From Deuterostichococcus epilithicus (taxonomy: Eukaryota; Chlorophyta; Trebouxiophyceae; Prasiolales; Stichococcaceae): a stretch of 64,000 bases of DNA. Shown in pieces: positions 1-64,000 of this stretch. Each line of letters opens with the position of its first letter. Within the stretch, counting starts at the first letter, position 1. The position numbers and the translations under genes were made by a program. The notes beneath the pieces were generated by a model that was given only the letters and a program-made list of their open reading frames with translations, made no database searches and was not told where the DNA came from. The stretch covers positions 248,001 through 312,000 of the forward strand of contig JAVTLE010000017.1 in the NCBI GenBank assembly GCA_033439295.1. The letters run 5' to 3'.

Positions 1-3000
1 GTGGCCGCCACGGCAGTGTGCGCGGGACCTGCGAGCGACGCACCAGGGTGATCAGCATGACAGCGAGTACGATGAGGGAGGATCGGGAGCCCCTCATCTG
101 CTGCGCCTGTGCCCGCCAGCCCCCGATGACTGACGTAGCCCCCGCTACATTGCCGGCTCACCCGGGGAGGCAGCTACAGGGCTGCCCTGTAGCTAACCCT
201 TCAGCGTTGCACCAGGCACTGTGGCTGGTTACCAGAGGCGGCGGCGGATGCGGCACTCGGGTCTCACCTGCTCGGGTCTCGTCTGGGTTTGGATGCCAAC
301 GAGAAGCTGAGGACTGGGTGTGGTGCACACCTTGTCGTTGATGAGGCCCAGAGCCTCCAGGATGGCGACAGCAGAGCGCTCCATGTTCAGAGTGTACATG
401 TGGAGCCCGGGGACGTCGCCTGACTCCAGGATGCGCTTGCACATGCCCACGCCCTGGTCGATGCCGAATTTCTGCGCAGCAGGGCTCAGTCCTGATGCCA
501 GGTGCCGGCCGGCTTCTACAAGGTGTGTGCTGGCGGCGTCGGCAGTCAGTCGCACACACCAGATGCACATGCCAGGTCTGCTGGGCCGCCTCAGGCCGCG
601 CCTCGCCACATGCGGCAGCCGGCAGGCCCTGGCGCAGGGTCCAGATATGCGCCGAAGCGGCGCGCGCCATGACAGGCGCGCTGACAGGACACTACAAGCT
701 CCAAGCTCCAAGCTGCAGGTTGCTTGCTGTGCAGCCTTGGGTGGTGGCGTCGTCCGGGTGCTCGGCACGATTGCCGTGCAGAAATGGGGGGCGATGCCCT
801 GTGAGCTGCAGCGATCTTCGTCAGGCTGCAGCTGATTGCTGAGAAATGGTCAGCAGCTGTCGAGTTGGAGTTCGCACCCGGACGGCCTCATCGTTATCCT
901 TCACCGCCTCCAGCGCCTCCGCAATGTCTGCCGGGATGCGCGTCTTGCAGAAGCCGGTCATGCGCTTGAAGCCGCCGTAGGTCGTGATGGGCATGATGCC
1001 TGCGGTCCAGGACAGGGGTCAGGGGTCAGGCACCGCGGGCCAGCTCAGGGTCTGGGGACCTTGCAGGATGGCGTCACGGCCCCGGCGGCGCCCGACGTCG
1101 GTGTCGACCAAGAATGCCCTCCCGCACAGGGCGGCTCTGTCCACTCTGCCTGCAGCAGTGCACTGCCGCGAGCAAGCACCGCAGGCTCGGCTCGATTCCG
1201 GCCTTGCAGGGGGGGCTCTGCTGACGGGCTTAAGCGAGGCCCGATGCTCAACAGAGGCAGAGCAGTGCGAGCATGCACACGGGACGATAGGCGCTCTGAT
1301 GCCGCCAGAGCCCTGGCGGTTCTGAGGGCAATTCGGTGTAAGGAAGCAAGGGGTGTGAGAAGAGCGAGCCTGGGATGATGGGCACGCTGATGCCGATGGA
1401 GCGGCAGTCCTTCACGAATTGCAGGAAGACCTCCACGTCGTAGAACAGCTGCGTCACGACCACCTCACCGCCCGCGTCCACCTGCACATTCACAGAGGCG
1501 GCATCTGATAAGAGCACGGACACAGACCCATGAAGAACGACTGCGTGATGGCCACCCCGGCGCCGGCGCATACGTGTGGGCAGATGCAAGATGTGAGTTG
1601 ACAACCCACACTATCTGACAGCCCGCAAAACCTGACTTTGCATGGTTGAGAGACCTCCAGGGCATGCTACACGACCGCCTCTCCAACTACGTTGCCAACC
1701 TGTTAAACCCTAAACCCTTTCCAAGGTCTGAAGGACAAAAGTGCCCAGTGACAACATTGACATCTTGCCCACAGCTGTGTGACGGCGACCTCGGCTCCGG
1801 CATCCACCTCTGCGCATCTTGCGTACTGGCATTCAGGATGCTTGTCTGAGTGAAGGGGCGTGTGTCGGCTGTGCAGACGCCCCACAGACTGCCGACTGTT
1901 TCGGGTGCACCATGAGCGCTCTCACGCAAGACACACTGCTCGGGCAAGCGCTGAGAATGTGGCAGCGCCTGCCGCCGCCGCCGCCGTGGCGCTTGCCAGC
2001 TGCAGCAGCATGCCAGGCGCCAACTGTGCCAGGTTGCCTCTCCATGCCAGGCTGCACGCCAACCGGGAAATTGAAAAAAGGAAGAAGGGTCGATACTGCC
2101 ACACCTTCTCCTTGAGGTAGTGGACGTCCTTCCAGTATGCCTCCTTCATTTTTTCGGGATCCTCCGAGATGACGTCAGGGTGCGCCTCCGGGTAACCCGC
2201 CACCTGCAGCAGGCATGGCTTCCAAAATGTAGCGAAATGTAGAAAAGTCTGCACTGTGATGTGGTCTTCTGTTGAGCTCCGTGTGATTTCTCGGCATCCT
2301 GCGAGCAGCCGAGCATGGCTCGCCACTGACGCCAGTTTGTGCCTCTCAAAACATTGTGATTGCCAGCTAGCATTTGAGACAGAAAACCTTCTCCTCAGGC
2401 TAGCACAGCATCGCCTGCCAGCACATACGACTGCTCTCGTGCCGTTGCCGTGATCTGCATGTCTCTGTTGTGGGCATTTGGCAACGTGCTGCGAACCCCT
2501 GCTATGGGAGAAATCGCTACGCCACGCCTGCTGGCCTAGGCATGCAGAGGCCAGTGAAGGAGCATGCCTTGCTATTTGACATCAAGCACACGCCAAGTTC
2601 ATATGGTGCAGCCGATGCACCCGTCCACCAGGCTAGCGACAAGGACACATGCAGCCATTCGAGGGACATGGGCCTCATCGCTGCCATGCTGAATTGTGCG
2701 TGCAGCATTGACCGCCATGCCGTGGGGTTCTGGCGGGGAGATGCTCTGCCGCCATGCAGCAGTGTATACTGCACACAGGTGGCAGCAGCAGCACCTGAAC
2801 ACAAGTCCCTGTAAGCACGGATCAAGATGCCAAAGCAGCCGCCGTGCTTGTCGCAGATGCAATTGCTAAGGTCCAGTGCGCAGGCAAAGCAGCCAACCTA
2901 CAAATCGCAAACCCTGAAACCATGAAACCCTGGTCAGAATCTGGAGAAGCACCCACCGCGATGCCAAAATAGTCGCCGTGCTTCTCGCGGATGTACTTGA

Positions 3001-4089
3001 CGAGGTCCAGCGCGCAGGAAAAGCCGCCCTCCACCGCAGTGAAGTTCTCCTGCCCCTTGGGCGGGTCGCCGCGCAGCGCCAGGATGTTCTGAATGCCCAG
3101 CTCCTTCACCTGCAGGCGTGTGACCGGCCGGAGGCATCAGTCCCGTGGCGCTGCAAGGGTGGCGCTTCCCGGCAGAGGCCGGGAATGCCAGCTCTGGCCA
3201 CGGAGGGCCACCAATTCCGATCGGTGCACACCGAGAGCTGAGTCCTGCAAGGCTGGCAGCGTAATACTGTTGGCTTCCAGCAGCCACCACGGCGCATGGC
3301 CCGAGACAGACGCATGGCAGCCGCCCTGCAGCATGCACGCCCGCCCCCAGACGCTGGCGGCCCGGCTGCTGGCTGTTCCCCGGCTGGTGAGCACGACGTT
3401 GGTGGCCGGGGAACGGGCCGGGGTGCCCGCACGACAGCGCCGTCGGCGGCTTGCAGGCCGCAGCACTGATGTCCTCGCTGCGCCAGTTGACGCGGGGCGC
3501 CACGACGCCACTCCGCGGCATCACATGCCCACAAGGGCTGAAAGGGCTGGAAGAGCATGAATTACTCGCCTTGTTCAGGGCGTCCTCCAGCTTCTCCTCC
3601 GGCATGTTGGTGCACGTCAGGTGCATCATCGTCTCCACGCACACCTGCAGCAACCAGCACGGCAGACTCGCCGCCTAGCGTCCTCACAGGTATTCGTTGG
3701 CAAGGCTGCTTGGACCCCGGCCTCTTGCAGTTGACTCAGCAACTTGCACGCATGCAGTCAATCGGGCAACATACCATGTTCTGCATCTTGCTGGCGATGT
3801 CCAAAGTCAAGTCTGCGGTGGTGCCGCCAGCGCCCCAGGTGATGTCACAAAACAGCGGCCCCAAGCTGGCCATCCGATCCTGTCGGTCGAACAGGTTCTC
3901 CACGCCCTGCAGCGCACGGAGGCCGGTGAGAGTTTTGCAACGCAACAATGACGAGACAGGACTGCCAGCGAGATCGCCATGCCGTGTCTACGGTCGCCTC
4001 ACCTCCTCCGTGCGTGGTGGGAAGAACTCGAAGGAGAAGAAGGGCTTGCCAGTGGCAGCCACTTCCCTCATCTTATCCGCGAGCTTCAT
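1..4089 (-). CDS. MTHFR: Methylenetetrahydrofolate reductase, 5' part (C-terminus beyond left edge)
   Basis: Reduces 5,10-methylene-THF to 5-methyl-THF, feeding methionine synthesis; FAD enzyme, normally cytosolic in plants. Exons read on the minus strand: 4003-4089, 3775-3906, 3570-3644, 2957-3109, 2105-2203, 1370-1481, 878-999, 331-471 and 1-28; all phases close, giving at least 316 residues. Diagnostic stretches are [13 protein letters not shown] near residue 18, [70 protein letters not shown] and [11 protein letters not shown], i.e. the complete TIM-barrel catalytic domain. Exon 9 (TLPWRP) begins the linker to the eukaryotic regulatory domain, so the SAM/NADPH-responsive half lies outside the window. 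The start is the only ATG before the conserved block. Introns 3 and 6 appear to use GC donors. The intron at 1482-2104 contains a telomere-like motif. Confidence 0.96.
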
Positions 4090-5548
4090 GGCTGCGAGGC
4101 AAGCTGAACCCGACGCTCGCCGGTCGGCCAATCAGCGCCCGCTAAGGTACAACCGTGACTGTGTCAAAGACTGCCGCGATGCCCTCTCAGTCACAGAAGA
4201 TTATACTTTTCAGCAACAACGAATGACGCCGCACAGGTTCTGGCAGCGTTCGGCACGAAAGTCGATGAAGTTGGAACATCGTGGCAGCGCTATTTTGCGT
4301 CCCCTTCAGGCCGCCGCTGCCGCCGCCCGCCCAAGCGACCGAAATTTGCTACTGCTGTTGTCCCCGCAACTGAGGAAACGAGAACCAAAGTGCGAGATGG
4401 TGGAACTTGCTCCTTCTGTGTTGTACACAGGCTCTCAACTACTGCAAAGTCCCTGGAGGTAAGTCGCGTGGCTCTTGCTTCCGGGCGACTGCGCCCCGCG
4501 CTGCAGTCCAGCAGGTTTAGCAGCGCAGGGGATCAACACGTGTTGGCATAGGTAGGCATGTTGTGGCGGCGGCACATATAGGTGACAGGTGGGCTCAGGA
4601 GGATTCAGAGGTCCAAATCATTACCCGTATAAACTTATACACCGCATGCAGAGCTTGATCATCGATCACGTACTATTGTCCAGATGCGCTTGACCAGTGG
4701 CGCTCGAGCAAACATACCGCATGACAATGCAGCGGCGGCAGTTCGAACGAGATCACAGCGGTGCAAGCCCAGCCTGTACAGTGATGCACTCAAGTCCAAC
4801 TCGGCCACAACAATCAGCTCCATAACGTCTTGGCTAATTCGATCTGCACGAAGACCGACACTTGTCTTTGGTGCGGGGGCAGCTCCCACAGACTACCCCC
4901 TTAGATGGCTCACACCAACGATGTTATTCACCCACCCAGAGACAGACCAAACAAACTACCGAGACGCCTCTCTGTCACGCCGCGCATGCCAAGGCTGGCT
5001 GCCGTCATGTTGAGTGCATTGCTGTGGCGTGGCGTTGCCCTTTCAGCCGAAGCCGAAGGTCATACGAGCCAGAGCATATGACCTCGACAGGAGACATCCA
5101 GGCCCAGGCACTCCAAACCAAGTGCTGGTCCCAATCAAATGCTGCGGCGCCCACCCCTATCACGAAAGAGGCTTTTCCGTGCATACGACAGATGCGCAAG
5201 CAAACATGCTTGGACAGCAATGCCCAATGCAAAGAAGAATGTCAATTACCGTTGGATACTTCGCTGCTCGAAACCAATAACCTCGCTGTCTGCTGCCCAA
5301 TGAGACATGACTCTGGCCCTGGCCGCTGCTCTGGACTGCCATGGCAACGATCTGCAGGGAGCTCTTGAGCGGGCCATCACTGCTGCCGCCGCGGCTCAGC
5401 GGCGGCAGCAGTGGCTGCCCCTCTGAAAAGCAGCTTGGCAGGACCGCCAACGATCCCCATAGCAGAAGCCTTCACTCGCCCAGCAGCCGCCGCCGCGCCC
5501 CCGTAGGCAGGCAAGCGACAGCTCTGCCGCTTCCGTGCAGACAAAGGC
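4090..5548. other. Intergenic region upstream of MTHFR
   Basis: Between the MTHFR start and the stop codon of the expansin-like gene at 5549. It should hold the MTHFR promoter and 5' UTR and the expansin 3' UTR. Open frames here (for example 4862-5368) show no family similarity and no codon pattern like the neighbouring exons. The only clear structure is a hairpin at 5378-5413. Confidence 0.6.
5378..5413. repeat. Perfect hairpin, 14-bp stem
   Basis: CACTGCTGCCGCCG (5378-5391) is exactly complementary to CGGCGGCAGCAGTG (5400-5413) around an 8-nt spacer. It lies about 135 bp past the stop of the minus-strand expansin-like gene, so it may fall in the 3' UTR or the termination zone. A role is inference only. 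Confidence 0.6.
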
Positions 5549-7870
5549 CTATACGCCATGGCCCTGCCTGGTGAGGGTGCCCGCCCGGATGCGGTCCCAG
5601 ATCATCTTGTAATACCTCTTGCGCTTTGCGGCATCGTAGTCCTCAGCAGTGGTGTGCCACCACTGGCGCCAGTAGGCCCGGTTGTTCGACTGCGGCACCA
5701 GGGGCGCAAGCACGTCAGGATTTGTGGTTGACACTTGCATTGTCAGCAGATAGCATGGACACATTGCTGGGGTCCCGAGACGCCGTTCAACAATGCGAAG
5801 AGCATGCAGCCCGTGAGCATGATGCCGTCTGCTGCCCACGATGCACGCCTGAAGCCAGTGGGCCGATGCATCGCGTGCGTGGGCAGTAGCAAGCACGGCG
5901 GGAGACTGACTGTGCTTCGACTGCAGCATCCATGTGGCACATGTGTGTGTGGCGTGCAGGTGTGCAGGGTTGCCCAGGGCTCAGGGCACGCACCCCAGAG
6001 CTGCTGGCGGTCGGCGCGGGTGTTGGGGTGCTGGATGCAACGGCCTGGCGCCCTGTGTTCGGCTGCGCGACGCCACAGTCAAGGCCCGCGGGCTTTAGAT
6101 CGGCGTGCGGGTCGGGCGCGGCATCGGCAAAGGCTGGGGCAGCCTGCAGAAACAGGGCAGTGTAAGTCAGCGAGCCTGGCAAGACTGCAGAGACGACAAT
6201 CTGCTGAGTGCATTGGCCTGGCTGGCGTGCGGGCGTCTCTGTGCTGCAAAATTTACAACATTGAAAGGAGGGATGCGACGGCTCGAGGTATGTGGTGCAC
6301 CTGAGAGCCGAGGTCCTGGTCGCAATTCAGCCTCCGGTAGGAGATCTGCACATGTGAACCAAGGGGTGTTTAAAGAGGGTGCACCAGTGTAGGGCAGCCG
6401 CCGCCCATGGCCGTCAGATGTCAAATGCAAGGACAGCTGGCCAGCCTCACGGGTGACAGCGTGAACCCTCGAACGCTAGACAGGATCAGCCAGGTTGATG
6501 CTCTACTCACCGCAAAGACGCCCCATCGGGAGGTATCGTCAGCGATCTGCAAAACAGCAGCGCAGCTAGATGAGCATCGCTGCCGAGAAATACTTTGAAT
6601 GCAAATCAATTGGCTGCCATGCAGGATTCGGGAACAGCAGCAGTCTTGCGAATAGCTTTATGCATTCATGCAAACTCTGCTTGACGCACAGCGGCATTCC
6701 TGGTGCACCAACGGCGCACCTTCTCGAGGGCCCACTGGGACAAGTCCAGGTGGGGAAAGTCGCCGCAGCACCAGCGCTTGTTGCTCTCTGCATTGGCGGG
6801 GTAGTTGCAAGGGCAGGTATCCACAATCTTGACCTATGCGCACCCGGCAGGACGCGGTTAGGCACGCAAAAGAGTCTGTTTCAGAGGCCGTCACTCACAT
6901 GGAGGAGGCGTGTTTGCTTGCCATACTTGAGCCTGTTTGCGCTGGCTGACGGTCATGGACAAAAGCCAGCTTGCCCGCTCCCGTGTGCATATATATTGCA
7001 CAAGGGCATGTGCCGCCACAGATGAGGCCGGTGCCAGATGGAGTGGCAGTCACGCACCTTGACGGACTTGTCGTTCAGGCACAGGCCTGTGCGGTCGAGA
7101 GTTCCGCCGCTACCATCCGGAATGGACGCGCTACGGCACTTCACCTCCAGGCACTCCCTACAGGTAGCAGCTCCGCCAGTCGTCAGCGAAGGGTTCCACG
7201 ACAGACCGCTGCCGAAGCTCAAACAACACTCAAGCGCTCCTGTAGTTCAGATTCTTGTGCTGAGTGCAAGGTGGTGCAAGGCGAAGGTGGGAGCGCCGCA
7301 CCCGCAGTGGCCATAGAGGTCCGATTTGTCGGACACAGCGGTCACGTCGTAGCCCTGAGCAAGCTCGCCTGACCACCTGCACACATCGCAGGCGCTTAAC
7401 TGCGTCGTCTCGCACATGATGTTTGGTGCGCCGTTGGGCGGCGACATATCGGCGCCGGCTGCGTCTGCCGCACATCGGCTCTATAGTGCCAGCTCACTGC
7501 TACTGCCACAGAGCAAGCAGTCAGATCGATGCAGATGCAAGGGGGCCTTTCCCTCAGCTCGCACGCGGCGCGCTCAAGGCCGTGTGCGCCGCAGTGTGCA
7601 AGCCTTGGCTATAAATAGTTGCCTTTTTTACCAACCGCAAGTATGGCATGTCTCAGCTCTCAGTACCATGCTGATGGTAGGTCCTTACCTGTTGGGGCAG
7701 ATGAAACCGAAGCCGCAGGAGCCGGTGTTCACGCTCCATGCATCCCGGCCATAGAAGGTTGCCCGTGCGTCGGTGAAGCTGCTGTCGGTCGCCCAGTAGC
7801 AGGCGGCCGGCGACACCGACGCCAGCAGCAGCGCGATGCTTGAGGCAAGGGCCACTGAAACGCGCAGCAT
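5549..7870 (-). CDS. Expansin-like secreted protein A (DPBB domain with basic aromatic tail)
   Basis: Probably loosens or modifies wall polysaccharide without hydrolysis. Exons: 7689-7870, 7302-7376, 7058-7157, 6720-6833, 6511-6546, 6301-6345, 5994-6143, 5549-5689; all phases agree, about 280 residues. Residues 1-24 are a signal peptide (MLRVSVALASSIALLLASVS). The double-psi beta-barrel of expansin domain 1 follows: TDARATFYG, GSCGFG, YGHCGECLEVKC, VDTCPCNYPAN, WCCGD, then HLDLSQWALEK (the plant HFD motif as HLD) and WGVF..ISYRRLNC. A plant-type domain 2 (CBM63) is not visible. The protein ends in a Pro/Ala/Ser linker and a basic tail with WRQWWHTT and TLTRQGHGV. The last splice (5690-5993) was chosen because it is phase-matched and homologous to gene B. 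It is a tandem paralogue of 10448-12389 with one extra intron. Confidence 0.87.
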
Positions 7871-7873
7871 CTT

Positions 7874-7903
7874 CGGGTCGGGTCGGGTCGGGTCGAGTCG
7901 GGT
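7874..7903. repeat. CGGGT pentanucleotide repeat in the 5' UTR of expansin-like gene A
   Basis: Four to six imperfect CGGGT units lie 4 to 33 bases upstream of the start codon at 7870. On the coding (minus) strand they read ACCCG. They are probably in the leader. Confidence 0.6.
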
Positions 7904-9344
7904 GATGAGCGGGCGGAGGTGCCCGCAAGGTAGCGGCCTCCTGCAGTCGAGATACCACAGTCAAACTCATTGCAAAATTGATACGTCTGCACTGACGCTG
8001 TTTCTGAAGAATGTACAAAACGTCCGAACGCCTTTCGCAGTCAGACTCGACGTCAGTCGGTCGGGATCGTAACGGGGTCGCCACAGCCACTGCCGAACTC
8101 GCCAACACCGGAGCCGTGCGGCAGTTGCGAGTCCTTCACTCAACCGTTTCCAGTGGACTGCCAGCAGCAGCAGCGATCACGTTGGCCACAGAGCGATGGA
8201 CCAGCCGGGCGTCGAAAGGGGGAACTAGCACCAACCCCCAGCCGCAATGCTGAGATCTGCAGTCGGCTGCTGAGCGCAGGGCCGGCAAAAGGCTGATATA
8301 ACGCAATTGAAGTAAGAAAGGTGCATTCTCAGCGGGCGCAGCATGATAGGCTGCCGCAAGTGCATCCGCGGACATCCCGCAGATCGCGAGCAACAGACAT
8401 CGCGCAATCGACGCAGGACGCCGTCGCACCACTATCACCGTGTTCAACAGATTTTCAGGACATAATCGATACTGAGAGGTGCACGCCGGAGGGATCCGAC
8501 AGCAGAAACAGCGGGCGCTGCCGCGTGCACGCCGGGCGACTAACCTGCCGAGGCGCGAGGCGGTGACTTGATTGGAGCCACTGATCCACCGGCACCCACG
8601 ACCGCAGGCGGATCGGCTGAACCGCGGTGGGGAGGGGCTGTGGAAGTGTGGAATTGTGTCGACTGGGCCAAACAGTTGAGCTGGACAATTGGACGGGGCC
8701 ACGTGGCATTTGCAACTGCTGAGACCCCTTGAGGCTTGAGCGGCAAATCTGGCGGCAGCTACGAGTGGATCCAAAGCGCGGGCGTTGGGGGGTGATTTGA
8801 GGAGCACCCTGACCTGCTGGGCTATCGGAAGGGCGTCAGGTCCTCCACGGAGATACCTGATGTGGGTCCCAATAGGTGGCATACAGGTGGTGCTGTGTTC
8901 CTTCCTCCGGTGTCTCCTGCGTGACTGCTGTTGATCTGCTCCGGGCTTGTGCTTTGAGGTCAAGAACCCATCATGCGGCAGGTGCCTTGACGCGGAGCCC
9001 AGAGTGATGCATGCTCAACTTTGGAATTCAGGCGTATCAGCATGTTGGCGCCGAAGAAGCCCTCGAAGCCTGTTGAAGTGCTCTCTTGGTGGAGAGAATC
9101 AGGGGCCGGCATGCACGGGTTTGATGGCTCCCTGTGGGGAAGCTGGGCTCGCCTCTGGCGCGGCAGCTGTTTAGCAGCAGGCAGCCATCATCGTGCAGCA
9201 GGAGAGACCTCCTGCTTCGCATCTAGCACCCGCGGCAAGCCGCCCCCTGCCACGCAGCCGGTGCCCTTCCTGTCAGCCCGACCCTCAAAACAGGTGCCTG
9301 TTTGCTGTTGTGTAAACGCTCCTTGGCCGACCCCGTTTAAGACC

Positions 9345-9457
9345 CCATAGATAACCCCATCTGAGTTATGCTACCCGCTTGCTTCGTTCGGGGTGTTCTT
9401 ACCATAGATAACCTCATTTGAGTTATGCTACCCGCTTGCTTGGTTCGGGGTGTGCTT
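9345..9457. repeat. Tandem repeat, two copies of about 56 bp
   Basis: Copies at 9345-9400 and 9402-9457 both begin CCATAGATAAC and share GAGTTATGCTACCCGCTTGC, with a handful of substitutions. Intergenic. No coding or RNA signal seen. Confidence 0.85.
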
Positions 9458-10447
9458 CATCGTCGCGAGAACACTGAGCACCCACAAGACGGCCAAAGAG
9501 GCGGCGGATTTCCCAAGAACCAGCCGTGGCAGGAGCAGCGCGTCAGGGGTAGAGCCGTATCTAATGCCATAAAGCTCCAAAGCGGTGCAAGGCATCTGAT
9601 AGATCGATGGATCAGGAAAGTATCTCCCGAAGCAAGATGCTGGTGGGTGGGCAGAGCGCAATGACAGTGGTGGTTGTGAAATCGAGAGAAACATGAAGCT
9701 TGCTTTTGATTCTTACAGAGCTGGTGCTGCCAGATCAGACCGATGTGCTGCGACTCACGCCAGCAGCAGCCGATCATCATCACTTCGATGTGACACCACA
9801 TCAGCCAAGCCACAAAGCAATTGCCAACCCCTTGACACGATGTTCTCGATGTCGAGGAAAGAGGTTGGTCACGGAGTACAACAACAAGTTCACGGCAGCG
9901 CACTGCGCCATGAACTAGATCACAACTTGTCCAGAAAGAATGTCAGGCCACCATCAGTGGATGTCACACCCCGGGAATGAAACTGCCTGGTTGTGGCGCT
10001 GCAGCATGCACGCTAGCTGATCACATTGCTTGCCGCTGTGCCTTTTCAAGAGCACATGGGGCGAAGCAATGGGATGAGCGAGTGTGACTGCCCACGACTG
10101 CACAATACGCACTGAGCTGTCCTGCAACTAAGTCTGCAAATTATACGTCACCACTTACGTCACGAAGCACCCTGCCCTGCCTTGCCTGCTGAAACCATGT
10201 ACTATTTTTTCCACTGAAACCAGGATTGCTGCCTGCCTGCTGATCAAATACTCTGCTGCTAAGTGGTGCATCTACAAGAGCGCGACGGAGCAGGCCAGCT
10301 GGTGAAAGCGCCGATGCTGGGTGCTGAACCGCTCAAGGGCCGCACTGCGGCTGCGTATCGTTGCTGTCGCCGCTGCACCGGCCGCTGCCTTGCGGCGGCG
10401 GTCGGGCCGCTGCGGACCTGCTGCCGACGGCTGGGCTGTGGCGATGC

Positions 10448-12389
10448 CTAGATCTTGTGGCCGTCGCGGGTGAGCTCGCCTGCCCTGATGCGGTTCCAGA
10501 TGCGCTTGTAAATGCGCTTCTGCTTGTCCTCGGCGTAGGTGTCGAAAGTGGTGTGCCACCACTTCTGCCAGTAGGTCTTCTTCGGCGCGGTGGCGGCCTG
10601 CAAACAGAGACCAACTGGCGGTCAATTGCTGCCGTAACATCTGATGGCAAAGCAATCGCAGATCAGCCATATGAGCCAGGACATGGAGCTGCAATCTAGT
10701 GACATGGCAGGCTGGCGGTGTTCACGCGCCAGGCATGTTAGTGCAATGGAGAACTGCAGGCACTAGCAGAAGCCCGGTCATCAACTTGGGTCAGATTTTG
10801 TGTTACATCGGGCAGCGCACCGTGACAGAAGAGGCCTGAGTGGTCAGCCCACTGCGGGAGAACGACTGGGTGCTGCCGCCCTGGGTGGCGCAGTTCAGGC
10901 CAGCGGGCTTCAGGTCGGCGTGAGGGTCGGGGGCAGCGTCAGCAAACGCAGGGGCAGCCTACAGGTTGTGAGCAGTATCGAATCAGCAGCAGGAGCAGCG
11001 GCGAAATTATGCCTCCAAATCGGCAGGACCATGACAGGAGGATATAGCGTTTGCAGTTTAGACGTTTGATTATTCCGGTGGCGGCGCATTGGCACCAAAT
11101 ATGCAGGCAAGCCGAGAGGACTCGGCAAGATGCGCACGTCAGAGCCAATGTCCAGTGCGCAGTCGATCTTGCGGTAGGAGATGCCAAACACGCCCCACCG
11201 CGAGGTGTCATCAGCGATCTGCAATGGCAAGTGGGTCGTGATTAGGTCATCGCCAGCAGGTACGCTCAGTGCTCAGCCCAGTATATCCACGCGCCAAGTC
11301 CAGGCCAGCGTTGACAAGTAGCACACAGAGAACATGCCAGTAGTGCACATGGCAGCATGATTGAGCAGTGGGCACAGAGTGTGGCAGGGCGCACCTTCTC
11401 GAGCGCCCACTGGGACAGGTCCAGGTGGGGGAAGTCGCCGCAGCACCACCGCTTGTTGCTCTCGGCATTGGCAGGGTAGTTGCAGGGGCAGGTGTCAACG
11501 ATCTTGACCTGCGCAGCACGGATGAGGAGGCGTCGGTCGCAGCAACAGGCGACAGGGCTGAGCGGCACATGGGGGCAGGCCGGCGGGTCAGTGACGATAC
11601 GGGGCCCGGGGCCGCGCGCGGGGGGGGGGTCAAGAGACAAAGTGAGACGGTTTTGAAGAAAGGGAGGGAGAGGGAGAGTGAGAGAAGTAGAGTCACCTTG
11701 ACAGACTTGTCGTTGAGGCACAGGCCCTTGCGGTCCAGGGTGCCGCCGTCGCCGTCAGGAATAACAGCGCTGCGGCACTTCACCTGGAGGCACTCTCTGC
11801 AATGAGAGATGCATGACGTTAGCAGCGCGTCAAGAAGGGTGCATTCGTATGAGACAGGGGTGGGTGTCAAAAAAAAACGCATGCATTCTGAGGGCAGATG
11901 CAGCTCTGCAGCAGCCTGAGTCTTAGGACTGAGCTCTGAGGAGATAGAGGTGCCGCTGAAATACAACATGGCCCGCATTGACCTGAAGGAGAACATTGCG
12001 CACCCGCAGTGGCCATAGAGGTCGGACTTGTCGGACACAGCGGTCACGTCGTAGCCCTGCGCAAGCTCGCCAGACCACCGGTTGGGGCAGATGAAGCCGA
12101 AGCCACAGGAGCCAGTGTGCAGCGGCCAGGCGTCCCTGCAAATACAAGGTGTGCAGACGTGTAAGCTGTAGCCACAGCATAAGTACGTGATACAGCGAGT
12201 ACCATCGAGAACAAGTTCATGGCATGCGTCAAGGTGCCACAGGCAGTGGTGAGTCATGGGCACACACCGGCCGTAGAAGGTGGCGCGGGCGTCCGTCCAG
12301 GTGCTCTCGGTGGCGAAAGAGGCCGCCGGGGCGGCGAACGCCAGCAGCAGAGCTGCGGCGACTGCGAGGACTGCGGCAGAGCGCTGCAT
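10448..12389 (-). CDS. Expansin-like secreted protein B (DPBB domain with basic aromatic tail)
   Basis: Tandem paralogue of gene A with the same predicted role. Exons: 12268-12389, 12004-12135, 11697-11796, 11395-11508, 11138-11218, 10821-10958, 10448-10597; all phases close, 278 residues. Residues 1-24 form a signal peptide (MQRSAAVLAVAAALLLAFAA). The domain 1 signatures are TDARATFYG, GSCGFGFICPNR, YGHCGECLQVKC, VDTCPCNYPAN, WCCGDFPHLDLSQWALEK and WGVFGISYRKIDC. A linker (AAPAFADAAPDPHADLKPAG) almost identical to that of gene A leads to the tail with WQKWWHTTF and ELTRDGHKI. No second expansin domain is visible. The exon 11138-11218 is uninterrupted here but split by an intron in gene A; conversely the first exon of gene A is split here. 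If the intron after 10821 were retained, translation would stop at once, giving a form without the tail. Confidence 0.88.
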
Positions 12390-15300
12390 GGTGGCTGGCG
12401 GCTGGGGAAAGGGTGTACCGCCGGTCTGACTGAGTCCCGTCGCCTGCGGACCGCACGCACAGGTTTGTCAATACAGGCGGTGCTGGAGACGCAGGACGCC
12501 GTTTTGCAGGAGAGCAAGCTGTTGCAAGCCCCTCGGAGGCTGCCTACAGGCTGCAGGACCAGTGCCGAAGGCAGCCGGGCCTGGCGCCTGGATATTTTCT
12601 TGTGATCACAACAACTCCTGGCACCCGATCGAGCAAAGGCTCGTGATCACTGCAGCGCAGCATGGAGATGCGCAGGAGAGTGCACCAGGCAGATCGCTTG
12701 GTAGCTGCAGGCAGAGATGTGCTGCGCGTCCCGCCGCGGGTGGCGGCCCGACAATCAAGACTCCTAACAGCCGCCAGCCCAGCTCGGGTGCCAGCGGCGC
12801 TAAAGCGGGACTGGGCGCGCATGCTCGTTTCTATCACACGCATGACGCGCCAAGGCGCCGCGACTGGCATGCAAGGCGCAGGCCGGGACGACACAGTCGG
12901 GTCGACGCAAAATGTGATGCACTTCCGATCAGGCCCGGTGGAAGCGGCAGCAGGCGCCGCAACGCGTGCGCGTGCTGCAGCATCGCCTGAAACCATCGAA
13001 TGCTGCTGTGGTGCGGCCCGTCGCTCCCCCAGGCTGGCCACTTGCACGTCTAGTAAAGGTTGGAGGTTGTTGCAGGAGCCAAGACGCGCCGGACCTGCTT
13101 GACGGCGGCTGTGGTCGGAGGCGGTTGCGATCCCGTTCACGCGCCCTGGCAACCGTCAACTCGGATGAAACCCGAAGGATAGCTGAATGTGAGTTCGGGA
13201 ATGGGCAGCCTGGACGGTGGATCGTGGACTTCAGTCGACCAGCGGGTGGTTAGAAATTTGCCAGCCCTGCACCTGCCAGCTGGCAGCCTGGATCAGCCTT
13301 CCAGTCCGACTTCCGTACGGCACTTTTGCTGTGGGTCGGACTGGGAGGCAGCAGCGGCGGAAAAGCGACGGACTGCTCGAGCGAGCCGCGGGGTGTCGGC
13401 GGCAGCGGCGGTAGTGCATCACACAGCAGTCGCCCAAGTCCTTCGGGCATATCAATTGAGGCACCGTGAAGATTGCTCATGACCCACCCCAGGCGTGCAT
13501 GGCAAGACGGCTTCACTGGCAAGCGGGTTGATGGCTCTGGCTGCATCTGCGGCTGATCCGCGTGCCTCGGTGCATACATGCATTGATGCCGCAGCCTATG
13601 CGGCCATGTGCTGTGCGACACGCGATGTGGGGGCTTGCTGCAGCAGCTTGCAAGGTTTCTGGATTAATCCTCCCCAATTCAGAGATGCATGCAAATCGCG
13701 ACAATAACACGGCACACAGAAATGCTGTGCTGCACGCGCCGACCGGCGGCAGGCAGCTGCGGACTGCCGCGCGGCGTGCGTGCGCCGCCGCATGCAGATG
13801 TACATTCTTGGCGACGGGTCCGCACCTGTGCTCGCCGAGCGCGGTGATTGCTCTGCTAAGGTCACTGCGTTATCCCAAGCCTGTGGCGGCTGCTGCATTG
13901 CCCCCGCCCGGCAAGGGTGCCTGCCGGCGGCACAGGCCATGGCCAGAGGATGAGACTGATGGTCTCATTCGATATCAGAATAAAGTGCCACCGGCTCGGC
14001 ACCGCGCCAGCGGCCAGCATCAGCCGCTGAGCGCGGCGCTCTGCTTGCCTCAGGCAAGCAGCCGTGCTGATGTTGCTGCCATCCCATATCGCGGCGGGCC
14101 GCCGCCATTGCCGCATACAGCAGCAGCAGTAGGCAAGGCAGTGGTGCCCGCTGTTGCGATAGGGTCAGCGTCACTTTGCAAACACGCGATGATGCGCTGC
14201 CAGGTTCCCGCCGCTTAGCATCGGTCACAACATACAGATGGGCTGGGCTGCTGCATGACCGCTGTGACGGACAGGCGGGCGGGCGGGCGGCGCCGCGTCC
14301 GGGCAAGCTATCGTGCACAGCTGGACTCAGCCGTGTTGCGCACAGCATGTGCAGCTTGCTAGCATAGAACAACGGCAGAGTAGACGAGAGCATCAAGTCC
14401 CTGACAAGTAGGTGTCCCATGCGGTTGCTCAGGGGACAGACCATGCTTCGTGGCACATGCCGCGAGTACAGCAGATTCCAGCTGCGAGATTCATGCGCAA
14501 CACCATGCATGATGCAGAGCGATCAACGCATCCATGAGACGCATGCATGCTGCTGCCGACATGTACAGCGAGCGGTGTATGTTGATCAATGTACTGCCGC
14601 GGCAGGCGTGCGTGACCAGCAGATGCTGTGGCATCATGTAGGAACCGGGGTGAGCCGCGCAGCGGCTGCTTATTGTAAGCTAATTTTCAAGAAGGCATGG
14701 CCCCGCCGCCTACCGTCGGTCGTTCAAGAGTGCAACGTCACTCGCCGGAGGCGCAAGTGCAACTGATACTCAGGATCCGTATTTGCATTGTTCATATTTG
14801 AAGAATGAGTGAATTGCAGGATGGATCTATACTCTGTACCAGTCCTATCGTCCGCAAATCACCTGCAGCTGGCATGACCGTGCAAGGCAAAACAACGTAC
14901 AGATGCTGATACTGTTGGGGAAACGAAATGTTAGTACGAAGTGTGGCCATCGTTTGTCTCATTCGCATTGCGAGCGATGAGTATGGTCTACCTTCCTGCA
15001 ATTCCTTCAAGGCTACGCTTCGCTAGCATTTCGCCCATGTGAAACGAAGTAAGGCCGCCGCAGACAAGCAATAAAAATGCTGCCTGCATCAACCAGCAGA
15101 GCCTACAGGGCCCCGGGCACTGATCGCTGGCACGATGGCCAGCACGACTAATAGGCACTCGCAGCGACAGATACTTCCAACGCAGATATGGCATTGCAGG
15201 CTTTGCAGGCCGAGGCTGCTGCAACCGCTGGCATGTGACACTGCCCATTGCTCCAGCGTAAGTGCTGTGCCCTGACGCCGCCGCTCGACTACGTATCTGC

Positions 15301-15402
15301 CAGAGACCATTGGCACTCTGCCGTCTTAAACCATACCAGGGCGCTGGTGTGGCCCTAACGACTTCAGCTGTCGCTTCCATTGCTTCGTTAAATTCCAAAA
15401 CT
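12390..15402. other. Intergenic region
   Basis: About 3 kb between the start of expansin-like gene B and the stop codon of hydrolase C. I find no exon with family similarity on either strand, and no repeat of note. Promoter of gene B and 3' UTR of hydrolase C are expected at the two ends. Confidence 0.5.
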
Positions 15403-18400
15403 TCATTTGTACATGCCGAGTGGTGGCGCTGGCGTGCCGCGGAAAGACTTGCTTGCGGCGAATTTGACGATGTAATCGATTTCCTGAGCTTTCTGCAGAG
15501 CGCAACAAGCAGAAACGAAATTAGCTGGCGAGGAATCCGAATGCCTGCACGCGCAACAGCAGGCAAAGGGGCGACAGCAGCTCTCTGAGACGGGACCCAG
15601 GGTGCCGGGTCAGACGCTCACATTGAGGCCATGGCTGCTCTCCCACACCTGACGCGAGCACGTTGCACAGTGTGAGACCTCCAAAGATGGCAATGGAACA
15701 TCTGTCGCCTGTGAACGGAGCACGTGCGCAAAGAACGCCGGAGAGATAGGAGTCACAAGGGATATCGGAAATCACCCTGTAGTAGACAAGGTACCCCGGC
15801 TTCTTCGACTTGAAATTTTTCAGGTTGACCTGCGCCAGGACGAGCATTGTCATTCGAATCGGCAGCGATTTTTGCATGCGATCTGGAGTGCAAATTGAGC
15901 AGGACACACTCTCACCTTCGTCACGTCGGGCCCATAAAGCGGATCCTTGGCTGCACAGTGGATTCACAGCTGCTTAGGCTCTGGATCCATGCTTGCAAAG
16001 CGGGAAATGACAAGGGCATAACCACAATGCGAGGCGCCCTCATCCTTGCCTCCAGTACTCCACAATATGGGCACCGGCGGCCGCCAGCCGATCTGCTCTG
16101 GCAGCGCGTTAGCATGCATGATGACCGCAGAGGTGGCGGCGATCACGTAGCTGCGGCTGGCCAGCGGCGGCGCCGCCATCCTGTGAAGAATCGGCGGAGG
16201 TCGATGTAGATGTCGAGTGAATATTCGACCCGCCAGAAACTATGAAGTATACTACAGGGACATGCTGCTCTGGCTGATGGTGCTCTGGCCGAACAGTGCT
16301 CCAGATCATGTTGGTGTGCAGGTTCAGCTAGAGCAGAGCGCGCCTGGCACAAAAGTCACCAGAGATGCAGCAGGGTTGGGATGAAAAACCTACGCCAGAA
16401 AGCGGTCTTGCTGCACGGTACATGCAACGGCTCTCAAGCAAAAGGCTGCGCACCCGGCACGGGAGTTGCCGGCAATGGAGACCAGGGTCTTGTCAACTTT
16501 GGCGCCCGAATTCTGCAGGAACCAGGAATAGCAGCCCTGCGGCACGGAAGCCGCGCCGTCAGCTGCTGGCGACAGGGAAAGCTTGCTGGCTGCTTGCTTG
16601 CTGGCGACAGGGAAAGTGCGGCCGTAACGCCGTGCTGCTATGCTTGGGTCAGCCATACGCTGGAGATACCCTCAACCCCGTGATCCGCATGCGGAACGAA
16701 TAATAAATGGCACTGGTCCCCTTCCGCGCTACGCGCAGCAGATATGGCTGCTCATCAGTGCCATGCACACTCGAGGCCCCATACCCAGCGCCCCTGCTCA
16801 CAATATGCACACGCCGTACGGCAGCAGCCACCGGGCAGAAACCTACCAGGGGAGAGCCACCACAGGTGCGAACAAAGTGACAGATTTTGCGCGCCCACCT
16901 CGATGTGATAAAAGTCGTGGGTGAAAGGATCGGTCGCCTTGTTGGGTATGAACCAATACATGTTGAACTTGCTGTCTGGCGCCACCATGATGACCTGCAG
17001 TGTAGGGACCAGCACTGAGATTTGATGAGCGCCTACTGCTGGTCTGACGTCTGCGCCGGTTTGAGGCCCAGCAGCGCTTGATGTGGCACGCCCGACCCAG
17101 CAGCTGGCGGCACGCTTGCAGCCGCCAGCGGAAAGGCTCAGCCGCAGAAGCAGGTGGCATCGCACAGCGTCGAGACGTTTGCCAGCAACAAGGCCCAGAG
17201 ACATGTGATAGCACTGATAGCAGTACAGAGGCGAACGGCGACAAGCGAGCATCATGTGCATGATAATGGCGTGCCGGCGGATGATACAGAGGCGCCCGGC
17301 ACAGGGGCCGCCACAGATGAGAGCAGATCCGCAGCTGCAGGTCCAAAGGTCAGTGCCGAAAACCAAAAGCGGTGCACACCTGATGCTTGTCAGCAAACTC
17401 CTTGAAGGGTAGGGACTGGAGCATCCAGTTGCCGTTCACCCCTGCGCATTGGCGCGCCAATGCTCCTTGGGGCTGTGCCTTTCGGTGTGTCAGAGGGTTT
17501 CACTGGAGTGCCAAAGTCGGGGTGCTTCGCTGGATTGCCAAGGCGACGGAGACAGCAGGTCGCTGTGCCACTGATGCGACCCGGTGGTGGGATCGGCGCA
17601 CCTGAGCCGTGCAGCACAACCATCACGGGCAGCGCACGCTGCTTGTAAGTCTGCATAGTGGAGCGGACGAAGAGTTCAACGGTGTCAGATCACATGGCAC
17701 GGCCAGGGGCCCCTGTGCCGTGCAATGTGTCATCGACCTCTAGTGCTGCTGCCACGAGTCCCGCGGGTGAGGCGATGGTGCTCGAACACGACACGTGCTG
17801 GAAGCTGTCGAGGAGAATGGCTGAGAAATGCTTGTTGTGAGCGAATCTAGCGGGTCAAGATCCACATCAGTGTGTTTGCGTACCGAGTTGATCCGGCCCG
17901 CGGCCGCGCGACGTCAGCACAAATGGCTACCCCAGGGGCCCTCGAACCTCACCTTGGGCAGGTAGTAGACGCCGGTGCGGCCGGTGCCCTTGTACCCGAC
18001 AGGGATGCCGCACAGGGTGCCGCCATCGCCGTCCGGCTTGCATGGGCGCGTCATATGGTACATCTGCGAGTCTGCCTTCAGCCGCTCTTGCTGCGAAAGA
18101 CCCGATTGCAAATTGAACTGAGAGCAAGCTTGGAAGGCAGCAACGCCGGTGGTGTTTCAGTCTCTCAACAGCCAGTGCACACCCTGGCAGCGTCGCGCTG
18201 CACTGCGCGAGGGGCAGCGTCGCGCACAAGCTCGTGCGGTGATGACTGGGCCAGAGCCGGCAATGTCGGACTGCACGACAGCATCACTCGGGAGAAATGG
18301 GCGCGCTGGTCCGCAGCCAGTGGCACAGCAGCGAGCTCAGGCGGAAGAGCGAGGCAGGAGGCGCGCCGTCTCACCGCGCTGGGGGCTGCCTTCGCTGCTG

Positions 18401-19419
18401 GCCTCGGCGTCGGCGCCCTGGTGGGCCTGCGGCAGGGGTGTCGGTACACTCAGGTGCCATTGAGGTGCGGCCTGGATTCCGCGCATCCTGCTGAAACAGG
18501 TTGCCCGCAGAGCAAGCCGTGGCGTGCAGCAGGGACGGCGCAGCGCCCCGCCGAGCCGGTGCTGTCCTGCCGGGGGACACAGGTGCAGCGAGGGCGGCTT
18601 GCACCCTCGGGGGATGTGACTTCAGGACCCCAGTCGAGGGCACCCCGCACACCTGGGCGTCGGCGGCGGCGCCTTGCGCTTCACACCAGCCGGCAGCTTC
18701 TCTGCGAGCAGAGCACATGGCAGGTGACCGGAGGGTGCATCCTGAACGACGGAAGAGGCGCGCCAAGCTGACGCCATGCCAATGCGCCCGCTTGCTAACC
18801 TGCCAGTAGCAGCAGGCGCAGAGGGGCCCGCACAAGCCTCGGCAGGGGTGCAGTCGCCGCAACAGCCACCCCAGCTGCTGCACTCCAGCGTCAACCCTCA
18901 GGAGGGCGCAACGTGGGGGTGCGGACGCACTGCAGTAGGTGCGCGCGTCGTTGCTGTAGCGGTCCAGCGCGCACTGTATGCACTTTGTGTGCCCCGTGCC
19001 GGGCTGGATGGTGCCCGGCGGGCACCTGGAGCACTTGTAGTTGCCCGTGCCGCGCTTGTAGTAGCCCTTGCGGCACGGGATGCCGCCGCCGGGGCCGGGC
19101 TCATGCCCGGGGCCAGGCGCTGCATAGCAGGGCCAGCACCACATCAGGGAGGACCGGGCGAGCAGCGTTCGCGAGCTGCGGACAAATTGGGGGGATGCGG
19201 ACGGGGCGTCGCAGCCATTGTGAATGCACTGCCGCCAATAGCAGCCATCTGAGAAAGGAGGGTGCAGCCAGGTAACACGCTTTCAAGACATGATTTCGCT
19301 GCATAGGCCCAGGAAGGAGGTGACGAACCTGCCAGGGTGACGTGCAGGCTCAGCAGGACACATGCCGCAAGCAGCGCCGCTGCACGGCCGCCGCACCCAC
19401 CACCAGTTGGCCGGCCCAT
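15403..19419 (-). CDS. Secreted serine alpha/beta-hydrolase C (PHB-depolymerase/feruloyl-esterase type) with Cys-rich N-module
   Basis: Predicted extracellular esterase or depolymerase. Exons: 19329-19419, 18927-19119, 18375-18426, 17953-18090, 17602-17650, 17380-17441, 16899-16994, 16454-16536, 16059-16180, 15916-15950, 15776-15829, 15622-15648, 15403-15492; about 363 residues. Residues 1-30 are a signal peptide. Next comes a cysteine-rich module of ephrin-receptor/GCC2-GCC3 type (PCRKGYYKRGTGNYKCSRCP, CIQCALDRYSNDARTYC), then a short Thr-Pro linker. The hydrolase has RTGVYYLP, oxyanion HGSG, APDSKFNMYW, nucleophile Ser in IAGNSRAG, Asp in KDPLYGPD and His in ESSHGLN. The second donor (GC|GTCCGC) was chosen because it restores phase and matches hydrolase E; an extra exon at 18800-18877 is an alternative. 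The junction 16059/15950 is odd (see findings). The true substrate is unknown. Confidence 0.83.
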
Positions 19420-21199
19420 GTGCAGCAGCGCCTGGAAGGGCCGCCGTATGCCACTGACTCTGCCTGGTGTCAGATTGTGCCGAATAAGACGCAGTCCTGC
19501 TGCTGCACTTGCATACGTGTGTGCAAGCCCGTCTGCTGACAAGCTCCATTGGGACCGCCAAAGATCTAGGGAATACGATGAGTAGGCTCCTTGGATGATT
19601 TCGGTGCATCTTATGCCCTTCTGCGCAGTGTGTGCACTTTGCACGACGCTCAGCGGGCTTTTGAGTGGCACGATAAGCGGGAGTTGATGGCACCCGTGCG
19701 AAATGCCGCCTCACAGCCCGTTCGGTCCCGTAAGCCCAATGACTTGTGCAACTCACTTACAAAGCGCATGCGTCGCGCGCCTCGCGGCAGGGCCACGCAA
19801 ACGAACACTTGTTGGCTTCGGTTACGTAATCAGTTCCAGCTGGCCGTTTGCAGAGGGCCAAGACATCGCGTCGGGGCTCTCGGCGCTGGGGCGCTTAGAG
19901 CCAAGCACTGATGGGGAATGATGTCTGAGGTTTGAGCAAACTGCATCTGTGACAAGGAACCTCACCCGCTGCTTGCGACTCGGCGGGAGAACGTCGCGGC
20001 AGTGCGTTGGCAACGCCTCTGCCGATGTGGTTGCAGTGACGTCTGGTCAATGTCAAGCGAATGTGACCTCTGAAATGCTCAGCAGATGACATGCACGAGT
20101 CGGCCATGAACACATGAATCACAGTTGATCAGAGCCGACTCACTCAGCTCACGTGCCATCACCAGCTGGGTAGTGCAACTGGCAAGGCAGCTGGAGAACA
20201 CAGCTGGTGATTGTGTGGTTGGTGGCTGCTCAACCGCATGCACATTGCAGTGAGTGCATCCCCACCTCAATCCAATAGTTTCCAGGCACCAGCGGCGGTG
20301 ACACTGCACAGGCATGTCGTTGCCGCAACGAGGCTTACACCCAAGGGAATCATGCAAGCGAGGATGTTCGACTGGTCTAGAACGCAGTGCCAGACGTTTG
20401 TCTACAACAACCAATAGGATCCGATACGGTTTCAGCTATACGATACCTACAGGGAATGAGACATCAGCGCCGCTCGCTGGAACAGCAGAACTGCACATAG
20501 GTGCTGAGAATCAAGAAAGTTTGACGACTGCGGCCGAGCAGCCCTACGCGATGCTGCAGATCTGGATCCTGGTGTGCAGCTCCATCGAGCCACGGCAGCT
20601 GTCAGGTGCTGGTGGGCTAGACCCACCTCATCTAAGGGTGTGCGGATCGTAACCGCCCATTCAAAAATGTGCGCCGCAAAGACAGCGCTCCTGACGCATG
20701 AAGGTGCGTCAGTCGGCTGCCAAAGCGTGCTGCTGCCTATCGAGTCACGGCGGCGCTGAGGAAACTTTGCCCCAATGCTTCCGTGCCCTGTGACCTGTCT
20801 GTGACCACCCAAACCGCTCTGGGCTACCTACTTTGTTGCCGCCCCGGCAGCCACTTTGCTAACAACCATGGCCAACGGACTGGCTCCGACGCCGTGTGCA
20901 ATTTCGATGCCGTGATGGCGTGGCGAATGTGACGGCCATCCCCGCCAGCCATCAGCAGCCGCAGTGGCGGTGCTGGCCGCACTGCCAATGTGGCCGCCTG
21001 TAGTAGGAAGGGCAGATTGGCAGCCAAGTGTGTTGGCACCGCTTTCTGACAGCCACCAGAACTGCTTTGCTGACCAATTGCGCTGCTGCTCGAATGCTGC
21101 GGAGGGTTGCGGGCAGCATCCAGCGCGACAGCCGCCACATTGCCGCCGATGCATCGCTCGCAGCCGCGACCCTGACGCCGCTGGCCGTCTCGGCAGCAG
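19420..21199. other. Intergenic region between hydrolases C and D
   Basis: About 1.8 kb expected to hold the promoter of hydrolase C and the 3' UTR of hydrolase D. No exon, RNA gene or repeat could be supported. Confidence 0.5.
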
Positions 21200-23873
21200 C
21201 TATGTCGCAGCGAGTTGGGTCCCCCGCAGCAGCTGCTGCCTTGCCACCGTGGCGTCGCCGGCTGCTGCCGCATGCTCTGCTGGCGAGGCGGCGAGGCGTC
21301 GGCGGTAGGACCCCAGCGGCGGCGCCGGCGTGTTGCGGAAGCTCGGATTGGCAACCCACGCGCACACATAGTCGATCTCCTGCCCTTTCTGCGCAGCCCA
21401 CGAGGCAAGAATGTCAGGAGCAGTGGGAGACGTGCGACGTGCATGTGTGGGCAGCGGCATACCGGAAGCGTACGCGGATGGCATATGTCGAGCACCGCAG
21501 GCACAACTGAGCAGGAGCCTATTTTCCTTATTCCAGCAGCGGGTGCAGGCTCGTCAAGACCGAAGACGACTCACGTTCAGGGAGTGGCCGCTTTCCCACA
21601 CATTGTACACGATGGGGTACTCTGGGCGCTTGGAAGCAAAATACGCCCTGTTCACCTGCATAAGGTAATCGAAAAGCAGCCCAATCAGGCGAAAGTCGCC
21701 TCCCCGGACAGGGCGTGGCCCCGCCATGAGTGCGGATGGTTACGAAACTCGCACGTCAGCATTTGGGCACTCGCCCATGAGTGCCTTTGGGCAGGCCGTT
21801 GCACGCCGTTAAGCGTACGCTCAAAAATTGCGCATGGCTGGCATCACTCGCGCACTGCATGACGATTGGTCAGCAAGGCACGCATCAGGAATCATCTGCA
21901 GGTAAGCAGTCTTTTAAGACAGCAATTTCCTCATTGACACAGGAAACATAGAGAGATTCACGTTTGTGGCGTTTGGTCCATACAGTTCATCTCTCTCCCC
22001 CGCAGTCCACAGGATGGGGAACACGCGGGTCCCCATCTGCTGCGGCAGCGCGCTGGCGTGCAGGATCACTGCTGCAGAGCAGGGTACTACGGCGCTGCGG
22101 CTGCAGAAGGGCGGCGCCACGTATCTGCAGCATCAGGACATCGCTCTATCACCATTGGAGCTTTTTGAAAGGATTGCCGTTTCTGTGTGGTTGTCTGCGA
22201 CTGCGGCGCTCCCCTTGTGGCAAAGGACAGCACTGGCGCAGGCTGGCTGGCAGCAGTCATGCGTGCATGATGCTGGCGCCGGGTGTCAGGCATGGGTGTT
22301 ATGTGTGGGGTCATGTACGTTATCATGAAGGCCAAGGTGTGATCCAGCATTCGCACCCGGCGCGGGAGTTGCCAACGACGCTGACGCGCGTCGTGTCGAC
22401 CAGCGCACCCTGCGTGTTGTTTTGCACGAACCACTGGTACGAGGCCTGTAGGGCATCGCAGAAAAAGTGAGAGGAAGGAATCAGCTCGGGTGGGAGGCTG
22501 CTGCCAGCCAGCCGGAAGGCGATGGTCCTAGTCGCCAAGGCTCGCAACTTTTCAGGATGCTCACACATCCCTTCAAGCCAGGCAAGAATATTTCCTCTTG
22601 GCGCAAACCTATGCATTCTCGACGACCACTGGCACGCACAAATAACCCTGCGTCAACAAGTGTGCACGTGGATCCCTCCACGCACCTCAATGTGGAAGAA
22701 ATCGTGCGTGAAGGGGTCTTCAGCAGTTTCAGGGATTATCCAGTACATGTCGAACTTGCTGTCCGGCGCCACGACGATGATCTGCGGCCGCACATTGAAG
22801 TTCTCAAGTGGGGCTGCACATAACTCAATCAATGGCAGACCGTGCAGCAGCTGCTTCAGAGCCTGGAGTTTTTTTCATGTGAGGGCAGGGAGATGCTGGA
22901 GCCGTTGAGTAGCACTGACACGACAAGCTGAAGCTGTAAACACCAGCATGAGCAGGAAGGTGCCCAAGGCGAAGAGCCCCAGTGCAGATGTCCTGGTGCC
23001 AAAATGCACGTTGGGGACGAGACTGAGCCTCACCTGGTTTTTGTCTGCAAACTCCTTGAATGGCAGAGACTGGAGCATCCAGTTGCCGTTGACGCCTGCG
23101 GTAGCAAGTTGAGGTTGTTGCTGTTTGCTGCAACCTGAACCCAGTCAGAAGGAAGGAAAGCCACATGACTGTCGTGCGTCCACTGAGAGTGCAACAGGCA
23201 ACAGCAGATCGCTGTGCCAATGCCGAGTCTGATGATCGCATGAAACGAGCGCACCTGAGCCATGGAGCAGGATCATCACCGGCAGCGGCCCCTCTGTGTA
23301 TGTCTGCACAGCACAGCACAGACGCTGTCAGCACATCTGCTCTGCCCATTTTTGACAAGACAAGGTCAATGCTCGCCATCAGGGTTCTTGCCCAGCACTT
23401 CCAGCACTTGACAAGTGTGGGAGCCAGACGCAGAGAAAGCCGCCCTAAAACCCAAAAATTGACGAGTCCCCGTTATCCCCTGACATGTGCCCGTATTGGA
23501 ACGTCATAGGAGAGCAGGACCCACCCTGGGCAGGTAGTAGACGCCGGTGCGGCCCGTTCCTTCGTACCCGACCCCGATACCACACAACATGCCGCCATCG
23601 CCGTCCGGCTTGCATTGCCGCGTGGGTGGGACAATGATCGTAGAATTGGCCTTGACCTCCGCGGCCTGTGCGTGTGACAGGGATGAGGGTTCTAGGTCCA
23701 ATGGACTAAGATGAGCGCCAGAGTGGAGGCGCGGCATGCGCGATGGACTGGCATGCTATGGCTGTTGCGGGCGTCGGGCCGCCGTCATGTGTGAGGCTGA
23801 GGCTTGCTGAGGCAGAAGTGATCAAGGTTGCCATCATGCCACTATCACGTGCGGGCGATGCCAGCCGCAGGAT

Positions 23874-23906
<33 letters not shown>

Positions 23907-24815
23907 GCGCACCTGAGGGGTCAAGATCTCCGGTGCGAGCCTGCAGGACACACAGAGTCGCCACTTGCCTCTGTCAGCAGCACACAGGAGCCCAGCATAC
24001 ACCTCGACTTTGAAGAGCACTATGGCGGCTGGCTTTGCGCCATCTCTTGGTGGCACAGATGCGAACAGCACGTCAATGTGTGCAAGCTGGGGATGTGCAA
24101 ACGGTGCAAACACAAGAGAAACAAGCGGGGAAGTAGGACCACTCACGGTGCCGTCGGCGCAGCGGTGAGCGGCTCCCCCTGCGGCAGTGTGCGCGAGTCC
24201 AGGAGATTGGACGAGGCCATGATGCGGTTCGCCAGGTCCGCCCACCAGGCGTTGACCTGCGCATCGCTGTCGCCGTCCAGGCCCTGCCACCAAAAGTCCT
24301 GCTGCAGCAGCCTCCGCGCCGCGGCCGGCGAAGCCTTCCCGACGCCGATGTTCCCCTCTGCGCACAAGGAACATCGCTGTACAGTCACACGATGATGAGC
24401 AGATCAGCACGATTTCGTCTCACGCGATCGCAACCACTGCGAAGACGGCGCGGCGGGCACAGGAAGCCAGACGCACACTTTTAAGCGTGCAGCACAGCAG
24501 ACATGCAATGGGCAGTCATGAGGCAGCAGTCGGAATGCGAGCTGTGCAGGAGCCACGCAGTGCATCATTTCTGGACACGCCAGCATGCAAAGCGACGTCT
24601 TGCGCTGTCTTGAGCCACAGATGCCAAACGCCGACGAGGGCATGCACGTCTCTTCGGGTATGCAGCTGCTCGCCGTGCACACGACACTGCTGCAGATCTG
24701 ATGCTTGACCAGAAGATTTACCTGCGACCGCTGATTGAAGGCCCAGCAGCAGGCACGCCACGGCCAGCGGCCCTAACTTCCCACTGCCCGACCGACCCAT
24801 GCCGGGAAGGCTCAC
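21200..24815 (-). CDS. Secreted serine alpha/beta-hydrolase D with a Trp-rich, Cys-poor N-module
   Basis: Paralogue of hydrolases C and E. Exons: 24722-24815 (second in-frame ATG at 24800, aligning with the MGR start of C), 24147-24357, 23913-23940, 23525-23665, 23255-23303, 23034-23095, 22686-22781, 22357-22445, 21962-22124, 21575-21655, 21200-21388; all phases close, about 395-400 residues. After the signal peptide comes a roughly 60-residue module with DFWWQGLDGD and NAWWADLANR that I do not recognise, then LTAAPTAP and a 28-nt microexon. The hydrolase core has RTGVYYLP, HGSG, APDSKFDMYW, nucleophile Ser in VVGNSRAG, Asp in GERDELYG and His in ESGHSLN, ending in KGQEIDY and an Arg/Ala-rich tail. 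A CAG run sits in the intron beside the microexon. Same strand and spacing as its sisters suggest tandem duplication. Confidence 0.85.
23876..23904. repeat. CAG/CTG trinucleotide run
   Basis: About nine CAG units on the plus strand (CTG on the coding strand) in the intron just after the 28-nt microexon of hydrolase D. Confidence 0.8.
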
Positions 24816-26310
24816 CGGTCGACGCTGCCACGCTCCGCCCGTGACGCGCTAAGGCAAGTCTCAACGGCACCGGTGAATCCCTCAGGTCAGATCTGCAGCG
24901 TATAGCAGGCAGAATTGAGCAGATTTGCAGCGTCTGCCGAGTTCTGCAGCTCGACCGCAGTATGCCGTTAGGAGAGGCAACGCCGGGCCGTGGGTGGCGC
25001 GCGGGCGCGTCGAGCGCTCGGATCACATTCAGATGGCCGTTAGGAATAGCTGGGAGCGGCGCTCCACGGTCAGGCGGTCCTTTTGGCACGCTTGCACGGT
25101 GCATAAAACTGCACCTCCGACACACCTTCAGTGGCGCCTCGTAACCGGCACAGACAGCGCTGCGCAGCCTCGTTGTAGCCTCGGAAGATTAAGTCTGCAC
25201 ACGGCCCAGCAGCGAAGGTGACCTGAACCGCGCTTGAGCGTTTGCAAGCCTCTGCCGTTCACTGCACCTGCAACAGTCGGCCAGACCTAGCAGGGCCCCT
25301 AAACAGCATGAGTCAGGACCAGCCAGGAGGAAGCTGGTGCATCCGACGTGTCATCACTAAACGAAACTGCAACCGCTGAACGACCGGCGGGCCAAGGCAG
25401 GAAGTCCTCAGCTTTCAGAATGCGTGAGGTGCAGGCTCATGTAAGGTCAAAACTGTTATATTCCAAAAAAACTCATGCAAGTACAAGTTCCAGGAGTCAA
25501 TGGTGATGAGCTGCATTTTGCAGCGGTGCCTGGCTCGGGCGCCAGGCATTCACAAAACGACCCCAGATGCTTTAAACTGGATCTACAAAGCGACAAGTGC
25601 TGGATTCACCCATTTGAATCATCGTTCCGAGGCTGTTGTATGCTACCTCTGCCTAACATGTGGCTACCAGCTTTTTGCCGCCTGTCCTTGCCAATTTGCG
25701 GCAATGCCTCGGTACGGATAAGCAAGAGCTTGCAAAGTGCAAGCTGCCATTCAAATGCGTCCAACTCTACCTAGGTGAAGCTTTGCAGTTCCGACTGATT
25801 TCAGAGTAACAAACCCAGCGCAGCACAGTGCGTCTGAGCACATCGCTTGCAGCCCCCTGGCGACCCATAAATGATCATTGGGGCCATGACCGAAGCGCCA
25901 CTGCAACTCCAATGCCTTCGTGACAGCACTTGACTACTGCGTCCGCTGCGCCTCTGGAACTGCCAACGATGCCACCAGCACCGTGCGCTGCTTCCATAGA
26001 TAACGTCCTTCAGCTGTGACAGAGTAGCTGCCGCTGCACCAGAACCCCTTCCAGCCGGCTCCCAGGCAGCCGCTGCAGTACAGCTGGCCGACGCTGCTGC
26101 CTGACCCGACCTGCTTGTGTCGCTGCCTGTGGCGCTGTTGCCGCCGTTGCGCGCGTCCAAGCCGCGTGGCCGTTGCTGCTCCCCCGCTGCGGCCGTAGCC
26201 CCGGTGCGAAAGGTGTAGCACCACAGCGCGGGATCGGTGCCGTCCGCTGCTGCTGCTGCTGTGCCGCCATCGCGTCCATCTGCAGCTGCTTCTGCCCAGA
26301 AAGTGCAGTA
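24816..26310. other. Intergenic region between hydrolases D and E
   Basis: It should hold the promoter of hydrolase D and the 3' UTR of hydrolase E. The minus-strand open frames at 25801-26310 are continuations past the stop of hydrolase E in other frames. Nothing else supported. Confidence 0.5.
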
Positions 26311-29300
26311 CTACAGCGCGATGATGGGCGCTTCCCGCTGCAGCGCCTGCTGCGCCGCCAGCGCATCCCAGCTGGCCTGCTCCGCCGGCGAGGCCGCCAG
26401 GCGGCGGCGGTAGGTCCCCAGCGGCGGCGCTTGCGTGCCCCGGAAGGATGGCGTGATGCACCTGGCGCATAGCAATATAATGATGAGACCCTCAGGGATT
26501 TTCGGGGTTTGAACCCTGAGCTCAGGTGCCACCGGCAAAGCAGGGATGCCGGACACCAGGGAGCCAGCAGGAGGCAAGGTAGGCACAGGGGAGGAGGCTG
26601 CGGCGGCCACATGCGGCAGGACTCGGCGCCTGCCGGCGTGAGGGGCCGCCAGCTTGTGCTCACCACTTGATGATCCAGTCGATTTCCTGCCCTTTCTGCG
26701 CGGGCAGTCAAAGCAAGTCCGGTGAGCAGGGTGCAACGAGTTCCCCCAGCAAGGCGGGGCAGTCAGAAGCAGGAGCGCTGATGCGGGAGACATAGCAGGA
26801 GCAGACATTCCAAGCAATCAGCGGGATCAGTGGGATGCGCACATTGAGCGGGTGCCCACTGTCCCAAACCTGCATTTGATGCACATCTGGTTCAATGTCT
26901 TGAACCGTCACAAGGCGTTGCAGCGTCCCAACAAATGCCTCGGTACTTGGCAGTGAGTGAGCATACAAGCATGTGTGCCAACCTCACCCTGTAGTAGATT
27001 GGAAAGTGCGGTTGCATCCGGTGGAAGTAGGCACGGTTGATCTGTGGGGCAAGGTCGGACTGTGAGTGGCCACCTGAGTCTCTGCCTGTTATCTGTGAGA
27101 GCAACCAGGTGCACAGGCACAGCCATGTGATTGCAGGGTCCGCATGGGCTGTTCATGGGCAGCGCAGCCGGCATGCGCCCAGCCAGGGCCTGCCGGCTGG
27201 GAGGCCACTCACGTTGGTGACGGACGGGCCCTGCAGCGCAACAGCGGGACAGGCAGCTCAAAATCCGCAGATCCGCAATAACACGAGACCGTCAGAGCAA
27301 AGCACGGACAGCTGCCGCCCCGTGTTCATACTGCACAGGCGCCACCGCTCCAACTTCAACAATACTTTGACGCGGCCAAGGTTTGCCAGCCTTCCGCGCA
27401 GGGACATCATGCAGCAGGGACTCACGTAAAGGTTGTCGCGCACGCCAGTGGACCACAGGATGGGGATGATCTTGCGCCCCATCTGCTGCGGCAGTACACT
27501 GGCGTGCATGATGACCGAAGCGGAGCAGGGGACTATGGTGCTGCGGCTGCAGAAGGGCGGTGCCGCATACCTGCGAAGGGGTTGAGGGTTCCTCAACGTG
27601 TTCGAGACACATTTTGAGGACTTTGGGGCAGTCGAGGTGGGCAGACGGGCTCTGTGGAATGCTCATGCAGCCCAGGTTCCTGCTGTCGGACCCATCACAG
27701 CGCAGCGAGCAAGGCCAAGCGCAGAGTGGGGCTGTCGCTCGTCAGGTGCCACGGACAGGAGCATCCGGACCCTGGCGTAGCTCCAGCATCGGCTGCGACA
27801 CCAGCGACCAAATAACAACCAAAGTATAGCAGGGTCGCACCCTGCGCGGGAGTTGCCGGCGATGCTCACGCGCGAGAAGTCGATACTCGCAGCGTACTGC
27901 TTCACGACCGACTGGTAGCATCCCTGCGGCGTAGCGTTCCGGATTTCAATATACTGAAACAATGCCACGCTTCTGATCAAGACTGTTGGACCAGTCAAGC
28001 TGACCTGAAAGGGCAAGGGGCATGCAAGGGTCGCCTCCCATCACGCCGCAGACCCCCCCCCCACCCCCCACACCCCCTTCCCCCTCTGTTTTCTCTTCCA
28101 AGGCGGCCGCACTTGCAACAGCTGCCCGCACGGCTGCCGCTGCCGGCCGCACACATCCAGCGCTTGTGCAGCGCACACGCCAGGCAGCCGCGGGCGCAGC
28201 CGCAGGCACCCACAAGATGGTTTCGATGCAGACCGCCGGGCCGCACCCACCTCGATGTGGTAGAAGTCGTGGGTGAAGGCTTGCGACACCGACCCGGGGA
28301 TGATCCAGTACATGTTGTACTTGCTGTCCGGTGCAATGATGATGGCCTGCATGAAAACGAGAGGTGTCAGACTCCAGTTCGCCGTGCAGAATGAAAGTGT
28401 TGAACGTCCATCTCACGTTGCACACGGTTGCTCAGCTGCTGGCCCGGTCCTGGCGCGGCCAACTAACACGGCGCGGTGCATAACTGCCTCACAGATCTGC
28501 TGCCGCGGCGCCGCAGCACATGGGGACTGTCCATCGATGGCAGGCAGGAGGTATCTCAATAAAGAGGTTGCCGAGATCTTGAGGGTTTGTGAGGGTTTCT
28601 TATCACGCACCTGGTGCTTGTCGGCAAATTCTTTGAATGGCAGGCTCTGCAGCATCCAGTTTCCGTCGACGCCCGAGCCGTGCAGCACGATCACGACCGG
28701 CAGCTTGGCCGTTCGGTAGGTCTGCAGTTTGGCAGTAGGAGAACGACTATGGTTGACATCGCAGTTGCTGACTTTGCGCGCAGCACAGCATGTCTCACCG
28801 CCACTGCGATGAGCAAGCGGGCAATGGATGTTTCAGAGGCCAGCATGCGCCAGGCTGCAGCTGCAGAGGTCTTGGCCCTACGAGAATGGCGCAGGAGGGC
28901 ATGTGCACAGTGCACGCAGCGGCCGTCGACACAATACGGGATGCGGCTTGTCATCTCCACGGGAGGATGCGGGGCGCTGCCGTGCGAGCCTCGCTGGGCA
29001 ATCGATGCCCGCTGATCCAGACGATGCACCTGCCAACTCCCTCGAGCACACAGCTTTGCCCTTCAGCTGCGTGTCAAAGTGCTCATGCATATTGACTATC
29101 TACAGGAGAAAGGCTCTGGCGCACCCTGGGCAGGTAGACGGTGCCGGTGCGTCCCGGGATGCCCTTGTACCCGACAGGGATGCCGCAGTTCGTGCCGCCA
29201 TCGCCGTCCGGCGCGCACGGCCGCGACTGCTTGTAGATCGTCGAGTCGATCTGCACCTGCGACACCTGTGACCGCACACTGCACTCATGTTGCATTTGGG

Positions 29301-30807
29301 GTCGCAGCTGCCAATGACTTCTGGCACAAGTAAAGGAGGCGCTGCCAGGGACACCACGTCCGCAAGCCTGCAGAGACAGCGCAGCTGACGAGGCAGCATT
29401 GAACGCAAAGCTGGAGTGGCTGTTGGCGGCGCTTGCAGACAGTGAGCACTGCTGGCAGGACATTCGCTGCCGGCGAGACGTTTGATGCCGGGCAGGAAGT
29501 CTTGCTGTTGCACGCACAGCGGCCACGCCAATGCACTACAGCGGCACGCCCTTTGGCCTCACCCTCGTGGGGCGGACCGTCGGCCTGCGTGTGGGCCGCT
29601 GCATCGGCCTGCGAGTCGGCCGCCGCGTTGGCCGGCGCGTGGGCCGCCGCTTGGTGGGCCTCCGCTTGGTGGGCCTCCGAGTGGGGCGCCGGGGCGGCCG
29701 CCAGGTCGGGGCCCTCGTGGGTGCAACCGTCGGCGCCGCCGTCGGCACGACCGTGGGTGCGATCGTGGGTGCCGCTGTTGGTGCGCCGGGCGGCGACTGG
29801 GGCGCCAGGGTCGGCGCCTCTGTCGGCGCCGCCGGCGGCTGCGGCAGCGGCGCCGCCGTCTGCGCGGCCGGAGGCTGCAGGGTCGGCGCCCTGCGGGGCG
29901 AAGGAGAACCTCAGCTTTCCTTATGCGCCACTACAGCAGGACGGAGGCAGGAGAAGCCTTGTGTGCTGCGCCGCTCTTGCAGGCCGCCATCTCCAAGCTG
30001 TGCGCACTCGCCGGCGGGATCATGCACATGCATCTGGAATTTGACACGTGAGGTGAGGCGCGCACTCTGTCACTACTGCGACCGCTGGTGGCGGCGCTGC
30101 AGCGCCAACCTTTGCAGCTGCAAGAACACCCACAAAGTGTGTCAGATGCTGCAGGCATGCACACCAGCCGCTTGCCAATCGTACTTGTGTGCTGTTGTCA
30201 TCCAAGCTGCAGGAAGGCTGTGGCTCTCGAGCCCGGAACCTCAAGTCAACTGGAGCGTGTTCGAGCAGCCAGCAAAAAGTGGGCGAACGTACTGCAGGAT
30301 GTCGCTCCAGAAGTGCTGGTCGTCCCCACTGGACATGCAGGGCACTTGTAATTGCCCACGCTCCGTTTGAAGAAGCCTGGCTTGCATGGTACGCTGCCGC
30401 CGGGGCCAGGCTCGAATCCCGGGCCCGGTTCTGCGGCAGCAGCACAACCTTAGTATTGGTTGCAGCGTCCCATATGGGGTGCGCAATGCCGGCGGGACAG
30501 GGCGGTACCGAGCAGACGCAGCGCAGGCTGTGCCCGGCAGCGCAACTGGCACTAGCAGGCCCGCAGCCGTCCAATATGCGCGCGTCAAGCAGAGCACAGA
30601 CGCACGAGCTGTGAAGGGCGTGTCGCGATGCAGTAAGATGACCATACAGTAAACCTTCCAGATCTGATCGGACCCCCAGCTGATGTTGGCTCTGAGCGGG
30701 CGCGAGGCAAAGAACCACTCACGTGCGGATGCTAGCTGCAGGCTGATAAGGGCGTACGCCACAGCCAGCGCCCAGCGGCTCCCGCTGGCATATGGCCGGC
30801 ACTTCAT
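26311..30807 (-). CDS. Secreted serine alpha/beta-hydrolase E with Cys-rich module and basic Thr-Pro linker
   Basis: Largest of the three paralogues. Exons: 30723-30807, 30289-30430, 29563-29890, 29125-29265, 28611-28721, 28251-28346, 27841-27953, 27426-27570, 27213-27230, 26988-27041, 26843-26869, 26664-26695, 26311-26461; about 480 residues. A signal peptide (from MKCRPYAS) is followed by a Cys module (PCKPGFF, NYKCPACPVG, ATSC) and a roughly 109-residue linker of APT repeats turning into basic RRPTRRPTKRRPTKRRPTRR repeats. The hydrolase core has GRTGTVYLP, HGSG, APDSKYNMYW, nucleophile Ser in IAGNSRAG, Asp in TGVRDNLY and His in DSGHPLN. The exon 28611-28721 is uninterrupted where C and D have an intron after HGSG. 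Exon 27841-27953 could instead start at 27923. Exon 27213-27230 is only 18 nt. The basic linker could bind acidic wall polymers (inference). Confidence 0.84.
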
Positions 30808-31784
30808 TGTGCCCCCGGCTGCGAGCGCCCGAAGAGCCCAGGCCTTGCCGTCCGGCGACACGGTCAGCGCCTACTGCAGAAAGATGCTGCCAGGAGCTTG
30901 GAGCCACTGTTCGTCCTGCATGCGCAATCACCACGAGCTCGGGCGACTGCCGGCATGTCGTTCGATGTGCGCTTGGCTGTGAGCGGTTATCGTACCAGCC
31001 AGCCACAAGCGCCTCGCCAACCTGCATGCGCGCTGGACGGATAGCTACTGATGATTGAAGTATCATGCAGCGCAGAGAAGCTGCGCCAGGAGCGGCTCTG
31101 GCTCATCAAAACATCTGCTTGCGAGATGTTTTCAACAGCAAAGGTGCAGCCGCCCCAGGACACGCTGTTGGGGCAAAACCCGTGGGCATGGAGCGACAAA
31201 TCGAGCAGAGACAGTCCTGATCAGGCCGCTCACCTCTTCGAGGAGCTGACCCCCAACGGCGGGGAACGGCGATGGGGGTGCGCAGGCCAAGTCCGATTCC
31301 GCGCCTCACTCTGCCCGCACGCACGCGACGGGTCTTTGAAAGCAGGTCCTGTCGACGACAAGACGCCAAAGGCTCCCGCAAACACCACGGCGCGACTGGC
31401 GGGCGATGGAAGTACCCGAGTACCGAGTCTGACACGGGCTGGATGGTATAAACCCTAAAACCAGAAAGACGCTGTGGCTTCGAGCCTCGTGCGAGCTCCG
31501 CCAGTTGGTAGTACACAGTCAAGCTGCCGATCGAGGTGATCAAATGCCAGACGAGGCTGGGTCATGCGGAAGCAGGGCGAGGCAGGCCTTGATCTGCCAT
31601 CGTACCAGGAGATTGTTGCCGCTTTCGGCTTGTTTCAGACGTCGCCTCGCCCTTGCGTGCCTGAGGTGTTCCTCTGTACCTGAGCTCTCACAACCCACTG
31701 CCAGGGCCAGTGAATTCACCAAGGCTTTCCATGCCTGCACGGAACGGCACTCGGGCCACCACATGGTAAAGCCGGCGCAGTGCA
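30808..31784. other. Divergent intergenic region (likely bidirectional promoter)
   Basis: About 1 kb separating the starts of hydrolase E (minus) and the methyltransferase-like gene (plus). No exon could be supported. Upstream exons of the methyltransferase gene are not excluded. Confidence 0.5.
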
Positions 31785-33117
31785 ATGCGGCCGTCGCGGA
31801 TGACGCCGCGCTCCTTTCTCGCACGGCAGGTGCGACCAGACGGCAGTCTGCGCTGTGGCTGCAGCGAATGTGCGCGTTGGAAGGCGTATGTCTGTGGCGC
31901 GCTGCCCGGTGGCCCAGCGGAACGCCATTATGAGGTGTTCACTCGGGAGCTTGTCGCCGGGCTGGCGACGCACATCAGGTCCGCCATAGGATCCTGGTTC
32001 CGGGCAGCCTGCCAGATAGCCTCGGTTGCATCCCTGATGGGCGGGGTGCGATTGTGCGCCGGAAGATTGCACACAATGCCAGCAGGTTGCGGCAGCCTGG
32101 TGATTGTGCAGTGACCCAGTGAGGGATTGCCCAGGAAAGATGCTGAGGTTCGGATCGGCAATCATACGGCTGCGGCTGGTGGCGATGTCTGCGAGTCACC
32201 AAATTGAAACCCTTCCACTCCAGGCAGTGCGCTGCGGCGGTCCAGGCCTGCGACGGTGCTGTGAGAGTGCTGGAGGTCGGCGCTGGGGACGGCCGCCTAG
32301 CGCATTTCTTGGCGGCTGCGCTCTGCAGCTCGGCGGCAGCAGCAACGGCAGCGCCGGAGCCAGATGCGAAGTTGCCACCTTCGGCGGCAGGAGGACATCT
32401 GACGGCGACGCCAGCGGTGGCGTCTGCATCCGCTGCAGCTGTGGCAGAGGATGTCCAGTCAGCGCCTGTGGCGGGCTCGGTGCAGCGACCGCAGCCCGGT
32501 CCAGCGCTGCCGCAGCAGACGCGACTCGCAAAGCGCTGCTGCGCACCGCCACCGGCGGATGAGCCGCAGGTGAAGCGGCGCCGCGGCCCCGCCGAACCTG
32601 CCGGCACAGAATCGCCCGCGCCGGCGCCGCATCAGCGGGCAGCGCCGCAGCCGCAGGAGGAAGCAGGCGTGGTGGCACCCCAGACAGCCTGGAGGGACGG
32701 AAGCGGCAGCACCGTGAAGATCGAGGTCAGCGCCTCAGACGATGGCAGCCTCGGGTTGCATTCCACATCCCCGTACAGGTGTGTCACTTCTGCACCCACA
32801 GCTCTTCTGTCGACCCTCCCCTGTCCATGCCGCCAGACCCGCCGAAACAGAATGCTTGGGAACAAAAGCAACCCTCGCTGTGCGGGAGGCACAGCCTGCG
32901 GCGTCTGGACCCGTTTCGCATATGTGCATGGCAAGGCCGCTCGCATGGTGGCACAGTGTCAGATTTCAGATTTCGAACTTTCGTTCTGCCGTCTGCAGGC
33001 ACCTGGTGGCTTTGGAGGATGCTGCTGCAGCGGTGCAGCGTGTGCAGCCGCACATCGTGCTGGTGGGTGATGCAGCCTCCCAGCACAGTAGTTGGCGTCT
33101 CTAAGGCATCTGCCTGC

Positions 33118-33151
<34 letters not shown>

Positions 33152-34267
33152 TTCTTGCTTGCTTGAATGTTTGCTTGACTGCTTTGGCTTCGGGAACGGT
33201 GGTGGCATCACTGGTATGACCGTGCTCCTTGCGGCAATGCACAGCAGCTGGCGGCTGTGCACACTAATACTCTGCATGCTTTTGAGGAATTGAAACGCTT
33301 TTCCAAACCCCCGATCCCTGCCTACACAGGTCAGCTGGATGCCGCTGGGGGTGGACTGGACAGCCTACCTTCGCGCTTGCACATCAGTGGTCGAATATAT
33401 CCTGGTGGGTGTTGCGCCAGCCTGGGAGGAGGGGGACTCTGCATCGTGGATCTGGACTGAGGCGTTAGGATCGCCTGCCGCTAGCGGTCTTGTGTGCGCC
33501 AGCGGCCACCAAGCGGGGATTATCGTAGAGCTTGCTTGCCTAGGATTGCGGAAGCAATGTGCTTTGCGTTTGGGGGGCCTGTCAGCGCCGCCGGGAACGA
33601 GTTCCTGTCAGGTCTGGATCGAGGCTAGCAAGTCGGAGAGGGAGGATGGCATGTGAGAACTGTTTCAAAATGGAAAAGTTTTCTGTTGACCGTCTCCCTT
33701 TTGATGTACATAGGTCGGTGAGGCGGAGGGCGGCATCTGCGGCCACAGCTGGCTGACTTGGGGCATCTTGGACGGGGCGGAAGGAGGAGGCAGCAGCGGC
33801 GACAGTGACGGCAGCAGCGACGGCGCTGCCAGCATCGGAGGCTGCGACGCGGCTACCAGCAGCGGCGATGCGGCATGCACCACCGGACATGCTGCTGGCG
33901 GCTGTCCTGGCTGGAAAGCGGGGCACGCGCCGCCCTTCATGCTGGACGGCTTCGAGCGCTATCAGGTGAGCTTTAAAGGAAGCGCCTCCTCAGGCTCCGG
34001 GAGGTGCTCGCTGCTTGCTCGCGGCCACCAACTGGCAACCTGCTCAGGCGAAGTTCCTGCAGTTGGCTCCTCGAAACCTCTTTGCTGCACCTCTTTCTGC
34101 AGCACCAGTCTGCCTTCCGAGAGCCTGACGCCCCCGGTGTCAGCATGCAGGTGTCCGAGACATGGGGCCCGCCGCGGCAGGTGTGTCGCACGGACGAGCG
34201 CTGGTCCAGCCGCCACCACTCGTCCGTCGTGGCCTTCTGCCGCAAAAGGGACGCATTCCAAACCTAG
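31785..34267 (+). CDS. SAM-dependent methyltransferase-like protein
   Basis: Resembles a plant/algal family of Rossmann-fold methyltransferases of unknown substrate. Exons: 31785-31978, 32224-32778, 32999-33062, 33330-33404, 33714-33965, 34103-34267; phases close, about 434 residues. Landmarks: HYEVFTRELVAGLATHIR, motif I VLEVGAGDGRLAHFL (near residue 80), a roughly 140-residue Ala/Pro/Gln-rich insert, then HLVALEDAAAAVQRVQPHIVL, SWMPLGVDWTAYLRACTSVV, EYILVGE..GGICGHSWLTWG, a Ser/Gly/Asp-rich insert, PPFMLDGFERYQ and the end RTDERWSSRHHSSVVAFC. The SWMPxGVDWT and SSxVAF ends are what tie it to the family. ATG 31785 is the first in-frame start seen; an earlier exon is possible. In the last exon a short intron (CAG|GTGTCC to GGCAG|GTG) is a possible alternative. 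Confidence 0.8.
33115..33170. repeat. TTGC tetranucleotide microsatellite
   Basis: Eight or more GCTT/TTGC units in the third intron of the methyltransferase-like gene, becoming imperfect on the right. Confidence 0.85.
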
Positions 34268-35806
34268 CCGGCAAGCTGATGAGGACTTGCCGGCCAGTGA
34301 GGAGACGCCGAGCAACGGCGAGGTGGGAAGCGATTAGCGGATGCCGTCAACGTCCACGAGTCGGCTGGAGCAGGTGAGGATGTGCAAATTCGGTTCGAGG
34401 GCACAGTGCCAGCTGACTCCGGCGACTGAGCGCTGCAACTCCGCCACGCCATACTTGCTCCAGACGCTTGCTACAGTTGTTTGTCGCTGCGACATCCTGA
34501 GTGTCCGTTTGCAGTCTCCTTGAGGTGCCATTCAGCTTTGAATCGACTTGCGTCTGTGTACAGTGCACAGGCTGGCTACCTGGGCGGCCCAAAGTCGAGG
34601 TTGTGAGCCGCCGGCAGTGCATGCTGTTGCGCAAGGCGGTGGATCAGCCCCTGCAGTCAATAAGCAGCAGGCGCACCTGCAGGTGACTCTGCATCAGCCC
34701 TTGTTTAGCAACTGCGCCTGCCACAGCAGCTAGTTCACAGCGGGTTCAAAGGAGATGTGCTAGAGGCTGTGTGGCTGCGGACGACGCCGAGCTTGAAGTA
34801 GGACCTCTGACTTTGCGAAGACTGGGACCGATTGCTGTACAGAGCGCACTTGATCCGCGATCTGCACGAGAGAAGGACCTACATTGTGACCTCACAGATG
34901 ATGTTTGCGCAATGGCAGAGGCACCTGGCACTTCGCATATAGCACTTGCACATTTGATATCCGCCCTCGCCTTCTCATCAACATTGTATGTGTTGCGGCA
35001 GAGTGGGCCCCAGGCCATTCGGCAGTGGACAAAGCGACAGAACGCAGCTGGCTGATGCTACACGTACTCTTCTAGGCTCGTATCACTCATTCCGGAAAAG
35101 CTAATTCCTATCAAAGGAGCGAAGCCAGCAGTTGCTGGGAACTTAAAGGAGCGAAGCCAGCAGCAATCGCCGCCGAACGAGCCGCCTTGCAAACCTGTTT
35201 TTGTCCACAGGCACCTGAGGTACGAAGCACAACCAACCAATATGTAAGAATGTAATGTAATTTGCTGCGTTTTGGCATTGAAAGTATGGCGGCCCCGCCC
35301 TGCTGATGCATGGTTTGTGTGGAAGACCTCAAGCGTGCCCTCAGGAGACGTGATTCCTCAAGTCGCATCTGGCCTCCAACGATGCGCAAATCCTTCTTCT
35401 CATCGTGAGGACTGCTTCTTGGCTGAGCTTTAAGGCCCACATCCTGGCTGGTGGCCTACCACCCGCACCACTGCCATACGAGGCTGTTGCTGCTGCCGCA
35501 GGGCAGGAGACTGAGTGCGGCAGCAGCTCTAGTACGGCACAGAGCATGCTCCGCCCAGCCCCAGGGCGTCCTCTCGCCTCGCCGCCCGCGGCCCGGCTGC
35601 CGGACCGCACTTTGGCGGCGACTCCGTTGCCAGCCTATTGCAGGCGTGTGCTGCTGCAGGTCAATATAGGATCTGTTGCTCAGCTACGCCCTAACCCTCG
35701 TTGCCCCCCGGTGCTTGCTGCTTCGCTGGATCTGCCACACGCATTACAATGGCAGATTGATCATGTTTGAGAGAGTGCAGACATTGCGCCTCATCAATAC
35801 AAATAC
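34268..35806. other. Intergenic region
   Basis: Between the methyltransferase-like gene and the probable start of the AP2 gene. The 94-codon frame at 34771-35055 has no recognisable domain. A short direct repeat (AAAGGAGCGAAGCCAGCAG, near 35114 and 35146) is visible. Nothing else supported. Confidence 0.45.
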
Positions 35807-36303
35807 ATGTGGTGCTCGCAGGAGAGCGAGACTGCCTGCTGGAAGCCAGTGCGGCGCATGCGGGCGCACCAGCAAACCGAGCCGGCTGAAGTTGCCAGCA
35901 AGTTCTGGGCGTCTGTGGCGACGGCCGCTGCAGCAACGTCAGCGGCGGCGCCGGCGCAGGGGTCGATGGCGGCAGCTCCAGCTTCACCTTTGTCTGGGCC
36001 TGGGACCCCTGAGGCGCATGGCTGGTGTGACGCCGCCTTGCCCCCACCGGCACACGCACCCTCGAGAGCCGCGGCAGTGCCTGCGGTGGTGGTGCCTGCG
36101 TTTGGCACTCCCCACTTTGCTGCCGCAGCCGCAGCCGCAGTTGCAGCAGCAGCGGAGGCAGGAGGAGGCGCAGCAGCAGCCCAGCACCTTGCCGCTCCTC
36201 CACGACCATGAGGCAGCTGACGGCCAGGAGCTGCTGTCCTGGGACTCTGACACCGAAGTGCCGCTGCAGCCATCGCCGCCGCAGTAGCCGCCGCAGCCGC
36301 AGC

Positions 36304-36381
<78 letters not shown>

Positions 36382-37922
36382 TGGCCATGGGCGAGGTAGG
36401 TGCGGCGCCGCTGTGCGCACTGCGGGGAGGCAGTGGCGGTGATGACACCAGTGGCACCACCAGCACCGCCGCCAGATCCCTAGGTACCCATCGCTAGGAT
36501 CCTGGCTAGCAATCGGAGCAGGCGGCTGCTGTGGCGTTGGCGGCAGCACCGGCGCCAGTGCAGCCGCAGAACACACAGACACACAGGCTGGCGCCGGCAT
36601 GTGTGGGGGCGCTGCCTCGGTTTCCGCTCCGTCGCCAGCTCAGCTCCGGTTTCGGGCGGCAACATTCGTGACGGCGGCAGCAGCGGCGACTGTGGCGCCA
36701 GAACTGGCGGCCATGACGCAAGCCCTGCTGCGGAAGGCCTACTGCTGATGAAGCCACGCCTGTCAGCCCGGCGGCGGGCTCCGCCTTCTGCTTCCAGCTT
36801 TGCGCCGTCTCATGCCGCCGCCGTGTCCCGGCCTCCCGTCCGTGGCAGCCCGCACGGCGCAGGCCGCTGCCAATGCGTCGCGCCAGCAGGCAGCAGCTGC
36901 CGGCGGCCTTGCCCGAGAACGGTCAACCAGAGTTGTCGCCAGCAGCGCCAGAACTGGCGGGTCGACTGCCATGCAAGGCAGCCTCAGCGGCGACCCGAAC
37001 GGCGGCTGCGGCAGCAGGAAGGTGGCGGAGAAGCGGGGCGGCAGGTCTTCGACGGATTGCCTTGGCGTGCGGAAGCGACCATGGGGCACATATGCAGCGG
37101 AGATCCGCGACCCAACTGCGGTGAGCAGGGCGAGTCGTGGCATCGCGCGCTTCCAGCCTGGAGCGTGGCAGACTGGGCGAAGATGCACGAATGGCCCCAG
37201 TGACGAGTTTGCCCTGCTCAGTGACACAGCCCAACGAGAGCAGTTCCGTGTTTTGTTTATGTGAAGGAACTGGAGACGTGTGTATCACACCCTGCCAAGT
37301 GCATGGTGCATCCGTCTGCCAAGGTGGAATGAAGCGTCAAGACGACACTTCATCGCACGACGGCAACAGGCGGTGGCTGGGCACTTTCGATTCGGCAGAG
37401 GCTGCGGCACACGCCTACGACGATTCAACCAGGTGAGCATGTCGTTAAAGCAGGACGTCGTGCATTTTCATATACCGGCTTACTCATGGAGGCTCTGGAG
37501 CAGTCCCGGAGGCGTATTGCTGTTTGCATCGGCAGCGGTGTTGCCGGCAATGGGTTCGCCTTATAATGTTCGCAGCAGTGCAATCAGACCGCAGGAGTGT
37601 CACCACAGCGCTTGTTGATGCATTCTCATCATCCAAAGGATCACTCGGAAGAGCTGTTGTTATTGATTTGATTTGGTGCAGGCGCATTCGAGGAACAACA
37701 CCCTGCGGTGCAATTTCTCAGCAAGTCGTCGTGGAGAGGATCAGGCTGCAGCTGCAGATCCAGATGCCGATGCCCGCGGTGGCGCTGCCGCCGCACCAGC
37801 GGCAGCTTCATTGTCACCGGACGCCGCCGTCGAAGGTGCTGCCGCCGCGCTGCCGGCGCTCCGTCAGCGCGCAAAACCAGGCAGCAAAGCAGCATGTGAC
37901 ACCACCAGAGAAAATTCAATGA
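35807..37922 (+). CDS. AP2/ERF-domain transcription factor (gene model incomplete)
   Basis: Sequence-specific DNA-binding nuclear factor, recognised from one AP2/ERF domain. The domain is spread over an exon ending at 37120 (CLGVRKRPWGTYAAEIRDP), an exon at about 37335-37432 (RRWLGTFDSAEAAAHAYDD, ending in phase 2) and an exon from 37682 or 37693. The last strand of the domain is split between two frames: RRIRG in one, NNTLRCNFS in the other. Either the acceptor is ATTCGAG (exon from 37693) or one base is missing. N-terminal coding sequence is likely from about 35807 (Ala/Pro-rich frame) through a Gln-rich segment with 25 CAG codons, but a TAG at 36285 interrupts that frame, so exon limits there are unresolved. 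The acceptor AAG at 37334 was chosen only for phase. No neighbour explains its targets. Confidence 0.68.
36306..36380 (+). repeat. CAG trinucleotide repeat, 25 units
   Basis: Uninterrupted CAG x25. In the frame that continues into QLAMGE and the donor GAG|GTAGGT it would encode polyglutamine, as is common in activation regions of transcription factors. The same frame has a TAG at 36285-36287, seven codons upstream. Confidence 0.9.
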
Positions 37923-38824
37923 ATTGGCTTCATGAGCAGCACCGTGCTTCCAGCTGCTGCATGACTGGTATAGGCAATGATGTCGTTTGTCGGCAATGCC
38001 CGCACCTGCGGCGTGGTGTTGACGAGCGCTCAACTGATATGTTGGGGCGGTGGAAGGCACCCATGCACTTCGGAAATTATGGTCAAGGCTGCTGATACCT
38101 ACAGGACATCGTCCGTCAGAAGGGCTGCCCATGCAGCGGTGCAGCCATGAGTAATCAGCTAAGCCAATGTGGATTCGACCTCGCTGCTTCAGCCAACCGT
38201 GTGGCTGCTGCGGATCGCTGGCGTTGTCGATCCAGAGCTGCAAGCTTGACAACTTGATGCTTTCGTCTGCTCATCAACGCGCGCGCCTTCCATTAGGCTT
38301 TGGACAACGAAGCGCCGGCTTCCGGATCTGACATCTACAGCCCACCAACAGAAAGCAGGTGCAGGTGCCCCTCTGGCACGCCTTCATGTTTGGGAGGGAT
38401 TCAATCATTTTCTGGGTGTTTGAGAACTTATTTGAGATGCTGCGCAGGCAATCACATCCACGGGACGTGGAGCCACAGACACTGCCCTTCGTCCAATTTT
38501 GTCGGACTCCGTTCGTACGACTTCGCCTTACTCGAATGCTGCTCAGCGAAGAGCATGCGCAGACCGTGCAGCACTCATTATAACTTCATAACGCACGCGC
38601 TTTGATGAGAACAGCGGCTCTGGCTGCCTGTGACTGCGGCCTGCAAGTAGTCAGTGCAGCTCACCATTATAGCAAGCGAAGCGAGCAACACCGATCAAAC
38701 AGGAAACGAGTTCGACGCAAAGGAAGAGACTGATCTTCATACACGCTACTGTTCTATGTACTGACGTGTTGCATCCCTATCATGCAGGAGGGATCCCACT
38801 CGCGGCGCGTGCCGTGCCAACGCC

Positions 38825-38950
38825 ATGGGCCTTTGTGGAGACCTACTCGCGTGCGCGTGCTGTGCCGCGCTCTGCGACTGCTTGTGTGGCTGTTTCGGTT
38901 GCGGCGGCCGAACTGCACCTGCTGGTGGCGGTGGCGTCGTCGTAGCATGA
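38825..38950 (+). CDS. Putative 41-residue cysteine-rich microprotein
   Basis: ATG at 38825 to TGA at 38948. Nine cysteines fall within residues 4-26, in a pattern of CxCC and CxC pairs (ACACCAALCDCLCGCFGCGG). This resembles the dense Cys stretches of small eukaryotic membrane-associated or metal-binding proteins, but I cannot name a family. A splice acceptor (ATGCAG) lies 40 bases upstream, so it could be the second exon of a longer transcript. Not supported by any neighbour. Confidence 0.3.
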   Translation: MGLCGDLLACACCAALCDCLCGCFGCGGRTAPAGGGGVVVA

Positions 38951-40560
38951 CATACCTCCGGCATCTATGAACCTCCGGCAGCAGCGGCACCGGCAGCAGT
39001 GGCAGGGTCCATGCCGCCTCTGTTGGCAGAATTTGCGCATTAGCTGGAGATCAAACTCAGTAATTCAGGAGGTCAGGCATTTACACCCTGCATTGGTAGG
39101 TTGACAGAGAGGGTAGAGCATGGACGCGCACAGGTTGATGCTACATGTTGACAGTGATGCACAATAGTACAATCCTGACGATAATGAATCCGCAAGAACA
39201 CCTGAACAACACTTGTGAACATTCTACGCAACCGCAAGTGGGTGCAGGTTTCTGCGCCGCACATTCGTTGGCGGTCTTCCAGGATGTGCGCTCCCCAGCC
39301 GCTGAATGCACGAGCATATCTGGCGTATTTCGGTCCAAAGACGTAGCCTACAGGGACCCCGGCGTCGTATAAGTGGATGCATCTCTGCAATTGGCTGCAA
39401 GTATCGCGTACTCGGCTGAACGCATCAGGGTGGGTCCCGACTTGGCATCACGTGTCGTGTCGGAGCGATCTACAGCCTGGCACTGCCAGATGATGCGTCG
39501 TGCATCGATCCAATCCCCGCGCAGGTGCTGGCAGAGTACCATATGCTGCCGCTAAAGACAGCAAGACGCGTACTGCGGCACTCCACAAAATTTACAGCAG
39601 CTGATCACCACAGTGCAGCCGCTGTTCGAGCGGGTTTTTTGGCGGTTCAGGTTTCTGTTCCACTTGGCAACCATTGGTACCGCATTCAATACCTCTTTAC
39701 CTTTCAGCTGCGTGATCAGCCCAGCATAGCGGCGACCAAAGGCTTCACATCCACTGGTCGAGCAATAAGCACAAAGGACCTCGGTTAGACTGCCAGGCAA
39801 GGTGTGACTGTTTTGACCATCGCGATGGTGTTACAGCAAATAAGATGCGATCTTGCTTGACCTCGTGTCGAGTAGCAACAGCAGCACATGTCGGCCATGC
39901 TGAATGTGACCAAGCCCATTTCCGAGACGCTGTACTCTGTGTGTTTATGATCCAGGCCGCCATGGCCATCAGGGGTGCTGCAGCTTTGACACTCCAGCGC
40001 TGCCCCCCATAATGTGGGTGGAAACTTCGGACAGAGTAACCGCCCTGTTCACCAAGTCAAAGGCACGTATGCAGCCTGCAGCCGCAGCTGAACCTGCATC
40101 GCATGCGGGCAGGCATCAAGGGCCTGCTCAGGACAACCGCGGTCTGGCATCAGGGGTCAGCAAACGGCGGCAGGGCTCACTTACAGCATTTCAGATGGTC
40201 ACGTTGCTGTATTCGAGTCTGTGCAGCATTCAAGGGCAGCAGTAGTGGCCTTGATGACATCGAACCACATCGGCGCAGGCGGCCGCCCGTGACTTGTGGG
40301 GCCTGGCTTGCGGAGCCGCGGCGTCGGCATGCCAACTGGCAGCCCACGCGCTGTCTGTCCCGCTGCAGCTGTATGGCAACGCCGCGTTCCTGGGCACTTG
40401 CGGCCGCAGGGCTGCTGCTGCAGGCAGGCTCTCGCAGCGTCCATGTTGCGGCGCTTCCATTGTTGAAACCCTACTCCAAATAAGCACTTTTCGACCTGTG
40501 CAGCACTGTCAAAGGCCTGCAGGAGTAGCAAGGCATGGCCACCCAGCAGTGGCTGACTCG

Positions 40561-40568
40561 CCCGCGAT
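40561..40568. repeat. Left 8-bp target-site duplication of the MITE
   Basis: CCCGCGAT, identical to 40961-40968 on the other side of the element. Confidence 0.93.
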
Positions 40569-40960
40569 CAGGGTTGCACCGCACGTCACTTTACACTGAC
40601 GTGCGGCCGTGCGCACGCGTGCGCACCGCTTGCGCACGTCACACGGCAGGGAACGGCACTTTCGCACGGCTGCTTGTGTTAATCCCACAGGGGAATGAAG
40701 AAACAGGCTGCGCTGGGCCATAACAGGCTGAACAATGCATACAACCTCACTGCACATATATCTTATGCGTTGAGATGATGTATGCAACATGTCAGACGGT
40801 CTTGATGTGCAGTTGCGTCTCATTTGCAGCCGCAGTAGCATGCCGGCAACTGTTGTCTAGCTGGATTACATCACTGTCTGACAGCGTCGGACAACGTGCG
40901 CACGGCAGTGCTCACAGCCGTGCGGCCGTGCGCACGCGTGCGCCGTGCGGTGCAACCCTG
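40569..40960. mobile_element. Non-autonomous hAT-type MITE, 392 bp
   Basis: Ends are a perfect 17-bp terminal inverted repeat: CAGGGTTGCACCGCACG at 40569-40585 and its exact complement at 40944-40960. They are flanked by a perfect 8-bp target-site duplication, CCCGCGAT, at 40561-40568 and 40961-40968. An 8-bp duplication and a CAGGG start are hallmarks of the hAT superfamily. A 24-bp subterminal direct repeat occurs at 40601-40624 and 40920-40943; the left copy extends into an 18-bp perfect palindrome (40609-40626), a plausible transposase site. No transposase is encoded. The intact duplication and ends suggest a fairly recent insertion. Confidence 0.93.
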
Positions 40961-40968
40961 CCCGCGAT
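40961..40968. repeat. Right 8-bp target-site duplication of the MITE
   Basis: CCCGCGAT, identical to 40561-40568. Confidence 0.93.
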
Positions 40969-41142
40969 CTCTTGCCACAGGCGCGCGCTGTCGTCACCGG
41001 CGGCGCCTCCGAGCCGGCGCTCGTGCTGCAGGTGTGATTCCTGTCCGAAATGGGTGAATCAGCATGCATTCTCCTTGGGGAAAAACTATGACGGCCTGGC
41101 TGATGGGCTGAGAGTTGACTGAATCTTTGAGGTCGCTTCCTT

Positions 41143-41400
41143 ATGAGCGAGCTGTTTGATTGCCGTGAGCTGTGCTGGTACCGGCCGTCATCAACACCGC
41201 AGGCGGTGGAGGAGCTGGTGATCAGTGCGGTGCACGCCGCCCGGGGACTCACGACGGCGGTCGCTGCGGCCTCCTGCACAGCAGTAGGGGCGGCGCTGCT
41301 GGCTGCCACCCTTGTGCTGTTCGTGCTGCCGCACCATGTGCTGGGCTGCGCCATCGAGCGCCTGCGCATGTTCAGCCAGCGGCTGCGGCGCACCCGCTGA
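41143..41400 (+). CDS. Hypothetical small membrane protein or terminal exon
   Basis: 85 codons from ATG 41143 to TGA. It has a charged/polar N-terminus (MSELFDCRELCWYRPSS), a roughly 22-residue hydrophobic segment (residues about 45-67, AALLAATLVLFVLP) and a basic C-terminus ending RLRRTR. Third positions are strongly G/C as in neighbouring exons, which is why I keep it. No family recognised. It begins about 180 bp past the MITE. Confidence 0.4.
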   Translation: MSELFDCRELCWYRPSSTPQAVEELVISAVHAARGLTTAVAAASCTAVGAALLAATLVLFVLPHHVLGCAIERLRMFSQRLRRTR

Positions 41401-41634
41401 GCATGATACAATGTGCACGAGCCCCGCCTGAGCATGCCGCTCGTCAGCAGGCGTCAACCAGCGAGCGTTGACCCTCGAGGTGGGCGGGCCGAAAATCGAG
41501 GCCGGTACAGTATGAGGATGAGAAGCAACCAGGGAGAGCGGTGGTGTTCAAAAACACCAGTTGTGGAGTGGCAATAACGGCTTGCTGCCGCACAAAGCAG
41601 CAGTCCAGCGTCAGCCTTGGCTAGCAGCAAAGGC

Positions 41635-42358
41635 CTAGAACTCCTGGCTGACAGAGCCGGAGGCCTTCTTGTCGCCCTTGCCCTTGCTCTTGGGCAGCAG
41701 CACGCTGTGGATGTTGGGCAGCACGCCGCCAGCGGCGATGGTCACGCTGCCGAGCAGCTTGGACAGCTCCTCGTCGTTGCGCACCGCCAGCTGGATGTGG
41801 CGCGGCACGATGCGCGTCTTCTTGTTGTCGCGCGCGGCGTTGCCGGCCAGCTCCAGCACCTCAGCTGCACGATGGAATACGAACGAGTGTCAGCATGCTG
41901 TCACATGCCGCTGGGCGGGCATGCAAGACAGCTTGAAGGTATTCAGGTAGCGTGAAAACCTCATCAACTGCCTTTAGAACGATGCAAAACCAAACACAAG
42001 AGCTGCTTGCGGGCTCACCGGCGAGGTACTCCAGCACAGCGGCCAGGTACACTGGGGCGCCGGCACCCACGCGGGTGGCGTACTTGCCCTTCTTCAGATA
42101 CCTGCAGGCATGGACGGAAGTTAGCAGGCCCCTTCCTCGCAAGCAGAGCTGTCGTGTGCACTGACGATCACCAGCCCAGTGGCGCAACAGAAGCTCCTCA
42201 GTACGCAATCGCGGCCGCGAGACCGCCGCCAACACATCGAGACACCGGGCGAGACATGAGACTCACCGGGCGACACGGCCGACGGGGAACTGCAGGCCAG
42301 CCTTGGAGCTCTGGCTGACCGACTTCTTGGCGGTCTTTCCCTTGCCGCGGCCCGACAT
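41635..42358 (-). CDS. H2A.X: Histone H2A.X
   Basis: Core nucleosomal histone. Exons: 42267-42358, 42019-42101, 41635-41864; 134 residues, all phases close. The N-terminus [20 protein letters not shown], the fold motifs [43 protein letters not shown] and the docking region [17 protein letters not shown] identify H2A. The C-terminus ends SQEF, which fits the SQ(E/D)-hydrophobic motif phosphorylated at DNA breaks (gamma-H2A.X). Two introns suggest a polyadenylated, replication-independent gene rather than a clustered S-phase copy. No other histone gene lies beside it. Confidence 0.97.
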
Positions 42359-43649
42359 GGTGGCTGGTTTTCTGCAGCCAAGAACGGATTCAGGATGAGC
42401 TCAAAGCGTGGAAGGACTGATCAGTGCGTGCACCAAATCCTCCTCCGTGAAGGCTGCAATGCTGCGCCTGCCGCCAGCATTGCCGAAGAGAGTTCGTCTG
42501 CTGGCATCACTGCAGCTGTTCCAGACGCAAAGGCCACAATGACACCAGCGAGCAGAGCGGCAGCCAGACCAACATGTCTCAGCTGCCGCCAGACAACACC
42601 AGCCGCACCAGCAGGGCGCTGCCTGCGAGCCGCCAGTTAGAATCGAGTTGTGTAGAATTGGAGGCTTAGGCCACGCGGAGCTACGCACCTGGCTGGCCAG
42701 CAGAGGGCGGTGGGAGGTGAGGAGAGCAGTGGGCAGCCAGAGAGCGAGCAGAGAGAGAATGCACAGGGCGGCGTGCAGACAGGCTTTTGAATCAAGAGCA
42801 CGTTGGGAACCTACATCTGGGCAGGAATCACAGATGACTTCTAGCGTGACTGCGGAGGGTTTGAGTCTTCAAACATCTGGTGACTTGAGAGACAGATCTG
42901 CTACAGATTCGCTCCGGCTTCCGGGATTGGCCGGTTCACTTGGACCCAGCGTTTGCAGGTCTGGAGAATTGACTGCGATCGTGATAGCACCGTAGGTTCC
43001 GTGTACAGCGGGCAAAGCTCAACCGCAGCGCCGCCTGCGGTCCGGGTAACGATGGTGGGGATGCCGCCGCGATCGCTGGTACGTTGCTGACTGTGTTTCT
43101 CTGGTTCGCAAGTTGTGCACCAGACCTAATGAGAAAGTGCAGGGTGCCTGACGTCTCAAAACCCAAATCTGCTCCGCTGCAGCAGACAAGCTGATGCGCA
43201 GGTCTGAACACGGCCGGAGCCGGTCCGACAGCTGTCCTTGTAGTCATGGAAGTCTGATCGCCCCTGCGTGCATGGGAACCAGCATTCAGAGGAGCCTTGT
43301 TTGGCGAACCGACCAGCAGCATTTGCAGGCGCAGACCTTGTGCACGTTCCAGTGATAGCAGGCCGGCGGCACTGCGGCCTGCCGCCACATTATGCTGTTG
43401 CCACTCTGGGCTGCAACGGACGTGCAACGGACGTGCAGGCTCTGCCTGGCATGATACAAAGCTCTGATACCTCTGCTGGCAACTGCCAGAGTGCAGGCTC
43501 CTCTGACATGGCATGCTGTAACCTGCCGCCAAGGTGCTGCAGGCCTGCAGCCTTGGGCTCCAGCGAGACGAGCACGCTCTGCGCAGCACTGCAGACACGC
43601 GTGATGGTATCCAACGGAATCTTATCACCACTCCTGCTGGTTCCCGCAG
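42359..43649. other. Divergent region between H2A.X and the TSPO gene
   Basis: About 1.3 kb that should contain the H2A.X promoter and the promoter plus first exon of the TSPO gene, since the first recognised TSPO exon starts with an acceptor at 43650. I could not fix that first exon: no ATG in the right frame follows the upstream TGA. Other frames here show no family similarity. Confidence 0.5.
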
Positions 43650-45721
43650 GTGGCATATGTGGGCGGCCCGCTCGGCGTTGCACAGGTGCTGTCTTTGGCG
43701 GCATTGCCGCACATTACTGGCTGGTACCAGGTGTGCTCTCTCTGCTGCTTCTGCTGCTCTGCTGCCTTCAAAACCAGTGGACCTGTTCACCGGTCCCGCG
43801 TGCAAGTCTGCCAGCTGCACTGATTTCCGGTTGGATACATGTCCACATGGTGCGCAAGCTCAAGACGTGCATCGAATGGTCATGTCTTCAAAATGTTCGC
43901 GGACTGAGTGTCTGGTGCGTCTGTTGATATCTTAGCGGCTGCGGAAGCCGCGCTGGACGCCGCCAACCTGGCTGTTCGGCCCGGCATGGGGCGTCATGTA
44001 CACGGCTCAGAGCTATGCAGGCTGGCTGGTGCTGCACCAGGTACAACCTCATTCTGTGTGCCTGCGCACTTCGGCATCAACATCAGCGTCAAGCGCTTTG
44101 GCGCGGCCCTCGTGCCGCCGCCTTGCCCCTGCCAGCAGCCAGGATGGCCTGTGCATGCTGCTCCGCTGGTGCGGCGTGGGCTCTGTGGCCATCTCCCTGC
44201 CGCTAGCTGCGCGCCGCAGCGCCCCTGGGCTGAAACGCCTCAATGTGCACGCCTCAGGCTCCGATGTAACTGGAAGATGCAGCCACCCACAGGGATATCT
44301 GGCCATCACCACAAGGACCCAGGTTAAGCATTGACCCAGGATTGACCCAGGGTGCTGTGCTGCAACAGGCCCAGGCGCGAGGACGGCCAGCGTGGCTGTG
44401 GGGAACGCAGCTGGCGCTGAACTTTGCATGGTGCGTGCATTCCGCCGGAGAGCCTCCCGGTCGCATTTCACAGCCTCTGTCCCGTCAGAGCACCCCGTCA
44501 GCTCTGGCCTCGAGACGCGCGAGACGGCAGGGCAGGCGTTGGCCGGCACCCTCCGCTGTCTCATCGCAGCTGCCCTGAACTCGCTGCACAGCGGCAGCGT
44601 CTGCTGGTCGCCGTCGTGGGTGCTGCAGGCCCGTGAGGGTGGGAGGCGAACCTTGTGCGATCCGTCCCTTCAGCCGCTGCGACCTGCAACCAAACCTCTG
44701 CTGCATGCAGGCAGCCACTGTTCTTCAACGGCCACAAGCTGCAGACGGCCCTGGTTGACATCGTGGGTGAACGCCTTGCCCTCTTCAGGCTCCAGGCACT
44801 GCTCCCTTGCCTTGCAACGCTGTCGCGCCTGCCATGGCGCACAGCCGAGTCGTCATGGCAGTGCCTCCCCCTGCCTGTCTGTTCGTGGCCACCGGCGTCT
44901 CACATGCAGCGGCGCAAAGCACCCTCGAGAGGTCTCGCACAGACCACTGCTTTCTATATGACCTGGGACAGGATGCCACAACATGCTTGTGTTGCTGGCG
45001 CAGCGCTGGACGTGGCCATCGCGCTGACGGCATGGGAATTCAGCAAGGTCAACCGGAAGGCGGCGGTGCTGATGCTGCCCTACCTCGCCTGGTGAGCGCC
45101 GACTAGTCCCCAAATCTATGCTAGTCGCAGGCTTTTTTTGGGTGGAGGACCCGTCTGGTTCAGCTTTTGAGAGCGCGAGGAAAACTTGGGCGTCACAGAG
45201 CCGCCTCCGGAATTTTCGATTTGTGTGGGCGCAGGACCACCTACGCGACCGCACTCAATTACAACATCTACAAGAACAACCCCCCGAAAGTGAGTTAGTT
45301 GCGAATGAAATCTATGTCAAAACACTCTTGTCAAATTGCACACTCCTGCATTTGCTGAACGGCACAAACCCGCCGCACACAGGTTTTCGGAACTCAAATC
45401 GGCACAGCGTGCTGCCAGTCCATCTGTAGCTTGAAGTGCCGACCTTCTCTCCAGCAGTTGGATCAGCCAGCAGTAGTACAGCCTACAAGTCTTGTACGCT
45501 TTCGCCTGCAGTATCTTCTGGAACATTGATGGATGGATGTCCAGCGCCAGATCCCAAAGCATGTCATGCTAACGAGATTCACCTCAAAACCCTGTTTGGG
45601 TACACAGGGCGCAAACACGCCGGAGGAGCGGCACGAGCTGGAGGTGGAGGCGGCCAAGAAGGTGGATGCCGGCAAGGTGGAGCCGGGGGTGTCGTACGCC
45701 GCCAAGGCCAAGGGCACCTGA
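43650..45721 (+). CDS. TSPO: TSPO/MBR-family tryptophan-rich sensory protein (first exon not located)
   Basis: Five-helix membrane protein that binds tetrapyrroles and sterols and is linked to stress responses in algae and plants. Exons: 43650-43730, 43936-44040, 44369-44430, 44711-44766, 45004-45091, 45235-45289, 45608-45721; phases close, 186 residues plus an unseen start exon. Family motifs in order: GGPLGVAQ, ITGWYQRLRKPRWTPPTWLF, GPAWGVMYTAQSYAGWLV, WLWGTQLALNFAW, PLFFNGHKLQTALVDI, ALDVAIALTAWEF, KAAVLMLPYLAW and TYATALNYNIYKNNPP. After the usual family end (PPK) an excellent donor, AAA|GTGAGT, leads to an exon coding a 37-residue charged tail (NTPEERHELEVEAAKKVDAG). If that intron is retained, translation stops two codons later (VS-stop), giving a normal-length TSPO. 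Confidence 0.9.
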
Positions 45722-46252
45722 CCGGGGCAAAGCGCCTGATTGGAAAGGGCACCTGATCGGGGCAGATTCGGAAACGGCCAAGGGCAATCAAATTGCAGTT
45801 CGGCAACGGCCAAGGGCAGCTGTATCTGCTTTGTTGACAAGGAGATATATAGGTTTCACCTGAGACGTCCAAGCCAAATAAGGGCGCTTTGGAAAGAATT
45901 TCCGCCGTCCGAACAGTGCGCTCTCTGCCGCCGAGTGGGCTCGCGGGTTGCTGGCAATACGCCAATGAGATTAGCATCGTATGGTCCAACGTGTGTTCAT
46001 GGGAGCATGTCCCCAGATAGAGCGGCACCCTGCCTTAAAGCGGCGCAAGTCTATTTTGTCTCACACATAATTATACAGCGGCCACCCGCCTACCCTTCTG
46101 CATATTTTCTTGGGTACAGCTCAGATAAAAGGAGAACTGTGCCACTACCTTTGCAAATCGCCGGCCGGCTGACAAATCCTACGTTACCAGTCCTCGCCAT
46201 ACACAGTTTCCACCAACACCTAATTCGCCGCTGACTATGTCAGCTGTTGCTG
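45722..46252. other. Intergenic region with a degenerate GC-rich repeat
   Basis: Downstream of TSPO. Near 45700-45825 the segment CAAGGGCACCTGA..GGGGCA recurs in imperfect form two to three times. Nothing else supported. Confidence 0.45.
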
Positions 46253-46774
46253 TCAGCAGTCAGCTGTCATAGTCCGCTTCGATGAAGTCATCCTCCCCTC
46301 CGGAAGTCTGATTGTCGTTTCCGCGTCCACATCGCCTTGAGCGGACTCGTATTCATCATGCAACAGCGGGTTGCCGGCCGCCAGCACCGTGCGCTCCAGC
46401 TGCCGCCCTAGCAGCGGGCCTGCTGCATCAACGTCGAGCCCTACATCCACGCTGCCCCAGAGGTGCAACTCGGGAAAGTCAGGCACCAGCCGTACCACCG
46501 ACGCCGGTGGCGCCGACCGGCAGCGTTCAGCGTTGAGCAAATGCACCCCGACAGTGGACCCGGCTGGGGACGGAAGCCCCCACGCGAACGCCTCCAACGC
46601 TGGGATTCGCCCCAGGGCCTCCCACACGTCCTCCCTGCGCTCATGCCTCAGCAATACATGTGCAAGGGACACCGCATTGATAGCGTATACAAGGGCCCCT
46701 AACGCCGGGAAGGTGCACGTCCAACAGCTGCCTAATTCCAGTGTCACTTGTTGTGAGCTCACAGCAACTATCAA
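46253..46774 (-). CDS. Hypothetical protein, 173 residues
   Basis: Single open frame from ATG 46774 to the stop at 46253, on the same strand as the F-box/LRR gene just upstream. It has LRR-like hydrophobic spacing (WEALGRIPALEAFAWGLP, LVPDFPELHLWGS) and a charged C-terminus. It could be a separate gene, an alternative 3' exon of the F-box/LRR gene, or the remnant of a paralogue. The preceding gene has its own stop at 46952, so I list it separately. Confidence 0.4.
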   Translation of the reverse strand: MIVAVSSQQVTLELGSCWTCTFPALGALVYAINAVSLAHVLLRHERREDVWEALGRIPALEAFAWGLPSPAGSTVGVHLLNAERCRSAPPASVVRLVPDFPELHLWGSVDVGLDVDAAGPLLGRQLERTVLAAGNPLLHDEYESAQGDVDAETTIRLPEGRMTSSKRTMTADC

Positions 46775-46951
46775 CTAGCAACCCCTGCCCATGCATGCGA
46801 GTGCCTTGCACGCATGATCTGCAGCTTGCGCGAGCCATGGTGATCGGCCGTCATGCTGGCTCTAAGCGCTCAAATGCCCATGACCCAGGCGCAAGGTTGA
46901 AAACACAGCAAGAGACCTCTCCAACACGTCTAGCTGCCCGTTGCGACAGGC

Positions 46952-49570
46952 TCAGAGTCCGCCTGAGTCGACGAGGCAGCCTTGCCTCAGCGGCGCATAG
47001 AGGTTGCGCCGTCGCACGTCCAGCAAGCGGCAGGCGGCCCAGCCGGCGATGCCCCCAAGCGAGGAGCCTTCGTTGCAAGCCCACAGACGCTCGTTCCCGC
47101 GCAGGTCTAGTAGCTGCACCCACGATAGTCCACTCAAATCAGCTGGTAGGCCAACCAACCCGCACCGCACCTGCCAGATGCACAACCGTTAACCTTTCGG
47201 AGCCGAACGTCCTTGAGGCAATGCGACACATTTCTCTCTCTGTGGTCCTCTGATCATGGTGATCTGCCAGGTTGATCACAGGAATCTGCAGTTCACCAAC
47301 CTCAGTTTAGGTCGAGCCATGCAAAGGCGGATTTGCCAGTGTACACTTGCACCTTGCCGGCCAACATTGCCGGCAACACTAAGACGGCCATAACGCTTCA
47401 AGCATAGCCCAGACCCTGAGCGCGATGTGTGGCCGGGCCACGGCAGTGGCTGCTGGCGCAACTGCGCCAACCTATATGCAAATAGAACTGCGATCGAGAT
47501 CAGCTCAAGGTCAGCCAAGTCGTGTCATATCAGCCGATGCGACGGACGCGCCTCACCAGGTGGAAGCTGCTCAGGTGCGGCATTGCGGACGCCGCCTTGA
47601 CGATGGCCGGCAGCTGCGGTTTCGCCCACCACGCCTCGTGGATTGCTAGGTGGCGCAGCGCAGTCAGTCGTGGCAGCAGCGTCGCGGCAAAGGCGCCAAA
47701 CTGCTGCCGCTGACGGACCACGTCCCACCCCCCGCTTGACAATTTCGCTAGCAGCACCAGTTTTGTGAGGCTTTGCGGCAGGGCATTTTGCCACCACAGG
47801 CTGCGGGCCTGTGTGCATTTGGGGCAGGCATAGGTGAGGGCGGCAGCAGGGCGACAGTTGCCCACCTATGCAGCAGCTTGATGCCAGGATGGTTGATGTG
47901 CCAGGGTCCATCAGCGTCAAAGTATCATCAACATCAACATCATCGTCAACATTGACATCAATATCAATATCAACATTGACATGATTCCCAGTCATTGCTG
48001 CCCGCGTCAAAGGTGGCGGCACGTGGCAACTCAGCGCACTTCCCGAGTGGTCAAGCCATTCGATCGAAGTCACCTGCAGAGTGTCCAATGCCGTGAGCGC
48101 TGACAGGCGGTGATCCAGCCCAAAGTCCTCTGTGCAGTCCACGACCGATAGGCGCTGCAGGCTGGTGATCGCCTCAAGCTCCAGCAGATCAAACACTTGC
48201 ACGCCGTGCAGCGCCAGCGCGGTCAGGCACGACGGCCGCGACATGTGCTGCGGCAGGTCCTGGGCGTCTGGCCGGTAGCTGTGACACTGCCGCACTCCCA
48301 GCGCCAGAGACCGAAGCCGCGGGCAACGCCGCACGACTTCTTGCAGCAGGTCCAAGCCGTGTGGCGGGTCAACACGCCAGGCGCTGTGCGGCACATCGAT
48401 GTCAGCGCCAGGTCCTGCAGGTGTACACATGTACGACGAAGCCGTAGGTCAGATCACGGTAGCTTTGCCACGCTTTGGCATGCACGGGAGCATGAGTGCA
48501 GTCAGTCCAGACAGTGCAAGTTTGTGGCAGACAGATCTCTCAAATTCAGCGATCTGCAATGTATTCATCGACACCTTGGACGATTTGAAGCATCCAAAGG
48601 ATGCTCATGACGCTCATGGCGAGGTCTGGCTGACTGTGGGGCGTTGCGGCTCACCTGTAGCAGCGGCAGGCTGCACACGAGGCCGACCGCCGCGCTGTGC
48701 GACACCTGCTGCATGTTGAGCAGCGCCAGCTGCCGGAGGCTCGCGGCGGCGTGCCAGCCGATGGACATCAGAGCACTTCCGAGTAGCATGCTGCCGGCGC
48801 TGCTGCCGATCCGTAGGGCCTCGAGCGGCGCCACAGCCAACAGCGGGCCCAGCACTGCGTTCTGCATGCCCGCGTCTGCCTGCTCGTCCTGTTACACACA
48901 ACTGTCACGCTGTCAAACGCTACAGCTGCGCTCAGAAGCATGATCTCTGAGGTTTTGGTAAACCGCGGTACATGCTGAGCTTGAGCTGAGAACACGCACG
49001 ACATCAGAGCTTGCTGCAATGCTGCAAGCATGCATGGCCTCCCGCATCCATGTGCTCGTCACCCGGGCTCTGATGCGGGCGTTGCACTGCAGCTGCCGCA
49101 GCCGCGGCACGCACTGCTGGACGGAGCCACAGCTGCGGCGACACGAAGCCCTGTCAGCTGAAAACCAGATTCTGGCTACCGTCCGCATGCAGGACCAGCG
49201 CCTCCAACAGCGGGCTGGCACCTGCCAGCTTATGCCATGCCTTGCACACCGTCAGCGCTTGGAGCCTGCGGCACGTAGTGGTCGCCCATTACAAAGAATA
49301 CGGTCAACGAGTCGAACCACGCTGCACGGTATGCCTTGCAACAGGAAGTCTCGAAGAATCACGGTCAGGCACGTTGTACCTCTTTGTCAGCGGGAGGCAC
49401 GCCAGGATGTGCTCCACAAGTTCGGGCAGTGCTGCGACGATTGAGGCCGCTGCTGTGGAGTGCTCTCGCTGTGGAATGCTATTGCGGAGCTCCATGGTGT
49501 CTGCTGCATGGATCCAAGACATAACAGGCACCCACATTTTTTTCCCGGCGGCCTGCAGCTGCTCCAGCAC
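46952..49570 (-). CDS. F-box/leucine-rich-repeat protein
   Basis: Probable substrate adaptor of an SCF ubiquitin ligase. The first exon (49380-49570, phase 2) joins exon 2 (from 49265) to give an F-box: ASIVAALPELVEHILACLPL then TKRLQALTVCKAWHKLA. LRR exons follow: about 49063-49150, 48655-48888 (LEALRIG, LRQLALLNMQQVS), 48074-48414 (RCPRLRSLALGVRQC, LTALALHGV, LQRLSVVDC, LTALDTLQ), 47557-47808 (SLTKLVLLAKL, LTALRHLAIHEAWW) and 46952-47170 (LVGLPADLSGL, VQLLDLRGNERLW). The exon 48074-48414 is 341 nt although both flanking introns are phase 0, so a base is probably missing. The exon 2/exon 3 junction is unresolved. Start could be ATG 49570 or the later one at 49495. Confidence 0.75.
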
Positions 49571-50445
49571 AGCACCAGCTGGCTCATCAAGTCGTCGTCA
49601 ATTGCTTGACGACTGCAGGCTGGCTTTGCTTCGAACAGCCGAGCCACACTCATGTGGGCCTCACCAAGGTTGCGCAAACACCAAGGACCTTCTCAAAGCC
49701 GGAGAGCATGTTCGTCCACTGACGGACCGGCAGGACTTTGCCCCTGGGGCTGGCCCTGCCGACGCCGCAGCCGCCCATTGCCAGCTGCCGGACGCCGCCC
49801 TCTGCAGACTTCATGCAGCTTGAACGCCGCCAGGGGCACCGCCAGACCAACCCCTGCCGGCGGCATCTTCGAGTCGTGTAGCGCTGTCCAGTCCTGCCCT
49901 CGCTTTCTTTGCAAACCTGCTCCCATTTCCTTTATTACAAAACAGGATGCCCCACGAGATCTTGCTGTGACACAGACGATTAGGTACATTCTCCAAGCAC
50001 GCCAACAAGTTGATATTGCGTGGTCGATGTTCTTCTCTCACTGCACCTCAACGTTCAACTCAACTGCAACAGAGTGGTGTACACACGAAATTGACAGCCG
50101 CTCATTCTCTTCAACGTGGGCAGACTGCTGTGCTGCTGAGCTCACAGCAGTTCTGTTATTAGCTGACGTCGTCTCCTGTTTGGCATCTGCTGGCATTGCA
50201 GGCCCAGGTCCATAGTCACTAGCGCCGACACCGCCGCGAAGCCATGTGCAGTGCCCCGCTTCGACGACAATAACTACTGCCAGGGCTGCACTGTCTGCGA
50301 CGACCAGGCCCAGGGGTGGATGGCCATGGGCGCCACTGGGCGGCAAAGAGTGTGTGGCTACTTGACGGCCGGCTGGATGCTGCGCAGGACTGCCCGCCTC
50401 CCCCATGGGGGCTACAATCATGGCAGGCTCCCATATTCGACCTTC
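49571..50445. other. Intergenic region
   Basis: Between the F-box/LRR start and the PDH E1 alpha stop codon, both on the minus strand. It should hold the F-box gene promoter and the PDH 3' UTR. Nothing else supported. Confidence 0.5.
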
Positions 50446-53400
50446 CTATGACACCGCAGCCTCGCCGGAGCGGAAGCCGGGCATCTCGTAGCGGTACTTG
50501 CCGGATGGGTCGATGCCAAAGCCCTTGGGGTCCGCAAACACGTTCTCTAGCAGCTGCCCCTTCTCCTGTGGTGGGCGCACAGACGCAAATGTTAGTGATA
50601 ACCGGTGATGAACAGGCCTTGAGGTCCATAGAACATGCTCCCGCAGCTGCCCTGTCGCCTGCGCACGGCTTCGAAAATGGCACCTGTAAGTCCAATGTTT
50701 ATGCTGTTAGCCCAGGGTACCGTCAGCACTTGCCACGACATGTGCCGGAAAAAAGGTGTGCTGCAAGGGTGCACATTGCAGTGGCCTGACCTTCGCACAT
50801 GGCAAGTCCCTGGCGAAGCACAACTTCTGACATTCAACCCTTCTGCAGGGCCATAGCACGCACACCATACATCTGACAGCCCCCAGCGGATCGGGTGACC
50901 CGGCGACAGACGCCGCACTCTCGCCTCCCTTGGCGGGTGCAAAAGCGGGAGCAGATGTGGTGTACAGACCTCCTGTTTAAAACGTGTCTCTCAACGGCAC
51001 CCTCACCGGCTTTGGCGACTCGTCAGCAAACTTGACGGAGTCCTCCACCTCGGCGACGACCGCGGCCTCGATGTCTTTGATCTTGGACTCGGACAGCAGC
51101 CCCTGCTCCAGCGCCCAGGTGCGGAACTGCGGGATGGGGTCCCGCGCCTGCAGTTCACAAGGGGGTTGGGCCTCACGTTCTGCCCTGAACGGTTTTGTCA
51201 TCTTTGGTTGCAGCAGACGGTGATCTCGGCGATGGACAGCCGACCCTGCTCCAGGGCGCCCAGGTGCAGAATCGCCAGCTGGGCGTCCCGCGACTGTGAC
51301 CTGCTGGTGGAACAAAGTTTTCAGCTCCAGGCGTGACCCGCACGGAGCGATCCCCGCAGATGCCTCTGCTGTCTGAGACCATGTGCCCCAGCCGTGGCGC
51401 CCGAGAAAATGCCAGGAACATGGTTGCCGGCAGGAACGTCAAGGCGCGCTGCAGCACAACAATTCGACGATGAGAGGCAGGAGCCAGCATCTCCTGCAGA
51501 CGACACGCTGGTGCCACACCCTGCCACTCCTCCCTTCCTCCATAGGCCGCAGCTCATTGGTGATTGTTTACAGCAAGGAGGGCAGGATTCCAGCGACGGA
51601 AAGGTTTCCTCCGGATCAGAGGTTCCGTATGACTGTCCCCCCTGCCGCTGCGCCTTTCCCCTGAGCGGCAGCTCGCCTGGCCCCGCCAGAAGCGACGCCG
51701 AGCGAGCGCGGAGCAAACGTGTTGAAACACGACTCGTTGGTTCACCGGACCTGAGTCAAGTCACTATCAGGTGCCCACCTGCCACTTCTCCTTCTCCTCC
51801 TTCGGCCGCAGCTCATCGGGGTCTGCGAGGGAGTGGCCCCGGAAGCGGTATGTCTGCGCCTCGATCAGGGTGGGGCCGTCGCCGCGCCGAGCCCGCGCGA
51901 TCGCCTCCTTGGCCACCTCGTGCACCTGCCGCATGAGCAAGCTGAGGATGCATATGTGGGGAGCGCATGATGGGCGATTGACGGGCCCTGGAAGGCCCGA
52001 ACGAAACATCGCGGACGGCCACGCCGCCGGCCGGCATGTGCGGCGTGGCAAGGGCGGGACGCTTCGCGTGGATGAACGGCCGCCGACCCTGCCTGCTCTG
52101 GCCTCTGCCACGCCAGCCAATTTGAAGAATCCGATCCCCACCTTGCGGACGTCCATGCCGTCGACCAGCACGCCCGGCATGCCGAAGGCGGGCCCCTTCT
52201 TGTAGATGAAGGGCTCGGCGTCGGTGGCGTCGGACAGCCCTGTAGCGCGCGCGTGGCTCATGCCAATGGCCCACATGTTGTTCTCCACCACGAAGATGCA
52301 CGGCAGCTTGTACAGGGACGCCATGTTGAGGCACTCGTAAAACTGGCCTGCGGGGTGCACAGCATCCAGCAGGGATTAGGGTTTAGGGTTTCACAAACAA
52401 CTCCGCGTCGATGAGGTTGCAGGCGGCTGCAGCAGAGGTCAGCGGGAGGGGGTGCCGTGGTGCAGCGAGGGCAGAACCCGGCCTGCATGAATGGTTTGTA
52501 GAGAGCGAGGCATGAGGACTGGACGCGCTGGACGCAGCTTACAGTGCTGCCAGAGAGGGTGCCCAGGTAAGCCTCGAGCTGCCATTGCGGGCTGGGAACC
52601 ACTACTGGCCGACTGATACTGGGTGCAAAGTGGGTCACACGGACAGCTGCCGGTTGGCACACTGGCCCCTCATCTTCCTGCATGACCATTGTGACCGGCT
52701 CCGGCTGAGGGCGCGTGATGCCACGACACATGCACATGAGCTGCCAGCCGGCCGAAACAAAACAGCACACCCTTGTTGGACAATGCCGCCCTTCAGAAGC
52801 TTTCTACTTCATGAAATGTGTGGAAAGCGTTCCCCCTCTGGCTTCCCACACGCCAGCAACCACCCATCTGAACCTCTGTAGAGGGAGACCAAGATCAGCT
52901 GAAATTGAACGGACGCGAGGTCGCACCGTTGTTGGCGGTGCCGTCGCCAAAGAAGTTGACCGATACGTTGTCCTCCGAGTCATCCCCCAGTGCGTCCTGC
53001 AAGGGTGCCAACGCAGAGTTGCCGCCCTGCTTTCTGACGCGGGCACATCCTACAAGGCGCTTGCCAAACATCTGTCAGCTCAGCCACAGGCGCGCCCTGA
53101 TGTCTGCCATGGCTGCCGCCCTCGCTGAGCCCAGAGGCGCCACGGCGGGGCTTGCAGCATGCAATCATGCCCATAGGCTGCGCACCAGCACCGTACATGG
53201 AGACTTCGCTGCACGTGAATACCTGTTTGCACACGAAGGTGGAGCAGTCGTTGATGGCTAGACACAATCGCACCTTCATGTACTTGCAGCGGAAGGCGGC
53301 ACCCAGGCCGATCGGGATTCCCTCGCCAATGAAGGCAAAGCCGCCCAGCTGCGGTTTGGCACAGCACACATGTCGAGCCGGCAGCCGAGAAGGAGAGATA

Positions 53401-54755
53401 CCAGCAGCGGCTGCTTGAGATGGAACGCGCGTGGCCTCCAGTGTTGCGTGCCAAGTCACCCAGCGACACCATCCTGGCCGGCGGAAGTCTGGGCCTGGCC
53501 CACAGGCCGGCAGGTTCACAGCATCGGCCCCGGATCTGTCAGCAGCTGCCTTGCTGAGAATGCGCAGGAAGCGGGACAGAAATCGCCCACCAGGCCCCAC
53601 TCTGCGGAGAACATGTGCATGGAGCCGCCCTGGCCGCGGCAGATGCCCGTCTTCTTGCCAAACAGCTCAGCCATGATGTTGCGTGCCGGCACGCCCTTGC
53701 TCAGCGCGTGCACGTGGTCCCGGTATGTGCTGCACAGCCATGGAAGCAGGAAGGGAGTCGGTTTTGTGTGCTGTCACAGTTGCGTAGGTATCCTGATTTC
53801 ATCATGTCAGCTGCGCTCAGCCGCCGCACTGCCTCGTATTCTGCACCGACGAGCGCCCTCGCATCCCTGGACGAGCTCGAGCATGGTGGAAGGTCCATGC
53901 TGGATACATCGGCGTTCAGAGGCAGCGCAGAGTGCCGCAGGCACAAGGTCCTCCTGGAGATGGTCTACCAGAGCCAAGAGCCCACCTGCAGATGTAGTCG
54001 CTCTTGCGGAGCTGCCGGATAATGCCCGTGGCGATGGCCTCCTGCCCGCTGTACAAGTGCACGAAGCCTGCACGCATTGCCAGTGACCGTGAGCAATGGC
54101 AAGGTGTACCACCAAGGTCATGGCGAGCTGGAAGGCGGCGTCGCCAAGCATGCAGCGTGGTCGGGTGGAGGCTCGGTGATACGCAGGTGCGAGAACGCCG
54201 CAATGCACAGTCAGGTTGCGCCTGACAACCTCAAGTAACGCGGCGCCAGATCGGCGTAGCCGACAGCCAGTCGCATGCACAACTCACCAAACATCTTGCC
54301 CCGGTAGTACATCTGCGCACACATCTCCTCGAACTCGCGGCCCAGATACATGTCCCTGTGGGGCGCAGGTTGTGATCTCAGGTTGTCAGATCACACTAGC
54401 AATGATCTGCACTTTGGCGTGAGCTTTCGTCCAGCACAGGCACTGACACGCCAGATTGCCGCAGGCGGCCTGCGGGAATGCACCTGTAATAATCCTCCGC
54501 TTGCTCAGGGCTCAGGCTGGTCGTGCCCTTGCTCTTCTTACTCTCCACTACTGGGGCCTTCGCTGCTGCGACTGCCGAAGCAGACGCCCTGAGCGCGCTG
54601 CGGCTGGCGGCCGGCTGCTGCCTGAGCGCTCGGAGCTGCACCGGCTGTTGCCGACGCAAGCCGGGCTGCAGGGGGCTGGATCGGCTGCACGTCGGGTCGC
54701 AGCATGCCTTCACGCTGCCCTGCGCTGTTGGGGCGAACGCGGTCGCCATGGCCAC
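50446..54755 (-). CDS. PDHA (plastid): Pyruvate dehydrogenase E1 component subunit alpha, plastid type
   Basis: Thiamine-diphosphate subunit of the plastid pyruvate dehydrogenase complex, giving acetyl-CoA for fatty-acid synthesis. Exons: 54484-54755, 54288-54355, 53986-54067, 53591-53729, 53274-53348, 52927-52996, 52142-52347, 51779-51925, 51007-51147, 50446-50565; every phase closes, 439 residues. Residues 1-65 are an Ala/Ser/Arg-rich transit peptide ([19 protein letters not shown]). Then [73 protein letters not shown], the TPP motif [47 protein letters not shown], and the plastid-type end [20 protein letters not shown]. The wording follows the plastid form rather than the mitochondrial one. 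The stretch that carries the regulatory serines in the mitochondrial enzyme is of the plastid type, so kinase control is unlikely. Confidence 0.97.
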
Positions 54756-55552
54756 CCCGACACCAATCAGCGGCTGGAGATGCAGCTAAACTGCAACCTA
54801 CGACCTGCTGATGTGGTGGTGCAGCCCGAAACGCGCCAGCGATGCACGGAGCGTTGTGTGCCGCTGGCGGAAGACTCATGGCCACCGCAAACTCGTCAGC
54901 AGTACAGGGCGCCCCAGGGCGGTCTCCAGCCATGGGCACACCCCCTGTTCTCGAGGCACTCGCTTGAGGCGCCGCTCGGGCGACACAGTTGTGTTTGGTG
55001 TAAAGGCGCTTTGGATTCCCAGAATTCTTGTTGTGCTTTGGAGGGGCGCGGGAAACTTGTTCGTGGACTTCTGGAATAACGCATGCAACCGCAAGGCGTG
55101 GACTTGTGCTGGCGCTAGACCGTGTCGGACGCACTCGAGTTCTTTGGCATACGTCTGGAGGCTACGTAGGAATACTGAGGTAACTCTCCCGACTGGGGTC
55201 AAGTCATATTCACTCCTTCACTCCTTGCTTTCACGAGTCCTCCAAGGCTTGACACCCAGCAGCACAGCACGCAGGATGCCACGAGCCAGAGCATCTCATG
55301 ATGCATGCATAAATCACAACGGCCTGGCTGCCTGTGATTGAGCCGTACACCGGCAAAGTGATGGCACAGCGTGCACAGTGGTGCCGCTCCCAGGAGTGCG
55401 GGCTGGTTGCTTCCGTCTATAACGCCTGGCCATGGCTGCGTAGCTGAGGAGCCCCACAGCCTGGCTAACCTGTCCAACCATCCCACGTGCCATATGCTCA
55501 CGGCCTGGTTGCTCGTGCATGGCATGCAGAAGACCGCCCGAGAAGCACCGCC
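54756..55552. other. Divergent promoter region between PDH E1 alpha and the UBE2O-like gene
   Basis: About 800 bp between two divergent starts. No exon supported except that an in-frame upstream ATG at 55487 could lengthen the UBE2O-like protein by 22 residues. Confidence 0.5.
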
Positions 55553-58500
55553 ATGGGCGTCCCGCCAAACGTGCACCTGCACCAGGCGGCGGTCAACGCG
55601 CAGCACCCCGGAGGCGCGATGGCGCCGGCGCCGGAGCCCGCCGCCGCGGTGCGAGCCATGGACGTGGTGTGGTCGCTGGACAACCCGGGAGATGTCGGTG
55701 GGCGCTGTTTTGACTCTCTCTTGCAAATGCTTGACAGTGTTTCCAAGTTCCGAGAGTCGTTTGTAGGCTGGGCATCCTCCTCTATACGGGTCGGTACGCT
55801 TCAGTGGGATGGGCTGTTGTCAGGCGTTGGGTGCGCTCGCGCTTCCAAAAGCGCTTTCCTGTGCCAGGGCTGGCAGCTGCCAAACCGCCTGTCGAAGCAG
55901 ATACCGAACCCCCATCCGGAGGCAGCCAGGGGCAGCAACAGCGGCGGCGCTGTCACACTGCCGCAAGCTGCACATGCTCCCCCGCCAACCCTTGTCGCTC
56001 CTTTCTTGACTGTGTCTCCTTGGGAGCTGCAGGCCTGGTGTGGCGGGTCGCCGGCGAGACCGACTCGGAGGCTGAGGACGACTCGGAATACGAAGACGAG
56101 GAGGACCACGTCCCAGCGGGCCACGCGCAGGTGTCGTGGCTGGCGCGCGGCTCGGTGGACAACGCTGAGCTGCGGCGGCTGCGCGTGTCGGACCGCTGCC
56201 TGGTGGCGGGGGACATTGTGGCCCGCGCCGACGCGCCGCTGGGCCAGGTGAGGGCTTTGGCAAACACTGCTGCTCGATGGCAGCCGTGAACAGGTGAAGT
56301 CATGGGTTGAGGCTGCGTCCAGACTCATGGACGAGTGCCTGGCGGTGGGCGATGTCGCGGCGCGCGCTGATTTGCCGCTGGGCCAGGTGTCATCTCTGCC
56401 ACATTTGATGTGCGAGCTGCCGGAGCTCATCTTGACCGCAAAAAAGAAAGTGGGAGCTGCCTTGCTGTGCGCCGCAACGCGCGGTGCAGGACTTGGTTAC
56501 ACTGCTGGACCTTTGTGCAACTGCTGGCCAAGGACTTTCTGCACGGGTCTGCCGTGCAGCATCTTGCCCTGCAGGTTGTGCGCAGGCCTTGAAGCGAGTT
56601 GGCAGCTGTGCGCAGTCACTTCATGGCATGCAAGGTGCCCTAGGTAGTCGCCAGGCCCGAGAGTCTGCCAGGTCACGTCGAGACGCCATGGCCGCAAGTG
56701 CCGCGTCTGCTGCCAAGCGGCACCACCGGTGCTTGCTGCGCCTTGAAATACTCGACTTGACAATGGCCCTCCGACACGAGTGTCGATCCAGCTGCTGCTG
56801 GTGTTTGTGACGGTGGCCCTAGGCACACCTACAGATGGTGATCAAGCGAACCGCTGACTCTCACACCCCAGCGCTTCAGCTTTCAGAGGTAGATGGCACC
56901 GCGGCGGAGCCCAATGGAGGTGCCGCTGGCGACCGTCCCGTAATCTCTAAACCCCTAAACCCGTATGTTCATGCACAGTCTTGCAGAGATGATTGTCGTG
57001 TGCCATCCGCAGACGGGGCAGGTCACGGCGGTGCAGCTGGCGCTGGACGTGCAGGACTCTGGCGGCGCCCGCCACGCCAGCATGCCCTCGTCCCGCCTGG
57101 CGCGGCGCCACCCCTTTGCGCCAGGCCACTTCGTCGTTGGCGGCGCCTGGGTCGGCCGCATAGATTCCATCGGCCACGATGTCACCATCGCGTTCGACGA
57201 CGGCGCCGTCGTCAAGGTGGGCCGGCTCACAGCCAGCCAGCCTGTGCGCCGCAGAGGTCCAGCTGACACTGTGCCACCTGCGATGCCGATGTTGCTGCGG
57301 CCTGGAGCAATCAGCGATGTCGGAGGTTGCAAGTTTGCCCTCAATGATGAGCATCCCGATGCATCTTGACTGCAGTATTGGGGTCAGCACACGTTGTCTG
57401 CTTTGGCCGCAACAGGAAAGCCCCAACTGTAGCTGCCCCTGACTACCGACGTTTCCAATTTGCATCAGAAGTCGGAATCATGAACGCCTTTGTTTGCAGC
57501 TGATGGGGTCGACGGCCAGAGAGGAGGTGGCCGCTGCACGCTGGACGTTGGCGACGACGTCCTGGTTCCTTCTGCCATTTCACGGTTCAGGAAAGCTATT
57601 GTTCTGAGCTGGGTTTCATGTTCTGGCAGACGCAGCTCACGGACGAGGCTGCGGGGGATGAGGTGGCCGTCGCGGTGCTGGGGCACGCTGTGCCTCTGCC
57701 TTGCCTTACTCCACTGGTCGATCACAAGCTGAGGGGCTGTCGGTGCAGCTGACGGGCGAGGCCGCAGAGGAGGAGGTGGCGATCGCGCCGCTAGACGCCG
57801 CCGATGGCGCCTTCCTGGACGAGGAGCACTACCACCTATACCTGGGTGCGCAGTGCCGATGCCCGCTCAACCTACATCGCCAGCCTTTCCTGCTTGCACT
57901 GTGTGCTTTGAGTCTCGTGCGGTGCTGGACGCCGGCGTCGGCACTTCCCTGGCCAACGAGCCATCTGTGCCTGGATGTGCCAGTGCAACCTTCTGGATTT
58001 GTCTCTTGTTTTTCCCCTGCTGCTGGCCTGTCTGTCTGCCTAAACCAGACTGATGTCCAACGAATCGCTGGCCTGCTGGCTGTCAAGACCCTGCTGCAGG
58101 GCTCACGCCCAGCAGCGCCCGCGCTGTGTGTGCGCTTGCATGAGCTGGCACGGTCAGACCCCGACCCCTGCTGGGGAAGAGGGCAAGCGTGGCCGACACG
58201 GCGAGGCGACTGACTGTGCTGATCGAAGACCTCTGACCGGGCTTTCGACAGCTCGCTGCCCGTTCCCCAGCCACTGCATCTCAAACACTCATCATTGCAC
58301 ACCCGCCTGCAGGCCAGCGCGTCATCGTGCAGTCGGGGACGTCCATGCTGGACAACCCAGACGTCGAGGTGCTGGCCCGCGGCAGCGGCAGCGACAGACG
58401 CCGCGGCGGCGGCGGCGGTGGCGGCGGGGGCCCCGGCGGCGGCGATGAGGCGCACGGCACCATTATCGACATTGAGCCGTCGCGCATCGCGGTGCTGTGG

Positions 58501-61500
58501 TCAGCCTCCGCGGCCTCAGAGACGCTCGGCGGCGGTGCGCCCCACACTGTTTGTGTTTGCTGAAACTATCTCGTTGTCGTTTTGTTTCCTGAGGAAAGGA
58601 ACAAACAAAGAGGCAAGAAGGTCGTTGTCGGCACCGTGCTCGTAGCAGCCGCTGCGCATCGCGGTGCTGTCGTCTGCCTCGGCGCAATCGAAGCGGCGGG
58701 CGACGGTGCGCTTGCAAACATTCTGGATTCGAATCTCATATCACACCCTTCCACTTCGATGATGTTTGCCAAAATCTGTGCCAAAGATCCTCCGTGGCCC
58801 TCATCCGCATGCGCAGTCGGGGGCTGCCTGATCTGTATGCCCTGCATCCCTGGCCGTCCACGTGCTGGGTTTGTAGCCTCGGGGAGCACTCATCATCTGA
58901 TGTTCGCTGACACACATCAGCGGATCTTAGGTGGCAGTGTCACCGAGTCTGCACCAAGTTCCCAGAGTGCACCAGGGGATCGCTGTCACACATACACTGT
59001 ATGCCTGGTCTCACCATCTTAGTATGCGTATATGCACTAGCATACATGTGACGGTTTCCAGCTGATGGTGCTGATTCTGCGATGGCGCCGCCGACGCTGT
59101 GGCTGTTAGCCCTCAGTAGCCAACTACCTACCACCGTGCTTCCGCCTTCTCTTCTGAGGCAGCCTAATGCATGTGTGCCCCTCTGAACATGCAGAGGAGG
59201 TGCTGGACCAGAGCCTGCTGCGGACGCCAAGTCCAATTGACCCTTTCTTTGATAATTCGGCCAAGACTTGACACATGTGCCACATACTCGCAGACAATCT
59301 GGCGAGTCGATTGCAACCCGTGACGATCTCACCGCGCCCAGTTTCCTTCAATGAAAACGTTGTGCAGCCGCCTGAGGTGGTGGCGCCGGGCCTGCTGCGG
59401 CCGCTGCAGTCCGACCTACAATTCCTTCCTCCTTCCAATGAACTGTTTGTTCACCACAGAAGACGTGATGGAGCCGCCTGAGGTGGTGGTGCCGGGTCTG
59501 CTGCGGCCGCTGCCGCGCTTTTTGGCCACCGCCTGGCACCTGGGCGACCGCGGGCTGCTGCTGCCGGAGGGGGCGCCGCCCTACCCCCAGCTGGCCGCCG
59601 CCTGGCCCAACATGCCGGGTGCGGCTGCTGCTCCCCTGCTGTGCTGCATGCTCTGCTTTGTGCATGGTGAATGTGTCATGGCTGGTCGCGTTTTTGGTCG
59701 TCTTGCTGGCCGTTGAGTGCGCTGCCCTCAAACCCCACCTGGTCGCCGCCTGGCTAGAGACGCCAGGTATAGCAGGGGACTGCAGGTTATGCGAGGGTGG
59801 GGTTTGGGCACCCACCGGGCATCTGCAGGCATCAAAAATAAACTTGGGTAGCCAGGAAAGTGATCGTCTCGATCATGCATTCCGCCACACGCTTGCCAAG
59901 CCCTCAGCGGCTTGGGGCGGCAGACTGGTGCTATGATGCACGAGCTGATTACTCTCCTGGTTGCTTGCACAGATAATTTGAGGACGGCTGCATGCAACTC
60001 AGTTGATGTTGCATCCTCTGCAGGCTTGGCTGCGCACTGCTGCATCGAAGCTCCGCTGATTTCCTTCACCTCCTCACATGGTTACAATGTGTGAAGATGC
60101 TCTCGCTGCAGGCACAGAGGAGGCGACAGCATCGGCAGACGGTAACGCTGCAGTAGACGAGGGTTCGGCTCCAGACGCCACTGCCGGCGGCGGGGAGGAC
60201 GCTGATGGCGAGGCCGCCGTAATGCCGGCAGCGGAGCTGCCTGCCGGCCGCCAGCGCGGCGTGCAGGCCCGCCTGGGCAGGTGTGCGTCTTAGTCGTCGG
60301 CAACAAGTGCGAAAGGGTTGGCAAGCACGTTGGTGGTGCGCAGCACTGCTTCAGTGGTCCATTGCGTCTGCAGAACAAGGTATGCGGCGACATGGTCCTT
60401 GCACGCAGTTTGGAGGCGTGCAGCACACATAGGGACATGCTCCTCGAGGCCCCGTGGGCGCCATTTCCAGCCACCCAGCATCCTGCCGACGTCAAGCCGA
60501 TGTGTTGATGCGAACCCTGCCACTTCCAAGATCCGCGGACCCTGACCCGCTGGCTCCTGGCCGCCGCCGCAGGGGCGGCCGCGGCGGCCGCAAGCGCCCG
60601 CGCGGAGACTCGCGGGGCTCCGACCCGGCGCACTCGCTGGCGCAGCAACGCGGCGGCCCCGTGTCCCGGACGGTGGCAAAGCCCTATGGCGCCGTCCCTG
60701 TGCAGGTGACATGTCAAGGGTTTAGGGATGTCTGCGACCTGCTTTGCACGTGCTTTACAGCACGCTTGGCCGGCGTGCAAGGGCATTTGCCTCCGCTCCT
60801 CTGCACCCCAGACTCAAGCATAGCCAGTAATGTCCTGCACAGGCACCCAGTGGTACACGCACAAATTTTGCAGTAACATGAAGCTGTGCTCATCGGCGCA
60901 TGACTCCCGCATGAGTCGCAGCTATCAGGGCTCGCCAAGGCTCCAGCTCCTTGGAAATTGCAAGTTGTGCACACATGAGCGGGTTGTCTGTGTAGTGCTC
61001 TTGCGCTGCAGAACACAGCTCTGCTAACAGGCCATGACACCCCAGCATCCTGGCAAAGATGCTGCTATCGAGGGCCCTACTTGGGCGCTTCCTCAAATGA
61101 ATCCGGCCTGCGCTGGCTTCCTGCCGTCTGCCATCAGTGTCCACCGGCAGGTCGTGGCCTTGCGCAGTCGTGCCCGATGGCCGGACAGCAGCGTGCAGCG
61201 CAGAATGAAGCGTGAAGCACTCTTCAGCACAGCCGATTCAGAACAGCCACATCATACCACTTTTCATCCCTCTGCAGGTGGTGTCCTCACAGACGGCCGT
61301 GGACATCGAGTGGCAGGACGGCAGCGTCCAGCGCGGAATAAAGCGTGAAGCACTCTTCAGCACAGCCGATTCAGAATAGCCACATCATACCACTTGTCAT
61401 CCCTCTGCAGGTGGTGGCCTCACGGACGACTGTGGACATCGAGTGGCAGGACGGCAGCGTGCAGCACGGCGCCTCAGCCCGCGACTTCGTGCCGGTCAGC

Positions 61501-64000
61501 TTCCACGACGAGCACGACTTTGCGGTGCACGACTTCGTCGAGGAGCGAGACCCATTCGCTGATCTGGACGCGCCGGACGGCGCTGGGACCCCACCCGCTG
61601 CACAGGTGTGGGCCGGGCTGTCCCCCTGGGGACCCACGTCAGGCTTGGAACCCCCATCGACTGGCTTGCGTGCAGTGTCTGGCGCTTCCCGTCATTCAAG
61701 CCTGCAATCTGAAGCTGCTGTGGCTTGTCGACCGTCCGCTGCAAGCAGCCCTTCGCCCGAACGACACGCTCCTGCCCTCCAACACCTAGCGGAATCACCC
61801 GCCCCCAACTCCCAGCAGCAGCAGTCGCGATGTCCCGAGGTCAGCCTCAAGTGCCGTGCCTCTTCTGGCCTCATCCGGTATCTCGATCCACGGCCAGTCC
61901 AAAGATGTTCACCTTAGACGTTTTCCTTACTGCGGCCGCGCAGGCGCCGACGCGCGTCGGCTGGGTTGTGCGCGTCAACGCCGCGGGGCGGACCGCGGCG
62001 GTGCAGTGGGCCGACGGCAGCGCGCCCACCGAGCACAGCGTCTACCAGCTGCAGGTGTCATGGCGTCCTGGAGCTTGCAGGAAATGAATTCGTCGACAGT
62101 GTGCAAAATCAGCTGGGACTGCACCTGAGGCTGATGGCGGCTCGCCCAAGGAGCATAGCCTGTGCCAGCTGCAGCTGAGGTCGCAGGGGATGGGACATGT
62201 TCAGGGCCTGCGGCTTTTTTCCTATAGTCCACGCTGCGATAGCTTGACGGGCGTCCGTACAAGGAGCCTGCAGCCTGCTCAGTCAATTGAGCTTCCTGCA
62301 GTCGCTAGAGGCTGCTGGTGCAGTGTTGGTCTGCATGCGTCTTGGCTCATCAGTTGTAGACGCCCTGCCAGTGCACCCCGATCTGAGCGCTGCAGACCCC
62401 GCAGGCCGGACAGGCCGGCGGTGTCTGGTTGGTTGCTGCGGGTTGCGCTGCTGCAGTAGTCATTTTGCATGGACTACCCTAATGCCACATGCTGGATGCA
62501 TGCGAGCTTAACGCCGTAGCTGAACGAGTCAACTCGTAGCTCGTGGTTGAATGCCACACCAATCTGAGGCGTCACTGTCGTTGTTGCCCACTTGCTGCTC
62601 ACCTGCTGCTGGCGCTGTTGCATCCTGGCCCTGGTCACAAGGCCTTCAGCGCCCTGCTGCAGGTGCACCCAGACTTCCAGTTTGCCGCTGGCGATGTGGT
62701 GCTGCGCCTGCCGTCAGCTGCTGCACAGGCGCCAGCAGCTGCAGACCAGCCCGGCGGCCCTGGCCCCGGTGCCGATGCCGGCGCCGCCACCGAGCCCACA
62801 GCCGGCGCCCTGGCGGCTGCGTCGCCCGCCAGCGACCTGCCGGCGGCCGCTGAGGCGATGCGCATCGGTGACAGCGCCGACACCGGCGGCGCAGCATCTG
62901 CTGGGCCGGAGGCGCCACGAGCAGGGACCCCGCAGNCNGCCGCGGCCGCGGCGGCGCCGCCGCAGCAGCGGACACGGTGGCAGCAGCGCGCGGAGTGGCA
63001 GGTGGTGCCCAATCGGGGCGGCCATGCGCCCTACTATCACAACTCTCGCACGGGGCATTCCACCTGGCAGAAGCCCGACGTGCTGCTGACCACACAGGTA
63101 CAGTCCGTTCACCGGTGATGCCGCTCCTCCTGCCCCTGCTACACCCGAATTTTCTCAGCCAGGCTGCCTTGACCTTGCAGAGTGCACGATGTATGGAATG
63201 ACCGATTGCACCGCTACAATCAGTGACCGCGCTACAAAGCCGCACCGATGTCAGCCTGGGCTGGCATGTATCCTCTGTCTGGCAGCGGCCTGAGCGGGGA
63301 CACTACGCCCTCATCTCTGAATAACCTGCATGCACAACAGCGGCTTGCCAATGTCAGCGTGGCTGGCATGGGTCCATTGTGCGGCCCATTGAGCTGACAC
63401 TAAACCCGCAACTCCAACAGTTGATAAATGTATGTGTTGCATGCACCGCAGGAGCGTGCCGACGCGAGCGTGGGCTGGCAGGAGTACACGATGTGGCCCG
63501 TCGGCGCGCCGCCGGAGGTGCCGCCCGTGAGCTACTGGCACCACCCCGCCACCGGGACCAGCACCTGGGAGAAGCCGCCGGAGGTGAGCAAAGGACCACT
63601 GTACTTCCCGAGCGTCTCCAAACAGTTCCGCCCAGCAGGAACAGCAGCGGCTGGCTCGTTCTCAGAAGCTGTTCCGTGTCCCTGAGCCCCACTTGCAGTT
63701 TGAACCCTCAGCCTCCTGGGTCCCGAGGTGCGCACTGCTCTCGTGTCGCAATGCATCTCGTCCACAATTTGGAGAAAGAATGTCACACACCCTCGTGCGC
63801 CACTGGTGCCACCCCGCCACCAGCGCCAGCATTTAGGACATGTCACCCCAGGTGCGCCTCTTTTTCATCTCTGACGCTATCTGATGCTCTAGCTGTACGC
63901 ACGACCGAAACGTAAAGGGAAGCTTCAAAATGTCGATGTCCCGCCGTCAGACCGGCTTCCTGGCCTAGTTGGCCTTACTACCCTGCGCCCGGGTTGGAGC
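55553..64000 (+). CDS. UBE2O/PHO2-like ubiquitin-conjugating enzyme, N-terminal part, with two WW domains
   Basis: Large hybrid E2/E3 type; plant relatives are UBC23 and UBC24/PHO2. Exons: 55553-55697, 56033-56247, 56989-57216, 57749-57845, 58313-58534, 59460-59618, 60112-60280, 60573-60705, 61411-61605, 61944-62054, 62663-63097, 63452-63583; phases close, 747 codons so far. Family landmarks: DVVW, GETDSEAEDDSE, GHAQVSWL, SDRCLVAGDIVARADAPLGQ, PGHFVVGGAWVGRIDSIGHD, HYHLYLGQRVIVQ, GTIIDIEPSRIAVLWSAS, FLATAWHLGDRGLLLPEG, TTVDIEWQDGSVQHG, GWVVRVNAAGRTAAVQWADG, EHSVYQLQ and VHPDFQFAAGDVVLRL. Two WW domains follow (W..APYYHNSRTGHSTWQKP and W..VSYWHHPATGTSTWEKP). The catalytic UBC domain is expected beyond the right edge. 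Two undetermined bases lie at 62936 and 62938. Introns contain decayed copies of adjacent exons. Confidence 0.85.
56291..56390 (+). pseudogene. Decayed copy of the 3' part of exon 56033-56247
   Basis: It reads CAGGTGAAGTCATGGGTTG and then a copy of the exon end in which SDRCLVAGDIVARADAPLGQ becomes MDECLAVGDVAARADLPLGQ, followed by GTG as at the real donor. It lies only 44 bp after the true exon. Confidence 0.75.
57500..57550 (+). pseudogene. Decayed copy 1 of exon 57749-57845
   Basis: After a TTTGCAG acceptor it reads CTGATGGGGTCGACGGCCAG AGAGGAGGTGGC, matching the exon start CTGACGGGCGAGGCC..GAGGAGGTGGCG. The frame is lost soon after. Confidence 0.65.
57636..57690 (+). pseudogene. Decayed copy 2 of exon 57749-57845
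   Basis: After CGCAG it reads CTCACGGACGAGGCTGCGGG, then GATGAGGTGGCCGTCGCGGT, matching LTGEAAEEEVAIAP as LTDEAAGDEVAVAV. It ends about 60 bp before the true exon. Confidence 0.75.
58630..58710 (+). pseudogene. Decayed copy of the 3' part of exon 58313-58534
   Basis: The core GCGCATCGCGGTGCTGT is identical to the exon, flanked by GGCACC on the left and GTCTGCCTCGGCG on the right, matching the exon segment that encodes GTIIDIEPSRIAVLWSAS. It sits about 100 bp after the exon. Confidence 0.7.
59366..59407 (+). pseudogene. Decayed copy of the 5' part of exon 59460-59618
   Basis: It would encode PPEVVAPGLLRPLQ against PPEVVVPGLLRPLP in the exon; about 40 of 45 bases agree. It ends some 50 bp before the true exon. 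Confidence 0.8.
59733..59769 (+). pseudogene. Decayed copy of the 3' end of exon 59460-59618
   Basis: CCCCACCTGGTCGCCGCCTG GCTAGAGACGCCAG corresponds to the exon end CCCCAGCTGGCCGCCGCCTG GCCCAACATGCCGG, but with an in-frame TAG. Confidence 0.65.
61151..61206 (+). pseudogene. Decayed copy 1 of exon 61411-61605 (5' part)
   Basis: After GGCAG it reads GTCGTGGCCTTGCGCAG and then GACAGCAGCGTGCAGCGC, matching VVASRTT..DGSVQH. It is followed by the same AAGCGTGAAGCACTCTTCAG segment that follows copy 2. Confidence 0.75.
61278..61344 (+). pseudogene. Near-intact copy 2 of exon 61411-61605 (5' part)
   Basis: After TCTGCAG it encodes VVSSQTAVDIEWQDGSVQRG against VVASRTTVDIEWQDGSVQHG in the exon, then runs into AATAAAGCG and an in-frame TAG. 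Together with copy 1 it makes a tandem array with periods of about 127 and 133 bp that includes the intron end and acceptor. Confidence 0.88.
62130..62175 (+). pseudogene. Decayed copy of the 3' part of exon 61944-62054
   Basis: It encodes ADGGSPKEHSLCQLQ against ADGSAPTEHSVYQLQ in the exon, and ends CAGCTGCAG like it. It lies 75 bp after the exon. Confidence 0.78.
63240..63285 (+). pseudogene. Decayed copy of the 5' part of the second WW exon (63452-63583)
   Basis: It encodes RTDVSLGWHVSSVW against RADASVGWQEYTMW in the exon. About 200 bp upstream of it. Confidence 0.65.
63795..63837 (+). pseudogene. Decayed copy of the WW core of exon 63452-63583
   Basis: GTGCGCCACTGGTGCCACCC CGCCACCAGCGCCAGC corresponds to the exon segment for VSYWHHPATGTS, with TAG in place of the second WW tryptophan codon region. 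About 210 bp after the exon. Confidence 0.72.

Follow-up and report, generated by a model that had tools for sequence, protein, structure and literature searches.

Decaying partial copies of exon ends in introns of Deuterostichococcus epilithicus, probably derived from local tandem duplications across exon–intron borders

What process would leave diverged, partial copies of exons in the introns next to them? The question is raised by a stretch of 64 000 nt from Deuterostichococcus epilithicus (hereafter the window, i.e. C15:248001–312000), in which an initial annotation had described such copies, here called echoes, at most exons of a gene regarded as UBE2O-like. We followed up this description in the window and in further parts of the genome.

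Echoes around the exons of a UBE2O-like gene

The analysed sample comprised 254 kb of a genome of 46.8 Mb in 21 contigs, i.e. 248–362 kb of C15, 1.00–1.05 Mb of C1, and 1.00–1.05 Mb and 2.00–2.04 Mb of C3, the last of these (40 kb) being a held-out stretch, added once the pattern was known and lying outside the training of the gene finder. Positions on C15 above 64000 continue the window count, and numbering on C1 and C3 begins anew with each stretch. Two contigs, C2 and C8, are very short (14 706 and 29 103 bases) and stand beside contigs of 1.6–2.6 Mb, and single N bases are scattered in the sequence. Exon models are predictions of a small home-made HMM, which gave 568 exons in the sample, with donors of about CAG/GTGCG and acceptors of about GCAG/G (the slash marking the splice border), and 469 of these were testable, i.e. 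at least 45 nt long and with full 400-nt flanks.

The identification of the gene was borne out: 12 predicted exons (55553–63583) join into one frame of 739 codons with no stop, and this model matches the Pfam families tSH3-B_UBE2O (E 3.2e-11) and WW, while exons downstream of the 739-codon part match UQ_con (E 5.2e-20); a match to SH3-B_UBE2O falls under the cut-off. The two WW stretches (62663–63583) lie between the SH3-like part and the E2 domain. A short telomere-like run (AACCCCTAAACCC) was seen within an intron of the same region (56948–56965).

For the flank test of this gene, all of its modelled exons were masked in the 400-nt flanks, and 500 noncoding flanks from elsewhere in the sample served as the null. 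Seven of the 12 window exons (starting at 56033, 57749, 58313, 59460, 61411, 61944 and 63452; 10 of 24 flanks) were accompanied at p<=0.01 by a partial copy on the same strand, no more than 400 nt away, in agreement with the description of echoes at most exons, and the other five had none at this threshold (Table 1). Extending the count to the longer model of the gene gave 14 of 27 exons and 18 of 54 flanks, against about 0.5 flanks expected. The copies also differ in age, as had been described, i.e. the copy at 61278 lies in a 133-nt tandem unit that is 92 % identical, while decay has gone much further in those at 63224–63362 (relations of 64 % and 75 % in the repeat scan, family D5). Echoes at 57500, 57630, 58649 and 61278 were called exons by the home-made gene finder.

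Table 1. Exons, echoes and tandem units located in the window (positions in window numbering; exons are HMM predictions; up and down, scores of the upstream and downstream flanks)
Feature	Position	Strand	Evidence
Echo pair, 82 nt, 78 %, lag 134, exon of another gene	2813–3028	−	Repeat scan, geometry analysis
Young tandem duplication, unit 57, modelled intron of another gene	9345–9457	+	Repeat scan, unit alignment
Exon with donor-side echo	56033–56247	+	HMM exon; flank score 28.5, 0/500 null flanks as high
Echo of exon end 56166–56247, CAG/GTG kept	56303–56386	+	Repeat scan, splice-site comparison, flank test
Upstream echo of exon 57749	57636–57710	+	Flank test; further related copy 57495–57531, family D4
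Exon, echoes on both sides	57749–57845	+	Up 25.0 p=0.000, down 21.0 p=0.004
Downstream echo of exon part 57785–57845	57919–57974	+	Flank test
Exon with donor-side echo	58313–58534	+	Flank score 28.5, p=0.000
Echo of exon end 58475–58532	58647–58706	+	Repeat scan, flank test; partly called exon by gene finder
Upstream echo of exon 59460 start, 89 %	59354–59407	+	Repeat scan, flank test; further related copy 59197–59227
Exon, echoes on both sides	59460–59618	+	Up 42.0, down 26.0, both p=0.000
Downstream echo of exon part 59556–59606	59704–59754	+	Repeat scan, flank test
133-nt unit, two copies head-to-tail, intron end and exon start	61178–61442	+	Repeat scan, unit alignment
Exon with near-intact upstream echo	61411–61605	+	Flank score 47.0, p=0.000
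Exon with donor-side echo	61944–62054	+	Flank score 26.0, p=0.000
Echo of exon end 62009–62054, donor GT changed to CT	62129–62174	+	Repeat scan, splice-site comparison, flank test
Upstream echo of exon 63452 start	63343–63387	+	Flank test; older related copy 63224–63259, family D5
Exon, echoes on both sides	63452–63583	+	Up 18.0, down 26.0, both p=0.000
Downstream echo of exon end 63526–63579	63794–63847	+	Repeat scan, flank test

Local excess and geometry of the copies

The echoes are real, and the pattern extends in a patchy manner beyond the UBE2O-like gene. At a score of at least 24, 62 of the 469 testable exons matched their own flanks, whereas the controls reached this score in 14 of 2814 comparisons with the flanks of other exons, in 5 of 469 antisense and in 3 of 469 reversed comparisons. 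Counted as single 400-nt chunks at the same threshold, own flanks gave 64 of 938 (32 upstream and 32 downstream), against 31 of 2692 for chunks 1.5–4.3 kb away. The excess is local and on the same strand, and copies no better than shuffled GC-rich sequence, which had been named as the finding that would speak against the description, are not what these controls reveal.

A direct-repeat scan that makes no use of exons (score at least 20) gave more matches at lags of 30–1000 than at lags of 5030–6000, i.e. 71 versus 18 on C15, 24 versus 8 on C1 and 14 versus 1 on C3; among the far-lag C15 matches listed at a score of at least 24, all came from one stretch with matches at distances of 5.1–5.9 kb, which seems to be a family of tandemly arranged genes. 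Window positions 16088–29300 hold matches 5.1–5.9 kb apart and 70–87 % identical, apparently three tandem gene copies with a minus-strand model. The held-out stretch of C3 gave 38 versus 0 matches, but 35 of the 38 lie within one repetitive exon. After collapsing overlaps and removing within-exon pairs, 91 pairs remained, of which 56 were on C15, 22 on C1, 10 on C3 and 3 in the held-out stretch, the latter being a weak replication in which the phenomenon is present but rare. Pairs at 105230–107529 of C15 (window numbering) fall in leucine-rich-repeat-like coding sequence and may be true protein repeats, not echoes.

The lags of the 91 pairs cluster at 80–160 nt (57 pairs), with 11 shorter and 23 longer. 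In 52 pairs, one of the copies is coding and the lag is 60–300 (25 donor-side and 27 acceptor-side; non-independent, since several exons are counted twice). The echo reproduces the exon end on its own side in 51 of them, the remaining pair spanning a whole 45-nt exon, and the copied piece lies at most 12 nt from the facing end in 46. Just this geometry must result when a unit that spans a border is duplicated. In a processed pseudogene, exons would be joined without introns; each echo consists of one exon end, and some also contain intron next to it. The exon-linked units at 61178, 87944, 98270 and 71664 include intron sequence.

The six clearest young units measure 57, 133, 104, 42, 77 and 119 nt, with 0–1 nt between the copies, and in these the head-to-tail abutment (unit equal to lag) is seen directly, while in older echoes it is mostly beyond resolution. 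Four of the six lie wholly within modelled introns (57 nt at window 9345, 42 nt at C1 11848, 77 nt at C1 40570 and 119 nt at C3 40795), and therefore the process needs no exon. The matching run is longer than the unit by only 2 nt at C1 11848 and 1 nt at C3 40795.

The best explanation, to which we assign a probability of about 0.68, is that small local tandem duplications cross exon–intron borders, after which selection keeps the exon copy and the intronic copy decays. Short head-to-tail duplications would arise locally, with clear young units of 42–133 nt and border-linked lags mostly of 80–160 nt. If such a unit lies across a border, the exon end would afterwards exist twice, once in the real exon, where purifying selection holds it, and once in the intron, where it would decay free of coding constraint along with its splice site. 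The intron halves, eroded in either copy, would be the first to become unrecognisable, so that a faded exon end is left in the facing intron. Older echoes presumably arose in the same way as the young units, and the initiating lesion may have been a staggered break followed by fill-in and end-joining rather than slippage. With the exon copy kept by selection and the intronic copy decaying, the process would look exon-centred. Of the processes suggested at the outset, repeated tandem duplication at a local scale thus fits best, but its supposed centring on exons is at least partly an effect of detection, as the wholly intronic units and the units with intron sequence indicate.

Decay of the copies and competing explanations

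Duplication of a whole unit with a neutral intronic copy predicts that intron halves align in most echoes of the identity seen here, and this is observed less often, i.e. in 10 of 43 echoes (7 of 15 at an exon identity of at least 0.84 versus 3 of 28 below; Fisher p 0.019). A stricter control, in which noncoding flanks were swapped, gave no average excess (mean z 0.22±0.23; 6 of 43 at p<=0.05). Anchored extension past the border reached at least 10 in 3 of 41 cases, compared with fractions of 0.78–0.90 in short-indel simulations; older age windows gave 0.00–0.57, but missed the observed identities. A simple neutral tandem model in which indels are few or short was therefore rejected, as it predicts far more recovery of intron halves than is seen. 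A simulation with frequent, partly long indels and ages of 0.2–0.5 substitutions per site comes close on identity (0.82), block length (40–43 nt) and the high-identity fraction (39–58 %), but overpredicts the low-identity fraction (34–40 % versus 11 % observed). This indel-rich version needs few recent events, in agreement with the scarcity of pairs at an exon identity of at least 0.90 (3 of 43 pairs at lags of 70–180). The scarcity of young echoes may reflect a past burst, the purging of harmful young copies or assembly collapse. Also weighing against the leading explanation are the low count of three pairs in the held-out stretch, the significant third-position excess and the patchy identity within units (both below), and the non-independence of the 52 pairs.

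The seldom recovered intron halves would also suit tandem duplication followed by non-allelic gene conversion, in which the live exon overwrites short tracts of the echo and reverse changes are purged by selection, so that exon halves stay alike longer than intron halves. Patchy identity within two units also leaves room for conversion (0/48 differences in the exon half and 17/56 in the intron half of 87944–88151; the opposite contrast, 6/47 and 5/85, respectively, in 61178–61442). We nevertheless consider this course of events unlikely, since unbiased conversion should homogenise the intron halves too, the units at 89790, 19501, 84740 and 95571 have exon/intron-half ratios near neutral expectation (in lenient gapped alignments), and indel-rich decay accounts for part of the intron-half gap. 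A bolder view, i.e. that in parts of the genome border-spanning duplication is so frequent that much of the intron is stacked decayed duplicate, with exon halves rewritten by short-tract gene conversion and introns forming a fossil record of exon ends, is tentative and rather doubtful.

Identity drops just past the border, to about 0.24–0.44 at donor intron positions 4–6 and to 0.19–0.41 at acceptor positions −6 to −11, and there is no average homology beyond. This would be expected if exon ends up to the splice site had been put into introns by templated repair or an RNA-linked process; such exon-limited copying is distinctly improbable, given the four exon-linked units that contain intron sequence, the wholly intronic young duplications, and the fixed facing-end geometry with partly retained GT and AG, which suits a tandem unit.

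Exon and echo diverge nearly evenly across codon positions (0.197, 0.180 and 0.245, i.e. 147/747, 135/749 and 183/748; p=0.006 for unevenness), which speaks against coding constraint on the echoes, as a strongly coding pair would diverge far more unevenly, and silent substitutions in the exon are in keeping with the slight surplus at third positions. Multiples of three showed no excess among the lags (15 of 57). That some copies include splice sites was confirmed sample-wide, with GT present in 11 of 25 donor-side echoes (one of the 25 real ends being a stop codon, with no donor) and AG in 16 of 27 acceptor-side echoes; an in-frame stop occurs in 8 of 52. Use of echoes as alternative exons, raised in the initial annotation, thus found no support, with frame not preserved and splice sites often absent. 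A role of some echoes as functional alternative exons or splice regulators under selection would agree with the retained acceptor of the 61278 copy, 92 % identical over its unit, and with the several echoes called exons by the gene finder, but is very improbable on the same grounds of codon divergence, lags, splice sites and stops.

Chance GC-rich similarity or an assembly artefact is scarcely credible, since the other-flank, antisense and reversed controls together with the far-lag scans rule out chance and GC bias, and since graded divergence and decay are unlike misassembly, even if single N bases are scattered in the sequence and the scarcity of near-identical copies could mean repeat collapse.

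The difference spectrum is transition-biased (145 C>T plus G>A and 123 A>G plus T>C of 465), and CpG sites change more (80/544 versus 65/1035); repeat-induced point mutation or a similar process found no support, as dominance of C-to-T changes is absent. A mobile element or introner likewise found no support, considering that exon-like matches, the only sequence covered by this comparison, occur in the flanks of other exons in 14 of 2814 cases at a score of at least 24.

Known duplications and regional pattern

The statement that no standard process yields such copies was too strong. As far as excerpts of the papers cited here go, a tandem duplication across an intron–exon border is documented in the potato RdRp gene, where one recent event gave rise to a new intron (PMC4974935); there, as in the present case, a local head-to-tail duplication crosses a splice border and a formerly exonic segment is now intronic. 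Intron gain by tandem duplication is also documented elsewhere (PMC3443670; Drosophila cases in PMC2891723), again with short local within-gene duplications as the source of intron sequence. In contrast to the potato gene, the copies here are many and mostly old, and unlike all of these cases no new intron is bounded by two copies: the geometry of classical intron gain (intron length equal to lag, copies at both intron ends) fits 0 of 91 pairs, and such gain was rejected. Small tandem duplications from staggered-break fill-in and end joining in mammalian cells (PMC8355091) share the short head-to-tail units and little junction homology; those were induced experimentally, whereas the echoes show an outcome that such a mechanism may have produced. 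Tandem duplication of exons and mutually exclusive exons (PMC6071210) likewise involve local same-strand exon copies, sometimes with flanking intron, but concern whole exons in use, while here mostly partial ends decay without coding constraint.

In a literature search, no title or abstract described such echoes in algae, passages of the Coccomyxa genome paper (PMC3446292) make no mention of them, and we found no described genome region in which about 4 in 10 exons bear a readable echo, nor such density and patchiness. The kind of event is known, and it is the density in this region, known from one genome, that is striking. Intron lengthening and turnover without transposons are hard to study, as intronic duplicates vanish quickly; conserved exons serve as fixed references that keep old duplications legible, so that the place, spacing and relative age of individual events can be determined. 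For annotation, there is a warning that gene finders can call echoes as exons.

Echoes are distributed unevenly among 34 genes (97 of 453 exons at a score of at least 19; 0 of 5000 permutations as extreme). They are dense on C15 past 50 kb of the window and sparse in 0–46 kb and in the held-out stretch, i.e. 42 of 112 exons reached a score of at least 22 on C15 from 50 kb on, versus 32 of 357 elsewhere, with a border that was picked post hoc. This regional contrast could tie duplication rate to recombination, replication or chromatin. Per gene, echoes correlated neither with GC3 (rho −0.006) nor with median intron length (rho 0.12, p=0.52). The median length of introns that hold a copy is 439.5 (n=48) and that of the other introns 223 (n=479); however, drawing introns in proportion to their length would by itself give 413, and the difference therefore lends no support to growth of introns through echoes. 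Other repeats in the window include two noncoding copies at 40580–40943 (45 nt, 84 %, lag 319) with internal palindromic CGTGCGCACG runs, and long (GCA)n tracts at 36107–36408 and 23855–23931, one of 33.7 copies.
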